Shown: positions 1-64,000 of the stretch, piece after piece
How the letters are laid out: each line of letters starts with the position of its first letter
Position numbering within the stretch: the stretch's first letter is position 1
Assembly (NCBI GenBank): GCA_963969395.1
Contig: OZ017799.1
Coordinates: forward strand, 2,792,501 to 2,856,500
Length of the DNA stretch: 64,000 nucleotides
Direction: 5' to 3'
DNA from: Pseudoscleropodium purum
Lineage: Eukaryota; Streptophyta; Bryopsida; Hypnales; Brachytheciaceae
Notes under the pieces: generated by a model
Databases searched by the model: none
The model's input: only the letters and a program-made list of their open reading frames with translations
Told to the model about the DNA's origin: nothing
Made by a program: the position numbers and the translations under genes

Positions 1-947
1 TTTTTCCAATAGTCAAGTTGCAACATACCTCTGAGAGGACTTTGGTTTGAAGATGGTGTGTTTTGGTTGTCTCTATGGGTAAGCAGGCACATGAAGATCC
101 AAAGTATATGCATGCACAGATAAGGGATAAGAAACACAGATCTCATTGAAAAGCAACATGTCCCAGTGAAAGCATTGTCCTACACTTGCGCACACAAAGC
201 TGGATGGCATGGTTAACTGCACTTGTTCCTAATTAGAATTTCTAATTATAGTAATTATTTGTCCAGGACCAGGAGGTTTGAGATGTTTATCAGACATAAC
301 CCTATCCTACAAACAAAATCGAGAGTGTCATATCTTGAGATCAATGGCTCTCTGAGAGCACAGGTTGGATCAGGTTTAAGACTACGGATGGGTGTTATGT
401 CAGGTGTATTGCAACACTATCTCAAATTAGAACCCCTTCCAGATTTAAGATATCCTAGGATATCTCCAATCTTGGAAAGGTCTATATTTAAAATATCCTC
501 GTACTACACTTGGCACAACACTGCTCTGAACCTGCACTTTTCTATCTGCAATGCGGCATGTGGCAAGGAGAGGCTTATGATTATGAAATCCCTTGTTTTT
601 TCAACAGCACATGACTCAAGTGTGCTATTGACTAAAGTGCTTTGTTAAGCAATTGTGCTTTTGACTGGAGTAAGCTTTCCTCAAGCATGCTTTAATCAAA
701 AGAAAAATTGAGACGAATGGTAATATATGCTGCACCTACACCATCTCCACAGCAGCTTCACCTTATTCTGAAACGAAGAGCAACTGGATGCCAGCTCCAT
801 TGCACATCAGTCACATTGTTTCAAGTCAAAGAAGAAGCAAACCCTAGGTATCCATGAATGAAGACCAAGGATGCTTTACTCATTACAAAAGTAGATATTA
901 TCGTTTTTAGTATACAGGAAAGATTGTAGCTTCTGCAGTGGATACTG
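1..947. other. Intergenic, no gene seen
   Basis: An open frame at 223-648 (+) has no recognisable domain, no family resemblance and a composition like the surrounding AT-rich DNA, so it is not called. The stretch ends at the TA dinucleotide (948-949) that flanks the Tc1/mariner element. Confidence 0.5.
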
Positions 948-949
948 TA

Positions 950-1524
950 CAGTAGGGTACCAATCAAAATGTCGTTTTCGAATTCGCAGTGAGAAAAATT
1001 TTAGTACTACCAACTTTGAAAGCCTCCCGAGAGCTCAAAAATTGGTATTTTACCAAAACTTTTACCAAAGAATTATCTTTAAGTTAATTATATGTATGCC
1101 AAATTTCAAGGCCAAAAGATTCACCAAAAGAAAGTTATTCGAAATCTACCAACATTGGTAGCTGTGGAAATTTTTTCACTGTTGCCAACTTTGACAGCCT
1201 CCCAAAGATTGAATTAATTTTTTTTTGCCATGAAATTCTTGGAACATAAACCTCTTAATGTTAATAACATATGATGAAAATTTCAAGACCAAAAGATTAA
1301 TAAAAAAAAAGATATTAACAATCTACCAACATGTGTCGTTTTGAGAAACAATTGTGAAAATTGTTTCACTACTTCAACTTTGACACCCTTCCAAGGATTG
1401 AAAAATTGCTTATTTACCATGAAATTTTTGGCACAACATGCTCTTTATGATAACAACATTCGTGCCAAATTTTAAGGTCAAAAAATTTATACAAAAAAAA
1501 ATATTTACAATCTATCAATGTGTA
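950..1524 (+). repeat. Left terminal inverted repeat of Tc1/mariner element
   Basis: Pairs with 3172-3746 in inverted orientation with scattered mismatches. The repeat itself contains three diverged tandem units of roughly 175-190 bp: the motif CAACTTTGA recurs at about 1011, 1186 and 1375, each followed by a CTCCC or CTTCC block and later a 'CTACCAA' block. It has no open frame and looks like binding or structural DNA of the transposon. Confidence 0.9.
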
Positions 1525-1642
1525 TGTCCTCCATTTGCTTCAATCACTGCTTGTAACCTAGAAGGCATAGAATGACATAGTTGAAGGAGCTTTGGACCAT
1601 TGATTAACCTTCACTCTCTTTCAATAACTACCTTCAAGTCAT

Positions 1643-2518
1643 CTAAATTTTTGGATATATTGAACCATGTTGCACAACATCTTTCAAAATCTTCCAAAGG
1701 TTCTCAATTGGATTGAGATTGGGAGAATTTACAAGCCAATCGAGCTTCTCCAAAAGGTGTGTTTGTCTCCATTCTTCACATACTTTGTTACGATGGACAG
1801 GTGCATCATCTTCCATGAGCAATCCGTGTGGCACTCTACTCATAAAATGAAGCAACTCGACATTGAAGACCACTTCAACAAAATCCTTAGAAGAACATCT
1901 ATGTTTGGGCATAAAAACAAATTGTGACTTTTGCCCTCCAGCAAATGCACCCCAAATCATCAAAGAAGTTCTCCCACTCTGAAAAGTTGGAACTATACAA
2001 CTTAATGAATAGCGCTCATATGCATTTCTCCAAACATGAACTTGTCTAGAATTTTTTCCAACTTCAAAGGTAGACTCATCTGTCCAAACAACTCTCTCCC
2101 ATTCTTTTATAGTCCACCCACAATACTTTTGAGCAAATGCCAATCGTTGAGACATGTGACGATGTGTCAAAAAAGGTTTTTTAACAGCAATTCGACTGAA
2201 AATGTCACTCTCATGTAAGGCCCTTCGAATAGTCGATCTAAACACTTGAGTAGAACATATATTAGTGATCTCAAAGAGTGTCGAGCGACGATGAATTTTT
2301 GAGACACGTATAATAGCACAGACATCTCTATCACTAAGTTTTTTAGCATGACTTCTACCACAAGGTTTGCACTTATAGGTTCCATCTTCTCGAAATTTCT
2401 TCACTACCCTTTGAACTGTTTTAACATGGACTTCAACAATAGCTGCAATGTCAACTCATGTCTTTCCTGCTTCACTCAAACCTACTATGCGAGCACAGGT
2501 TTCATCTGAAATAGCCAT
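1643..2518 (-). pseudogene. Tc1/mariner transposase, early stop
   Basis: Encodes a DDE transposase that would cut and paste the surrounding element. From the ATG at 2518 the frame runs 20 codons into the N-terminal helix-turn-helix region and meets TGA at 2456-2458. It then continues in the same frame to 1643 (about 290 codons in all, near the family's usual 340 or so). The catalytic core is recognisable: a first aspartate in VWTDEST, a second in MEDDAPVHR and the glutamate in NPIENLW, with 34 residues between the last two (DD34E, typical of Tc1). The TGA could derive from CGA by C-to-T change. Initiation at the internal ATG at 2404 would lose the first DNA-binding helix. The family call is certain; inactivity is inferred from the stop. 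Confidence 0.9.
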
Positions 2519-3171
2519 CACTCAGTGACCATGATCTAGCCTTCACTTAATCACCATGATCTAGCTTCACTCACTAAGCACATATATAACCTCACTCAGT
2601 CATTAGAAAAAAATCTCACATACCCTCAATCACTCACCATCATCTTGCCTTACAACCTTCACTCATTCACCAAACCTCACCAGTCACCACATGTAAGTTA
2701 TAACCTCACTCACTCTTAAAGAAAATCTCACATACCTCCATATATCCTCAGACATTCATTCCATGCCTCATCCACTCAGTTATCACATAGCCTAGACTTA
2801 CTCAGTTAACTCATCTTTCATGCATTCAATCACTTATGTTCACAAAGTTTCAATCCTGTGCTTAGAAAATAATCACCCATCACTTGCTTCTCTCATCATC
2901 CCACATCCCACCTCCTATAATGCTCTATTGTAAATGCAAGCATTCTTATTGAGAGGAAAAGGCTTTTTTATGCATGTATGGTCTCCAATTTTTAAACAAG
3001 TGCAGTCTTTGAGATGTGACAAGTGCACACAACTACATTTGGCTATCCTTGATTTTTTTGAGAAGCATTTATGATTAGAGATTGCATCATGTAGAGAATT
3101 TCAATCTAGAAGCATGATTGTCTAACATACTTCAACAATTTCAATGTCTTTAATAAAAGGTATCTCACAAC

Positions 3172-3746
3172 TACACACATTGGTAGATTGTAAATATTTT
3201 TTTTTTGTATAAATTTTTTGACCTTAAAATTTGGCATGAATGTTGTTATCATAAAGAGCATGTTGTGCCAAAAATTTCATGGTAAATAAGCAATTTTTCA
3301 ATCCTTGGAAGGGTGTCGAAGTTGAAGTAGTGAAACAATTTTCACAATTGTTTCTCAAAACGACACATATTGGTAGATTGTTAATATCTTCTTTTTTATT
3401 AATTTTTTGGTCTTGAAATTTTCATCATATGTTATTAACATAAAGAGGTTTTTGTTCCAAGAATTTCATGGCAAAAAAAATTAATTCAATCTTTGGGAGG
3501 CTGTCAAAGTTGGCAACAGTGAAATTCTACAGCTACCAATGTTGGTAGATTTTGAATAACTTTTTTTTGGTGAATCTTTCGGCCTTGAAATTTGGCATAC
3601 ATATAATTAACTTAAAGATAATTCTTTGGTAAAAATTTTGTGGTAAAATATCAATTTTTGAGCTCTCGGGAGGCTTTCAAAGTTGGCAGTATTGAAATTT
3701 TTCTCACTGCGAATTCGAAAACGACATTTTGATTGGTACCCCACTG
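3172..3746 (-). repeat. Right terminal inverted repeat of Tc1/mariner element
   Basis: Reverse-complement partner of 950-1524, including the same internal ~180-bp units in reverse order. It ends at the second TA duplication (3747-3748). Confidence 0.9.
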
Positions 3747-3748
3747 TA

Positions 3749-4247
3749 CATAACATGGTTCATAAACAGGCGCGAAATTTCGACACTACACAAGAACAGA
3801 GTGGCACCCATGGCTGCGGTATGACCTTGATTAAATCATAGCCCTAAAAATTCACAAGTGCACACTACTACCGTTCAGCAGTAAACCGGACAACTGAGCG
3901 ATAAGTGAGAAAACCGGTAAATAAACTTGGGAATCAATTGAAAGAAGGCTCAAGTACCTCCTGTTTCACGAGTCTCTTGGTACAGTACAGTAGACTCTGG
4001 CAAAAGTGCAACGCCCATAGCATCGTTACAATGCACAGCTCGCAATGTCGCATTACATACGAGAGTAACAAGAACAATGAGGTCATCTACTATTGACCAT
4101 TTCTTCTATACAGAAACCAACTCTACGTGTTCGGTCTAGGCACAAGGTGATAATGCGTAAGCATCGCATTGTGCTGTGCATTGGAAAGCACGGTAAGCAC
4201 ACAGCCCCGAAACCGGCACTTGCAATGAAATAGCTGAGAGATGCTTT
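3749..4247. other. Spacer between transposon and OEP7 gene
   Basis: Contains the presumed 3' untranslated region of the OEP7-like gene on the minus strand. No independent gene was recognised. Confidence 0.4.
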
Positions 4248-4496
4248 TCAGACCTCTGAATGCTCGCCTTCGTGGGGCTTTTTAGGGCTCTCGGGAAAAG
4301 CCGGCTCCTCGACAGGATGAGGAGCTTCCACATACGGAGTGTTGGCAATCGCATCATCCGGGTCGTAATCGGGATCCAAAGACCTGTTGATAGCCGCTCG
4401 GCCTGATTCCATGCATGGCTTGCAAGCTATCTCCACAGCTCCCCAGCCTAGAACCAGAGCCACCAGCACAAGAACCGCCGTCTCAATCGCCCCCAT
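4248..4496 (-). CDS. Chloroplast outer envelope protein OEP7-like
   Basis: A single-exon frame of 82 codons. OEP7 (also called OEP14) is a small signal-anchored protein of the chloroplast outer envelope, with one membrane span and its C-terminus in the cytosol. The product has an N-terminal hydrophobic span at about residues 4-24 (VLVLVALVLGWGAVEIA), then a short KP-containing segment, a basic/small-residue stretch and a DPDYDPDD acidic motif. This order matches the family's span, 'GW.A.E.A.KP', 'R...D.SDP' and 'DPDD' pattern. The C-terminal tail is rich in P and E. Length fits the family (about 65-80 residues). The ATG at 4496 is the first methionine and directly precedes the span. The stop is TGA. 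The call is from family pattern only; a short unrelated membrane protein is the alternative. Confidence 0.7.
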   Translation of the reverse strand: MGAIETAVLVLVALVLGWGAVEIACKPCMESGRAAINRSLDPDYDPDDAIANTPYVEAPHPVEEPAFPESPKKPHEGEHSEV

Positions 4497-4504
4497 AGCG
4501 AAGT

Positions 4505-5320
4505 CTTAACCCGAAGGAACCCTTACTACGCCCTAATTCAATAGCCACATACCAAATTTATCAATTTATAGATACTATTTCAGTGCAGTGGATCCCGACA
4601 TGCAATACCTGCTACAAGCTTAATAAACAACTCCAAGTTCATCAGAAGTGAAAGAAAAAGAACAGCAAGCACTCGCTAGTGTAAGACTGCAAAGTGCACC
4701 AACAAAATAATACTTCTCATAGGTATTACTTTCTATCCTTCCGCCGCAAACAAAATGAATGGAGATCCAATTACGACAGCTAAATCTCGAATCCTTACCG
4801 AATTCTGAAGGAGCCGTTTCTACACCTGATCCAATAGCCACATACTAAAATTAACAATTTAGGGTTACTGTCATAGTGTCGAGGATCCCCCCAAGTGCAC
4901 AAAAAAAGCATCCGACAACTCATACAAGCTTACAGATCCAACTCCACGTCCATCAAAATTCATATAAAACATAAATGCAAGCTCACGCTAGTGTAAGACA
5001 ACACAGCATGTGCACCGACGAATTAATACTTCTCATCCATATCACCGTCCGCTTCTACCCTTACAAAACCATTCCAGAAACCTCATCAATTCTCCTTCAT
5101 TCACAATGTTGTGAAGAACATAGCCATACACAAAATTCTTGGATACTATCATAGTAACCCCAATGTGTAAAATTAAAGAGAAAAAGAAAAAGAAAAACCC
5201 ACTCCAAATTCCTCAAAAGTGACAGGCGCAAATCCTGAGCTAAGACCACACAGAAACGCAACAACCATATCACCGTCCAACCTTCCATCCTTCGACAGAA
5301 AGGATTCCACAGACAAGATG
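4505..5320. repeat. Diverged ~295-bp tandem repeats upstream of OEP7
   Basis: Three diverged copies (about 4505-4800, 4800-5095 and 5095-5320) share the same blocks in the same order: 'AATAGCCACATAC', 'GGATCCC', a CAAGCTTA block, 'CGCTAGTGTAAGAC' and 'AATACTTCTCAT'. The third is the most altered. They lie immediately 5' of the OEP7-like start codon (minus strand), so they may be duplicated promoter or 5' untranslated exon sequence. Confidence 0.7.
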
Positions 5321-5469
5321 TACTCCGATTCACTTACAATGCAAAGGGACCTTGAGTTTGCTCCTCTCAGCAGCTTCAACTCCAATTGCTTCCCGTCTTT
5401 AAAACATACCGTCGAGACGAAGGAAAGAAAGGATCGAATAACGAAATTGAGCAATCCAGAAATGCGCAA
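5173..5469 (-). other. Unrecognised exon-like open frame
   Basis: A 98-codon frame overlapping the third tandem unit. Its middle part (about residues 25-90) reads like ordinary globular protein: mixed charged and hydrophobic residues and a repeat of 'SVES..SKDGRLDGD'. I cannot name a family. Possible GT donors lie inside it (GTATGT near 5410, GTAAGT near 5335), so it may be a 5' leader of the OEP7 transcript rather than a gene. Corresponding parts of the other repeat units keep a faint trace of the same peptide (for example TSDELGV versus TFEEFGV). Confidence 0.2.
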
Positions 5470-5479
5470 GCAAACCCCT

Positions 5480-8400
5480 GAGGCGGGTCAGGTTCTGTAG
5501 ACGACGACAAGTTCCACGCAGAATCGTCGTCTCCGTGCTGCTATATCCGTCGTGACGGGAAGGATATTCCTACCACTGAAGTAGCCCGCCTACTCTAAAC
5601 ATTGAATCTACACTAAAAACTGTATTTGGTGTCATAATTGTCGTGTATAATAAATGTCAATATGTTTGTCCAGTGTTGTAATTTGTTAAGGTTGATATTT
5701 CTTAGCACTAAGGTGGTGTGCTCTTAAAGCAACCTTTTAACCCTTTAAGGCCACCGTAGACACTAAGTGTTCGATGGATGACGAAGGAAAGAAGTGCAAC
5801 TATTCATCTTCCATGTTTTGTTGTGAAAAGGAACTTCTTCTACAGTAGTTTGACTTCCAATTGAAAGACTAGCCCGTCCTTATAGGGTTAAGAGCTTATT
5901 GCATTTTGGAAGAAGCTAAATTCCTTGAAATAATTTTCAGTAAATTTTCATAGGAAGAAAAATGGAATTGGCATCTAACCCAAGTTGTTTCATATTTTTG
6001 GGACCTCCGTGACATTAGTTGTAAATTTTTGAAGTTAAAAACCAATGGTCACTAAAAGCAACCTCCTCCTGAAATGTATACTTCTTGTTTGGAGATGTTG
6101 TCAATAAGAGACAAGTAGAGTTGGATGACATCATTTGTACAAATATTTGCAAAAAGTGACACTTCTAATTTCTTCTACACAACACCATATATTATATGAT
6201 ACTAAATTAAATACTCCGTACAATTTTTAGTGTAGTTTGTCATGTGTCATTGTCATAATGACAACATTATTTTTCACTAATCTTATTTCTTTTTAGGCTT
6301 GATGTTTTCCACCTTACACATTTGAATGGTTTAATATTACCTACCTATACCGTTACCACTATATTGAAGGCTCTTTGATGGTACCAAGCACACCCGCAAT
6401 GGCCTGGTCGTGCAAAGATTTGCATTTCCATCACAAAAAGAAGAATCAAAACAAAAAACAAAAATAAAAAATCTAATAATATAAATTTGAATACAAAATT
6501 GAAATGAGCTAGGAGATGTTAAGAAATACATAATTAAATACTAGAAATACAAGACAAATTTTTTTTTCTAATTGGTTGGAGAAAATGAAATGTTGAGTTT
6601 TATCAAGCTATGTATTAGACTATGTGGATTGTGACCACGAAATCAGAGTTGTTAGATGTTCTCAAATTTTCATTATTCATAATGAAGAGTATTTGACAAA
6701 TGGATAATTTTGGGAAATAGCTCAATGAAATTTTCTTATTGGATTTGAATTAAATGGGGGGAGGCTTATCAATCATTAACAAAAGCTACATATGTAAAAG
6801 TTTGAGGAATTACTTGCAATGTAGAGCAACTCAAACTTCATGATTTATAAATGGTCTAGGATAGCAAACCCTTAGAATTCAAGATTGTCAAACTTTAATT
6901 TGTTGAGTGAAACTCCTTTAAAATTTGGAATACTAATATCTCATTATATATTGATTATTTTACGTGAATGGAAATGAAACTATGAAGAACCAATTAAAGG
7001 TCTTATCTAAGGTTGTTTAATTCAAAGGTTTTTGAAACCAATATCTTTACAAAAAATTATTCTTTGACACTCAAATGATATGAGAATTACATTAAACATT
7101 ATGAAATAAGGTAGGAGTCTATGAAGTGTTGCTCATTTCAAATATACTTCAATTAACTAAACTTATTTGATTTGTAATTTTCAAATTCTTAAAAAATTTC
7201 ATTGTAAATTCTTGAAGTTGGAATAAAGGAAAACCATCTATAGGCCAATGTTCACAAAATCCAATAGTTAATGATACTTTTAGGGAAATATTAGGACAAT
7301 TCTTGCCAAGGTGATTCCTTATCAAATTTGAAGATTGGAGTTCTATGTTACTTTCAATTCGTTTTAAAAAGTAAACAAATCATCACTTTAATTTCTTCTA
7401 TCCTTAATTTTTATCATGTGTCATCCTATGCACATGAATAAGCTCTACTACTTTTGGATTGATGTTTGACATGAGGAAAGCTACTCTATTACAAATTGTG
7501 ATCAACATCTTTGTCTTAAGCCTACAATATGCAAATGCCTCATTAATTATTGTAATTTGTATCTTTCTACACACATTTTGATGAACATAGATCCATGACT
7601 TGAAAACCTCCCAACAACATAGATTTCATGCACGCTTTTTGGGGGGTTAAGCAATGATACCCTTTCACCACAATCGTTTAGATATTAGGTTAATCTCTTC
7701 CTCGTAATCCATGAGACATAATTCAAAGGATTACTTTTTAACTTTGAACAATTAAAAAATATGGCTCATTGAAATTCCATATTAAGGCAATCTATTATCT
7801 ATGTATTCAATGCATCAACCCTGATATTCCAAAACGTCATCTCCTCATTATTGCTTGCAATTTTGCAAATGAACCATTGCCTTTACTAATCCAACTCTAT
7901 TAGAGTTTGTAGCCAACAATAAGGTGGATACCCCCTAAAACTGCCACTTTTTGCTATTATTATTATTAAATTAGTTAAATTTTCATATTTTCTTATTGGC
8001 AAGTGAAAGGAGGTTCTAACATACCAAAGAACTTGATATTTGAATATTGTATACAAAAATTATGAAGGACCTAAGGCTTTTTGGTAGAGGTTCTAAAATC
8101 ACTTCTTCTATGCACATAAATGTTGATTTTGGAGATGTGCTCTGAGTGATTTTAGATAGATTGTAATTTAGGGTGTACCCACCTTAGTAGCATAGGGAGA
8201 TTATCTTTTGTTTTAGGATTGCCATTCCCATCATGTTTACACTTGAATCTTTTGCTTGAGACCTAAGTTTGTTTTAATTCTAATAAGACAACTAATGTCA
8301 CTCAAATTTCCCTATTTGTCGTTTTTCCCTAACATTGTTCTTGGCCCAAAATGATCTGACTCACTACATGCCCATAATCATATTTGCTTGGTTTTGCTAT

Positions 8401-9831
8401 TGTAGAGTTAATCACAAAGTGTGCAATGTGGGATGAGGAGCTTGAGTTTGAAAATAACACAACACGAAACTCCTTGGAACACCAAAATTGGTGTCTAATG
8501 GAGATTGATGTTGTGTTTTTTTTTTTGTACTATTCTTAGTTACACCTTCCTATATATGACACCACTATTACAACTTAGGACGAACCTTTATGATGAACTC
8601 TTACTAGTGTCTGGGAAACTTCTGAAATTTTAGAAAGGAAAACAAGGACTTATAGTCTCAGCCTGTGTTAGTAGCACCTGATATTCTCAATTGCATAGGC
8701 AATTAGAGAATAGTGCAGTCTGAGAGAATCCGACTGCGTCCACGACGGTGTCTTCGAATGTTTGTCACTTTTGTACATGTTTTGTACAGCGGATCCAAAA
8801 TCTCGGGCTCAATTCTTGGAGGGAAGGTGAGCGGTGGCATTGAAGGTGGCTTGCCTGCAGATCATCCCTAATGACTGTGAGTATCACTGAATTGACATAC
8901 AATTCACAAATATCTATAATTCTATATATGATACAGCATTAATTTGATCATGCTCATCGCAGTTGACGAACTTGTCTGTTCCAAGAAAATCAATCAGTTG
9001 AGACAATGAATTGATGGGTTTTGAACCTTGAGGAATAGATGCTGAAAGAGAATCTGGGTGGACTCACAAGTGGTCACACCCATGGGTGTTTTATGGGGGG
9101 TGGGGTGGAGCGTGGAATGGCCGTAAACCCCATGGAATTGACAACTGGACACCCGAAACATGAAAGAACCGAAAAAATTAACGAAAATGCCAAGCTTTTG
9201 TCCTTCATAATGCTAGTGCTGCCTCAAGGAACATTCACAGACAAAGAATCTTTTGAGGACCACAAGTGGTGAGTATCAAGTGGTGAGTATCGGATTGCAC
9301 TACAAGAGAAATGTAGAGTTTGCAATACTTTTTTTGCAATGGTTTTGCAATGCCCACGAATTTTGTTTCAATGATTTTGCAATGGTCTAATATAAAGTAT
9401 TGCATTGGGTTTGCAATAGTTTAGAATTTGCAACAGTTTAGAAATATAATAGCATGGATTCAAAAAGGGAGTCCATCCAACTTTGCTGGAATTGGACATT
9501 ACTGCGGTAGTTCAATTCTCATTGTCTTTTGGACATCAGCGTACGTGGGGTCTTGAACAAACGGAATCTTGATTCAAGCTGGCCCAGAAAGGGACCAGAG
9601 TTTTTCTTGACCAACTACTACTGCTGACAACGATCAATTCAATACGGTGCCATCACCAAAGCTGGCGGGAGATGGAAAAGAAGTTGGAAAAAAGAACACT
9701 TTAGTGTCTACACCAATACTACTACATGGGCATCCACGTTTTGCATTGAAATCTTTCTTTGTGGAAAGCATCTCATTCCAAAAGGTCTGAAATCCACTGT
9801 CGACACTGACGTTACTTATAGAAACCCAAGC
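5480..9831. other. Gene-poor AT-rich stretch
   Basis: No coding region recognised. It contains a dispersed repeat copy (5735-6085). At 9298 a CACTACAAG-like end is followed by repeated TTTGCAATGG motifs to about 9430, reminiscent of one end of a CACTA transposon, but no matching second end was found. Confidence 0.4.
5735..6085. repeat. Dispersed repeat copy
   Basis: Shares long diverged blocks with other places in the window. The part around 5735-5900 ('AGTGCAACTATTCAT' and neighbours) matches 15545-15690 in the same orientation and 13560-13800 in inverse orientation. The part around 5936-6080 matches 11270-11500 and 57120-57330 in inverse orientation ('GAATTGGCATCTAACCC' block). No coding capacity is evident. 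Confidence 0.6.
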
Positions 9832-15250
<5,419 letters not shown>

Positions 15251-18200
15251 CTGTGTGCCAACAAAACCACTGGGCTGTGTCAAAAAGAATATTAAACACA
15301 AAATCATGATGCATTTAGCATTACCATGAACTGAAGCTCGATTGACAGATTGCATATAAGGTAACTTTGCCTATGATAGCCCAAATGGGAGTGAGCCAAT
15401 TACAGGCAAAATTGTACTTATGGTATACATTCCAGTTCTTAAAATGTGTATCATTAGAAATTTTTTGCCTGTGATGGGTTGACTAGCATTTGGACTGTCA
15501 TAGGCTGGTTTACCTTACTGACGCACTAGCTGCTCCAAGACAATTAACCCTTTAAGGTTGTCACAAACATTAAGTGTCTTGATGGATGATAGAGAATTCT
15601 TCTATATAAGACAGAAGTGCAACTATTCATTTTCTGAGTTTTGTTGTGAAAAGGAAACATCTTCTATAGTAGTTTTGACTTTCAATGAATACTTTTTCAT
15701 TTTTTTAAGCGATTGATTCTCTCAATAATAGAAAATGATGATTTCCATGGTGACCAGTTCATCCTAATAGGGTTAAAGAAAAGTATAGTGAAACTAGATG
15801 GGAAATGGAAGGAAACCAAATTGTTCCAAAGTCAGGTCCACTTTGATGTCTACTTGCAAAGTTTCTAACAATTATCATTTTGGACATAAAAGGAAGATTT
15901 ATTCCAATTTGAAGCAGCACAAAACATGCCACTAATATAAAAAAAACATTTAGGTGTCTATACAAACATCCCAAGTGGTAGCCTCTTCTTGACTTTGTCA
16001 TGTAATTATTGATCACAATACACAACACATCACAACAATGTAGAGCTCTTTCATTCACTTGACAAGAAGAGAAGTCAAGGAAGCCTCAAAGCCTAGGTAT
16101 TCCAAACCCTAGTTGACAAGAACAAAAGAATCAACTTTCTACCTGGGGTTCTTAAATGACCATAGCCATAGTCTTGTGAAGTGGCATCAATCTTCACAAA
16201 TCTAGCTTACCAAACCACATATCTTGTTCAATTTTTGCATTGTCCCATCATGCATCAATACATTTGTGTTTTTTTAGTAAAATTTGGTTATTTTGAGAGT
16301 TCTAAACCTAATAACTTCATAACCTAATAAAATTGTTGAAATCAAATCAAGACATGCCAATTTTCTCACTATCATATGAACATGGTAAATTAGGCATGTG
16401 AGTTCTCACTTTCAAAATCTTCCTCTTGCATTGTCAACATCTGGATCAATCCTCCACTACGAGTCCACTCAATTCCGATAGGCTATTGTTGACCTTTGAA
16501 GCTATGCCAAATCCACCATCAATGTGAAATTTTTGAGATAGGTTAGTGTTGTTCAAGCTCTTCTACACTACAAGATTAATAACAAAAACCTTGAGTTTGT
16601 TAATAGGAAAGTCCTGAAGATGAGTTCTCACAATTGAATGTTATTTTCACATTGTTTTCATTTCTAAAAGCCATGTACTAATAGTGACCATTGTCTTTGA
16701 GCCTTTTGAATGACTATTATATTTATGCATTTTTGATACCCTATTTTTTCATTATAATGCATGAATTTTCAATACCTATTGCACTTTAGCATATTCTATA
16801 TCCTATATTTTCGTAATAGTGTAGACCTTTTGAATTACCATTGTATTTATGCATTTTCAATACCAAATTCTTTCATCAAAGTTTCAATCTTGTCAAGAAC
16901 AACATATCTCACTCCATCTCTTAAATCTCCAAAAGATAGAATTTAAAATTTAAGTACACTTAACTAACCAAAAATCCTGTCTATCCTATCAAAAGTTGCA
17001 AAATTAAGTGGTACTCATATAATCTATTCTCAACATATTTGCAACCTCTACCACTAAATACTAACCTTTAAAAAATCATGAGTGTTCAATACACTATCAA
17101 TGATGATATTTTGATTTGTCATACCTTCTTTATATACATCTTTTCTCAGACCAATCCTTTTGGTATTATTTCCATTGCACAATTTTAATGTGAGAAGAAG
17201 CCCAATCTCAACCCAAAAATTGGGCCAGATTATTTTGATGCCATTTTGACAATAGAAGCCATTTCAGTGTCATTTTTCTAATCACTTTGATACAGAGTTG
17301 GCATAGAAGTTGACACCAATGCACCATATTCACATGCCCTGAAGTTCCTGATGCATGTCTTGATCAGTCTATGGGAACTTTTTTTAAGTCAATATCTTAC
17401 ACGTTACTGCTGATCTTCAAAGCTAAGTGTCACTACAATAATGTAAAAAATTCCTGAGCCAGATTAGCAATGTTCATATTCTTCTACTTCACACTATTAA
17501 TGCATTTTATCATGAAACCTCGAGCCTGTTAAGCTTAGTAGGGTGGTCTCAGAGATCATGAGTTGGTTAGTGTAACCACTAGCTGAAAGAAAACTCAGCT
17601 GCTTAAGTGATATACAATTCTGCATTGATTTCAATGCAAATTTTCATCCAAATTTGGATGAGATTTCATCCATATTTAGTAGGATATTGGCATAATGAAA
17701 TTTAGTTATATCATTTTAAAGATTGTAAGTGCTTATAAGTGTAAATCTGAAGTCAATACGATACTAAGGAAGTAAAGATATTATAGTATCAAAACATTGC
17801 CCAAGCAAGAGGTAAAACTTGAACAAAAATTTATTAAAACCTTATTAATATCTCCTTGTAAGGTCACCACCTTTTCAATACATGTAATGGACCATTTATT
17901 ATCCCAAATAGTCCTCAATGCCACCTTCTTGTTATCCCACTACACCACATTTTGAATATTCAGCTTTTTCATTTTCCATCCAAAAATTGAATCAAACAAT
18001 TTGTAGGTATCGACTTTAGGCATTGTTCCCTTATTCATTTAGCAACTACTATTATTTTCATGTATTTTGGTTTGAAAAAAACACTAATCATTAGGGCTCT
18101 TCATCCACTAGGTAAGTATCTTCCTGTACAACAAGCAACCAATTTCTAACATTAGTTCTCAAATGCCAAACTATATACTCCTCAATCAATATCTAAAATT

Positions 18201-18578
18201 TTCTACTCTTCAATCTATCATGCAGTGAACTTTTGAAGTATTACTAATATGACCTTAAATTATTCTTGTGGAATGACTTTAATTTTACATATGATATAAT
18301 ATGGTTGCAAGTAATAGAGCCCTTAGAAAATGGTCATCTCAAAGACAATTAAAAGATACACCTATTTGACACTTAAAAAGATTTTTCAAGTCTTGATAAT
18401 CCACATAAATTACAAAATTAGCCAAAAATTATGATTTTTTGTTTTGATAATTTTTTATTTTCATTTATATACAAGAAAAAAAGAACATCCGATTATAATT
18501 TTGACTTCACCGTACCAAAGCACATCAGCTTCTATGAACGGTTTTAAATGTTCCGCCTTAACCTTGCTTCAAGTGATT
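15251..18578. other. Spacer between Rab23 and NCS2 genes
   Basis: Should hold the Rab23 start exon and the NCS2 3' untranslated region; neither was resolved. A dispersed repeat copy lies at 15545-15790. The rest is AT-rich with no recognisable coding exon. Confidence 0.4.
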
Positions 18579-21500
18579 TCAGATCCCACTCACCTCAACA
18601 GCGTGTTGGCTTTTGTCGTATGGCAGGCAGAGATTGAGGAAGAGAGCAAGGAAGCCACCGATGGAGAAACCATTTGATGCGATTATAATGACAGAATCAC
18701 GAAACGCTGCACAAAATCATCTCTGAGGTCATCTCTTGACATCAATTGAACATAATTCTTTCTTTTGACGTATGACATTTCAAACTGTAAAGATCACGAA
18801 AAGTCAATTTGCAGTCTGCATGTATTGCATGGATAGAAAGTCCTTGTTTCTACATGAAATGTGCATGTTTTTATACGACAGTTGCTAATTTTCATTCCAA
18901 TGCATATTTGACGTGAACTTTTGAATACATTACTATACTTTTCATGCATTTTTCATACAAAATCTATACGAACTCTTCTATCAATGCCAACCATGCGGAA
19001 TGCTATGCATACTGAGGTCAATTAAGTAGATAATGTCAAGTTTTGTGTTCAAGCGAATGATATTTTGGGTTGTAATCCTCTTCACCAGCCAATGGAGGAA
19101 CGAAAACAATCGAGTGCCTATTGCGAGAGGATGGAGGAATCAACAAATTACATAACTAGGAGAGGATGGAGGAACCAAACAACCAGACGACTATTGCGAG
19201 AGATTGGAGGAACCAACCATTTAAATGACTTCGAGAGAATGGCGGAACCAAGCAACCAAACGACTATTGCGAGAGGATGGCGGAACCAACCATTTAAATG
19301 ACTACGAGAGAATGGCGGAACCAAGCAACAAAATGACTATAAGAGAATGGAGGAACCAAACAACCAAATGATTACGAGAGACTGGTGGAACCAACCACTC
19401 CAATGACTACGAGAGAATGAAAGAAAAACAATACTAAGAACCAAACGATATGCGTAGCTTCTGTGTCCCCAAAACAAAACAAACGAGACCAAGCAGGAGT
19501 GGTTCCTTTGACTGACCTCGGAAGGCTGGGCTCCAGTGCGGGTTGATTTTCCAAAAGTTCCCTTGATTGGGATATAGAGCCTGCCCCGTGATATTCACCC
19601 AAGCTGGGATGATATCCACCCCCAAGCCCATGCCCAACGACATGATGGCGATGAAGCGGTTTCGTCTTGTGAACCCTCCTTGCATGTTCACCACATGCAC
19701 CCCTGCCACCAGCACCCCCGAGAACAGGAACGTGGTCATGGCCCCAAACACGCACGTTGGGATGACCAGAATCGCGGCTGCGAACTTGGCGAAGATGCCG
19801 AACAGGAGCAACCAGAAGCAACATGCAACGCCCCCGCGACGAGCTGCGCACCGGGAAAGGGAGATCACGCCGTTGTTCTGGGCGTAGGTGGTCACTGGCA
19901 TGGATGTCGCCAAGGCGCCCAGGAAGGAGTTCAGGCCTTCAGCTAGTGTGGAGCCTTGGATCCGCTTCTCGAACTCCGGACCTGGGGTACAATCAACACA
20001 TTTAGGTTACTTGCCCACTCACATTCTCAAAATCAGGCCATGATGTCATCACATCAAACTTACATCACATTCTCAAAATCAGGCCCTGGTGTCACTACAT
20101 CAAGCTTGCATCACTCTTTCTCTCAAAATTGTGCATCCGAAATGGACACTGTATGTATTGCTGTTGTGCATTTGATGTCCCTTAGTTTAGGATCTTGATA
20201 CACAATGTCTGTGTTCTTAGTATGTTGGTGTAGTGCTCATGACTTCGTTGGTGCAGTGCTTTGATGGCTGTAGAATATTATGCATGGATTCATGAAGTCC
20301 ATGAACAAGCCTAGATAACTCAATAAACGCAACAGGTTCTAAGATTACCCTAGTAGGAAAGCATGAGTCATGGGTGAAGATCCTTACCGTGAGGTTCGAG
20401 ATTACTTGCTTCAGTGGTGGCGGTCACATCCCCTATGCACTCCATGGTAATCACTATGAACACAAAAAGGATGGGCAATATTGCAGGAGCGTAGAAGCCC
20501 AAAGGGAAAGTATGTGTCCACAAGAATGTCACCCACTTGGCTTCTTGAATCAGCGATCCCGTAAGATATCTGCTTGTCATTCAAAAAAACCTTATAAGAC
20601 AACAAAACCCATAACATATCAAATTTATCAGGAGAAAAATATTATGACACCGGGCTCTGAAATCTCCTGTCAAATCATTCTTCAACATCAATGGAAAACC
20701 ATCCCCGGCGTACCGTTGATTTTGACATACACCGTTGCTGTTGCAGTTCTTGTACCGAGCCACACCCGCAACACCCGTGCCCACAAGCAGCCCTATCAAC
20801 ACCTGGCATGTACAAAAGCCCCATATCTGAAATAAGTTGAATGAAACTCAATGACAAGAATAAGTTGAAGATTAAAGCTTCATACATACAGAAAAATCAG
20901 TGAAAATCCTTCAAGCACTATTCCAGAGTTCAAACTATCGAAAAATATGCCTTGTTTATAAATTGGGCTTAGCAGAGCAAAACTCACTCCATTTGAATGA
21001 TTGCTAAAATTCTCCTGATTGACAGAATGAAATGCAAGTACCTGACAATTGCGCATGAACGGCGACCCAAAAATATCGGTTAAAATGAGGGTGAAAAAAA
21101 CGACAGAACCCAGGCCTAGATAGTTCCGGTGTCCAAATGGAAGCTCAACTTCTCCATTGCCGGAACAGAGTACCTTGCTTGTCAGAACCTGCATGGGAAA
21201 TCCCATGAAAGTGGGACTAGTCAGTCGTTAAAAACTCCAACCTAATCTCTCAAACTGACTGTTAACCCAAATCAAACACAAAGGAAGGCAGAAGCCGCAA
21301 ACAAATCAGCAGAAAATCCACCCCTTGAAGGTATTCAAGAAACCTAGTCGCAGTACAATTGGCAAGGTTTACATTAGAAACTTTCTTCAATGGCGTTGCA
21401 ACTGACACGATTTAACGAATCTAGGTTTCTTAGAGGGAGAATTTCTACTAATTTTATAAAGAGTGTTAGGGTTTTAGGTTATGGAATATAGGAGCAAGAC

Positions 21501-23713
21501 TAAACCCTAAACCCTATTTCATACCTGGCTTGCGCAATAAGTGCCACCGCCCCATTGCTGAAAACCAGTTCCAATTAGCGACACCCCCAAAAGGATAAGG
21601 TAAGTGCCGGTCACAATGGGAGGGAAAACACGTCTCAGAATGCGAGGTGAACAGAAGGACACTGCAACTTGGTACCAGCAGACCACCAGGACCTGCACAG
21701 AATTCAGTACATAGAATTAATCACTTGTAGCGCCTTCTCCATTTCGAAATATTCCCCCTTTCCTTTCCTTGCAGTACTTCGTCCTATTGACCAATAATAA
21801 TGCACAATAATGCTTGCTTGCATACTATCAATGGACAACACAGTCATGTCTTGAATTCTGTAAGACGCACACAGACAGACAGACAGACAGTACATAGCTC
21901 CTGGCATTGTGCTTCATCAGTAAAATCTTGCAAACAAAAACAGATTCAATAGCAAGTTGAAGAGTTAGAGTTTGAAAGGAACATACTGTGCCCAATAATT
22001 TGCCGTAAGCCTGCTCTGCAGTTAAGCAATGGCCGACCAGCGGGGACGAACAGGATTCACATGAGCCTCCCACCGTGCACACCTCTCCACTGCATGTGCA
22101 CTCGGTCAAGGTAATAATCACTTGCTGGGCTGCATCTCTTTGCCAACGTCAACGACAGTCAGACGTTGTTTGGGGTTTAGGGTTTAGGGTCACAAATTCA
22201 CACAGATCACACATTCACACTTAAATTACAATCCACAATGCAATACTCTAAACTCACAAGAGTGCAGGCTTAGCCTTCCAAGTAAATCTGGGTAAGAGGA
22301 CTCACCAACGGGAAGAAAAGAGAACGAAATCCCCATCGTTGACAACACCCCAGAACCTACACACTCAACACATATAGACACTAGAGCATCAAGGCCGAAT
22401 ATCTAAAACGAAATTAGGTCAATTCCAAATTGAACGCTTGCAGAGATAGATCCAGAATGAGATTGCTGCACTTCCAACTCACCTAACACATATTTCGAAT
22501 GTGGAATCTTGAATTGCTGGATTTGCACGAGGGTGGAAAACGCGGACACTATCAATGAAGCTGAAACCAAATCTGTACACATTGGAAAAGCTCCATGTTG
22601 ACTTCATAGTCACAAATGTTGCAACATGGAAGTCTTTCTAGAGCAATACATTTCTGGAGTAGTACAATCCGCAATTAACAGTGTGAGCGGGTGGAGGAAG
22701 AATCATACATGACTGCCCCTCACGCGTGAATCCCATGCTGGATATCAATAGTGGCGGAATAATAATGCCCGCCACCTGCTTGTACAATCGAAAAGTAAGA
22801 GTCACTCATGATTTGATAGATATCTATGTGCCATGAACTGATTCAAAATTTAGAGCTTGCATCCCTGGATTCCCTGGCGCTTGCAATAACCTTCAGAATA
22901 GCAAAACTATGAAAAGACTATTGTTTCCATGCCTAAAAAGATCACACCCTAGTAAGATCAAGCATCGAATCATTCTCGAAGTAAGAGAAATTAAAAACTG
23001 AAGAATCTGAAGAAAATAGGTACGGAGTACTTTAAAGACGAAGAAAAGAATCTTCAAAATAGTATAAAAATTGGTCACTTTTTACAGCTCTATTAAGATG
23101 GACCTTTCTTTTTCAATGTTTAGAAATGCATGTGCAAGGGAGCCTGCATGTGTAGGATGGAAATTTTACTTTCCTTGGACGCCCACTTACAAAGTAGGTG
23201 GAAGTATAACAGAGTAACGCTCTCTCAAAATTTAAGATCATAAAGGCTTTTGAAGTTTTGCTAATTTAACGAGTGCAGCAATTGAGCATATATACGCAGT
23301 GAACATCGTAGATATCGTCAAACAAAACTTCAGTTTCATTATATTGGCGCAATTCCACGCACCAAAATAGTGGCATTCAACTACACAAGCTCTAAATTTT
23401 TTGACAGAATAGAATTACGTTTCAGGACGCCTGCTTAGAAAACTAGCAATCTCACAAATTTCATGAAATTAATGTCACAAGGAGAGAGGCAAGGGAGCTC
23501 TAGGGAATTAAACGCAAACAGAAGTGCTCAGTTCGAAACCCCCACCATAGCCAGCGCATGCTGAAGGCCCATCACCATCGCCACGGAAACAGGGATTTTG
23601 TCATCTTTGCCGAAATAAGGCGCCTCGCCCCGATTCTTCGTCCACGGCAGTCTGGGCACACACAAAAATCGCCACTCGTAGTTCCCCACCACCGCATCTC
23701 GCCACTTCCCCAT
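18579..23713 (-). CDS. NCS2 nucleobase/urate permease
   Basis: An integral plasma-membrane symporter of the nucleobase-cation symporter-2 family, closest in pattern to fungal/plant xanthine-urate permeases (UapA type). Eleven exons join in frame: 23546-23713, 22709-22775, 22483-22572, 22306-22356, 21987-22129, 21525-21692, 21042-21188, 20714-20802, 20406-20569, 19517-19981 and 18579-18706, giving about 559 residues (family about 550-600). Key motifs are the QH motif of the first span (GLQHALAM, residues 49-56), ITMECIGD with the conserved glutamate and aspartate of span 8, and the signature QNNGVISLSR (397-406), where serine replaces the usual threonine. The exon 1 donor (ATG/GTGGGG) was chosen because it keeps the family's spacing. 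The last exon may read through to TGA at 18579, or splice at GTGAGT (18593) to an unseen tail. Confidence 0.92.
19083..19430. repeat. Minisatellite in last NCS2 intron
   Basis: About eight imperfect copies of a ~40-45-bp unit built around 'GAGAGRATGGMGGAACCAA' followed by 'CAACCAAATGACTA'. It lies wholly in the intron between NCS2 exons 10 and 11. Confidence 0.85.
21502..21515 (+). promoter_or_regulatory. Telo-box-like motif in NCS2 intron
   Basis: AAACCCTAAACCCT, two units of the plant telomere repeat, just below exon 6 in transcript order. A second copy in the opposite orientation is at 22172-22189 in another intron. Short interstitial telomere motifs are common near plant genes; a function here is not shown. 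Confidence 0.4.
21870..21890. repeat. (ACAG)n microsatellite
   Basis: Five consecutive ACAG units in an NCS2 intron. Confidence 0.85.
22172..22189 (-). promoter_or_regulatory. Telo-box-like motif in NCS2 intron
   Basis: GGGGTTTAGGGTTTAGGG on the plus strand, between NCS2 exons 4 and 5. Same motif class as 21502-21515 on the other strand. Confidence 0.4.
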
Positions 23714-23814
23714 CTGGGGTCACACTCTACCTCTATAGCCACCAGCAAAAATCAAAACAAAAATCAAACAAAAATCAAGCAAAAATCGTCCAGAAAATCT
23801 CAAATATATCACAA

Positions 23815-24205
23815 ACTTTCAGGTTTGTCACAAAATCTCAGGCATGTCACAAAATCCTAGATATGTATATCACAACATCGATCTAGCAATGGAATGCTAG
23901 AGCGATTGAAACAATTGTAACAACCAAGTGAGTAGGAGCACATTCTTATTTACAATTGGAAACACAGAATAAGCTTGGCAGCGAGCGAAGATCGAGATTG
24001 CACGCGGATATGCGGTGTCGCAAAATCTGAGGTATGTCACAAAATTTTAGATATGTACGTCACAACACTTACCAAGCACACGGAATGCTTAAACGATTGA
24101 AAAATTGAAACAACAATTGAGTAGGTGCACATTTTTATTTGGAAACACAAGATATAATAAGCTCAGCTGCTGGCCAAGAGGTTGCACGCGGACATGGGTA
24201 TGTGA
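23815..24205. repeat. ~190-bp tandem duplication upstream of NCS2
   Basis: Two diverged copies (about 23815-24010 and 24015-24205) share 'GTCACAAAAT', 'GGAATGCT', 'GAGTAGG.GCACATT', 'GGAAACACA' and 'TTGCACGCGGA' in the same order. The block lies 100-500 bp 5' of the NCS2 start codon, so it may be promoter or untranslated leader sequence. Confidence 0.75.
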
Positions 24206-24449
24206 TAGCACCAAACTTACAAATCTTACGGTAAAAAAATCGGAAAGAGCTCGAGTTCCAGTTTCCTGTTCTCAGACTCTTCAGCCCCGTCTTCTTGATC
24301 GATATCTCGCACTTCTCCTTCTTCGTCTTCTTCTTCTTTGTCTCAGCCAAAGAGCTTGCTATGTACGTGTGTCCATATATAAAAATATTAATCTGAATTG
24401 AGCGGTTGCATAGCCACTTGAATGCGGCACCATAGATGCTGGAGCTAGT

Positions 24450-24885
24450 GACGCGAGCATCAACTGTCGGAGGCAGGGAACTAGGCTCCGACGTCATGGG
24501 CCGCGAAACCGGGCTTGGCTGATTCCATGCGGATAAAAAAGCTGGGAATGGGCTTACCACTTTTGTTTTCAAAAAATAGATAAATACAAAAAGAAAAACC
24601 ACTTATTACAGTAACGGCAGGTATCGAATCCATTTGATTCTGTGTCCTCTATTTGCGCACGCATTCGCGCTTCAAAAAGTAGTACGTCACGATTCCTGGC
24701 CTGGCTGGGTCATCGATCGATCGAACCCCATCCATCCCTCCATTGAGTCCATGGATTCAGTTGCAGCAGCCAATCGATGATGAATGAAAAATGTGTTGAC
24801 TGTGGAGAATTTGAGATCCTTTCTATGTTTAGCCCGGTTTCAGGCCCCATGACGTCGGAATCCTCAGGGAAAGGACTACAGGAGC
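24450..24885. repeat. Inverted repeat pair around 24.5 and 24.85 kb
   Basis: About 35-40 bp at 24482-24518 recurs in inverse orientation at 24832-24867 with a few mismatches, with the shared core TCCGACGTCATGGG and a nearby GAAACCGGGCT. The intervening 315 bp is not repeated. Both arms can be read as 'SDVMGxETGL', but no gene is evident. Confidence 0.5.
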
Positions 24886-25282
24886 CGATCATGAATCCCG
24901 GATACGAATCTAGGCTTAAACATGATTAATTATTATTAGGACACACTTTCTCGATCATACTGGAACCTGATCGATGAATTGAACTGGTATGCAACTATGC
25001 ATGCATGGTTCCCCATCTTTGGAAGCAAGCGTGTGACTGTGTGAGTATGAAATGAAAGTTGTCCTGTGTAGGTTCTCACTTGTCTGTGGTTTCCGGCCCG
25101 GGCTCCGATCTGGAGTCACTAGCTAGTGCAGAACGTTGAGATTACTTGCAATGGTTTTAATTTGGCAGCGGGGATGCAATGACCGCTAGAAATTTGTTCA
25201 CAATTCTGCGATGGTTTAGTACAACAATGTGCAATGAATTTGCACCTATTTGAGACTGCAAATGTTTTTGCAACAGGTGACG

Positions 25283-25514
25283 ATGGGCATAGATATGTGC
25301 GCAGGAACTCATGTCGCGTTCCCGGTGATGATTCCCGGTGAGTCTCACTTTTCCCACTGAATTTTAAAATTTGACAACTGTTAAAACTTTACTAATTACA
25401 GTAAATTTGGACGCATGTCGCAACTGCATACACAGGGAAATATGAGACTCACCAGGAATCAACACCGGGAACTCGGATATATATGAGTTTCCGGCATGCA
25501 TTGGTTCCGTGCCC
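25283..25514. repeat. Foldback element (MITE-like)
   Basis: Two arms of about 70 bp (25283-25360 and 25434-25514) are imperfect inverted copies sharing 'GTTCCCGGTG.TGATTCC.GG' and 'TGAGTCTCA' around a ~75-bp loop. The transcript would fold into a long hairpin. No target duplication was fixed, so the transposon class is open. Confidence 0.65.
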
Positions 25515-27867
25515 AAGACTTTCGCAGCTCTTTAGCAATGGTTTGCAGCAGACCATCAGTTTCAGGCAAAGTACGAAACCGCTACTAACATTTGACGACG
25601 TGTTGCAACCGCTCCTATTTAAATTGCAGTGAGTCTTCGTTTAAGCAATGGGCTTGCGTACGTGCCTCGCGCCGGCCTTTTTGCTTGTAAGATGAAAACT
25701 GAAACTGAAATTTGCGGAGATGAGATCGATGAGATTCTACCGAAGTGAACTCGATTACTACACCTGAAATGCTAAGATGATTAATCGATTCTGGTTTGGG
25801 TCAAGAGAGTGATGATGATCGAAGAAGGCATGTCAACGTTGATTGATAGAAAAGAGGTTGGAGACTGTTGCAACAACTGAACTGCGCAGATGGGTGGTAC
25901 TTGGTACGAGGAGGAGAGGGCTCAAGGAAAAGTCATGGAAGAGCACTTGGTAGCATGCAAGGTAGTGGTACAGGTAATTAATTAGTATTTCCTGGTCAAT
26001 CTAATCCGTGCAGCTAAATCATTTTGATCTTCTGTTACGGTACTATGATTCTAATGATACGGAAGAATGATTTATTAATCCTACCCGGGTTTACTTTAAT
26101 TTAATTTTGGGTAACAGTGCAGAAAGAGATCTTTACTGGAGTCGTGAAGCTCTTCAAATCTTTAAACGTGGATCAAACACTCAAAAGGTGCATGAGAACT
26201 CATTTATTCATCCAAATGTGCATACATAATTTGTTCAAAATGAAATAAAGTGATATTAAGGTGGAACAACCCAATACCACCATTTACCCAATTCTGCCAC
26301 CTACAAGTTCTTCCCATTTCCGTCCCTGTCCCATCTATTACCACAATCTAACTAAAGGTACATACCCACTTGCTCTTACAGCGATGTATTTTGAGTTCTA
26401 GATTGGAAGTTGGAATGGGAGCATTCCCATGCTTTAGGAAATGCCGAACCTAGCTGGCCGTTGATGTGGCCTGTAGTTGCCAACGGTTTTATGGACAGTA
26501 AATGAGCTAGTTCTGGAGGCCCCACCAATTGTGAAACAGTGGGAGTGGTGGGGACCAAAAATCAAGCGAAATGAAGATTTCTTATGTATGTGCTTGGCTG
26601 GTACTTTCATTAACAAAGGAGCGCAGTCACTAATGACTGGTCCGTCCGAACTGCACGCCAACGACTTCTTGTTACCTCCTCTGCGCCGGCAGCTACGTCC
26701 TCAGGAACAGTGATACAAGTGATCCACCACGTCATCTTTGCCGATTACAAATGAGAAGTCTCAAGTGATTTTCTCATAAGCTTTAGGAAAGACGATGAAA
26801 TTGAAGAATAATTAGATTTACTGAACAGATGCACTAGTTAAATTTAGCTCCAGTATTCCTCAGATGCAGTTTAATTCAGGTGAAAGCATCTCCTCGACAT
26901 CAATGTTGCCAAATAAAAATGGAACAATTTTTCCACTCAGCTAGAATCAACAAGTAATCTTGCTGTTCACATAAGGATCTACTATTGAATCCATGGTGAG
27001 CAATTTTCCAACTGATCAAGAAACGCAGAAATTTACAGAAGGGATTTGGCACACTGGATGTTTTTGAGACCACTCTGGGTAAATTCACGAAATCCTGTTG
27101 GCTTCGGAATGCACATAGAAAGTGGATTCGTTGCCAAAGTTCATTGCTAATGCACAGCGGATTATGAAAATATACTCCTTCAACTGAAAATTTGGTGAAA
27201 TGCATAAGTTGCAGTTTTCAACGATAAAAGCCTTGCGAATGGTTTTTAGTTTTAGACACAAAGCATTGTGACAATATTTCTAGTTCCAGTTGATGAACAC
27301 ATGCAGAAATTATGCAAAAACGTTGGAAGTCATATTGAACTCGTTTGCAATGAGTTCCTCAGACCCCTTCCTCCTGCAGTTCGAACACGTCGGAGGACGA
27401 CCACTATCAAGGAGAAATGCCAGAAAATTCCTCACAGACGCTGATTTGAAACAGTGAAGAAATCACACTCCTGTGCTTACACTTCACATGAACTCGCTGG
27501 TTGAGCTTCTCGTTGCACTTCTATCGCGGAGCAAACGGCCCGAACAAGATGCTGCTGCTGCTACTGACATGCCTGGTGGGAACGGATACTACGCAGCGAC
27601 TGTTAACAACGACGCAAAATAGCTGCGACCCCTCAAGTAGGAACGCCAACAGTACAACGCCGTGCTTTACAAGTTCAGTTGCACGTTCGGAACTCTTGCA
27701 AATGTGAACGCAGCCTCTACATTCTTTGAATACTTTCCTTCTCCACTCCTTAAATTCTTATCTACAAGCAAGTGGGAATGTACCTTAATCCATTATCATG
27801 ATGGCAATGCATTGGGGAGCGAACACATTAGCCCACACTTCAACAATGGTCTGATTATGCTTCAACA

Positions 27868-28144
27868 CATGGTTGTCATAGTGGACGGACGTCCGGTTCG
27901 CCCGTCTGTTAGAGGTCCCGCCCGTCCGATACAATCAACACATAGTTGACTTTCTAATAACGGAAAAATAGGCCACGTGGATGCCATGTGGCTCAAGGAA
28001 CATGCTGGGCGCGAACGAGATCGTCAGGGTGCGAATGAGGTGACGTGTCATTCCACAAAATTGCACAAGTTACAAAATTAAAGCCGTTCGGACCGTCCGT
28101 CCGTCCGGTCCGATGACCCTAACTCGCCCGTTATGACAACCATG
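27868..28144. mobile_element. hAT-like MITE
   Basis: A 277-bp non-coding element. It begins CATGGTTGTCATA and ends with the exact inverse TATGACAACCATG. It is flanked by the 8-bp direct repeat CTTCAACA (27860-27867 and 28145-28152). An 8-bp duplication and a CA..GGTTGTCA-type terminus fit the hAT superfamily. Inner arms are rich in CGTCCG/CGGACG motifs. It has no transposase, so it would depend on an autonomous relative. Confidence 0.88.
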
Positions 28145-29073
28145 CTTCAACAAGGATCTATTCACAGTTTTACATTTCACCTTTGAAAAATCACAAAAAA
28201 TTCAATTCTTGTCAAAAATGTCTTCATTGTTTTGGCAATTGACTTCTCTTAAACAATTCAATTTCTGAAAAATATGAGAGCTCATAAATAGCTTCTCCAA
28301 AGTACCTAGATTGCAAATCTATATGGTAGTGGGTAGTTCTACCTTACTCTTGAAAGATTTTGCAACAATTTTCTGGTTTCATCCATTGCAAAAGGGGGAA
28401 TGCATCATCAAATATATATTTTCTAAACTTTTATCGATATGATATTGCTTTAGAGAAATAAATTGCTCAAAAAAATCCTTGTATTGTATCCTCTAAAAAA
28501 GATTGGTAGGAAGGGTAACATAGATATATAACTTTTGAAAGAAAAACAAATTATGGATGGCGAAGAAATCCTAAATTCTTGAATTCCTAACATAAGACAT
28601 CAATTTTGTTCACAAGTTTAGCACTTTCAAAGGGCCAGGAAGAATTGCTCCATTGATTGTTGCTATAAGTTCAATCCTTGAAGAAATCATAGTTGAACTT
28701 GTTATTGACTGCAAAATGATAAAATTTGGAAAATTTGAATATTCAAGACCTCATATTTGTTATGAGAATTACAAAATCAACCATTACAAAATAGACAACA
28801 AATTTATATGTTTAAGCATTTCAAACAACAATCTAAAAGAGTGTGTGCTTCAGAAACAAGTGTCAATAAGGTGCACCTACCTTACACTGAGTTACGCATG
28901 AGATCATCCCCATATACAATATTGTAATGTAATTGCATCAAAATTGTCCAAATAAACATCTGAGCATACACAATTCCTAATATCAAACAATCTAAATTTT
29001 TTTTTGTTGAATCCTAACGGAAGTTCAAAGGGATCCAAGATGCTGCCAGGCATGCATTTCATGGACAAAATAT

Positions 29074-29332
29074 GAATATTAAACTATGGTTTTTCAAAAG
29101 TGTCGAAAACAAGTGTACCCAACTGAAAATCTACAAACCCTAGTACTGTAGATTTTCATGTTCCGAGGATTAATTTTACAACTTGTCTGAACAAGAAACT
29201 ACGAATATTAAACTATGGTTTTTTCAAAAGTGTCGAAAACAAGTGTACCCAACTGAAAATCTACAAACCCTAGTACTGTAGATTTTCATGTTCCGAGGAT
29301 TAATTTTACAACTTGTCTGAACAAGAAACTTG
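29074..29332. repeat. Recent 129-bp tandem duplication with internal hairpin
   Basis: Two head-to-tail copies (29074-29202 and 29203-29332) differ by about one T in a homopolymer, implying a recent event. Each unit contains an 11-bp inverted repeat GAAAATCTACA / TGTAGATTTTC around an 11-nt loop. Confidence 0.92.
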
Positions 29333-31790
29333 ACTTCCACGAGACGAAGTGACACTACATCGGATGGCTTCCTCCAACTACTCCCCTTCAGGCGGCGGTG
29401 AAGTGACCTCAGTTTTGAATATCAATGAAGGTTTTGAGTTTGACTTGAAGAACTGCTGATCGAGTAGAACGGACGTTGAGTTGCACGTGTGACTGATGTG
29501 CACCGAACTCAAGAAGAATGTGGGTAAGGTACATCTTTCGGTTTCAGATTCGTGTGAGTAGCTTCAGCTCAAATCCACAGAATTCATTTTCAATACTTTT
29601 GCAAAACGTAGACAGACAGTTGAACACTGGAGACAGATCGGATCCTCTCCCGAGAGAAAAACAAAGGCTGTCATACTTCTATTCTATTGGTGGCTGTGTT
29701 GACATGGGGAGAAGTGCACGGCATCTTAAAAACCGACATTCGACAAGCCAGGGCATTATAGAAATTTATTCTCAAAGCCCTGCTTTTAAGTTATTATAAG
29801 TAAACACTTTCATATAATGCGGCTCTTCAATTCTGAAAGACGTCGTTTTTTTATATTATAACGTACCTGGAAGGTAACCGCACTCCATTCAACCCCGACT
29901 GCAACTAGCCTACGGAATGCCGACCCTTACTTTGGAAGTAAGAAAGGGAAACTTAACCCTTGAAGGACATTGAGGCTGAAACGTAGCTGGTGGATGACTT
30001 GATCGCACAAAGAATGCACTGATTGGTTCAATAATCAGAGCATTTTGATGTTTATCTTGGTCATGGGGGCCCACATCCTTTACAGGTTAATCTTTGAATG
30101 ACAGAATGAAGGATATTTGAAGTTGTGGGAGGGCTATCCAAACATGGATTGTAAAGTCTTTGTTGGATGCATGGGCATATTGGAGCTTGTTCAAATGACG
30201 AGCTTCCACTGTCCCTAAGGCCATGGGCAACCTCAAAGTCACTATTGTACGTGAAGATGTGCTTTGGCAGTCACGTGCCAAAATTGAATGTCCATGTCAT
30301 ATTCCTAGGGATCTGCATCATCTTGTACCTTTCATATGATGAAATGTGGTATTTTTTTACAAAACTGACTTAGCCCCTAATGGACCAAGTTTTTGTTCAA
30401 CGTATGCAAGAAATCTAGGGTAGGTTCCTACACAGTCAATTTTGGTTGAATGTTCATGAAATTTGGACTTGGTATGAAAACACATATCTTCTTCAAGAAT
30501 AACTAATTTTTTTCTAATCTAGTGCCCGGATCAAAAGTTATGTTGACTTGAAATTTTGGGGCAGCTCAAGCAATTTGGGAATATTTTGGGAATCTTTTGC
30601 AAAAAAATTCATCAACTTTTGATATTTGGCATGTATGTAATTAATGAAGTATGGCATACAATTGTCCCAAAAAAATTGAGTCATCAAATCACATTCTAAG
30701 AAAAGTCAAACTTTGTTAGCTATGTTGGAGGAGTTTTAAGATAAAACATTTCTTCTAACTTCAAATCCTATTATCTTGCAATCTAACAAGTCAAAATTCT
30801 TGAAATGTTTTTACATATTCCAAAATTTTTGTCTTGAAATTTTTATTGTTCAAATTTCAAATTAAAAAATTTCTTCATTGCACAAGAAATCATTAAAAAA
30901 AAATGACTAATGTATTGCCAATTCACATAACCTCCTTGCATCACAAAGTAATTTAGTATAAGCTAGACATCTGAGTTGCTTCTAAAAAATTTCATGAGTG
31001 AACCTAACATCATATAATTATGAATGGTCAAAATCTTCATTTCTATGTAGAGCAAAAATTTTACACCAAGAAGGCCCAAAGTTTGCTAACACTATTTCAC
31101 AGGATTTTAAAAAGTTTTTTTTTTCTCATTTCAAACATTACAATCTTTCCAACTACGAAGTCAAATGGGCTGAAATTTTTGCTACTCTGGTAAAATACTT
31201 TACATCATTTTTTATGGTTGAAGTTTCAATAAAATAAATTCAATTTTCATTTTTGAATAACATACCAAAAAACACAATTTTTGACAATGTCTTTTTAAAA
31301 ATAACCTAGGTCTTTTAGGGGTAAATTTATGCCAGATCTAACCTTCATATAGGATATTTGAAAAAATTTACCAAAATTTTTAATGCAAAAACTATAAGTT
31401 CAAATTGTAATTCAAAACCCAAGATTTAGATTGGTACATGCATCTTGTGAAGACAAAGAAAATGATACCAAGGAAGTTCACATGTAATTGAGTATTGGAG
31501 GTTTCTTAGAGATCTAGCCCCTCAAGTTGAGTCTATTGTTTAAGGATTAACTAGGAAGATACTCAAAATGGTGAACAATTAAGCATTAGAAGGACAAATG
31601 TAAGGTGGACTCTAGAGGCATTTTCAGTAACAAATGTTTATATTTTTAGTATTAAAGAAGTGGTGGACTTACAACACGGCAATTTAGAATATACCTTCTA
31701 TTATTTTAACATGTGTGAAGACACTAGAGATCTAAAATTTAGATTGGATGGATGACTTCATTACTAACTATAGAAACAAAGAAGGTGCCA

Positions 31791-31835
31791 TGTTTCTATT
31801 ATGAAGGTTTCTATTATGAAGGTTTCTATTATGAA
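31791..31835. repeat. 15-bp tandem repeat, three copies
   Basis: Three head-to-tail copies of a unit ending TTTCTATTATGAA; the first differs at its first base. Confidence 0.85.
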
Positions 31836-32781
31836 ATTGTCAAAAACTTTGTTGGATCTTATGACAATTTGAAAAAAAGTGTATATTTTTTTCATGCATT
31901 TTTTTAACAAAGTATGAAAAAACTATGAATTTTCAAAGTGCTAAATTACATATACTCAAAATTGCCCATAGGAATCTTTTATAGAAATTATGTATTAGAC
32001 AAGACTCTAGATGGAGCAATGTTGGAAACAAGGCACAATTAAGTGTGATTACATTATAGGATTTAAAGCAGTGCTCCCTAAATCATTGATGCCCAAAATA
32101 AAACACCTACCTTTGGACCAAAAAGCATCATTGAAATTGTATATTGATTATGCACACCATCAAAATATGACCCTACAAGAGCCTATGGTCAATTTTTAGT
32201 ATACCAATAGAAAAAAATTGAAAATTGGTAATTTGTTTGTAGTGTATCCAACTAATTCATGTTGAAATTTGTTAGACTCTAATTTTACTTTCTAATAAGA
32301 TCCTACATCCAAATCCAATACAAAAAATTTATAATTCATAATAAAAAAATATCTTAGTTGCTGTAAGTAGCAATCATGGATGCACTTACAATGGAGAAAT
32401 TTTTGTTTTTCAAAATTAGGGCACTATTACACCAATATAGAAATCTTTGTAGAAATAATTGTGAAAATCCTTTGGAGATACTTATTGAAGGAATGGTGTA
32501 TATATGGGTGTTTCCTATATATCTTTAAGATTGAATTTAAAAAAATGAATTGCCAATGTTTTTCAATGAATTATCATGTAAAACCATGAAAATTAAATTT
32601 TAAAATTCATCAAAATAGAGCTTTGGTTTTTTGAAACTGAAATTTGGTATGCTTGATTGGAACTATGTAAAATATGAATGTTGATTGTCCAAAACAAAAG
32701 CTATCAACTATATTCTACATCATACAAAGAAAAGTGAATGGTCCATAGTGCTATAATGACATATCTTTATGGTACACCATT

Positions 32782-32909
32782 CACTAGAAGAAATTTGCGT
32801 TGGTCTCAACAAAATTCAAATGAAACGTAGGATTTTGCATTGGAAACAAAAAATCACTAAAAAAACATCATTTGGGTTTTGTTGAGACCAACGTAGATTT
32901 CTTCTAGTG
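32782..32909. mobile_element. CACTA (En/Spm)-like MITE
   Basis: A 128-bp non-coding element with ~40-bp terminal inverted repeats. It begins CACTAGAAGAAAT, ends with the inverse ATTTCTTCTAGTG, and is flanked by a 3-bp ATT duplication (32779-32781 and 32910-32912). CACTA termini plus a 3-bp duplication are the hallmarks of the CACTA superfamily. The arms share the block GTTGGTCTCAACAAAA. Confidence 0.9.
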
Positions 32910-34079
32910 ATTGTAAACTATTGCAAGGGGAGTACAAAAGCCCTGCACTATTACGCTTGCCATACACATGACAAAATTTGGTATAATATTGATCGACTAA
33001 AAGCCTCTAATTGTTTGGTTTGGAATAAATAAAATCTTATGTACACCATAACCAATTCTTTTTCAATGAAGTCAATGGCATTTCTTGGCATCTCACTAGC
33101 TAAGGCATCTTTATTTTAGATTCTTTTTTTGTCTAGATGTATGTAGACAAGGTCAATCACAAGCAAGCACCAACGTATTTGATCAAGAATAGCTAGGATT
33201 GTGAAGAGTGAGAGCATAGATTAATTCAATTATGCGTATCAAGTATGTGGCCTAATACTTTAATACAATTTGTAAAGACTTTAAACATCAATTGCACATT
33301 GGTCCATTCAAAAATTTAAAAAAATTCAAGATTAGAATGTTTTTTTGCCTTATGTTTTGTTGTTGATGCTACAGTCAATTTAAGGTGCATAAGCATGTCA
33401 AATACACATTTTACTACTTTGCTACGCCAAACTTTGGCTTTGGGGTCACCTAGAGGTTAAGAACATGGTCAAGGGGCTAGTCCAAGTTATTTACATGTGT
33501 ATTTAAAATTATAGCTTAGGCCATTCACAATGCACTTGGCAAAATTTATTGTGGCCATTTATATAATTTCCTTTCTTAGTCATAATTTGCCAAGGCCTCT
33601 ATAATTTTTGTTGTTTAGCTTGTTTCTAATTGGCTCTATTTCTTCCATCCAAAGTCTGAATTTTGATATTATTGAGTTTATTTTAAGTGTTTTTAGAGAT
33701 GCTTTCAGAATAATACTCTCAAATTTTAATTCCACACTATCAATCAATCTAAATTTATTTAATTTGTTGGAGTTGTTTGCCGTATGCATTGCAAATGCCT
33801 TTGAAGAGTAATTTAGCAATAAATTTCAAGCAGAAGTTATAAACTATGACTCACAAAATCACATCCATTTGGTTATATCTTAGGGGGCTTTAGAAAACTA
33901 GACAATGAATTCAATATATATGGTCCTTTGTAATTTCATGCCTAAAAATTATAAAAGTTTTAGAAATAAATGGGAACCAATAAATTCAATGTGAGATTAC
34001 TATTGGTATATTTACAAATTATTTTTAATATTTTAAAAATATTCTATGAGTGTCTGTATTGCTTATAGTCTACTAAAAA

Positions 34080-34990
34080 AACACTTTGTTTGCAAGTGTT
34101 TTTTAACCCCTAAAGGACCAAGGTGCATTTTTTGGCAACAAAACTTTTTTGGGCAAGTGTATGTGAGCGGAGATTTCCATATTTTGGCCCAAATTTTAGT
34201 GGAAGGGGTGGACGAGGAATATCTTTGATGTGCACTAAATTTCAAGATATTTGGAATTATGAGTCAAAAGTTATGGCCTAATATGTAGTTTGTTTCTCAA
34301 CTCGGGCAGTCCAAGCAGATCTGAAAATCACTTTTCTCAATAATAAATATTTGAAATTCATTTTTTAGATTTATATATACATAGAAAGTTTTGAATCATT
34401 CCATTTTGATCAATGAGTCAAAAGTTATAAGGTGTTTTAGTTTGTGGGCAATTATGGATTCTCTACTTCAAAATAAACTTTGAAGTTCTTTATTGAACTC
34501 AATTCTTAATACTTTTGAAAAAAAATAAAAAATTTTAGGTGAAGATTGTTTATTACAACATTACAACCATTGAGATTGGCATTTTTCAATTTCATAACTA
34601 AATTATTAACAATTTAGTATTTTGATTCATTCCTTACTTCTTTCTACTTATTATTTTTTTCGTATATGTTGTACAATTCCAAATGATTTGAAATTTTCAA
34701 GCATGTAGCCAACTTGCCTTGAAGAATGAATCTAAAGAATTGCAACCATTTTGAACATTTTCATACAAATGTGACCTTGTGAAGTGCAGCTGCCCAGTTT
34801 TTTTCAGGGCCAAAAAAGTCTTTTTGTCAATTGAAACGCTAATATCTTGCAATCTACGTGGTGGAAATTTCTGAAATTTTTTTCACATCTTTTCAAATTA
34901 TCATAATACAAGATCCTATGGTTGGATTTGCCCAAAAATCTTTTTAAATTTTTTTGGTACTTGTCCTAAACATGGTAGTTTTGGAGCAAG
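34080..34990 (+). repeat. Dispersed repeat copy 1
   Basis: Diverged direct relative of 60990-61800. Shared blocks in order include 'GAGGACAAGGAATATCTTTGAT'-like text, 'AAAGTTAT.GCCTAATATGT', 'TATATGTTGTACAATTCCAA' and 'ATATCTTGCAATC'. No intact coding frame. Confidence 0.7.
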
Positions 34991-36846
34991 TTTGGTGAAA
35001 ACATAGTCAAAGAACTTTAGCAATTAACCCCTAAATGACTAGTCCATTATCATATGGTAAAACTCAGTTGGTGATCTTAATTTAGACTTTAAAATCATAT
35101 ATGATTTTTAATTAAATATTTTTTCTCCATGAGAATATGAGTTATCCATCAATGTAAAATTTATATTATTTTTGTTAATAAATTATGATTTTTCTAACAT
35201 CAATACTAATGAGAAAAAATAAATTCATAATAGAACTAAAAGAATCCAATTATTTAAAAAATTCTCCAATAGATACAAGTAATCATGAGAAAAATTGTCA
35301 ATTTTTTTAATAATTGTTATTATATTTACAATTCAAATATTAGTGGCTCGAGGGGTACACTACCTAGTATATTCAAACATCATGTGTGTTCAAGCCTCTA
35401 TTATATAGGGGCTATGTAGATAGATTTTTTAAATTATATAGGGCCATCTTTAGATAAATTTCTAAACCTATCTTTTTTCATGAACCCTACATTTAATTTT
35501 AAAATTTATCATGTATTAATTTTTTGTACCCTATGTTCATTATTAGTAAAGAATAGGTGCATACTTTCTTACAAACACTTAATTGTATGAAAACTCAAAA
35601 GGAAATATGTCCAAAAATTGTGCATATATGTGATGACATACTTTAGAGAATTAGAAATAGAACCTCATTTGGAAATCCACTTGCAAACAAAGAATGCTTT
35701 GAAATACAAACTACATTCAAACAACAACTACTTCAAAGCAAAAACCATGCAAAGACTTGTCAAAACTAGAAGTGGAACCTTAGTTGGAGAAGTGTAGCTA
35801 TACAAACAACAATTTGAAATACCAACTGCATTCAATCAATAAGTATTTTCAAATACAAACTATGCAAAAACATTTGGGAATTATACAAAAAATGTGAGAA
35901 CTTGTATGAATAGAAGTTGACGTTGCAATGTGCAAAAATGTAACATATGTCTTCACAAACACACCACATGCATGGGAAATGGAGTCCAAAAATTAAAGGC
36001 TAAACAAAGAAAGATCCAGGATTTTGTTTTTAAAATGTAATAGGAAATTGGCCCTTTAACACACATGGAGATCTTGAAAATAGAACACCCCAAGAACCAA
36101 GTAGCCTATAGAGTACATTGACTTGAATGAAGTAACAAGATGCAAAAAATCTACAAATTTGCACAATACAAAGACGATAAAATTAAATGAAGAAATTAAA
36201 ATTTGAATGACAAATTAAAAAATTCAACAATTCTTAGATATAAGTAAGGGCACTACCTCAACACAATGTTCGAGTTACCCAAACATGGAGAGATTGGGCC
36301 GGACCATCTCCCTTTTGCACTAAGATTTTAGTTTGTCCCATCTATTCTAAAGAATACCTCATAGTCGATGCAGGTCTACAACACATAGCTCACCAAGTGG
36401 CATGATCTTTAGTTTCTTAGGACTTTAGCATCAAATCTCCAAAACTTAGAAAAGACATCTACCTTCTAGTCAAATGGCTACAAAACCACCTTTGCATTTC
36501 TAGCCATTCAGAAGTCCATAACAAGTCTACAAGTCTACATTGCTTGTTTGCATCACTTTCTCCTTCTTCCACTCAAATAACATGTACTTTGCAGAATCTA
36601 TTCAATTGCTCCAACTTCTTCTTGACATGCCAATTGTCTTTGGTACCTCCAAAATCAAACATCCACTCTAAAATGCCATTAGATTCAAAGGTGAACCTAA
36701 ACACCTCTAATGTCACAACACTTCTAATCTTGCCAAAGTATTTAGGATTTACAAATTCATCTTTCATCTTCCAACATCCACAAGGTGATCTTTTTGGAAA
36801 TATTAGCAGTCATTCTTCTTTCAAATTGCAAACCTCACAAACTATT

Positions 36847-36912
36847 GTATATAACCTATATTTAACTAATTATGGACAATTGCACAAATTATGGACAAAT
36901 TCATAGTCCATA
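36847..36912 (+). repeat. Left TIR of large element
   Basis: The first 33 bp (GTATATAAC... to ...TTATGGACAA, 36847-36879) match the reverse complement of 50068-50100 with about two mismatches. The left end then has an extra ~20 bp in which ATTATGGACAA is repeated, after which 'CATAGTCCA' resumes the match. Confidence 0.75.
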
Positions 36913-37532
36913 GCCACATTAAAAAAGGTAGAGAACATGCTTCAAATGATTAAAAAGTGTCGGTAGCCCACCCACACCTTGTTCAGAAGAACCGAGGGTA
37001 CAAAAAAAAGTGGATTGTTGTATTTTGGACCGGTTTCTATGCAATAGCAGAACCGGTGCCTATGACCGTGCACCCATCCCGTGCCCATTGACATATAGGC
37101 TGGCAGCCGATAAGACAGCACAGTAAAGTGCGCAAAACCAAAAAGCAGGACAACGAACAAGAAAGATAGAGATATGAGCAAATCGCCTGTGCACTGAAGA
37201 TAAAACAGTTGTAACATGGTCCCTATAGGAGATTCAAATAAATGTGATTTGTCAGCAACCAACGGATACATATTAAAAATGTCAAAATTGACTAGTCATA
37301 AGACTTATAGTCACAACCTATAAGATATGAAGGCACACCCTAAAAGATATGAAGGCACATTCACAAATGAGTAAATATTGTGGATATGCATGTAATCATC
37401 CTGAAGTGAAAACATCCTGTTCAAGAACCATGCGATTGACATGCAGCGAAGCCTTTAGTATCGGCTGGCAGCCGACACTTGCAGCGAGGACTCGGATCCG
37501 TCTAGCAATGTGATGGTGACACAACTCCAGAG

Positions 37533-40500
37533 CTAAACTATTGTATCGGCTGGCAGCCGATAGGTCCGAGGCGATATGTCAGTAATCCTCTCCGCCTTCG
37601 TCTGCATCTCTGTCCAAAGCTGCCCCGCGGCCTCCAGATTCGCAATAGCAGCAGCAACGGATGCCTCCGGGATGACATGAGATGTGGGAGGTCCTTTCTT
37701 TGCATGCGAGGGCATTCTGTGCGAATACAAGACAATGTTGACATGGACCATCTGCGGAAGACAAAGTTCCTTGTGCCATCTTCGGGTCCAGCACTCCCTT
37801 GCAATGAGCGCTTTTGACTCCCTCTTGGCTTTCATCGGAGTCCACCACTCAATTTTAAAATTACCATACGTGGGCCCCGGAGACATGTCCATACATTGGA
37901 GTACCCGTCCCAGCCAGACAGGCAGATGATTGTTGTGACATAGTCGACAAAGAACAAAGTCTCTGAGCAGAACATCCCTGAATGGATTGAATCTCAAGCG
38001 CGGCCTGTCCTTCGCAGGTCCGTAGTATGGAGTGGGATCCCCTTTGTCTTCCGAAGTGGTGTCTACTGAATAATTCTCCTCCGCCCCCTTGTCTACAAAA
38101 GTCGACGTGTGATCTCTTGTCCAATCAGAGAGCGGCCATAATCCTTCTTGAAGCAATGCAAGAGTTTGAGGCAGGGCCGAATTGATCTCCGATTGAATTC
38201 TTTCCCAGTAAGCCACACAGCTTGCCATTTCCTGTGCGTACCGTCTATCTCTGGCCATTCCCGATTTCCAGAACTCAATGAACTTTGCTATTCCATTTTT
38301 GATGAATGTCTGTTTCTCATTACACTCTGTAGCCCTTGCGACTTCCTTTTCTGCATTTCGCCTTCTGGTATTAATGTCCACATTCCCCCAGAGTGCCTTG
38401 AAAGGCACAGGTCGAGGGTCCCCCTGTGGAATATTGGGTTGTCCATTTTCGTCCGCTGTCCACATTTTGACAGGTGCACCAGGAGGCAGCCACGAAGAAT
38501 CTGTGGCCCTGAGCTTGTACCTCATGACCGGCCATCCACGATCCACACCATCCTCCACGACGTAGAACTTGAAGAGGTGTTTATCTCTGAGCCCGATGAT
38601 TTTGTTCACCCCATCATGATGGAAGCCCTTGAAGTATGATTTGAAGTCCGCCACTTCTTGCACGAACTCCGGAATGAAGGCTACAGTCTTCTATGAATCC
38701 ATGAACGCCTTCATGAGATCCGCGAGTACGTATGTGTTCTTCCTTTTGATCAGTTTAGAGAGATAACTGAAGTGCGCATCAATGTCCTCGTGCGTATGCC
38801 CGACAATAAGGAACCCCACTAAAACTTCCTTGAATATGCGCCTGGCAGTGAGCAGTGAGCAGAAAGCCATAAGGAATCGATTTTTGTTGTCCTTTGCTGA
38901 ATTGTCGAGTTGCAAGAACAGTTTCCTCGGAAGTGGGACCTGAGGTCGTCTTGGTCTCGCTGCGTCGATCACCATGTCCGAGGCCTACGAGATTGACGAG
39001 TTGCATCTCAATTTCCTATGAAGCAGAGCCTCGAAGAAGGTGTTTAGCGGTGGAGTCGAGAAGAGGATCTTGGACTCCCGAACAGGTGGTAGTTCTAGGG
39101 CCCTGAGGACCCTGCAGATGGACGAAATTGTGAAATTTGAATCCCCAGGCCAGAGTGATGTGGAGTAATGTGCATACGCGCCATCTCCATGTCCATGTGT
39201 GAGCATTCCAGTACACGAGATTGGTATTTGCCCTAGCCCTGCGGTGGCCTTGGTGATGCGCTGCATCCTCGGAATGGCAGTCTTTGTGGTGTCCATTTTG
39301 TCATGAATAATGCAGAGGAACTCTGATGGATTTTGCACCAACTGCGCGGTCCATCCACTGTATACATTTCTACAAGTGCGCTGGTAATTGAGATGTCTCT
39401 CTCTGTCGTCGACCAGGGCCTGCCACTCATCACAACCTCTTGGATACTTTGCAATGAACTCTACCAGGAAGTCACATTCTGTGCATTTTGAGAAATTGCT
39501 CCCTACCGCCTTGACCTCTACGTTTTTGAAATGAGCATTCCGAAGGCGGCTGATAGCAGACTACGAGACCGGCTTCATATTGCATATTCCATTGACCTGA
39601 AGAACATGACTTCATGGATGAGTTTCCATGGAAGACTATAGAGTTGTATCGGCTGGCAACCGACAGAACTGCAAATGACGGCCTATAGAAAGGAAAGATC
39701 AATGGCTTCTACATTCAAAGTCCAGACATGATTGTATCGGCTGGCAGCCGATAAAAGGACTTTTCTACTGTAGACGAAGAGGCAGATGATGGACTTACAT
39801 AATTGACTTGTTCGCGCATGTGATCCCAATTCATTGCAGAGGGGAGGACCTTGAGATTGTCGACGCGTTTATTTCCAACCATTCTGAACTCGTTTGGCAT
39901 TTTGTCGGCATTGTCGTCGATGATCGTTTTGAGGGTTGCTTGAGCTTGAATTGTTTGTGGCCGTGGCCGTCGGGCCCCCGCATTTCCATGCGAGCCGTTA
40001 ACGGATCCTCCCACGGCCGCAGCCTTGTAAACATGATAGGCCGACCTCGATACCCCGTGAATGATATACCATGCGTTCTCGCAGACGTCTGTATTTGCAA
40101 GAGTAATGAATTTTTTCCCTGGAATAACCCCTGCATGAAGCTGACTCTGCACCGCATACGCTACCTCCCTCCTACTCTCGAATGTACAAGCGAAGAACTT
40201 TCGTCGTATAGACCTCGTGTCCTCCCAGGGAAACGTCTGGCAGCATTTGAGCTTACAGCACTTCTGTGAGCTAACCTTACGTACCTCCGTCTTCGAGGTC
40301 TTCATTTGCAGCCTAGATTGGCTTTCGTGATCCTTGGGAATCACCCTTCCGCGCACAGAGCGGTATGGATTCCTCGGTACCCCCTGCATTCCGTTATCGT
40401 CTGACTCATTCAATAGAGCAGCCTCTGAGCAGAGCGTGACAATTTCAGATAGTAGCCTTCCACCCTGCAACCTTGTGTGTGTGAGCCTCCAGCACATGGT

Positions 40501-41730
40501 TGTCATTTGCAGTTCGTCATTGTCCGATACGAACATGACCCCGACATCCTTGTCGCCCAGGACGCCATCATCGTAGGCCTCATCTGGTAGGCAGACTTGG
40601 ATCATGGCTCTTCCGAGAACCAAGAAGTCGTCATTGAGAAGTTCACAGTATTGATTTCTCCAGAGCGGTCTATCTGGGATTGGAAGCCCAGCTTGCATTC
40701 CATCCGGATGGCCATTATCTCCACTTTGAGTATCAGCTCTAAACGCGTCCGAATGCTCCATGCTGTCAGCAACACTTGTGTCGGACACGACAGTGCCAGA
40801 GGTACTGTAACCATGAACATCGCGGTGATCCTCTGCAGACCCGCGGTTGTCATCGTCGGACGAATAGAGCCTATCATCTCGCTCGTCTTCATCTGATGCA
40901 CTAGGAAGTACTCGCTGTGTTCCCGGATCACATAATTCTACCTGTACATCGTTCGAACTCCCACCACTCTCGTAGTTACCATCGACTTGAGCCTGCATGA
41001 AATGGGTCGTAGGTTCTCCTGTCGGCTGGCAGCCGACAACCTTGGTTATTGGGACGGAGGTCTCGATTGGTCTGACCTTATAACCACTCCAGAGTATTTT
41101 GAATCCAACACAGCGTTTGAGTGTCATGAATTCAGGAATCTCGCAATAAGCACTCTGATCCTGGAAATCATCGACGACGTGCAGTAGCTTCACAACGAGG
41201 AAGAAGCTGTGAGGAACGCGAAAGCCTTCCCAGTAACCCTTCGGAGAGCAATGTACAATTGTACCTACACCAGCATACAACAGATTCGTGCCCACAGTCT
41301 GCAGTAGTGAGACATCCATATTGACAGTGAGTGACAGGAATTGTTGTATGGGTTTTTCATCTGTGGCCACTTGTATCGGCTGCCGGCCAACACCAGCAGA
41401 AGAAGACCCTTCAAACTCTGCATGGGGATAGATGTTCTCTACCTCCCACACGATCGACCTTCCCGGGCAGTGTCGCAGGAACACCATGTCTCCCTCAGGA
41501 AACGGAAGAGGCATATCGAGGTTATTTGGAATGTCTAGGACATGAACGCGTACGAGGTAGGGATCGCGGCTCACCACCCTTTCTACGACCGCCCTTCCGG
41601 AGTAGTATAATCCTTCCAGTGTAAGAGCCACAACAACTCCCTTCTGCATTTTCAGTCTTCCGGAGCCTCCATTTTTCGTGAATGCCTCAATAGGACTCGC
41701 ACCCGATGTCCAGTCATCACATCCACTCAT
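37533..41730 (-). CDS. DUF7869-type transposase-like protein
   Basis: Two exons, 39799-41730 and 37533-39596, joined by a 202-bp intron holding two palindromes (about 1,331 codons). I infer an RNase-H-like transposase. N-terminal half: unrecognised, with a Ser/Asp-rich stretch (about 280-330) and a cysteine-rich CCKLKCCQ region. C-terminal half: KCTECD, then IIHDKMD (about 738-745), QLDN (about 873-876) and GHTHEDID (about 910-917), whose acidic residues are plausible D-D-E catalytic positions, then FVLCRLCHNNHLPVWLGRV, like the family's small C-terminal domain. In-frame TAG codons occur at 39561-39563, 38985-38987 and 38691-38693. The first two could be 3' splice sites (CTCGTAG). The third interrupts a contiguous family block (AFMDS/KTVAF) and needs readthrough, recoding or pseudogenisation. 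Two diverged palindromes (41020, 41374) are translated in exon 1. The frame ends in TAG beside another palindrome (37544). Confidence 0.7.
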
Positions 41731-42948
41731 GATTTGAAATCAGAGTCAGAACCCACAATGTCGGAATCTCTGTCAGACCCGTGATGACCTTATCGGCTAG
41801 CAGCCGATACGTCTGTGTACCTGTTGCTTCACGACCTTTCTGGTACACAAATTGGTATCGGCTGGCAGCCGATACCACTGTCCGTACGGCCAAGCACAGA
41901 GGCAGGACTGTACAGCTAGAACTTTGGGAATCATGCACGAAGCTAGATTTTGCGCTTCCTATGATCTAGGCACTGTCCACAGATGCTCTGACCAGTAAAA
42001 ATAATGAAATGGAAACACATGTGCAACTGAATAGGAAATCCTGAACCTCTGTCAGGCAACTAATTTTCGAGAATGCTCCTGACTACTACTGCAATTAGAA
42101 TCCTACTGCAATTCAAATGTAGCTTGGAGCAATTCAAATCCCACTGCAAATCCTACGTAAGCCTAAACGCCACATAACAACTGTCGAAGAGTGCTTCCTG
42201 AACCCGGAGACTACTCAATGCTGCACTGAACTGAGGTCTACTGAATTCCCTGTCACATTGCATCCCTCATAAACATTCCACAACAAGCCACTGCAATTCC
42301 CTGACGGTTTTTGGACGCTCTGAGTGCGTGTGTGGGGCAAATGAAAATGGAAGTCCTCCAAGATCTGATCCTAGGTGAGCAAGCCTGAAACTGAATTTGG
42401 CGCCTGAAATTTGAATCTGGAAGAGGATGAAGTTGTGGTGATTGCAAGAGAGACAAGTCCGTGCATCGGGAGATCGTGTTGGGAAACGTACGCATCTCTG
42501 CAATGAGTGTTCGTAACTTCCATGTACTTTGCTGGATGTGGAGTACATGCAAACGGATGAAAACCTGCGATGGATGAAATTTATGGAAGAACGGACTCGG
42601 TTTGTCATGATTGCGCCTACCGGCTGGCAGCCGAGGGTTTAGGAGGTATACACCCCTGGCCACTTTCATTTTCTCTCATTTGCCATTTGCGTCTCCTGCT
42701 CTCTCTCTGTTACTCACTCTCTCTCTCACTCACTCTCAGCCTCACTCACTCTCACTTTGCCATTCTTCCTCCTTCAGTCCGGCTTGCAACTGACATCCCG
42801 TCGCAAAGCAAAGGAGCAGCTGATACATCCTAGTGCAGCCGATACGCATTTCTGGCCAGTCGACAGTGAAAGAGAGCGAGGCAAGCGTGATTTTTCAGCA
42901 GCCGACAAGTCATCTTCAGCAGCCGATAAGCGACAGAGTCCATTGGCG
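41731..42948. promoter_or_regulatory. Divergent promoter region of the element
   Basis: A 1.2-kb spacer between the start codons of the two divergent transcription units. It holds palindromes at 41791, 41856 and 42618, a long pyrimidine tract (CT/ACTC repeats, 42691-42778) and four right-arm half-sites (CAGCYGATA or CAGCCGACA at about 42817, 42836, 42899 and 42920) just upstream of the plus-strand ATG. Short frames in it are not supported as genes. Confidence 0.5.
42691..42778. repeat. Pyrimidine-rich tract
   Basis: CTCTCT and CTCACTCA repeats about 170-260 bp upstream of the ParB-like start codon. Such tracts are frequent in plant promoters and 5' leaders. A role here is inferred. Confidence 0.7.
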
Positions 42949-45900
42949 ATGGCGTCCTCCGATTTGGCGACTGAGAGGTACTTTTCACTACATGTATCGG
43001 CTGCCAGCCGATACACTGTCATTTGCTATATCATATAGGATAGCCATTTAGATTCTGAGGCACCTATTACTTGCTATATCGGCTGGCAGCCGACATACAT
43101 TGCAGCACTCACTAGGAGCCTGAGCTTAAGCTATGTCGGTTGGCAGCCGATATGATCCCGGGATGGTTGACTTAGGAATTTCTAGAAATGTCTTCCGACG
43201 GTAGGGTTTAGGGACTGAGAGGTTGTATCGGCTGGCAGCCGATACAGTGGATGCACAAAGTGAAGGTGCATAGTGTGAGTGTACTGAGAATTCAATTGTA
43301 TTGTTCTATAGGAAATCGACTTAGGAACTTCTAGAAATGTCTTCCGACGGTAGGGCTTAGGGACTGAGAGGTTGTATCGGCTGGCAGTCGATACAGTGGA
43401 TGCTCAAAGTGAAGGTGCATAGTGTGAGTGTACTGAGAATTCAATTGTATTGTTCTGTAGGAAACCGACTCTCTTGGCCCGCCTTCTGGGAAAGCAAATC
43501 CCAAACTCTCGGATATTGGGAGACGGGTTTCCATCGAGGGCAACATGGCGAGCGATCGAGGCCATCCAAGAATGGGGTCTGTATTGGAGGCAGTTACCCG
43601 ACACGACAGTGGAGATCGTATGCTCCTTCAAGCTGAAAGGGAACATGACCCCAGGCAAAAGAAGTGTATTGTCCGTCATGGCTGTTGGCGATTCCGTGCA
43701 CGTCATGATATGCTTGATGCCACTGGCAAGCACGGATGGAGTTGCCGATTATTTCGCGGTGGAGTTGCCAGTGAACAAGTGCACGGAGGAGGTCTGTGGA
43801 GAGAAGTCAGTGTCGATGGGCATGATGTTCGAGGGAAACACGCCGTCCAATGCAGAGGAGCTCATCCAGGGCTGGGAGTGCTTGAAGATAGAGCGCGATG
43901 AGCACAATGCGTTCATCGCTCGTGAGTTGGAAAAGGGGAAGAAAAAGGTACCCTCGGCGAGGAAGCAAGTGGCGGCGAGAGTGACTGAAGACGCTGCAAC
44001 TGATCTGCAGGAGACCGGGTCGCCCAGCAAACCGAAGAGAAAAGCGAAGGCCAGGGACGACCCCAATAAGCCGCTGAAGCTGACACTCAACGAGGCACTC
44101 CGGCGTGGAAATCATCTCACAACCAAGACGAAGGAGAACGAGGTGAACGCTATTTACCACGCGTTGGAAACGGGGCTCCTGCACGCGTTTCCTTACAAAA
44201 AGCAGCGTCTTCCGGGGGTCATTCACTCGGACAAATTCCACATTGCACCGGACGAGTTGAAGTACCGGAAAATTGCAAAGGACCGACTTGGCCAGGTAAT
44301 TCGACGATCACTTCCATCCTTTATTGGTTTTTATCTTCCCATATAATGTATCGGCTGGCAGCCGACATCTGTAGCTGGTCCTTAATATTTTGGCCTTCTC
44401 TCAATTCAGGTGAAGACCATGTACAAGGGATACGGGTCCATCAGGAAGAAGCCGGAAATCCATGGGATTCCTCTGAAGCGGGCTCCACTGCCAACGGACA
44501 AAGGGCTAGACGCCGTGATGGACGAGTGTCCCGGGAAGGATCAGACTGTTGTTGTCGACGGCATCTCAATGCCGTGGTGGAAGGCGCCAAATGTCCACTG
44601 GTATATCATTGGTGGGCAACACACAGTGACGGCCTGTCGAGAATTGGCCGAGCAATATCCGGACGGCTCTGAAGCCAAGACTGACCTCCTGGAGTTCGAG
44701 GTCATTCCGGTATTCAGTAGAAACCCGGACACACTCGTCAGAGTCTCCAATGCCCTCAATCTCAACATTGCGGAGAAAGTGGCAAAGGAGACCTTCAGAT
44801 CCTGCGCAGAGATGGGAAGAGCGGCGTGGGTGCAAGCGGGGTGCCCAGAGCCGCATCGTGGAGGTGGAAAGCCGTCAGCAGCATTTGAGGTAATTCCCAC
44901 GCACCTTTATTTTTTTCTCCCTTTTGATTAATATATTATGTATCGACTGGCAGCCGATACCATTCTCCCATGTTCTAAACATTGCGGTGGATCTCCTCTA
45001 GGCTGCGAAGCTGAAGGTGATGGCGCACTTCGTGGATGAGAAGGTGTCCTCCAAGTTGCCCCTCATCTTCATCAAGGAGACCACCTGGGTGCTATGGACA
45101 GAGGTCTTCGATGCATGGGAGAACGGGGAGCTTATTGGAGATGATGGGACTGTGCCAAATCTCTTCGTCAATCGGAAGCCGCTCACTCACATCACCAAAA
45201 CGGATCTCACGCCAACGCTGGGGCTTCGGGATTCGGATCTGTGCGAGCTAGGGCGGGAGATCGTTGCACTTCGCGTGAGCATCAAGAACACCGCGAAGGC
45301 CAAGTCCTCGGGGAAGATCACTCTCTTCGACTGGTGCAAGGACAAAAAGCTGGACAGGATCGTCATGAACGAGATCATGTGGACCAGGAAGAAGCATCCC
45401 CTTCCCTGCAAGGACCAGGGCTGGACCCCATATACTGACGAGGATTGGATGGAGCTTGCTGAAAAGGAGGGGTACTCAGCGGCCGTAGTCCGAAACGTCT
45501 GGAAGGACATGATGAAGTTCACGGACGCCAACAACTGGTTGAAGGGGCGAGTGAACCCTATGAATCCAACGACGAACAAGTCGAAGGATGGCAAGGCGCC
45601 GGGGGTCTTCTTCACAACGTTGGCGAACTACGCCAAAGTCGAATTGCCTCCGACGCGTGGGAAATCCGCCGACCTGAAATACGAATGCTATGTCGGAGAG
45701 AGTATTCCTGAGGTGGTCGACTTTGTCCGTCAATTGAAGGGGAATATGGCGCTGGAACCCGAGGACAAAAAATTCATTGTCCTCTTTGGGTATACAGATA
45801 TGGGGGAACCGGTTCTAGTGAACAAGAACGATCTGCTCGATCTAGCACTGGCCGCTAAAATCCCTGAGGTGGACGGCCCGAATATCGGAGAGACCGAAGC

Positions 45901-47060
45901 GTACATCCCCCTGCCAATGCTCCTTATCGGGAACACGCGTTTCCGAGATTCTATCGCGACGGCCTCGTACTCGTCCTCGTCCTCTTGGTACTACCATTCG
46001 GTGTACTATCAACCATCTCCCCGTGGAGGCTTTCAGAAGGCGGAGATTGAATCCATGCCTTTGGTCACTCTGTCCTTGACCTTCCCGAAGCCCGAGGACA
46101 GGTCCAGTATTTTCCCGGTCTTCAAGCGCTTCACTGGGATCAACAAGGCGCCCGACTGGTTCAATGTCGACGTTGAGGGCGAGGTCGACTGGAATGGCGG
46201 GATGTGCGGGGTTGGTCATGGACTTCTAGAGAAACTAATGATGCCGACCCTAAAATCCAAGGATGCCATCGTCATCAACATCTGGGGGGCCGAGAACATC
46301 ATGGAGACCGCTCTGGTAAGTTTTCTTATCCCTTCCTCACATTTGCATTGTTCAGAGGAAGTGAAATCCTGTCGGCTGGCAGCCGATACAACATGTTACT
46401 CACTTGTACTCCATGGGTTCGCAGAGGAATGGGCGGGCCGTCATGGAGTTCGTTCGGAAGGAGGACGGATTGCAGAAGGCCATGGAACGTGTGAGGGGAA
46501 TGAACCTCGTCTCCTCGGCTTCCTTAGGACCTTCTTCGGGGATGCCTGCGCTGACAGACCGGGGGGGCGCAAGCGGATCGGGGCAAGTGTCGCCTACGGC
46601 ATCACATCAGCAACCGCGGCCGATCTCAACCCTCAATCTGACGGAGACTCCCGGTGGCGCGGCGGCGCGGAGACGGCCGCAGGGTCAGTCTCAGGAGCGA
46701 CCAGAAATTCAGACGTTTCTGATTGACTCAGACAGTGATGACACCCCGAAAGAGACACTCATTCGAAGGCAACGGCAACGAAGTCCTTCATCTCCGCGGC
46801 GTTCTCTCAATCTTCCCCCAGCTTCAAATTCGGAGACGCTCGGGATGCTCCGACCGGAAAATTCATATGTCGCAATGGTCGTGGACTTGCACGTTCAACC
46901 ACCGTCAGAGGAGATTCGTAGGATTCCACAGGCTCTAGTGGTCAGTCCTACGACAGAGCCTCAAGTGGGAGTCACTGCAATTGGCCACCCCGCTACTGCA
47001 GCTGACATTAGTATCGGCTGCCAGCCGACACCCATAGTGGTTTCCCCGCTTGAACCATGA
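42949..47060 (+). CDS. ParB-like / methyltransferase-like element protein
   Basis: Five exons join in frame: 42949-42977, 43461-44295, 44410-44889, 45002-46315 and 46425-47060 (about 1,097 residues). The ATG gives MASSDLATER, and its split codon matches exon 2. An N-terminal part of unknown fold leads to a Lys-rich linker. Exon 3 has IIGGQHTVTACREL (about 354-367), resembling the ParB/sulfiredoxin-like nucleotide-binding motif. The exon 4/5 junction reads DAIVINIWGAEN...ETAL then RNGRAVMEFVRKEDG (about 869-901), echoing the final strand-loop (G.G) and acidic residue of DNA methyltransferases, but the glycine-rich loop is degenerate and I see no DPPY-type motif. The C-terminus is Ser/Pro/Gln-rich and disordered-looking. 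All four introns contain the element's palindrome. The C-terminus is uncertain: splicing around the palindrome at 47012 could join the frame at 47076 instead of stopping at TGA 47058. Confidence 0.7.
43169..43466. repeat. 149-bp tandem duplication in intron 1 of the ParB-like gene
   Basis: Two nearly identical copies, starting at 43169 and 43318 (GACTTAGGAA...). Each includes one palindrome (43226 and 43375) and ends in a TATAGGAAATC or TGTAGGAAACC block. Only the second provides the 3' splice site used in the exon model (TGTAG at 43456-43460). Confidence 0.92.
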
Positions 47061-47075
47061 CGGGGAAGAAGCAAG

Positions 47076-47258
47076 TCGGCCACGCTCGAAAAGGAGTCGG
47101 AGTCGGCAGATTCGCGGAGGTCAACTCGGGTTCAGCAAAAGCGAAAACGTCCGAGTGACGAGGAAGACGGTGGCACGGCGGCGCGGGAGCAGGACTTCCC
47201 AAATGAAGCGATGTCTCCCGCTCGATCTCAGAGGCGGGCTCAGACTGGAGGTTCGTAG
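47076..47258 (+). other. Coding-like segment, possible alternative exon of ParB-like gene
   Basis: The frame TCG GCC ACG... to TAG encodes a charged tail (for example RKRPSDEEDGGTAAREQDF) with the bias of a real exon. A GTCAGT-type donor near 46941 or a GTCACT near 46970, with acceptor AG at 47074-47075, would excise the palindrome at 47012, giving it the same mid-intron position as in introns 2-4. A donor GTTCGT at 47251 and the acceptor at 47485-47486 would extend the same frame into the FCP1-like region (GAT GAT GAC), implying one very long protein. Not proven. Confidence 0.4.
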
Positions 47259-47486
47259 GCGATAGACATGCTCCGCGATGTTTGTGGAGTATCTAAAATA
47301 GCTCATGTATACATAGCACTGCCTGGCTCAGACTTGTGCGTAGACTTGTCAGTAGGAGCCTTCATCTCGGCAGACTAGAGTACTTATGGACTGTGTCGGC
47401 TGCCAGCCGATACGGTGCACGAATGTTTTGTTATGTACCTAGGTTCATTGCTTCTCATGTTCTATGTATTTCGTTTTGCAATGCAG

Positions 47487-48331
47487 ATGATGACTCCACA
47501 ACTTCTGAGAAATTCCCCGCCACCGCGTCTAAAGGTTGGCAGGAGTGTGACAAACCAGCTCTAGAAGAAAGGGTAGGGAAATCGTCTAGTGCTGGCCCGT
47601 CTCAGGTAGCGACTCCGAAGTTGTTTCTTTTCCTTGAGGTTCAGGGAACTCTGCTCTTCTATGAGCCCCTCATTTTAAAAGGGAAAAGTATGCATCAGAG
47701 GTCACAAGTAAGACCTCGACCAGGTCTTCAGGAGTTCATCAGGTTCTGTAAGGGTCAGGACATTCAAATCATCTATTGGTCGCATTTACCCAAGAAGACT
47801 CTTGAGCAGCGTCTTCATAACCTGAAATGGCTGGTGCCGAATATCGGAGACGATTACCTGGCTTTTGGACAAGAGGACTGTGACGAGAGTGCTTATCGAG
47901 ACCCTTAGAATCCCACACGACCAATTTTTCTGAAGCGTCTCGCAAGGATTCTCGCTTCATCCTCCTTGTACGATAATGGGGCCACGATCAACAACTCATT
48001 GATCGTGGATCACGAGCCCTATCGGAACGTTTTGAATCAGCCATATAGTGCGATTCATCCACCCACGGTTGCTATGTATTCGGAGGGTTCGCTGAAGGGT
48101 GGAAAACTGCCTTTTCTCGAGGCGAAGCTCATCCCGTTCACTGAACGGTTTTTGTCTTCGGGACTCACGGTCCCAGAGTTCTGTCTAAAGAACTCTTCAC
48201 TTGGGAGTGCACGTTGTATGCCGGGCTCTCTTCTTCATAATCAGTTCGTGAATGTGACACCGCCATATCAAAAGGGATTCGAGGTGCCATATTCACTAGA
48301 GGAGCTGCAGGCCATGGGAGTTCCCAAATGA
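47487..48331 (+). pseudogene. FCP1/NLI-interacting-factor-like domain 1, in-frame TAG
   Basis: A HAD-superfamily domain of the small C-terminal-domain phosphatase type. FLEVQGTLL stands where DLDGTL is expected, followed by RPGLQEFIRFC, IIYWSHLPKKT, PIFLKRLARIL, LIVDHEPYRNVLNQP and PYSAIHPP, the order seen in plant FCP1-homology proteins. The DxD nucleophile motif is replaced (E-V-Q), and the later LIDD motif reads IVDH, so phosphatase activity is unlikely. The exon opens at acceptor AG 47485-47486 and reads DDSTTSEKF. A single TAG at 47906-47908 interrupts an otherwise continuous frame ending at TGA 48329-48331. Its upstream start is unknown; it may be spliced to the ParB-like gene. The AT-rich stretch at 48420-48500 looks like a 3' untranslated end. 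Confidence 0.65.
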
Positions 48332-48808
48332 AGCGGGTCCTAATGGAGGAGGCATAGTGTATCGGCTGCCAGCCGACACATATTTCTGTAGATTGTATAT
48401 ATTCTCTGTAGATAAAGGAGGACGTCTAGAGACTACATCTTTTGTGTACATTATTTTCTTTTGTATTGATTAAACAATTTTCTTGTAATGAAGGCATTTC
48501 AGTCCAATTTTTCCTAAAACTTGCACATGGGATACTCACTCTCAAAGCATTCAAATGTTTCCTTTGAGAGTTTCAGCATTAGGTCTTGGTCATTCTAATC
48601 AAGTGATCGCAATAATGTAGGTGCAGGCATTCACTCATCTGTGCACAATCTATCTGGCACCTTTTGTTTGTTTCTCAATATGAATTATTGGCTGCTGTCG
48701 TGTGTCAGGCCGTAGTATTGGCTGCCAGCCGATATCAATTGGCTTGTCTTCTTTCAGTGGATGTTGATGTTGTATAATCTTGTAACTACTAACTCATGTT
48801 CTGTTCAG

Positions 48809-49459
48809 GAGTCCAACGTGGGCCATTCACAGTCGTTCAAGAAATGTGTGGTTCTATGCGTCACGGGACTACTTTGTTATCTCGACCCAAACATCGAGGT
48901 GGACAAGTCGGACCCGCACAGAAATGTCATTAAAAGGCCAGGGCTAGTTGCAATGTTCATAACACTGTTTGAAAAGTTCCACGTAGGAATTTGGTCCAGG
49001 ATGCCAATAGTGGATCTTAGGCCTCTGCTTGCGCACTTGCTTCCAAAACATGTCAGAGACAACCTAGCGTTCGTTTATGGCAGAGAGTACTGTGTAGATA
49101 GCCAGAATTTCCCGTGGTGCTACAAAATGCTCTCAATACTTCACACTAAGAGACCATCCAGGATGACATGCTTCACGGACCAAGTGCTCATGGTCGATGT
49201 GTGCCCGCTTTCGCTCAGGAGGACGCCGGATACGGCGTGCTATATTCCGCTACCATTTACGGGGGATCTCAATTTCCCGAATATTAGTAGAGTTATTCCG
49301 AACATTTCAACGGATATTATTCCATTCATTTATCCCATGCACGAGCATGAGTCAGTCTCGGAATACATGAAAGGCGCAATCAGACCGGGACAATTACACT
49401 ATGAGGTTGCACAGTCAATCAAGTACGGGAAGCCAAACTGGAATGGGATATTCTGGTGA
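48809..49459 (+). CDS. FCP1/NLI-interacting-factor-like domain 2
   Basis: A second, diverged HAD/FCP1-like domain, spliced in at TTCAG (48804-48808), phase 0. It reads KKCVVLCVTGLLCYLDP (aspartates of DLDGTL replaced), then KRPGLVAMFITLFEKFHVGIWSRM, typical of the family's RPGL..FL...F.VG.WSS, then VYGREYC, VLMVDVCPLSLRR in place of LIDDSP, and CYIPLPFTG. It ends in TGA at 49457-49459. The missing nucleophile predicts a catalytically dead binding domain. The 5' exon is not identified; two palindromes (48360, 48716) lie in the gap from domain 1, which could be an intron of one gene or an intergenic spacer. Confidence 0.6.
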   Translation, partial: ESNVGHSQSFKKCVVLCVTGLLCYLDPNIEVDKSDPHRNVIKRPGLVAMFITLFEKFHVGIWSRMPIVDLRPLLAHLLPKHVRDNLAFVYGREYCVDSQNFPWCYKMLSILHTKRPSRMTCFTDQVLMVDVCPLSLRRTPDTACYIPLPFTGDLNFPNISRVIPNISTDIIPFIYPMHEHESVSEYMKGAIRPGQLHYEVAQSIKYGKPNWNGIFW

Positions 49460-50054
49460 TTTGCCCTACATGGTGTCGGCCGCCAGCCGATACCCTTGCA
49501 GACTGGAATCAGGGGGGGCTTCAATACCTTCCAATCTCGTCCCCTTTACCTTATTCCCAAATTTGAACGGCTTTATTGTCAACGCCAGTATTATCGAATC
49601 GACTGCCTCTTCACTTCAAGACCTATTCTCTGGAGTTTTCTGGGGGGGATATCGGCTGCCAGCTGATACGAGCAATTCAGTTCATTGGATCAGATGGACT
49701 CAGGGTTTAGGGTTTAAGGAGGAGCATTCGTTGCTCTTCATCTTACAGATGGCTGCCATAGTCGATTTTCATAGTTTACGTAGTGCAAACACTTTCATAG
49801 ATCTAGGTGCTTTAGAAAATGATGTTAGGAATCGGTTGGCAGTATCAGGCGCCAGCCGATACTTTGTTCCAAATTTGGACACAACATAGGAGCTTATGAA
49901 ATTATTCATTTAACTACTAATTGGAGGCTCTGAACTCAATAACTTACCGTGTGTTGTGGTACTTTGGTTTGTTTAGTGGTTGCGTCCATTTCTGTTCATT
50001 GCTTATGACACAAATCTATGCATTCGACTATATCGGCTGACGGCCGATATATTT
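49460..50054. other. 3' end region of the large element
   Basis: Follows the last stop codon. Holds four increasingly degenerate palindromes (49474, 49650, 49843, 50031), an extra half-site at 49831, and a telo-box-like GGGTTTAGGGTTTAAGG at about 49699. No gene was recognised. Confidence 0.5.
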
Positions 50055-50100
50055 CTGGACTATGGATTTGTCCATAATTAGTTAAATATTAGTTATATAC
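50055..50100 (-). repeat. Right TIR of large element
   Basis: Inverse partner of 36847-36912. Read on the plus strand it runs from GGACTATGGATTTGTCCATA to ...GTTATATAC. The TATGGA..TCCATA part is itself an inverted repeat. Confidence 0.75.
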
Positions 50101-53100
50101 CAATCCTTATATTGACATGAATTTTGAAATCTGACTTAAACCAACAAAACCTAAAATTTGAAGCTTACTCCCCCAAATAATACATTGGTATTCCACCCTA
50201 AAACTACAATTCACTCCACCCTAACCACATGAATAGTAAGCTCCAAAAACACAAACCACCGTTGCTTCAATTTACAATTTGAGAAACACCTTCTAGCATT
50301 TTGAGTCCAAAGTTGCCAAAATCCTTTGAGCATTTATAGCTTGAACCAAAGCAAGAATCTATTGCAATATCTTGAATCCAAAATATAAGCCCTAGCATGT
50401 AGGAATCAAGAAATCCAAATTGAAGTGCACTCAACATCATCCACAATCATTTTGTGAACCACTTGTCATCCATTATCACTGAAATTCTATCAACTATCAC
50501 TGAGATTTTATCCATTGTCACAAAGATTCGTTGTCTCTAGAACCCATAGGACCTAGTCCTTTGTATTCCTAGTCCCTTGTATTCTTGAAACCATACTTAT
50601 TATATTCGTTTTAGTTCTTATACTAGCTATAGTTCTTAAAAGTTCAAAATTTTAGGGAATCTTTCTAGCAAGGCTACTTTAGGAAAAAATAGGTAAAATT
50701 ATTTACTATTTCCTATCCTTTATTATTTATAACTTGAAATACCCAATTTTAGAGATGATTATTTACTACTAAAAATTGCCTAAAATTTAGGACAGCGTAA
50801 TGAAAACCACCCTTCATTTAATTGCATACCATAATTTTAAAAAAAATAGGGAGTGCATCTCCAAAGATTTGTGGCAATGACTTTGAGGTTAAATATATAC
50901 TATCAAATTACATTTAGCCTTTACATAATTGATCAATATAATTTTGATCATCTTCATGTATAAATAAATTTATTTATTTCAAATGTTGATTTTTCAGATT
51001 TTTTGGTAGAGAAAACTAACTATTGCAAATCTTAAAGAGCAATGTGTATATAGCTATATCAATTAGAATACATATTAGGACATTCTAAAAAAAATTCCAA
51101 AAATGAAGAACAATATTTAGTAATTTATATTTAAAAAATAATTTTACAAAAGAAAATACAAATGAAATACATGCCAAAATTGTATTGTATAGATTTTGAT
51201 ACATCGAGTTTCTTATTGTAATAAATCATTGATCTTTTTGAATTTTTCCAAAGTTTTTGAAGGAAGTGGAAAGATAATTTTTGGCTTCACTTTCTAATTT
51301 CCAATCTAACTATACAAATGGATAATTTAGAAATTACTACTTTAAATTAGGCTATTTGTTTTTTTGTTTTTGTTTTTTTGTTTGTTACATTGAAATCTCC
51401 TAGACCGTGTGTCCTCCAATAGTGTTCTTGGTATTATTGGAAAGCCCTAGGCAAGGAGGGGTGCACAACCTTGGTTTCGTGGCATTCAAACCTACAATGG
51501 GAAAGTTAATTAATTTCAAAGTTGCTATGACTTTAGAAAAATTAAAAAAGTATTTTTACTTTTTTTTTAATTGTGGCAACGACATGGGACATACTAGTTA
51601 CAATGAAGTTTGATGGAGGCTCAACCACTTTGGGTATCCAAAAACTTCTCAAATGATTGATCCCTATAGTTACATTTGATATTGTACTAAATTGTTTTTA
51701 TAAATAAACCCCTAAACTAAAAACTAAAAAATTCCTTGAAAAAGTGGGGACTATAAATATACATCATGATGGCAATTTGGACCATTCAATTTTCTTTGCA
51801 TAATGTAGAATACAATACACACTTTTTGGTTTGCACAATCAATATTCATATCTTAGGCAATCCCAATCAAGTGTACCAAATTTTAGTTTAAAAATAAATA
51901 AAACTTTATTTTTGGTGAATTTTTTTATTTAATTTTTATAGTTTTACATGATGATTCATTAAAAAATATTGGTGATGAATTTTTTAATTCAATTGCAGAA
52001 ATATGTAGGAAACATCCATATGCACATCTTTCTAAAAAAAACTTACAATTTTTTTTATACAGATTTCAATATTAACATGACAATGCCCTAATTTTAGAAA
52101 ATAAATATCTCTAAATTGTAATTAGGTTTTGGAAAAATAATTGCACCATTGTATGAAATTAGTTACAATTTGGAGGGCAAATAGAAAAATCTAGTTACAA
52201 TAAAGAGGTATCTGCTTTTCAAAATTGGAAAATTGTCACGCAAACATTGAAATCTCCATAGAAGTAACTGTGAAACTTTTTGGAGATCCTTCTATTAAGT
52301 TAGGCAATTTGTTTATTACGTAGAGATATCATAAACCATGCATCTCCTATATGTGTGTTTGGTATTGTCAGAAAATTCTTGATGAGGAGGGGTGCATGGG
52401 CTTGGTTTTGTGGCGTTCCGACCTAAGGCATGAAAGTTATTGAATTTTAAAGTTTCTAAAAATTATAAAAATTATAAAATTATTTTTTCTTTTGTTTTGA
52501 ATGTAGCAACGGTACAGTGCACACTATACTTATTGAAAGAAAGATGTGCATGTGGATATTTCTTACATATCTCTATAATTGAATTTAAAAAACTCATCAC
52601 CAATATTTTTCAATAAATTATCATATAAAACCATTAAATTTAAATGAAAGAATTCACCAAAAATGGAGCTTTAGTTTTTTTAAACTAAAATTTGGTATGC
52701 TTGATTGAGATTGTGTAAGATATGAATGTTGATTGTGCAAACTAAAAAATGTCAATTGTATCCTACATTATGCAAAGAAAAGTAAATGAGCCAAATTGCC
52801 ATTGTGACACATCTTTATGGTATCCTACTATTTATTTAATATGAATAGTTTTTGCAAGAATTAATATTTTTTTAATTCAAAATGTTAAGTTTTAGTTATT
52901 GAGTATTTTTAAAGAAATTTATTTTTTATGTCCCTGTGAAGTCATTATAGAAGGACCATTTTTTGAACTTAAGAAATTAGTTTTTGAGGTGACTTATAAT
53001 TTAGTTCTTTGCATTATATAGAACACCTTTACAAATTTAACACAAAAGAATCATTCTACAAATATTTGGATAGATGAAAAATATATAGAAATCTATGTGA

Positions 53101-53667
53101 GTAAGGCATGTCTGCATTCAATCATATAGTTCAAAATTTAAACATTTGTCTTTTTCGTTTTTTTGTGAAGGAAAGGCAATTGAATGAATTCCAAATAAAA
53201 TCTAAAAAGAGAAAAAAAAAAACTAAAAACCTTGTCTTCAAGGAACAAAAGACCACTTCACATTGGAAACCAAACAAATAAAATAAAAATAAAAATTGAG
53301 CACGTTGATTGGCGGCCATGGCCAAATGCACTGAGTATACGGTCAAGTACTAAGTCTCAAGCATGGCTTGGTAAGGGAGTTGACTGTGCATTTGGACTCC
53401 GGTTCTGAGGTACTGGCTCTGAAAAGAGCTCATGTGCATATTTAAATTTTCTTTTGAACAAATGAAACACTTAGAGACAATTCAAATTTTAGCATAGTTT
53501 CCTTTACTAACTTCCAAAATTAAAATAAAATATGATTATTAATTTGATTTATATTTTGCAGTAAAATCATAAGATCATTATATATAAATGGGGTGGTAGA
53601 AAGTAGAATAACCCATATGAGATATGTCACGTTAGTAGGAGCTTAATCATCCTTAGTGAAGTCAAAA
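50101..53667. other. Gene-poor AT-rich stretch
   Basis: No supported gene. It contains nested copies of one repeat family in both orientations (51395-52830), detailed separately. Frames here are short and AT-driven. Confidence 0.5.
51395..52830. repeat. Nested direct and inverted repeat block
   Basis: About 51745-52060 is an imperfect inverted copy of 52535-52830 (shared block TTTCTTTGCATAATGTAG), while about 51395-51640 is a direct copy of 52310-52540 (shared block GAGGAGGGGTGCA versus CAAGGAGGGGTGCA). The 52.5-kb arm also matches 32500-32770. This looks like a decayed mobile element with a head-to-head duplication. Confidence 0.65.
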
Positions 53668-53670
53668 TTA

Positions 53671-54013
53671 GGGGCGCTTTCCACATGGGCCGACCAAGTC
53701 AAGAGGCTGTGGGAGTTCATGGCCAAACTTTGGGCAAGAGTCCAAAGAAATGGGCAATAAATGGGCAATTTGACGGACTCTCAACCAAAGTTTGGGTCAC
53801 CACTTTGTGGCAACCTAAACTTTGGTTGAGAGTCCATCATGAGGCCATTGCCACGTAAGAGCTTGGGCTTCCATGTAGGCACTTTGGAGGGCGACGGACT
53901 TTGGATTGTGCCACCTTATGTGAAGGGTTGAGAAGCCAAAGTCGGGGTTTTCTTAAATTTGATTGGTGGAGGCCAACGGACTCTCAACCTTGGGCCCATG
54001 TGTGAAGCGGCCC
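53671..54013. mobile_element. PIF/Harbinger (Tourist)-like MITE
   Basis: A 343-bp non-coding element with ~20-bp terminal inverted repeats (GGGGCGCTTTCCACATGGGCC at the left; the right end reads GGCCCATGTGTGAAGCGGCCC). It is flanked by the 3-bp duplication TTA (53668-53670 and 54014-54016), as expected for PIF/Harbinger. Inside is a ~22-bp inverted repeat (ACTCTCAACCAAAGTTT and its inverse, about 53775-53845) and a third copy of the ACTCTCAACC motif near the right end. Confidence 0.85.
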
Positions 54014-54207
54014 TTAACATATCCCCCATTAGAAGATTTTTGGGGCCTCTAGATGCTTGTAAGTTATCATAGCCTACGAATGCAGGAAACAGGTTCGGCG
54101 CAGCGGTTTGACCTGGCTGAGACCTTGCCACATCATTGATCAAATTTTTATTTTTTCATTTGCAAACTAAATTTTTATTTATTTATTTATGAAAAAAAAA
54201 ATTCTAA

Positions 54208-54262
54208 TAGCGGGCTATTCCCCTCGCTACAGGGAACAACTGCGGGGGAACAAGCCCGAAAC
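54208..54262. repeat. GC-rich hairpin
   Basis: CGGGCTATTCCCCTCGC and the inverse GCGGGGGAACAAGCCCG face each other around a ~16-nt loop in otherwise AT-rich DNA. Possibly the remnant of a small foldback element. Confidence 0.55.
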
Positions 54263-57119
54263 AAGCTTCTGGACCCCCCAAAACTCTTCTAATGCATAGG
54301 TTATTCTACCTCCTACCACCACAAATATATATAAATAGATTCTCTTTTCCCTTGAACTCATAGATTATGATACCTAAGTTCAAAGTGCTCTCAAATGCAT
54401 GAGAAGATTTTTGTTGAAAAACTTAAAGTTAAAGTGTTTGTAGTTAATAACAAAACAATTTAAGCTTGGTGCCCTTTTAAGCTAGTGTGTGGATGATCAG
54501 AGAATATGGTGATGTGGTGGATTGGTTCTCTCGGTTGCGGTGTTGAACACTCTTGGTGTGTTTGTTTGGCCATTTTGCAGTGGGGCAAATTACTAAGCTT
54601 ACCACCTGGCCCTGCCCGGACACATTAGAAGAGCACATCAAGCAGCTCAATATTGCATCTCCCTCATGTGCCAGCTGTGGGGATGCTCTAACTTAACACA
54701 CAGAAGTTTTTGTTTTGTTTTTCTTTGGAACACATACAAGTTTTGATAGCACTTCTGTTCACATATAGGACAAAAATATAACTTAAAGAATATCAAAATG
54801 ACAAAAAGAATTTACTGTTTGCTCCTTTGGCAAACCTCACGAAGCACGAGGCAGCTCACTGTTGTGGATTATTGTGATTAAAAACTTGGCTTTTTTTCAT
54901 TGGATACCCTCGAAGTCAGTTGTGTACACCAGTTCTAAAAGCTTTCCTTGTGGGAAAAAAAACAATGCAGAAACTGATGTGAAAAAACATTTCAAAATGG
55001 ATTATTGATAACATTGTTTACCAAGGAGGCTGCCTGAGGTCCCTTTTGCATCCTTGAAAATGGGACTTCTACTGTGAACAAAATTGTCTTATTCATGGCT
55101 CCTCAGCCAACCTCCGAAGCATCTTGAGTTTTTCCTGCTTTGTATTCCAGGTGGAAATGGAGACATTTTATAGTCTCATGCAGTTTGTGTTGAACATGGG
55201 TGTCACTATAATCTTCATATCATCTTGGTTTTGAATATTGTTATTGTAATCCCAAACCGAACTGATTTCAAATTTACCATACTATCTTTGATGCAACTAT
55301 CTTTGATGCAGACAAGTGTTGCAATAGTAAGCTACTGTAGAACAACCCAATGTTGTCAGTCACCCAATTCTAACATCTATTGGATCTTCCCATGTGTATC
55401 AGTTACCAGCTAACCCTTTATCACAATCTTAGCAATCCTTTGGCATCATTACATTGCACTTGGAGAAGACACACTTGAGTATGTGGTTTACCATGGGTCT
55501 ACTTACATTTTACCAAAGTATCAACAAACTTTGAAAAATCACAAGAAATTCATTTCTTTATAAAATGTTTTGATTCTACATGCAAATGGTTTCTTTCAAA
55601 CTTCTCAATCTCTCAAAGAGACATGAGTTCACAAATAGCTTCTCCAGGATCCCTAAATGACAATATGCTTGGTAATAGGCATGCTTACCTTAACGTTCAA
55701 TTAAAGTATCATAGTTGTTAACCAACTTTAGAGGTTTCAATTTTTTAAACCTAGCTTTATATCATTATCATGAGTGCAATTCAAAATGTCACAAGAGTAC
55801 CATTAATCCAATTCAAAAATTTGGAATCTACTAGTAGCTACAATAATGGTTCAATATACAACTATTGCAATTTCAATAATTCCAATTGGAGTCGGAGAGT
55901 TGAAATTAGTAAAATTAATTATTGTAACGCTTGAGGTTCTAAAAAGTATAAGATCATGAACTTCATTCTTTTTTGTAGTATTGTGTTGGATTCTTGAGCT
56001 ATATATACAATCATTGTAATTTCTACAATTTGTTTGGATAATAGCTTAAGTGCTAACACACATAAATTAAAAAACTTCATCAACCATTCAACAATTGGAC
56101 AATTTTATCTAATACCATTCAATATAACAATCTAATACGCATTTCCAAAAATTGAAACTCATAAAAATACATTGATTTCCATAAGGCATTCCTAATTTTA
56201 TTGATATTTTTGTTTCGTTGTTAATTTTGGAACTAATAACCTCAAGCTCAATGCTACCGTTTGAAAATGAATAGCATTACCTATGTAGTATCTTTAAAAT
56301 TCAAATCATACCTAATATTAGGCTTGTGTCATCTACAGTCATTTGCTAGAGTCCACCCCACTTTTTCAAAAAACACTCAAGTACAAAATATAGCTTCTTG
56401 GTCAAATTAGTGCATCATAAATTTTGCATTGAAACAATTCACCAGACATTTCATTTTCATCTTTTTATTTATGTAAAATTAGAACTTGAAGTTACTATCA
56501 TTTGAAGGACATTAAAATCACATGGAATGAAAACAACGAGATTTGGATTAGGTCTTCGGATCACTCAAATAAAGTGCATTAGAAGCAAACTAAAGGACAT
56601 AAATTTTATTCTACAACAATAAATCATGCTTAAGAGAGAAAAATATGGAAATCACACAATGAATTTTCAAAATTTGGCTAAAATATTTCATGATTTTTCT
56701 TTTTAAAATATGATTTTTCTTAGCTCCTTATCATTTTTGTCTTCTAGCCTAATTTTCATCAACTCTCTTTCATTTGTTAACAATCTAAATCCAAATAATA
56801 TTCCAATTAATTAAAGTGATATTTAACTAGCTTCCAATGATAATAATCTCAAGCAGGGCTTTTTTTTGGGACTAGTGTCCCCCTGCTGGCTTCACTTCAG
56901 AGGCCAGTTTTGGGAGGGATGAAGCCAAATGGGTTAGTTTTCTAACAGTCAAGCAAAATTTCGCCAAAAATGAAAGCCCTAATTTCAAGTTCTAATTTTA
57001 CATCAATGAATCAAAAGTTAGTAAAATATTTTGTGAGCCGTTTGCAATGCTAGATTGATGATGCCCTAAGTAAGATAGGGTGCACTGGAAGTGACCCTAC
57101 TCTAAAAGCCCCCTCTAAT

Positions 57120-57330
57120 AGAAAGTTACATTTGTTGTCTTCAATGTACCAAAAATGTACATTTAAGGATGGGGTCACTTTCAAGAACGATTGTATTTCA
57201 ACTTCAAAAATTAGTAACTAATTTCACAAAGGTTCATAAAATATGAAACAACTAGGGTTAGATGCCAATTCCATTTTTCTTCCTATGAAAATTTATTGAA
57301 AATTATTTCAAGAAGTTTAGCTTCCCCCCC
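57120..57330 (+). repeat. Dispersed repeat copy
   Basis: Direct relative of 11270-11500 and inverse relative of 5936-6080. The conserved block is 'AAATATGAAACAACT.GGGTTAG' followed by 'GATGCCAATTCCATTT'. Non-coding. Confidence 0.65.
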
Positions 57331-60241
57331 AAAGCAATCAGCTCTTCAAAAGTTGCTTTAGGAGCATACTACCTTAGTCTGAGATGCTCTATGATATTGC
57401 TTCCAAGCAGTTGTTGCAAAAAGAGTGAGGTTTACTCCAAAACTGTCACCTTACTTTAAAAAATGTCACTTTACTTTTAAAAATGTCACCTTCTTTTAAA
57501 AATTGTCACCTTATTCTAATTTTTGCCCCTAATTCATGGTTGATTACTTGTATAATTTTTGACCCATTGTCGTCAATTTTGGAGTCTTTCAGTTCAAATT
57601 TCAATTTCAATTTGTCAAATTTACTCAGCTGATTAGAAACCAAAAGTTCCCGTGTTTTCTCTGAAACTCGGAGTAGTTGACCCACCTTACAATAAACAAT
57701 AGTTGGGGGGTGACAAAGATCTTGAAATTGTTTTTACATTTTCAACAGATGGCAGCATGTATTGTGCCCAATGTCACGTGCCCCTGGGATCCGCTGGAGT
57801 AAGGGTCACGGATTTGCCCTAATTTATTCTTTTTATTTTTGCATAGTGCTGCAACATCCATTTGTAGCATTTGTTTAACCATCTTTTCTGGAAATGATTA
57901 CATATTCACCAAAGAAGTACCAACCATGCCCTCACCTACGATAGTGCATGTGACACTAATTTATTAGACTTTTATTATTTTGAAATTGGTATACCATACC
58001 TTGAGGTTAAGTTTGTCATAGCCAATTCAAAATCATTTATTTTTCACAAAAATCCCTTTTATTAGTAGCTTTTAGAATTTCTAAAAATTCGTTATGGAGC
58101 AAAAAAGAATATTTCATTCATTTTACAAGTAGGGACCTCTAGCTAGCCTTATAGTCATGTAGACATGTGTAGTAATTGCATCTTTCAATTTTATCTTGGG
58201 ACTTGAATTTTAGTATAGTTAAGGAGGTTTTACTAACAGTTACAACTACTTCTACATAGTATTTGGGAGCCCCACACCTGGGCGAACCCTAAGAGTCCCG
58301 TCCTAGGTGAGCTCCTTGGGAGCCCCGCCTTCATTTTTTTTTTAAATTTAATTTCATGGGGATCTTTTTCTAAGATTCAAATTATTTTCATCAATATTTT
58401 CGGCACTTTTTAAATATGTCATGCTTGAATTTCTAAATTTTTTATTATAGGCCATATTCATTTATTTTTATTTTATTTTTTAATGAATTTGACCGAGCAT
58501 AGTGTACAGGAGGTAATCCATTCTTGATTGTCAACCCTATTTTGGCAATATAGGCTATTCTCTTTCTATGCAAGAAAATGAGCAACAATTAATTATGGCA
58601 TAGTTCCCAACAAAGTTGTGGCACATTATGATTGGCTTACAAGACTCTTAGTATTGCAATTAGCCCTTGGTTGGAAAGAGGGAGGTCTATATCATCATCA
58701 TGGGAGAAAGTCCATCTTCCACTAAAAATTCATAGTAATTCTATGTTGCGGAAAAAAAATTTGGAAAATTATACAAATCTTCTACTACCTATTTTTATAG
58801 ATGAAAATTTGTATCCTTTGAAGAAATCTACCTTGTAGACACTAGAAACTACATAAGTAGTCAAGAATGAGTTGCCTCTTTTATGTTGAGTTAGTAATGT
58901 GTTGTACCATTTTCATACAATAAAATGTTATAATGATACAAATTTTGTAAGTGATACTAATTTTGCATCTTTACTAATAGGTTAGGATAAAGAAATTTAT
59001 ATTGATAGAGAAACCTTCTTACACACTTCTCCCCAATTTTATTCAATAAAAAATATATTTTATTTGTGGCATTGGGATCATAGCATTCTATAACAATGAT
59101 TTTGGATTTCTATAATAATTCTATAGAAATCCTAATAATATAGGTTCAAATGTAGTAAGTATCACTTTTATAGATATAGAACTTAAGCTACATCAATCTT
59201 AGAGGTACAATCATTCTCTCCTAGATACTTGGATTTTCTTCACTTTATCTAGGATCCTTCTAAAACTAACAAAGAATATTGTGTTATTTCCTAACTCCAA
59301 ATCCAAATGCATTGACAAATTAATTTTTTTGTATGTTTATATTGCTAAATTTGTTCATATTCATTTGATCAATTTTCTTAGCCAAAAATCCTTGAATGGT
59401 TGTCTTAGGTGGTGGTGCATTCAACCTTTGAAGATAGTTTGGAATATAAAGAGCACTTTAAAGGAATCCTACACAAATAGAAAATTAGAGAAAAGGCAAT
59501 GAGGTATGGTGTTCATAATATGGACCAATGGTTCTATGACTATATTTTATTAACAAAACACTCTAAAATTACCGATTCAAGGGCAAAATAATTTTTTCTT
59601 TGTATATTAATCTTGCTAGTTAACTATGATCAAGATAACTTTGATAAAGTAAAGAAGAAATGTTTTTATTTTTCTAACTTTAACATATAAACTAATCAAA
59701 TTTTGTTTTTATTTATTTTTTAATTGTAGATTGTATTCCAAAGTAGATAATCAAACTTTGACTCTTCATTACTTCAATTTGAGCACTAAAATTTTATTTA
59801 AAAAAATTAGAATATTGAATTAAAAATCTAGCTAAGAAATAAATTTCAAAATGATTAATATTAATTAATTAAAACTTCATTTTTATAATTTCTGAAAAAA
59901 TTGAGTAGAAGTAGGGTATAAGACAGAAGGAAAATTTAAACCATTAATAGTTCTAAAATTGGAATAGAAATATGTCAATCCTAACAATTAGTAAGATTGG
60001 AGTAGTAAGAACTTGAAACCATATAGAGGGGTTTTGCATTTATCACATACCAATTTTTTTGTCACAATGCACTACTTTTTAAGAATTTTGAAAATTCATA
60101 TTGTTAAATGCACATTGAATTTGGGATAGAATTTTTTTAACTGGGTCTATTCAAGGACACATGTGAAAATTATTTTGATGAATCCTTTGGTCTATAATTG
60201 ACTTCACACAATTGTCACATATGATCAAATTTTGTCATATA

Positions 60242-60260
60242 GATATATATATATATATAT
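60242..60260. repeat. (AT)n microsatellite
   Basis: An uninterrupted AT run of about nine units. Confidence 0.85.
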
Positions 60261-60989
60261 AATTAATTTTTTCTTGAAATGTGTCTTTGGTTACAACTAG
60301 GGTAGCTGAAATTATCTTTGTTTTGATTATTTAAAAAAATTTAACCATAGTATCATAAAGATAACACTTTGAAGTATATTGAGCCTTCTTTAGTTTCAAA
60401 ATGATACAAGTTAGTGATTTTAATTAAGATATTTACTTGGAAACTTAAAAAAAAAGTTTCTTTAATGTAAGTTTCTAAATGCATAGTTTATCTTTTAAGT
60501 TTTTCATAGTAAAAGGTATGTGTCTTAAAACTTATTCAGGTTCATGAATTTCTTGTAGAATTAGTTGACAATTCATGAAAAAAAATTAAAGACTATAAAC
60601 CTCAAGTTTAAAAAGACTTTTTTGTTGCACAACTTGCCAATGTTTAGATCCAAAAGGCTAAATGGACATACCTTTGTAACTACTAATCCAAATTGTATGA
60701 AATTTGGCTTGCACTCAAAAAAATTTGTGTATGCATCTAAGTATAAAATTTCACCAAAAAAAAGTATAAAATTTCAGCCATAGAATAAAAAAATGGGCAT
60801 TGCAATTGCATGTCCAAAATCATTAAAGCCACTAAAACTTCCCTCTTTGTCCTTCATAGATTAAAGGGCTCTAAAAAAATTACGACTATTGAACCAAGAT
60901 GCAAAGAATAATATATATCTTTCTAGCATGCAATCAATAGTTAATCACACAAGATTTCCAATCTTCTTTTCAATTTTGAGAGAGAGATT

Positions 60990-61800
60990 TTTGGTTATAT
61001 AGAAATTTTGGGCAGGTATGTGTAACTAAAGATCTTCATATTTTTAACCCAAATTTTTATAGAAGGTGAGGACAAGGAATATCTTTGATATGCACAAAAT
61101 TTTATGACATTTGGAAATAGGAGTCGAAAGTTATAGCCTAATATGTTTTTTTTTGCAAATGGGCAATTTGAGCATATAAGAAAAATCCAATTTTTTCAGA
61201 AATAAAAATTTGAAATTGATTTTTTCAAGTTACATATATGTGAAAAGCTTTGAATTATTCTATTTTGATTGATGAGGATTAATGAGGATTTTTTGTTTGT
61301 AGGTAGTTATGGATTTTCTATTCTAAAATAAACTTTGAAGTCCTTTATCTTAGTCAATTTTCAAATATTTCTGAAAAAAATATAATCATAGGATGTAGAT
61401 TTTTAATTGCAACATTGCAACCATTGGTATTGGCATTTTTCAATTTTATAATTTAATTCTTAACAATTTAGTATTTTAATTCATTCTCTACTATTGTCTA
61501 CTAACTAATTTTTTTCCTATATGTTGTACAATTCCAAATGATTTGAAAATTTTCAAGCTTGTAGACAACAAGAAGAAGAATTCATAGAAGCAATACCATT
61601 TTGGACGTTTTTTTGTAGAAAAGTGAGCTTGTGAAGTGTAGCTACCTTCTTTTTGTAGGGCCAAATAAATGATATTAATGAATTTGAATGCTTATATCTT
61701 GCAATCCACACAGTGGAAATTTCTGAAATTTTTACCATATGTTTTTGAGCCAATATACTACAAGATCTTATGCTTACATGTATCCAAAAATGTTTTTTTT
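60990..61800 (+). repeat. Dispersed repeat copy 2
   Basis: Diverged direct relative of 34080-34990, with blocks in the same order and only small gaps. No intact frame, so the source family cannot be named. Confidence 0.7.
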
Positions 61801-64000
61801 TTCAAAAATTTGTTATTTATATTGTAAATGGCAGTTTTTGAGCATTTTTGGTAATAATATAGTTGTAGAACTTTAAGCATTAAATCAAAATTAAACAAAA
61901 AAATGTTTATGAAAATAATTGATGATGGTTGCTCTAAATTCAAGGGGAAGACACCCATAATTCTACTTGTGTTAACGCTATGTATAGCATGTAAGAGTAC
62001 TTCCACCACACGAGAAAGAAAAGGGAACCCTTTGTCAAAAAAAACGTGAATGAACTCTATGGCAAATGTTTGATGCTGCAATAGAACATTTCTACTTATT
62101 GTTACTAAGGATAGTTTTGTCAAAAGCAATAAAAGTCTTTAGTCACAACTAAAATTACAGGAGTGTCTTTGTTAAATATGACATTTACTTCAAGAGGACA
62201 CAAATAATATAGGATGAAGGTTATTTCCATGTTGCATATAACATGCACTAGTACAAATATAGGTCCAATAGTGTAGGAAATTGTGTCACTTCTACATTAA
62301 AGTTGTTAGAGATAATACAATTTTTGTTCATTATGAAAATAATTGAAAACAATTGTGGCAAAGTTGTATTGGTTTTGTTCTTTTGTTAGTCTAAACAGAT
62401 GCCAAATATAAATCTAACAAAATCTTGCATACAATATGATTATGTTGGCCCTAATCAATAGAAATAGTGTCTCCATGCATTACAGATACATATAGAATAT
62501 GAGATAATTTGGAGCAAGGTGGAAGCACAACCACTCAAAATTATGGCATCCAAATAAACTCAAAAAATATGATCTTATTGGAGCTTTAGATCTCATTTAA
62601 GCACAAGAATTCAACTTTTTCAAAAAAAATTATGACTAAGAAATTGTGGAAATTCAATCTTGAATGCCTAATGCAAGTAGCTATAATACAAACCCAAATT
62701 CATTCAAATTGCATCAAATTGAAGAGTGATAGTAATCTAAATTGAGGATGAGAATGTGTAATCCAATCGGTGATAGTAGATTTAGTTCTATTAAAAATTA
62801 TATTTGAGTACTTAAAAGGCATATTGTGATACAATAGTTATTAGCAATCAATGTTCCAATAGGGGGTCCAACAACCTCAAGATTCCAATTTGCCACATTG
62901 AATCAAATGCAATGAATGTATTTATGATAGAAATTCAAACCTCATTTGAATATATGAAATCAAATTTTCTCACTTCTTTGACTGTCAACATTAAAAATGT
63001 AGATGGTTGAGTTGACTTTTATTTGCAAAAATCCATTTGAGATTTGAAGCCTTCAATCAAAAGTTATAGGCAAAGTTTGAAGATGGGTGATTAATATGCA
63101 TCAATATTCTTCTATAAATTGTGTTTATAAATTTTGATTGAAGGCTTCAAGTAAGAAAAAAAATTGGAGTTGAAAGTCAATTTAATCATCTAAATTTTCT
63201 TCATTGACCAAGTTTTGAAAAAAGTTGACTTATCATGCTCAAATGAGGTCTAAACTTCTACTTAGAATATAAATACTGCTTTCTTGACTTGAAAATGAGC
63301 TCAAGTACATCCTTTTACATGGATTGATGTACTTCCTACAATTACATTGGTATAATGCATTTGTCTTCTCCCCAAATTGATTGGCTTGTGAAGCTATGCA
63401 AATTTTCACATATTTTAGTTATTTTTTTAGAAGTTTCTTTATCTTTCTAATTAGGTTTCTAGATAAGTTTTGCATACATTAGTCTTTGTATTTTGTGTTG
63501 CATTAACAAGGAAATTCTTGAAGCAATGTAAAGGTTGAACAATGAAGGGCCCTGCACTCAATAATTAATCTCTATCTATGTTAGCTTCTTTGTTCCATAT
63601 TGTGACAAAGTTTCTAGATAATTTGTAGCCTAGTATGTGTATTATTGCAAGGGGATTTTCGATGCAATATAGGAGTCCAAAAGAAGGTCATTGTAGACAA
63701 TAGCAAATTTTCACCCCGACATGTTTCTTCATCCTTAATGGTGATTAGGTTTCTCAATAAATTTGTAGATTCTTTTTGTGATATTGATAAGTTTTTTCAA
63801 AGCAATATTGACTAGAACATGAAGATATTGCAATCAATAGCTATAGTATGTCCTTGCTATTCTATAAAAAAAATTTAAAAGCATAGTACAACAACTAATG
63901 GTTGTGAATATTATTTGAGATTCCTCAAGGTTTTGACCACCAAAATTAATGTGTAGTAGCAATCCCATATTAAAAGTTGTAAGGTCAAAAATTTGAGTGC

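Follow-up and report, generated by a model that had tools for sequence, protein, structure and literature searches.

A two-gene DUF7869 transposon of Pseudoscleropodium purum carries a family-specific palindrome, a putative site for a protein of its own

Results

The window, the whole stretch of DNA analyzed here, comprises 64,000 nt of Pseudoscleropodium purum (assembly GCA_963969395.1, contig OZ017799.1, positions 2,792,501–2,856,500 of the forward strand) and contains a 13,242-bp element with AAC...GTT ends at 36853–50094, the termini of which were set by comparison of eight copies. The element is bounded by 27-nt terminal inverted repeats, 36853–36879 on the plus strand and 50068–50094 on the minus strand, that are identical at 25 of 27 positions, and it is flanked by target site duplications, ATAT, at 36849–36852 and 50095–50098, assigned from the same copy comparison. 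An earlier reading of this DNA from the letters alone (the sequence-only reading) had reported inverted ends, and these are present, although its limits lie 6 bases too far out on each side; the outer GTATAT/ATATAC consists of the 4-bp duplication, ATAT, and adjoining bases. The sharp rise in GC content that it described is also there, with values of 0.494 inside the island and 0.351 in the rest of the window.

Eight full-length copies of this DUF7869 transposon family, termed W, were read in the genome, the window's own copy included. The copies are 95.2–96.7% identical and terminate in AAC...GTT, but in AAC...ATT in two of them, and the 4-bp target duplication is exact in seven of the eight (ATAT, CTTA, AAAT, GTTT, TTAC, GTAG, and ATTT). 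A search for an empty site, set beforehand as a check, found a related, paralogous site in the same genome in which the target is present once, with one base different from ATAT. With these copies, duplications, and empty site, the earlier proposal of a large self-contained mobile element is borne out; by its inverted repeats, fixed-length duplication, copies, and empty site, the island is a two-gene TIR DNA transposon (class II, subclass 1).

The two genes, M and P, are divergent. Gene M lies on the minus strand and consists of exon 1 (39799–41730, start ATG at 41730) and exon 2 (37533–39560), separated by a GT-AG intron placed by inspection at 39561–39798. Exon 2 encodes the DUF7869 domain (PF25273), the only Pfam family above the cut-off in gene M, which confirms the earlier assignment with E=1.6e-31 on one frame and E=3.2e-41 when two in-frame TAGs (38985–38987 and 38691–38693) are read through. 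In an alignment of five proteins, D731, D734, D863, D903, and D905 (W numbering) are among the invariant acidic residues; a single-sequence fold prediction gave a pLDDT of 36, too low for use. The DUF7869 protein is probably a transposase of the DDE/D type.

Gene P, on the plus strand, has six predicted exons: exon 1 (42949–42977), exon 2 (43461–44295), exon 3 (44410–44889), exon 4 (45002–46315), exon 5 (46425–47250, with an in-frame TGA at 47058–47060), and exon 6 (47487–48330, with an in-frame TAG at 47906–47908). The gene ends in a weak FCP1-like domain in exon 6, and a second FCP1/NIF-like exon or gene follows at 48809–49459 on the same strand. Of the two FCP1-like domains claimed earlier, the second is above the Pfam cut-off (PF03031, E=4.4e-6), which the first does not reach (E=0.12, improving to 0.015 on reading through). 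FCP1/NIF (HAD) phosphatases have the catalytic motif DxDx, which is absent from the FCP1-like translations: these read EVQGT and CVTGL in W and DLNGV in the sister family C described below.

Gene P had also been called ParB-like/methyltransferase-like, an assignment of which a resemblance in one motif, IIGGQHT in exon 3, is left. Exons 3 and 4 have no match in Pfam or NCBIfam; against PHROGs, exon 3 weakly matches two unnamed families (best E=0.023) and exon 4 an integrase family (E=0.065). PDB searches with the two exons found neither ParB nor methyltransferase, and a search with a three-family profile returned only dihydrofolate reductases (E≥0.76). On the one ParB-like profile that was built, from YbdM relatives, shuffled sequences outscored gene P, and a ParB fold is not supported by these profiles. 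The motif reads IIGGQHT, IINGQHS, and IINVQHN in the three families compared, with GQHT, GQHS, and VQHN in place of GxxR, which PMC12704722 gives as the nucleotide-binding motif of the ParB/Srx fold. No recognized DNA-binding domain was found in gene P.

The palindrome TATCGGCTGSCAGCCGATA has 26 matches at up to three mismatches in the window, every one of them inside the island at 37094–50049, in agreement with the earlier count of about 27 copies restricted to it. There are no matches in 100 dinucleotide shuffles, and loosening the threshold to six mismatches adds only three, one of them outside the island. In the terminal non-coding DNA lie sites 1 and 2 (37094–37112 and 37459–37477) on the left and sites 23–26 (49474–49492, 49650–49668, 49843–49861, and 50031–50049) on the right, so that the outermost left site is 241 bp from its end and four sites are within 650 bp of the other. 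Site 3 (37544–37562) is at the 3' end of the coding sequence predicted for gene M, sites 4 and 5 (39647–39665 and 39735–39753) in the gene M intron, sites 6 and 7 (41020–41038 and 41374–41392) in gene M coding sequence, and sites 8–10 (41791–41809, 41856–41874, and 42618–42636) between the two genes. Gene P intron 1 holds sites 11–13 (42995–43013, 43077–43095, and 43134–43152) and sites 14 and 15 (43226–43244 and 43375–43393), the last two in tandem units 1 and 2. Sites 16 (44349–44367), 17 (44941–44959), 18 (46370–46388), and 20 (47394–47412) are in introns 2, 3, 4, and 5, site 19 (47012–47030) is in exon 5, site 21 (48360–48378) is past the gene P stop, and site 22 (48716–48734) is upstream of the second FCP1-like exon. 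The flanks of single sites seem unrelated, one tandem pair excepted.

Thus 22 of the 26 palindromes are outside predicted coding sequence, though 67% of the element is predicted to be coding (binomial p=6e-8): 11 are intronic and a further 11 intergenic or terminal, the exceptions being three within coding sequence and a fourth at its end. Each of the six introns, which are sequence predictions without transcripts behind them, has at least one palindrome. Across the eight W copies, 20–26 of the 26 sites are retained per copy. Genome-wide (313 Mb), the exact 19-mer occurs at 485 places. The 50 of these that were listed fall into 14 clusters, the widest spanning 12.2 kb and three holding just one or two copies, and all 10 of the clusters that were fetched contain element sequence. 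The search for further islands that the sequence-only reading had called for therefore finds them, and scatter of the 19-mer outside such islands, which it had named as the counter-evidence, is not seen among the 50 listed of 485.

Three further DUF7869 families, B, C, and D, occur in the same genome, each with a different palindrome. Exact motifs are found at 81 places for family C (TCAGCGCGASTCGCGCTGA), 46 for family D (TATCCTCGASTCGAGGATA), and 103 for family B (ATCGTTGASTCAACGAT, the core of a 14+1+14 palindrome), and reversed-pattern controls for the W, C, D, and B motifs have no genome places at all. The family palindromes have a single central base, mostly G/C. A listed DUF7869 match lies no more than 20 kb away, against a chance expectation of about 1.8%, for 45 of the 50 C places listed of 81, for 27 of 46 D places, and for 35 of the 50 B places listed of 103; the other 19 D and 15 B places are set against an incomplete DUF7869 list. 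No family's motif occurs inside another's elements in the DNA read, namely W, three C copies, two D stretches, one B, one A, and the window flanks. Sister A (L145) has DUF7869 and lacks a repeated palindrome.

The divergent gene pair of W recurs in family C, including an FCP1-like end, the counterpart of the first W domain, at E=1.9e-19, and one D copy has gene P-like exons 8–15 kb from its own DUF7869 match. The second genes of C and D are homologous, and exon 4 of W is related to exons in C and, weakly, in D; gene P was not found in the one 9.9-kb stretch of family B that was read. In C and D, the introns that correspond to introns 3 and 4 of W contain palindromes. Between C and D, gene P is more diverged (31–34% identity) than gene M (48%), and transposase identity among W, B, C, and D is only 30–64%. 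In the stretches of B, C, and D that were read, most sites belong to clusters, which lie beside the transposase gene, just 5' of it, and in C and D also beside gene P. One C site (C3:12291) may lie in coding sequence.

Transitions among the W copies amount to 5.7% at CG, 6.7% at CHG, 1.4% at CHH, and 0.26% at A/T. Because decay of the copies falls mainly on cytosines in CG and CHG contexts, the host would appear to silence them by plant-type methylation. Cytosines within the palindromes are not spared (CG 4.1% and CHG 7.4% inside vs 5.7% and 6.7% outside); since they decay like those elsewhere, there is no sign that the palindromes are protected.

Discussion

The non-coding palindromes of W, together with different ones at comparable places in its relatives, suggest a private family address that is read by a protein of the family. 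Recognition by the element's own protein, already proposed in the sequence-only reading, gains strength from the observation that palindromes differ between related families whose genes are homologous. We propose, with a probability of roughly 55%, that a superfamily marked by DUF7869, of which the window's family makes 4-bp target duplications, includes at least four families with palindromic motifs of their own, and that these are family-specific binding sites for an element-encoded protein that counters silencing. The protein would act as a symmetric dimer and would probably be the product of gene P, rather than that of gene M, because gene P is the more diverged between families. As the sites are spread along the element and stay in its non-coding parts, action on the whole element in chromatin is most plausible; binding may keep off host CG/CHG methylation or otherwise keep expression, and would leave relatives with other palindromes unaffected. 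Counting against the proposal, the site clusters of B, C, and D also fit promoter or transposase-binding sites.

The latter reading, in which the palindromes are DUF7869 transposase sites for transposition assembly or regulation that have multiplied inwards, is the less likely one but has several observations in its favor: the clusters just 5' of the transposase gene, the four W sites near the right end, and transposases divergent enough that their specificity could differ as well. It sits poorly with 26 sites that span the whole 13 kb and occupy every predicted intron, and with the distance of the outermost left site from its end. Subterminal-site systems such as Ac/Ds and CACTA are not known to fill introns, which argues in the same direction. 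The intronic location of 11 sites could instead point to a role in RNA, with hairpins steering splicing or yielding small RNAs, and two adjacent intron 1 sites do pair strongly (z=-4.36). However, four other folded site-bearing stretches gave z values of 0.30, -0.82, -1.29, and -2.08, another 11 sites are in intergenic or terminal DNA, and the one-base center is better suited to dimer binding on DNA than to a loop in RNA, so that we consider this improbable.

An equally improbable reading gives the element an episomal or viral phase, in which the palindromes would serve partition or replication in the manner of parS. The annotation of P1 parS includes ParB-binding sites, and a ParB-like motif beside palindromic sites resembles this arrangement, but Pfam scans covering the main frames of the element contain no ParA, replication, or virion family, the ParB fold lacks profile support, and GxxR is absent in the three families compared. 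Gene P resembles the phage ParB-methyltransferase fusions surveyed in PMC12704722 in the IIGGQHT-type motif of exon 3 and in the methyltransferase-like part of the sequence-only reading, but it lacks GxxR, and neither part of the fusions was matched through Pfam, NCBIfam, or PDB. Slightly less probable still are tiny self-spreading repeats without function for the element; the unrelated flanks of most sites would fit, yet the palindromes are confined to the element in the window, occupy places common to the eight copies, avoid coding sequence, and come as one motif per family that is absent from the other families' elements as read.

The proposed binding of many short sites by an element-encoded protein has precedents. 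Spm/En TnpA and Ac transposase are element-encoded and have subterminal sites, and TnpA is linked to demethylation; W resembles these systems in its many short sites for a putative element-encoded protein, but its sites span the element and every predicted intron. CACTA elements have CACTA termini and a 3-bp duplication, and membership of W was rejected on its AAC...GTT termini (AAC...ATT in two copies) and 4-bp duplication; Kolobok duplicates TTAA, which is not among the seven exact duplications, and was likewise rejected. VANDAL elements make 9-bp target duplications. Membership of W in the VANDAL (MULE) group was rejected, as it lacks both this duplication, having 4 bp, and a Mutator-type transposase, in place of which it has DUF7869; its second gene belongs to no known family, and its anti-silencing is putative. 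To our knowledge, sequence-specific anti-silencing by transposons is known chiefly from VANDALs, and also from Spm TnpA.

According to PMC5735166 and PMC10398659, Arabidopsis VANDALs are DNA transposons with an extra gene that are methylated by the host, and VANC21 binds its own motif in introns, intergenic DNA, and terminal non-coding parts, with motif density mattering and methylation being lost over the element. W shares the extra gene, the apparent host methylation, and a short motif, specific to the family, that recurs in introns and in intergenic and terminal non-coding DNA, but its motif is a palindromic 19-mer, as against YAGTATTAY in tandem repeats (PMC5735166, PMC10398659). The palindrome system would be convergent with the VANC proteins. 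Fungal DNA transposons that encode TET/JBP, as described in PMC12730594, similarly carry a gene apparently directed at host DNA methylation. Pfam scans of the W element gave no match to the TET/JBP family. We know of no palindrome system in the fungal elements.

A fuller form of the proposal, convergent self-marking outside Mutator in which private palindromic codes in introns and promoters are read by a co-evolving gene P that lifts CG/CHG methylation from its own family only, letting several related families coexist in one genome without cross-activation, is put forward more tentatively, as somewhat less than an even bet. If true, it would place such a system in an unrelated lineage whose palindromic codes are clean and countable and which has at least four specificities within a single genome. 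With such a lineage, it would become testable how the DNA-binding specificity of a genomic parasite changes in step with its many sites, and how transposons related to one another escape mutual activation. The pairing of motif to family also supplies ready-made binding targets, and it points to DUF7869, a domain so far without an assigned function, as a transposase.

Results

The island at 36853–50094 of the window, bounded by 27-nt inverted ends, behaves as a mobile element, as the sequence-only reading had proposed. The surrounding assembly comprises 313 Mb in 52 contigs, and all ten islands fetched, each from its contig C1, contain element sequence, with both ends delimited in seven. Seven of these were aligned with the window copy; I6, whose match ends short of the right end, I3, which is broken by large gaps, and I8, which has an internal insertion and whose left part falls beyond the retrieved sequence, were excluded. 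The aligned full copies fix the termini as AAC...GTT (AAC...ATT in two copies) and reveal a 4-bp target duplication that is exact in seven of eight (ATAT, CTTA, AAAT, GTTT, TTAC, GTAG and ATTT; the inexact one is TTTT/TTTC). An empty site is also present: a related stretch on contig C42 aligns over the joined flanks with a single target copy, one base different (83% identity over 98 bases). The eight copies share pairwise identities of 95.2–96.7%, and BLAST of the island against its flanks returned no match.

The window is eukaryotic in character, with GT-AG intron gene models and frames for a Tc1-type transposase (1646–2455, DDE_3 E = 4e-12; unexpected in a plant-like host) and for a xanthine/uracil permease, the latter a fragment (19437–20006, PF00860 E = 2.2e-25). 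Rfam at gathering scores and a tRNA scan gave no match. A 0.9-kb repeat of 75% identity flanks the element on both sides (34147–35027 and 61006–61883) and has no link to it.

The element carries two divergent genes, both modeled by inspection of splice signals, with predicted introns. Gene M, the probable transposase, lies on the minus strand and comprises two exons and about 1320 codons; the claimed DUF7869 assignment holds, the domain spanning two in-frame TAGs and scoring E = 3.2e-41 on read-through. Gene P, on the plus strand, comprises six exons and 1442 codons with two in-frame stops. Regarding the two FCP1-like domains that had been assigned, the one at the end of gene P is weak, and the one in a downstream frame is stronger (E = 4.4e-6).

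The description of gene P as ParB-like or methyltransferase-like is supported by profiles for neither label. Against a profile built from YbdM and 116 of its relatives, ten shuffles outscored the sequence of exons 3 and 4, and exon 3, the ParB-like exon, was by itself absent among the 20 matches listed; hhalign aligned the GQH motif with a probability of 0.4%. Single-sequence structure models reached mean pLDDT values of 36 and 38. Exon 2 matched the NCBIfam ProQ family at E = 0.0083, far below the family's cut-off. A tblastn search of phages with exon 3 gave no match, and neither gene P exon 4 nor a DUF7869 frame had relatives among viral contigs; two of these contigs contain one match each to the 19-mer, which we take as chance.

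The window copy has four in-frame stops, three TAG and one TGA, two in each gene. They raised the possibility of a recoded TAG or a changed genetic code, which was rejected because most of the seven other copies have a sense codon at each of these positions and because the direction of the stop-making changes fits a general decay at CG and CHG. The other copies have 5 to 52 stops per gene, counts that include out-of-frame reading after indels. Among the eight copies, transitions relative to the majority base amount to 5.7% at CG, 6.7% at CHG, 1.4% at CHH and 0.26% at A/T, a bias indicating past methylation of the aligned copies and their continuing decay, with which the in-frame stops in the window copy are consistent. 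The flanks of the element are CG-poor, and CAG/CTG is depleted relative to Markov expectation (0.70 left, 0.39 right), with no depletion of CAA, CAT or CAC and an enrichment of TAG/CTA; this combination of CG and specific CAG/CTG depletion is a mark of CG and CHG methylation in the host, which is therefore most probably a plant or streptophyte.

The repeated palindrome proved confined to the island, as first described: 26 sites with at most three mismatches all fall within 37094–50049, and none was found in 100 shuffles. The extended consensus is gTRTCGGCTGSCAGCCGAYAc, and the surroundings of individual sites appear unrelated except in one 149-bp tandem pair. Although 67% of the island is predicted to be coding, this part holds only 4 of the 26 palindromes, one of them at a CDS end (p = 6e-8); all six predicted introns contain at least one, for 11 intronic sites altogether. 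The three sites well within coding sequence (41020, 41374 and 47012) share a reading frame, giving GCQP or GRQP. At 42826–42932, directly upstream of the gene P start, lies a row of several single half-sites (CAGCCGAT, CAGCCGAC), possibly the promoter of that gene.

Left of 46.5 kb, 16 of the 18 sites have G as their central base; right of it, 7 of 8 have C and the eighth has A. This polarity is non-random in the window, with 8 of 20,000 permutations reaching it. Between 20 and 26 of the 26 sites are preserved in each aligned copy, and the polarity is inherited by nearly all copies, which are thus no independent evidence for function. Sparing of the palindromes from decay was sought in the eight copies and not found (CG 4.1% and CHG 7.4% inside sites).

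PF25273 has at least 181 matches in the genome, a lower bound from scoring 150 of 885 candidates, and none in 14 control genomes. Four DUF7869 loci outside the window family (W) were read initially, families A and B from one stretch each and D from two, and three of them (B, C and D) each carry a distinct repeated palindrome built around a single central base. That of B has arms of up to 14 and occurs at five sites in an array of 86-bp spacing plus one weaker site; that of C occurs at seven sites with at most four mismatches, adjoining gene M; and that of D occurs at six sites with at most two mismatches. The family A locus has no repeated palindrome; its 1075-residue DUF7869 protein, encoded in a single frame without stops (L145, 527–3754), could represent a domesticated copy or else a lineage of its own. 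Scored for exact 7+1+7 arms, W, C and D exceed every one of 200 dinucleotide shuffles; B falls short (none of its arms recurs), as all B sites but one carry an arm change, and the B palindrome rests on other searches, including the genome count.

Genome-wide, exact palindromes occupy 485 places for W, 103 for B, 81 for C and 46 for D, and reversed-pattern controls gave none for any of the four. No element read contains a palindrome of a foreign family (at most three mismatches; two for B). Among listed places (50 of the 485 for W, 50 of the 103 for B, 50 of the 81 for C, and all 46 for D), 45 of 50 for C, 27 of 46 for D and 35 of 50 for B have a listed DUF7869 match no more than 20 kb away, against a chance expectation of about 1.8%; these counts are lower bounds because the DUF7869 list is incomplete. 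The distance test took in 139 DUF7869 places and omitted contig C47, on which no palindrome is listed. Family B palindromes also form two clusters 10–12 kb apart at C1:11075124–11087629, C40:20862582–20873410 and C42:14691195–14702784, whose central bases, read on the same strand, are C for one cluster and G for its partner, a mirror resembling that of the window element; the pair at C41:14515054/14533575 has no such mirror.

Related gene pairs occur in families C and D. In two copies of family C, each read over 17 kb, gene M is accompanied by a second palindrome cluster and by a divergently oriented multi-exon gene, related to gene P, whose end carries a clear FCP1-like domain (E = 1.9e-19); in pairwise BLAST with W, its ParB-like exon gives E = 8e-6 and exon 4 gives 7e-5. 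The two family D stretches come from different copies: L148 contains gene M plus its palindromes, and L153 contains gene P-like exons 8–15 kb from an opposite-strand DUF7869 match. These exons are close to those of C (E = 5e-28 and 2e-59) and weakly similar to those of W (4e-4 and 0.08). By splice signals identified on inspection, the intron 3′ of the ParB-like exon contains sites at 44941 in W, C3:13586 in C and L153:5553 and 5682 in D, and the intron 3′ of exon 4 contains sites at 46370 in W, 15064 and 15153 in C and 7114 in D. The intron places thus match while the sequence in them is family-specific. Gene P is the more diverged of the pair, with identities of 31–34% versus 48% for gene M between C and D, and 23–29% versus 33% between W and C.

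Discussion

No paper on DUF7869 was found in our literature search, and no description of an element with this combination appears in the limited collection searched. The closest parallel is VANC/VANDAL. In that system VANC21 is reported to bind YAGTATTAY within introns as well as in intergenic and terminal regions; the density of the motif is important, and the element loses methylation over its length (PMC5735166, PMC10398659). The present families are similar in that the whole set of sites changes between families, the sites are placed mostly in non-coding sequence, and the second gene diverges fast.

The main rival is that the transposase itself binds the palindromes, and the sites of B, C and D do adjoin the transposase gene; the likeness to VANC/VANDAL leads us to favor instead a gene P-like dimer as their reader. 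Palindromes acting as RNA hairpins or as partition sites, or spread neutrally, are less likely. The decay inside the sites speaks against visible protection, yet it is expected of long-silenced copies. On the favored reading, by analogy with VANC21, a gene P-like protein would bind the palindrome of its own family as a dimer, and would thereby mark that family and counter its silencing.
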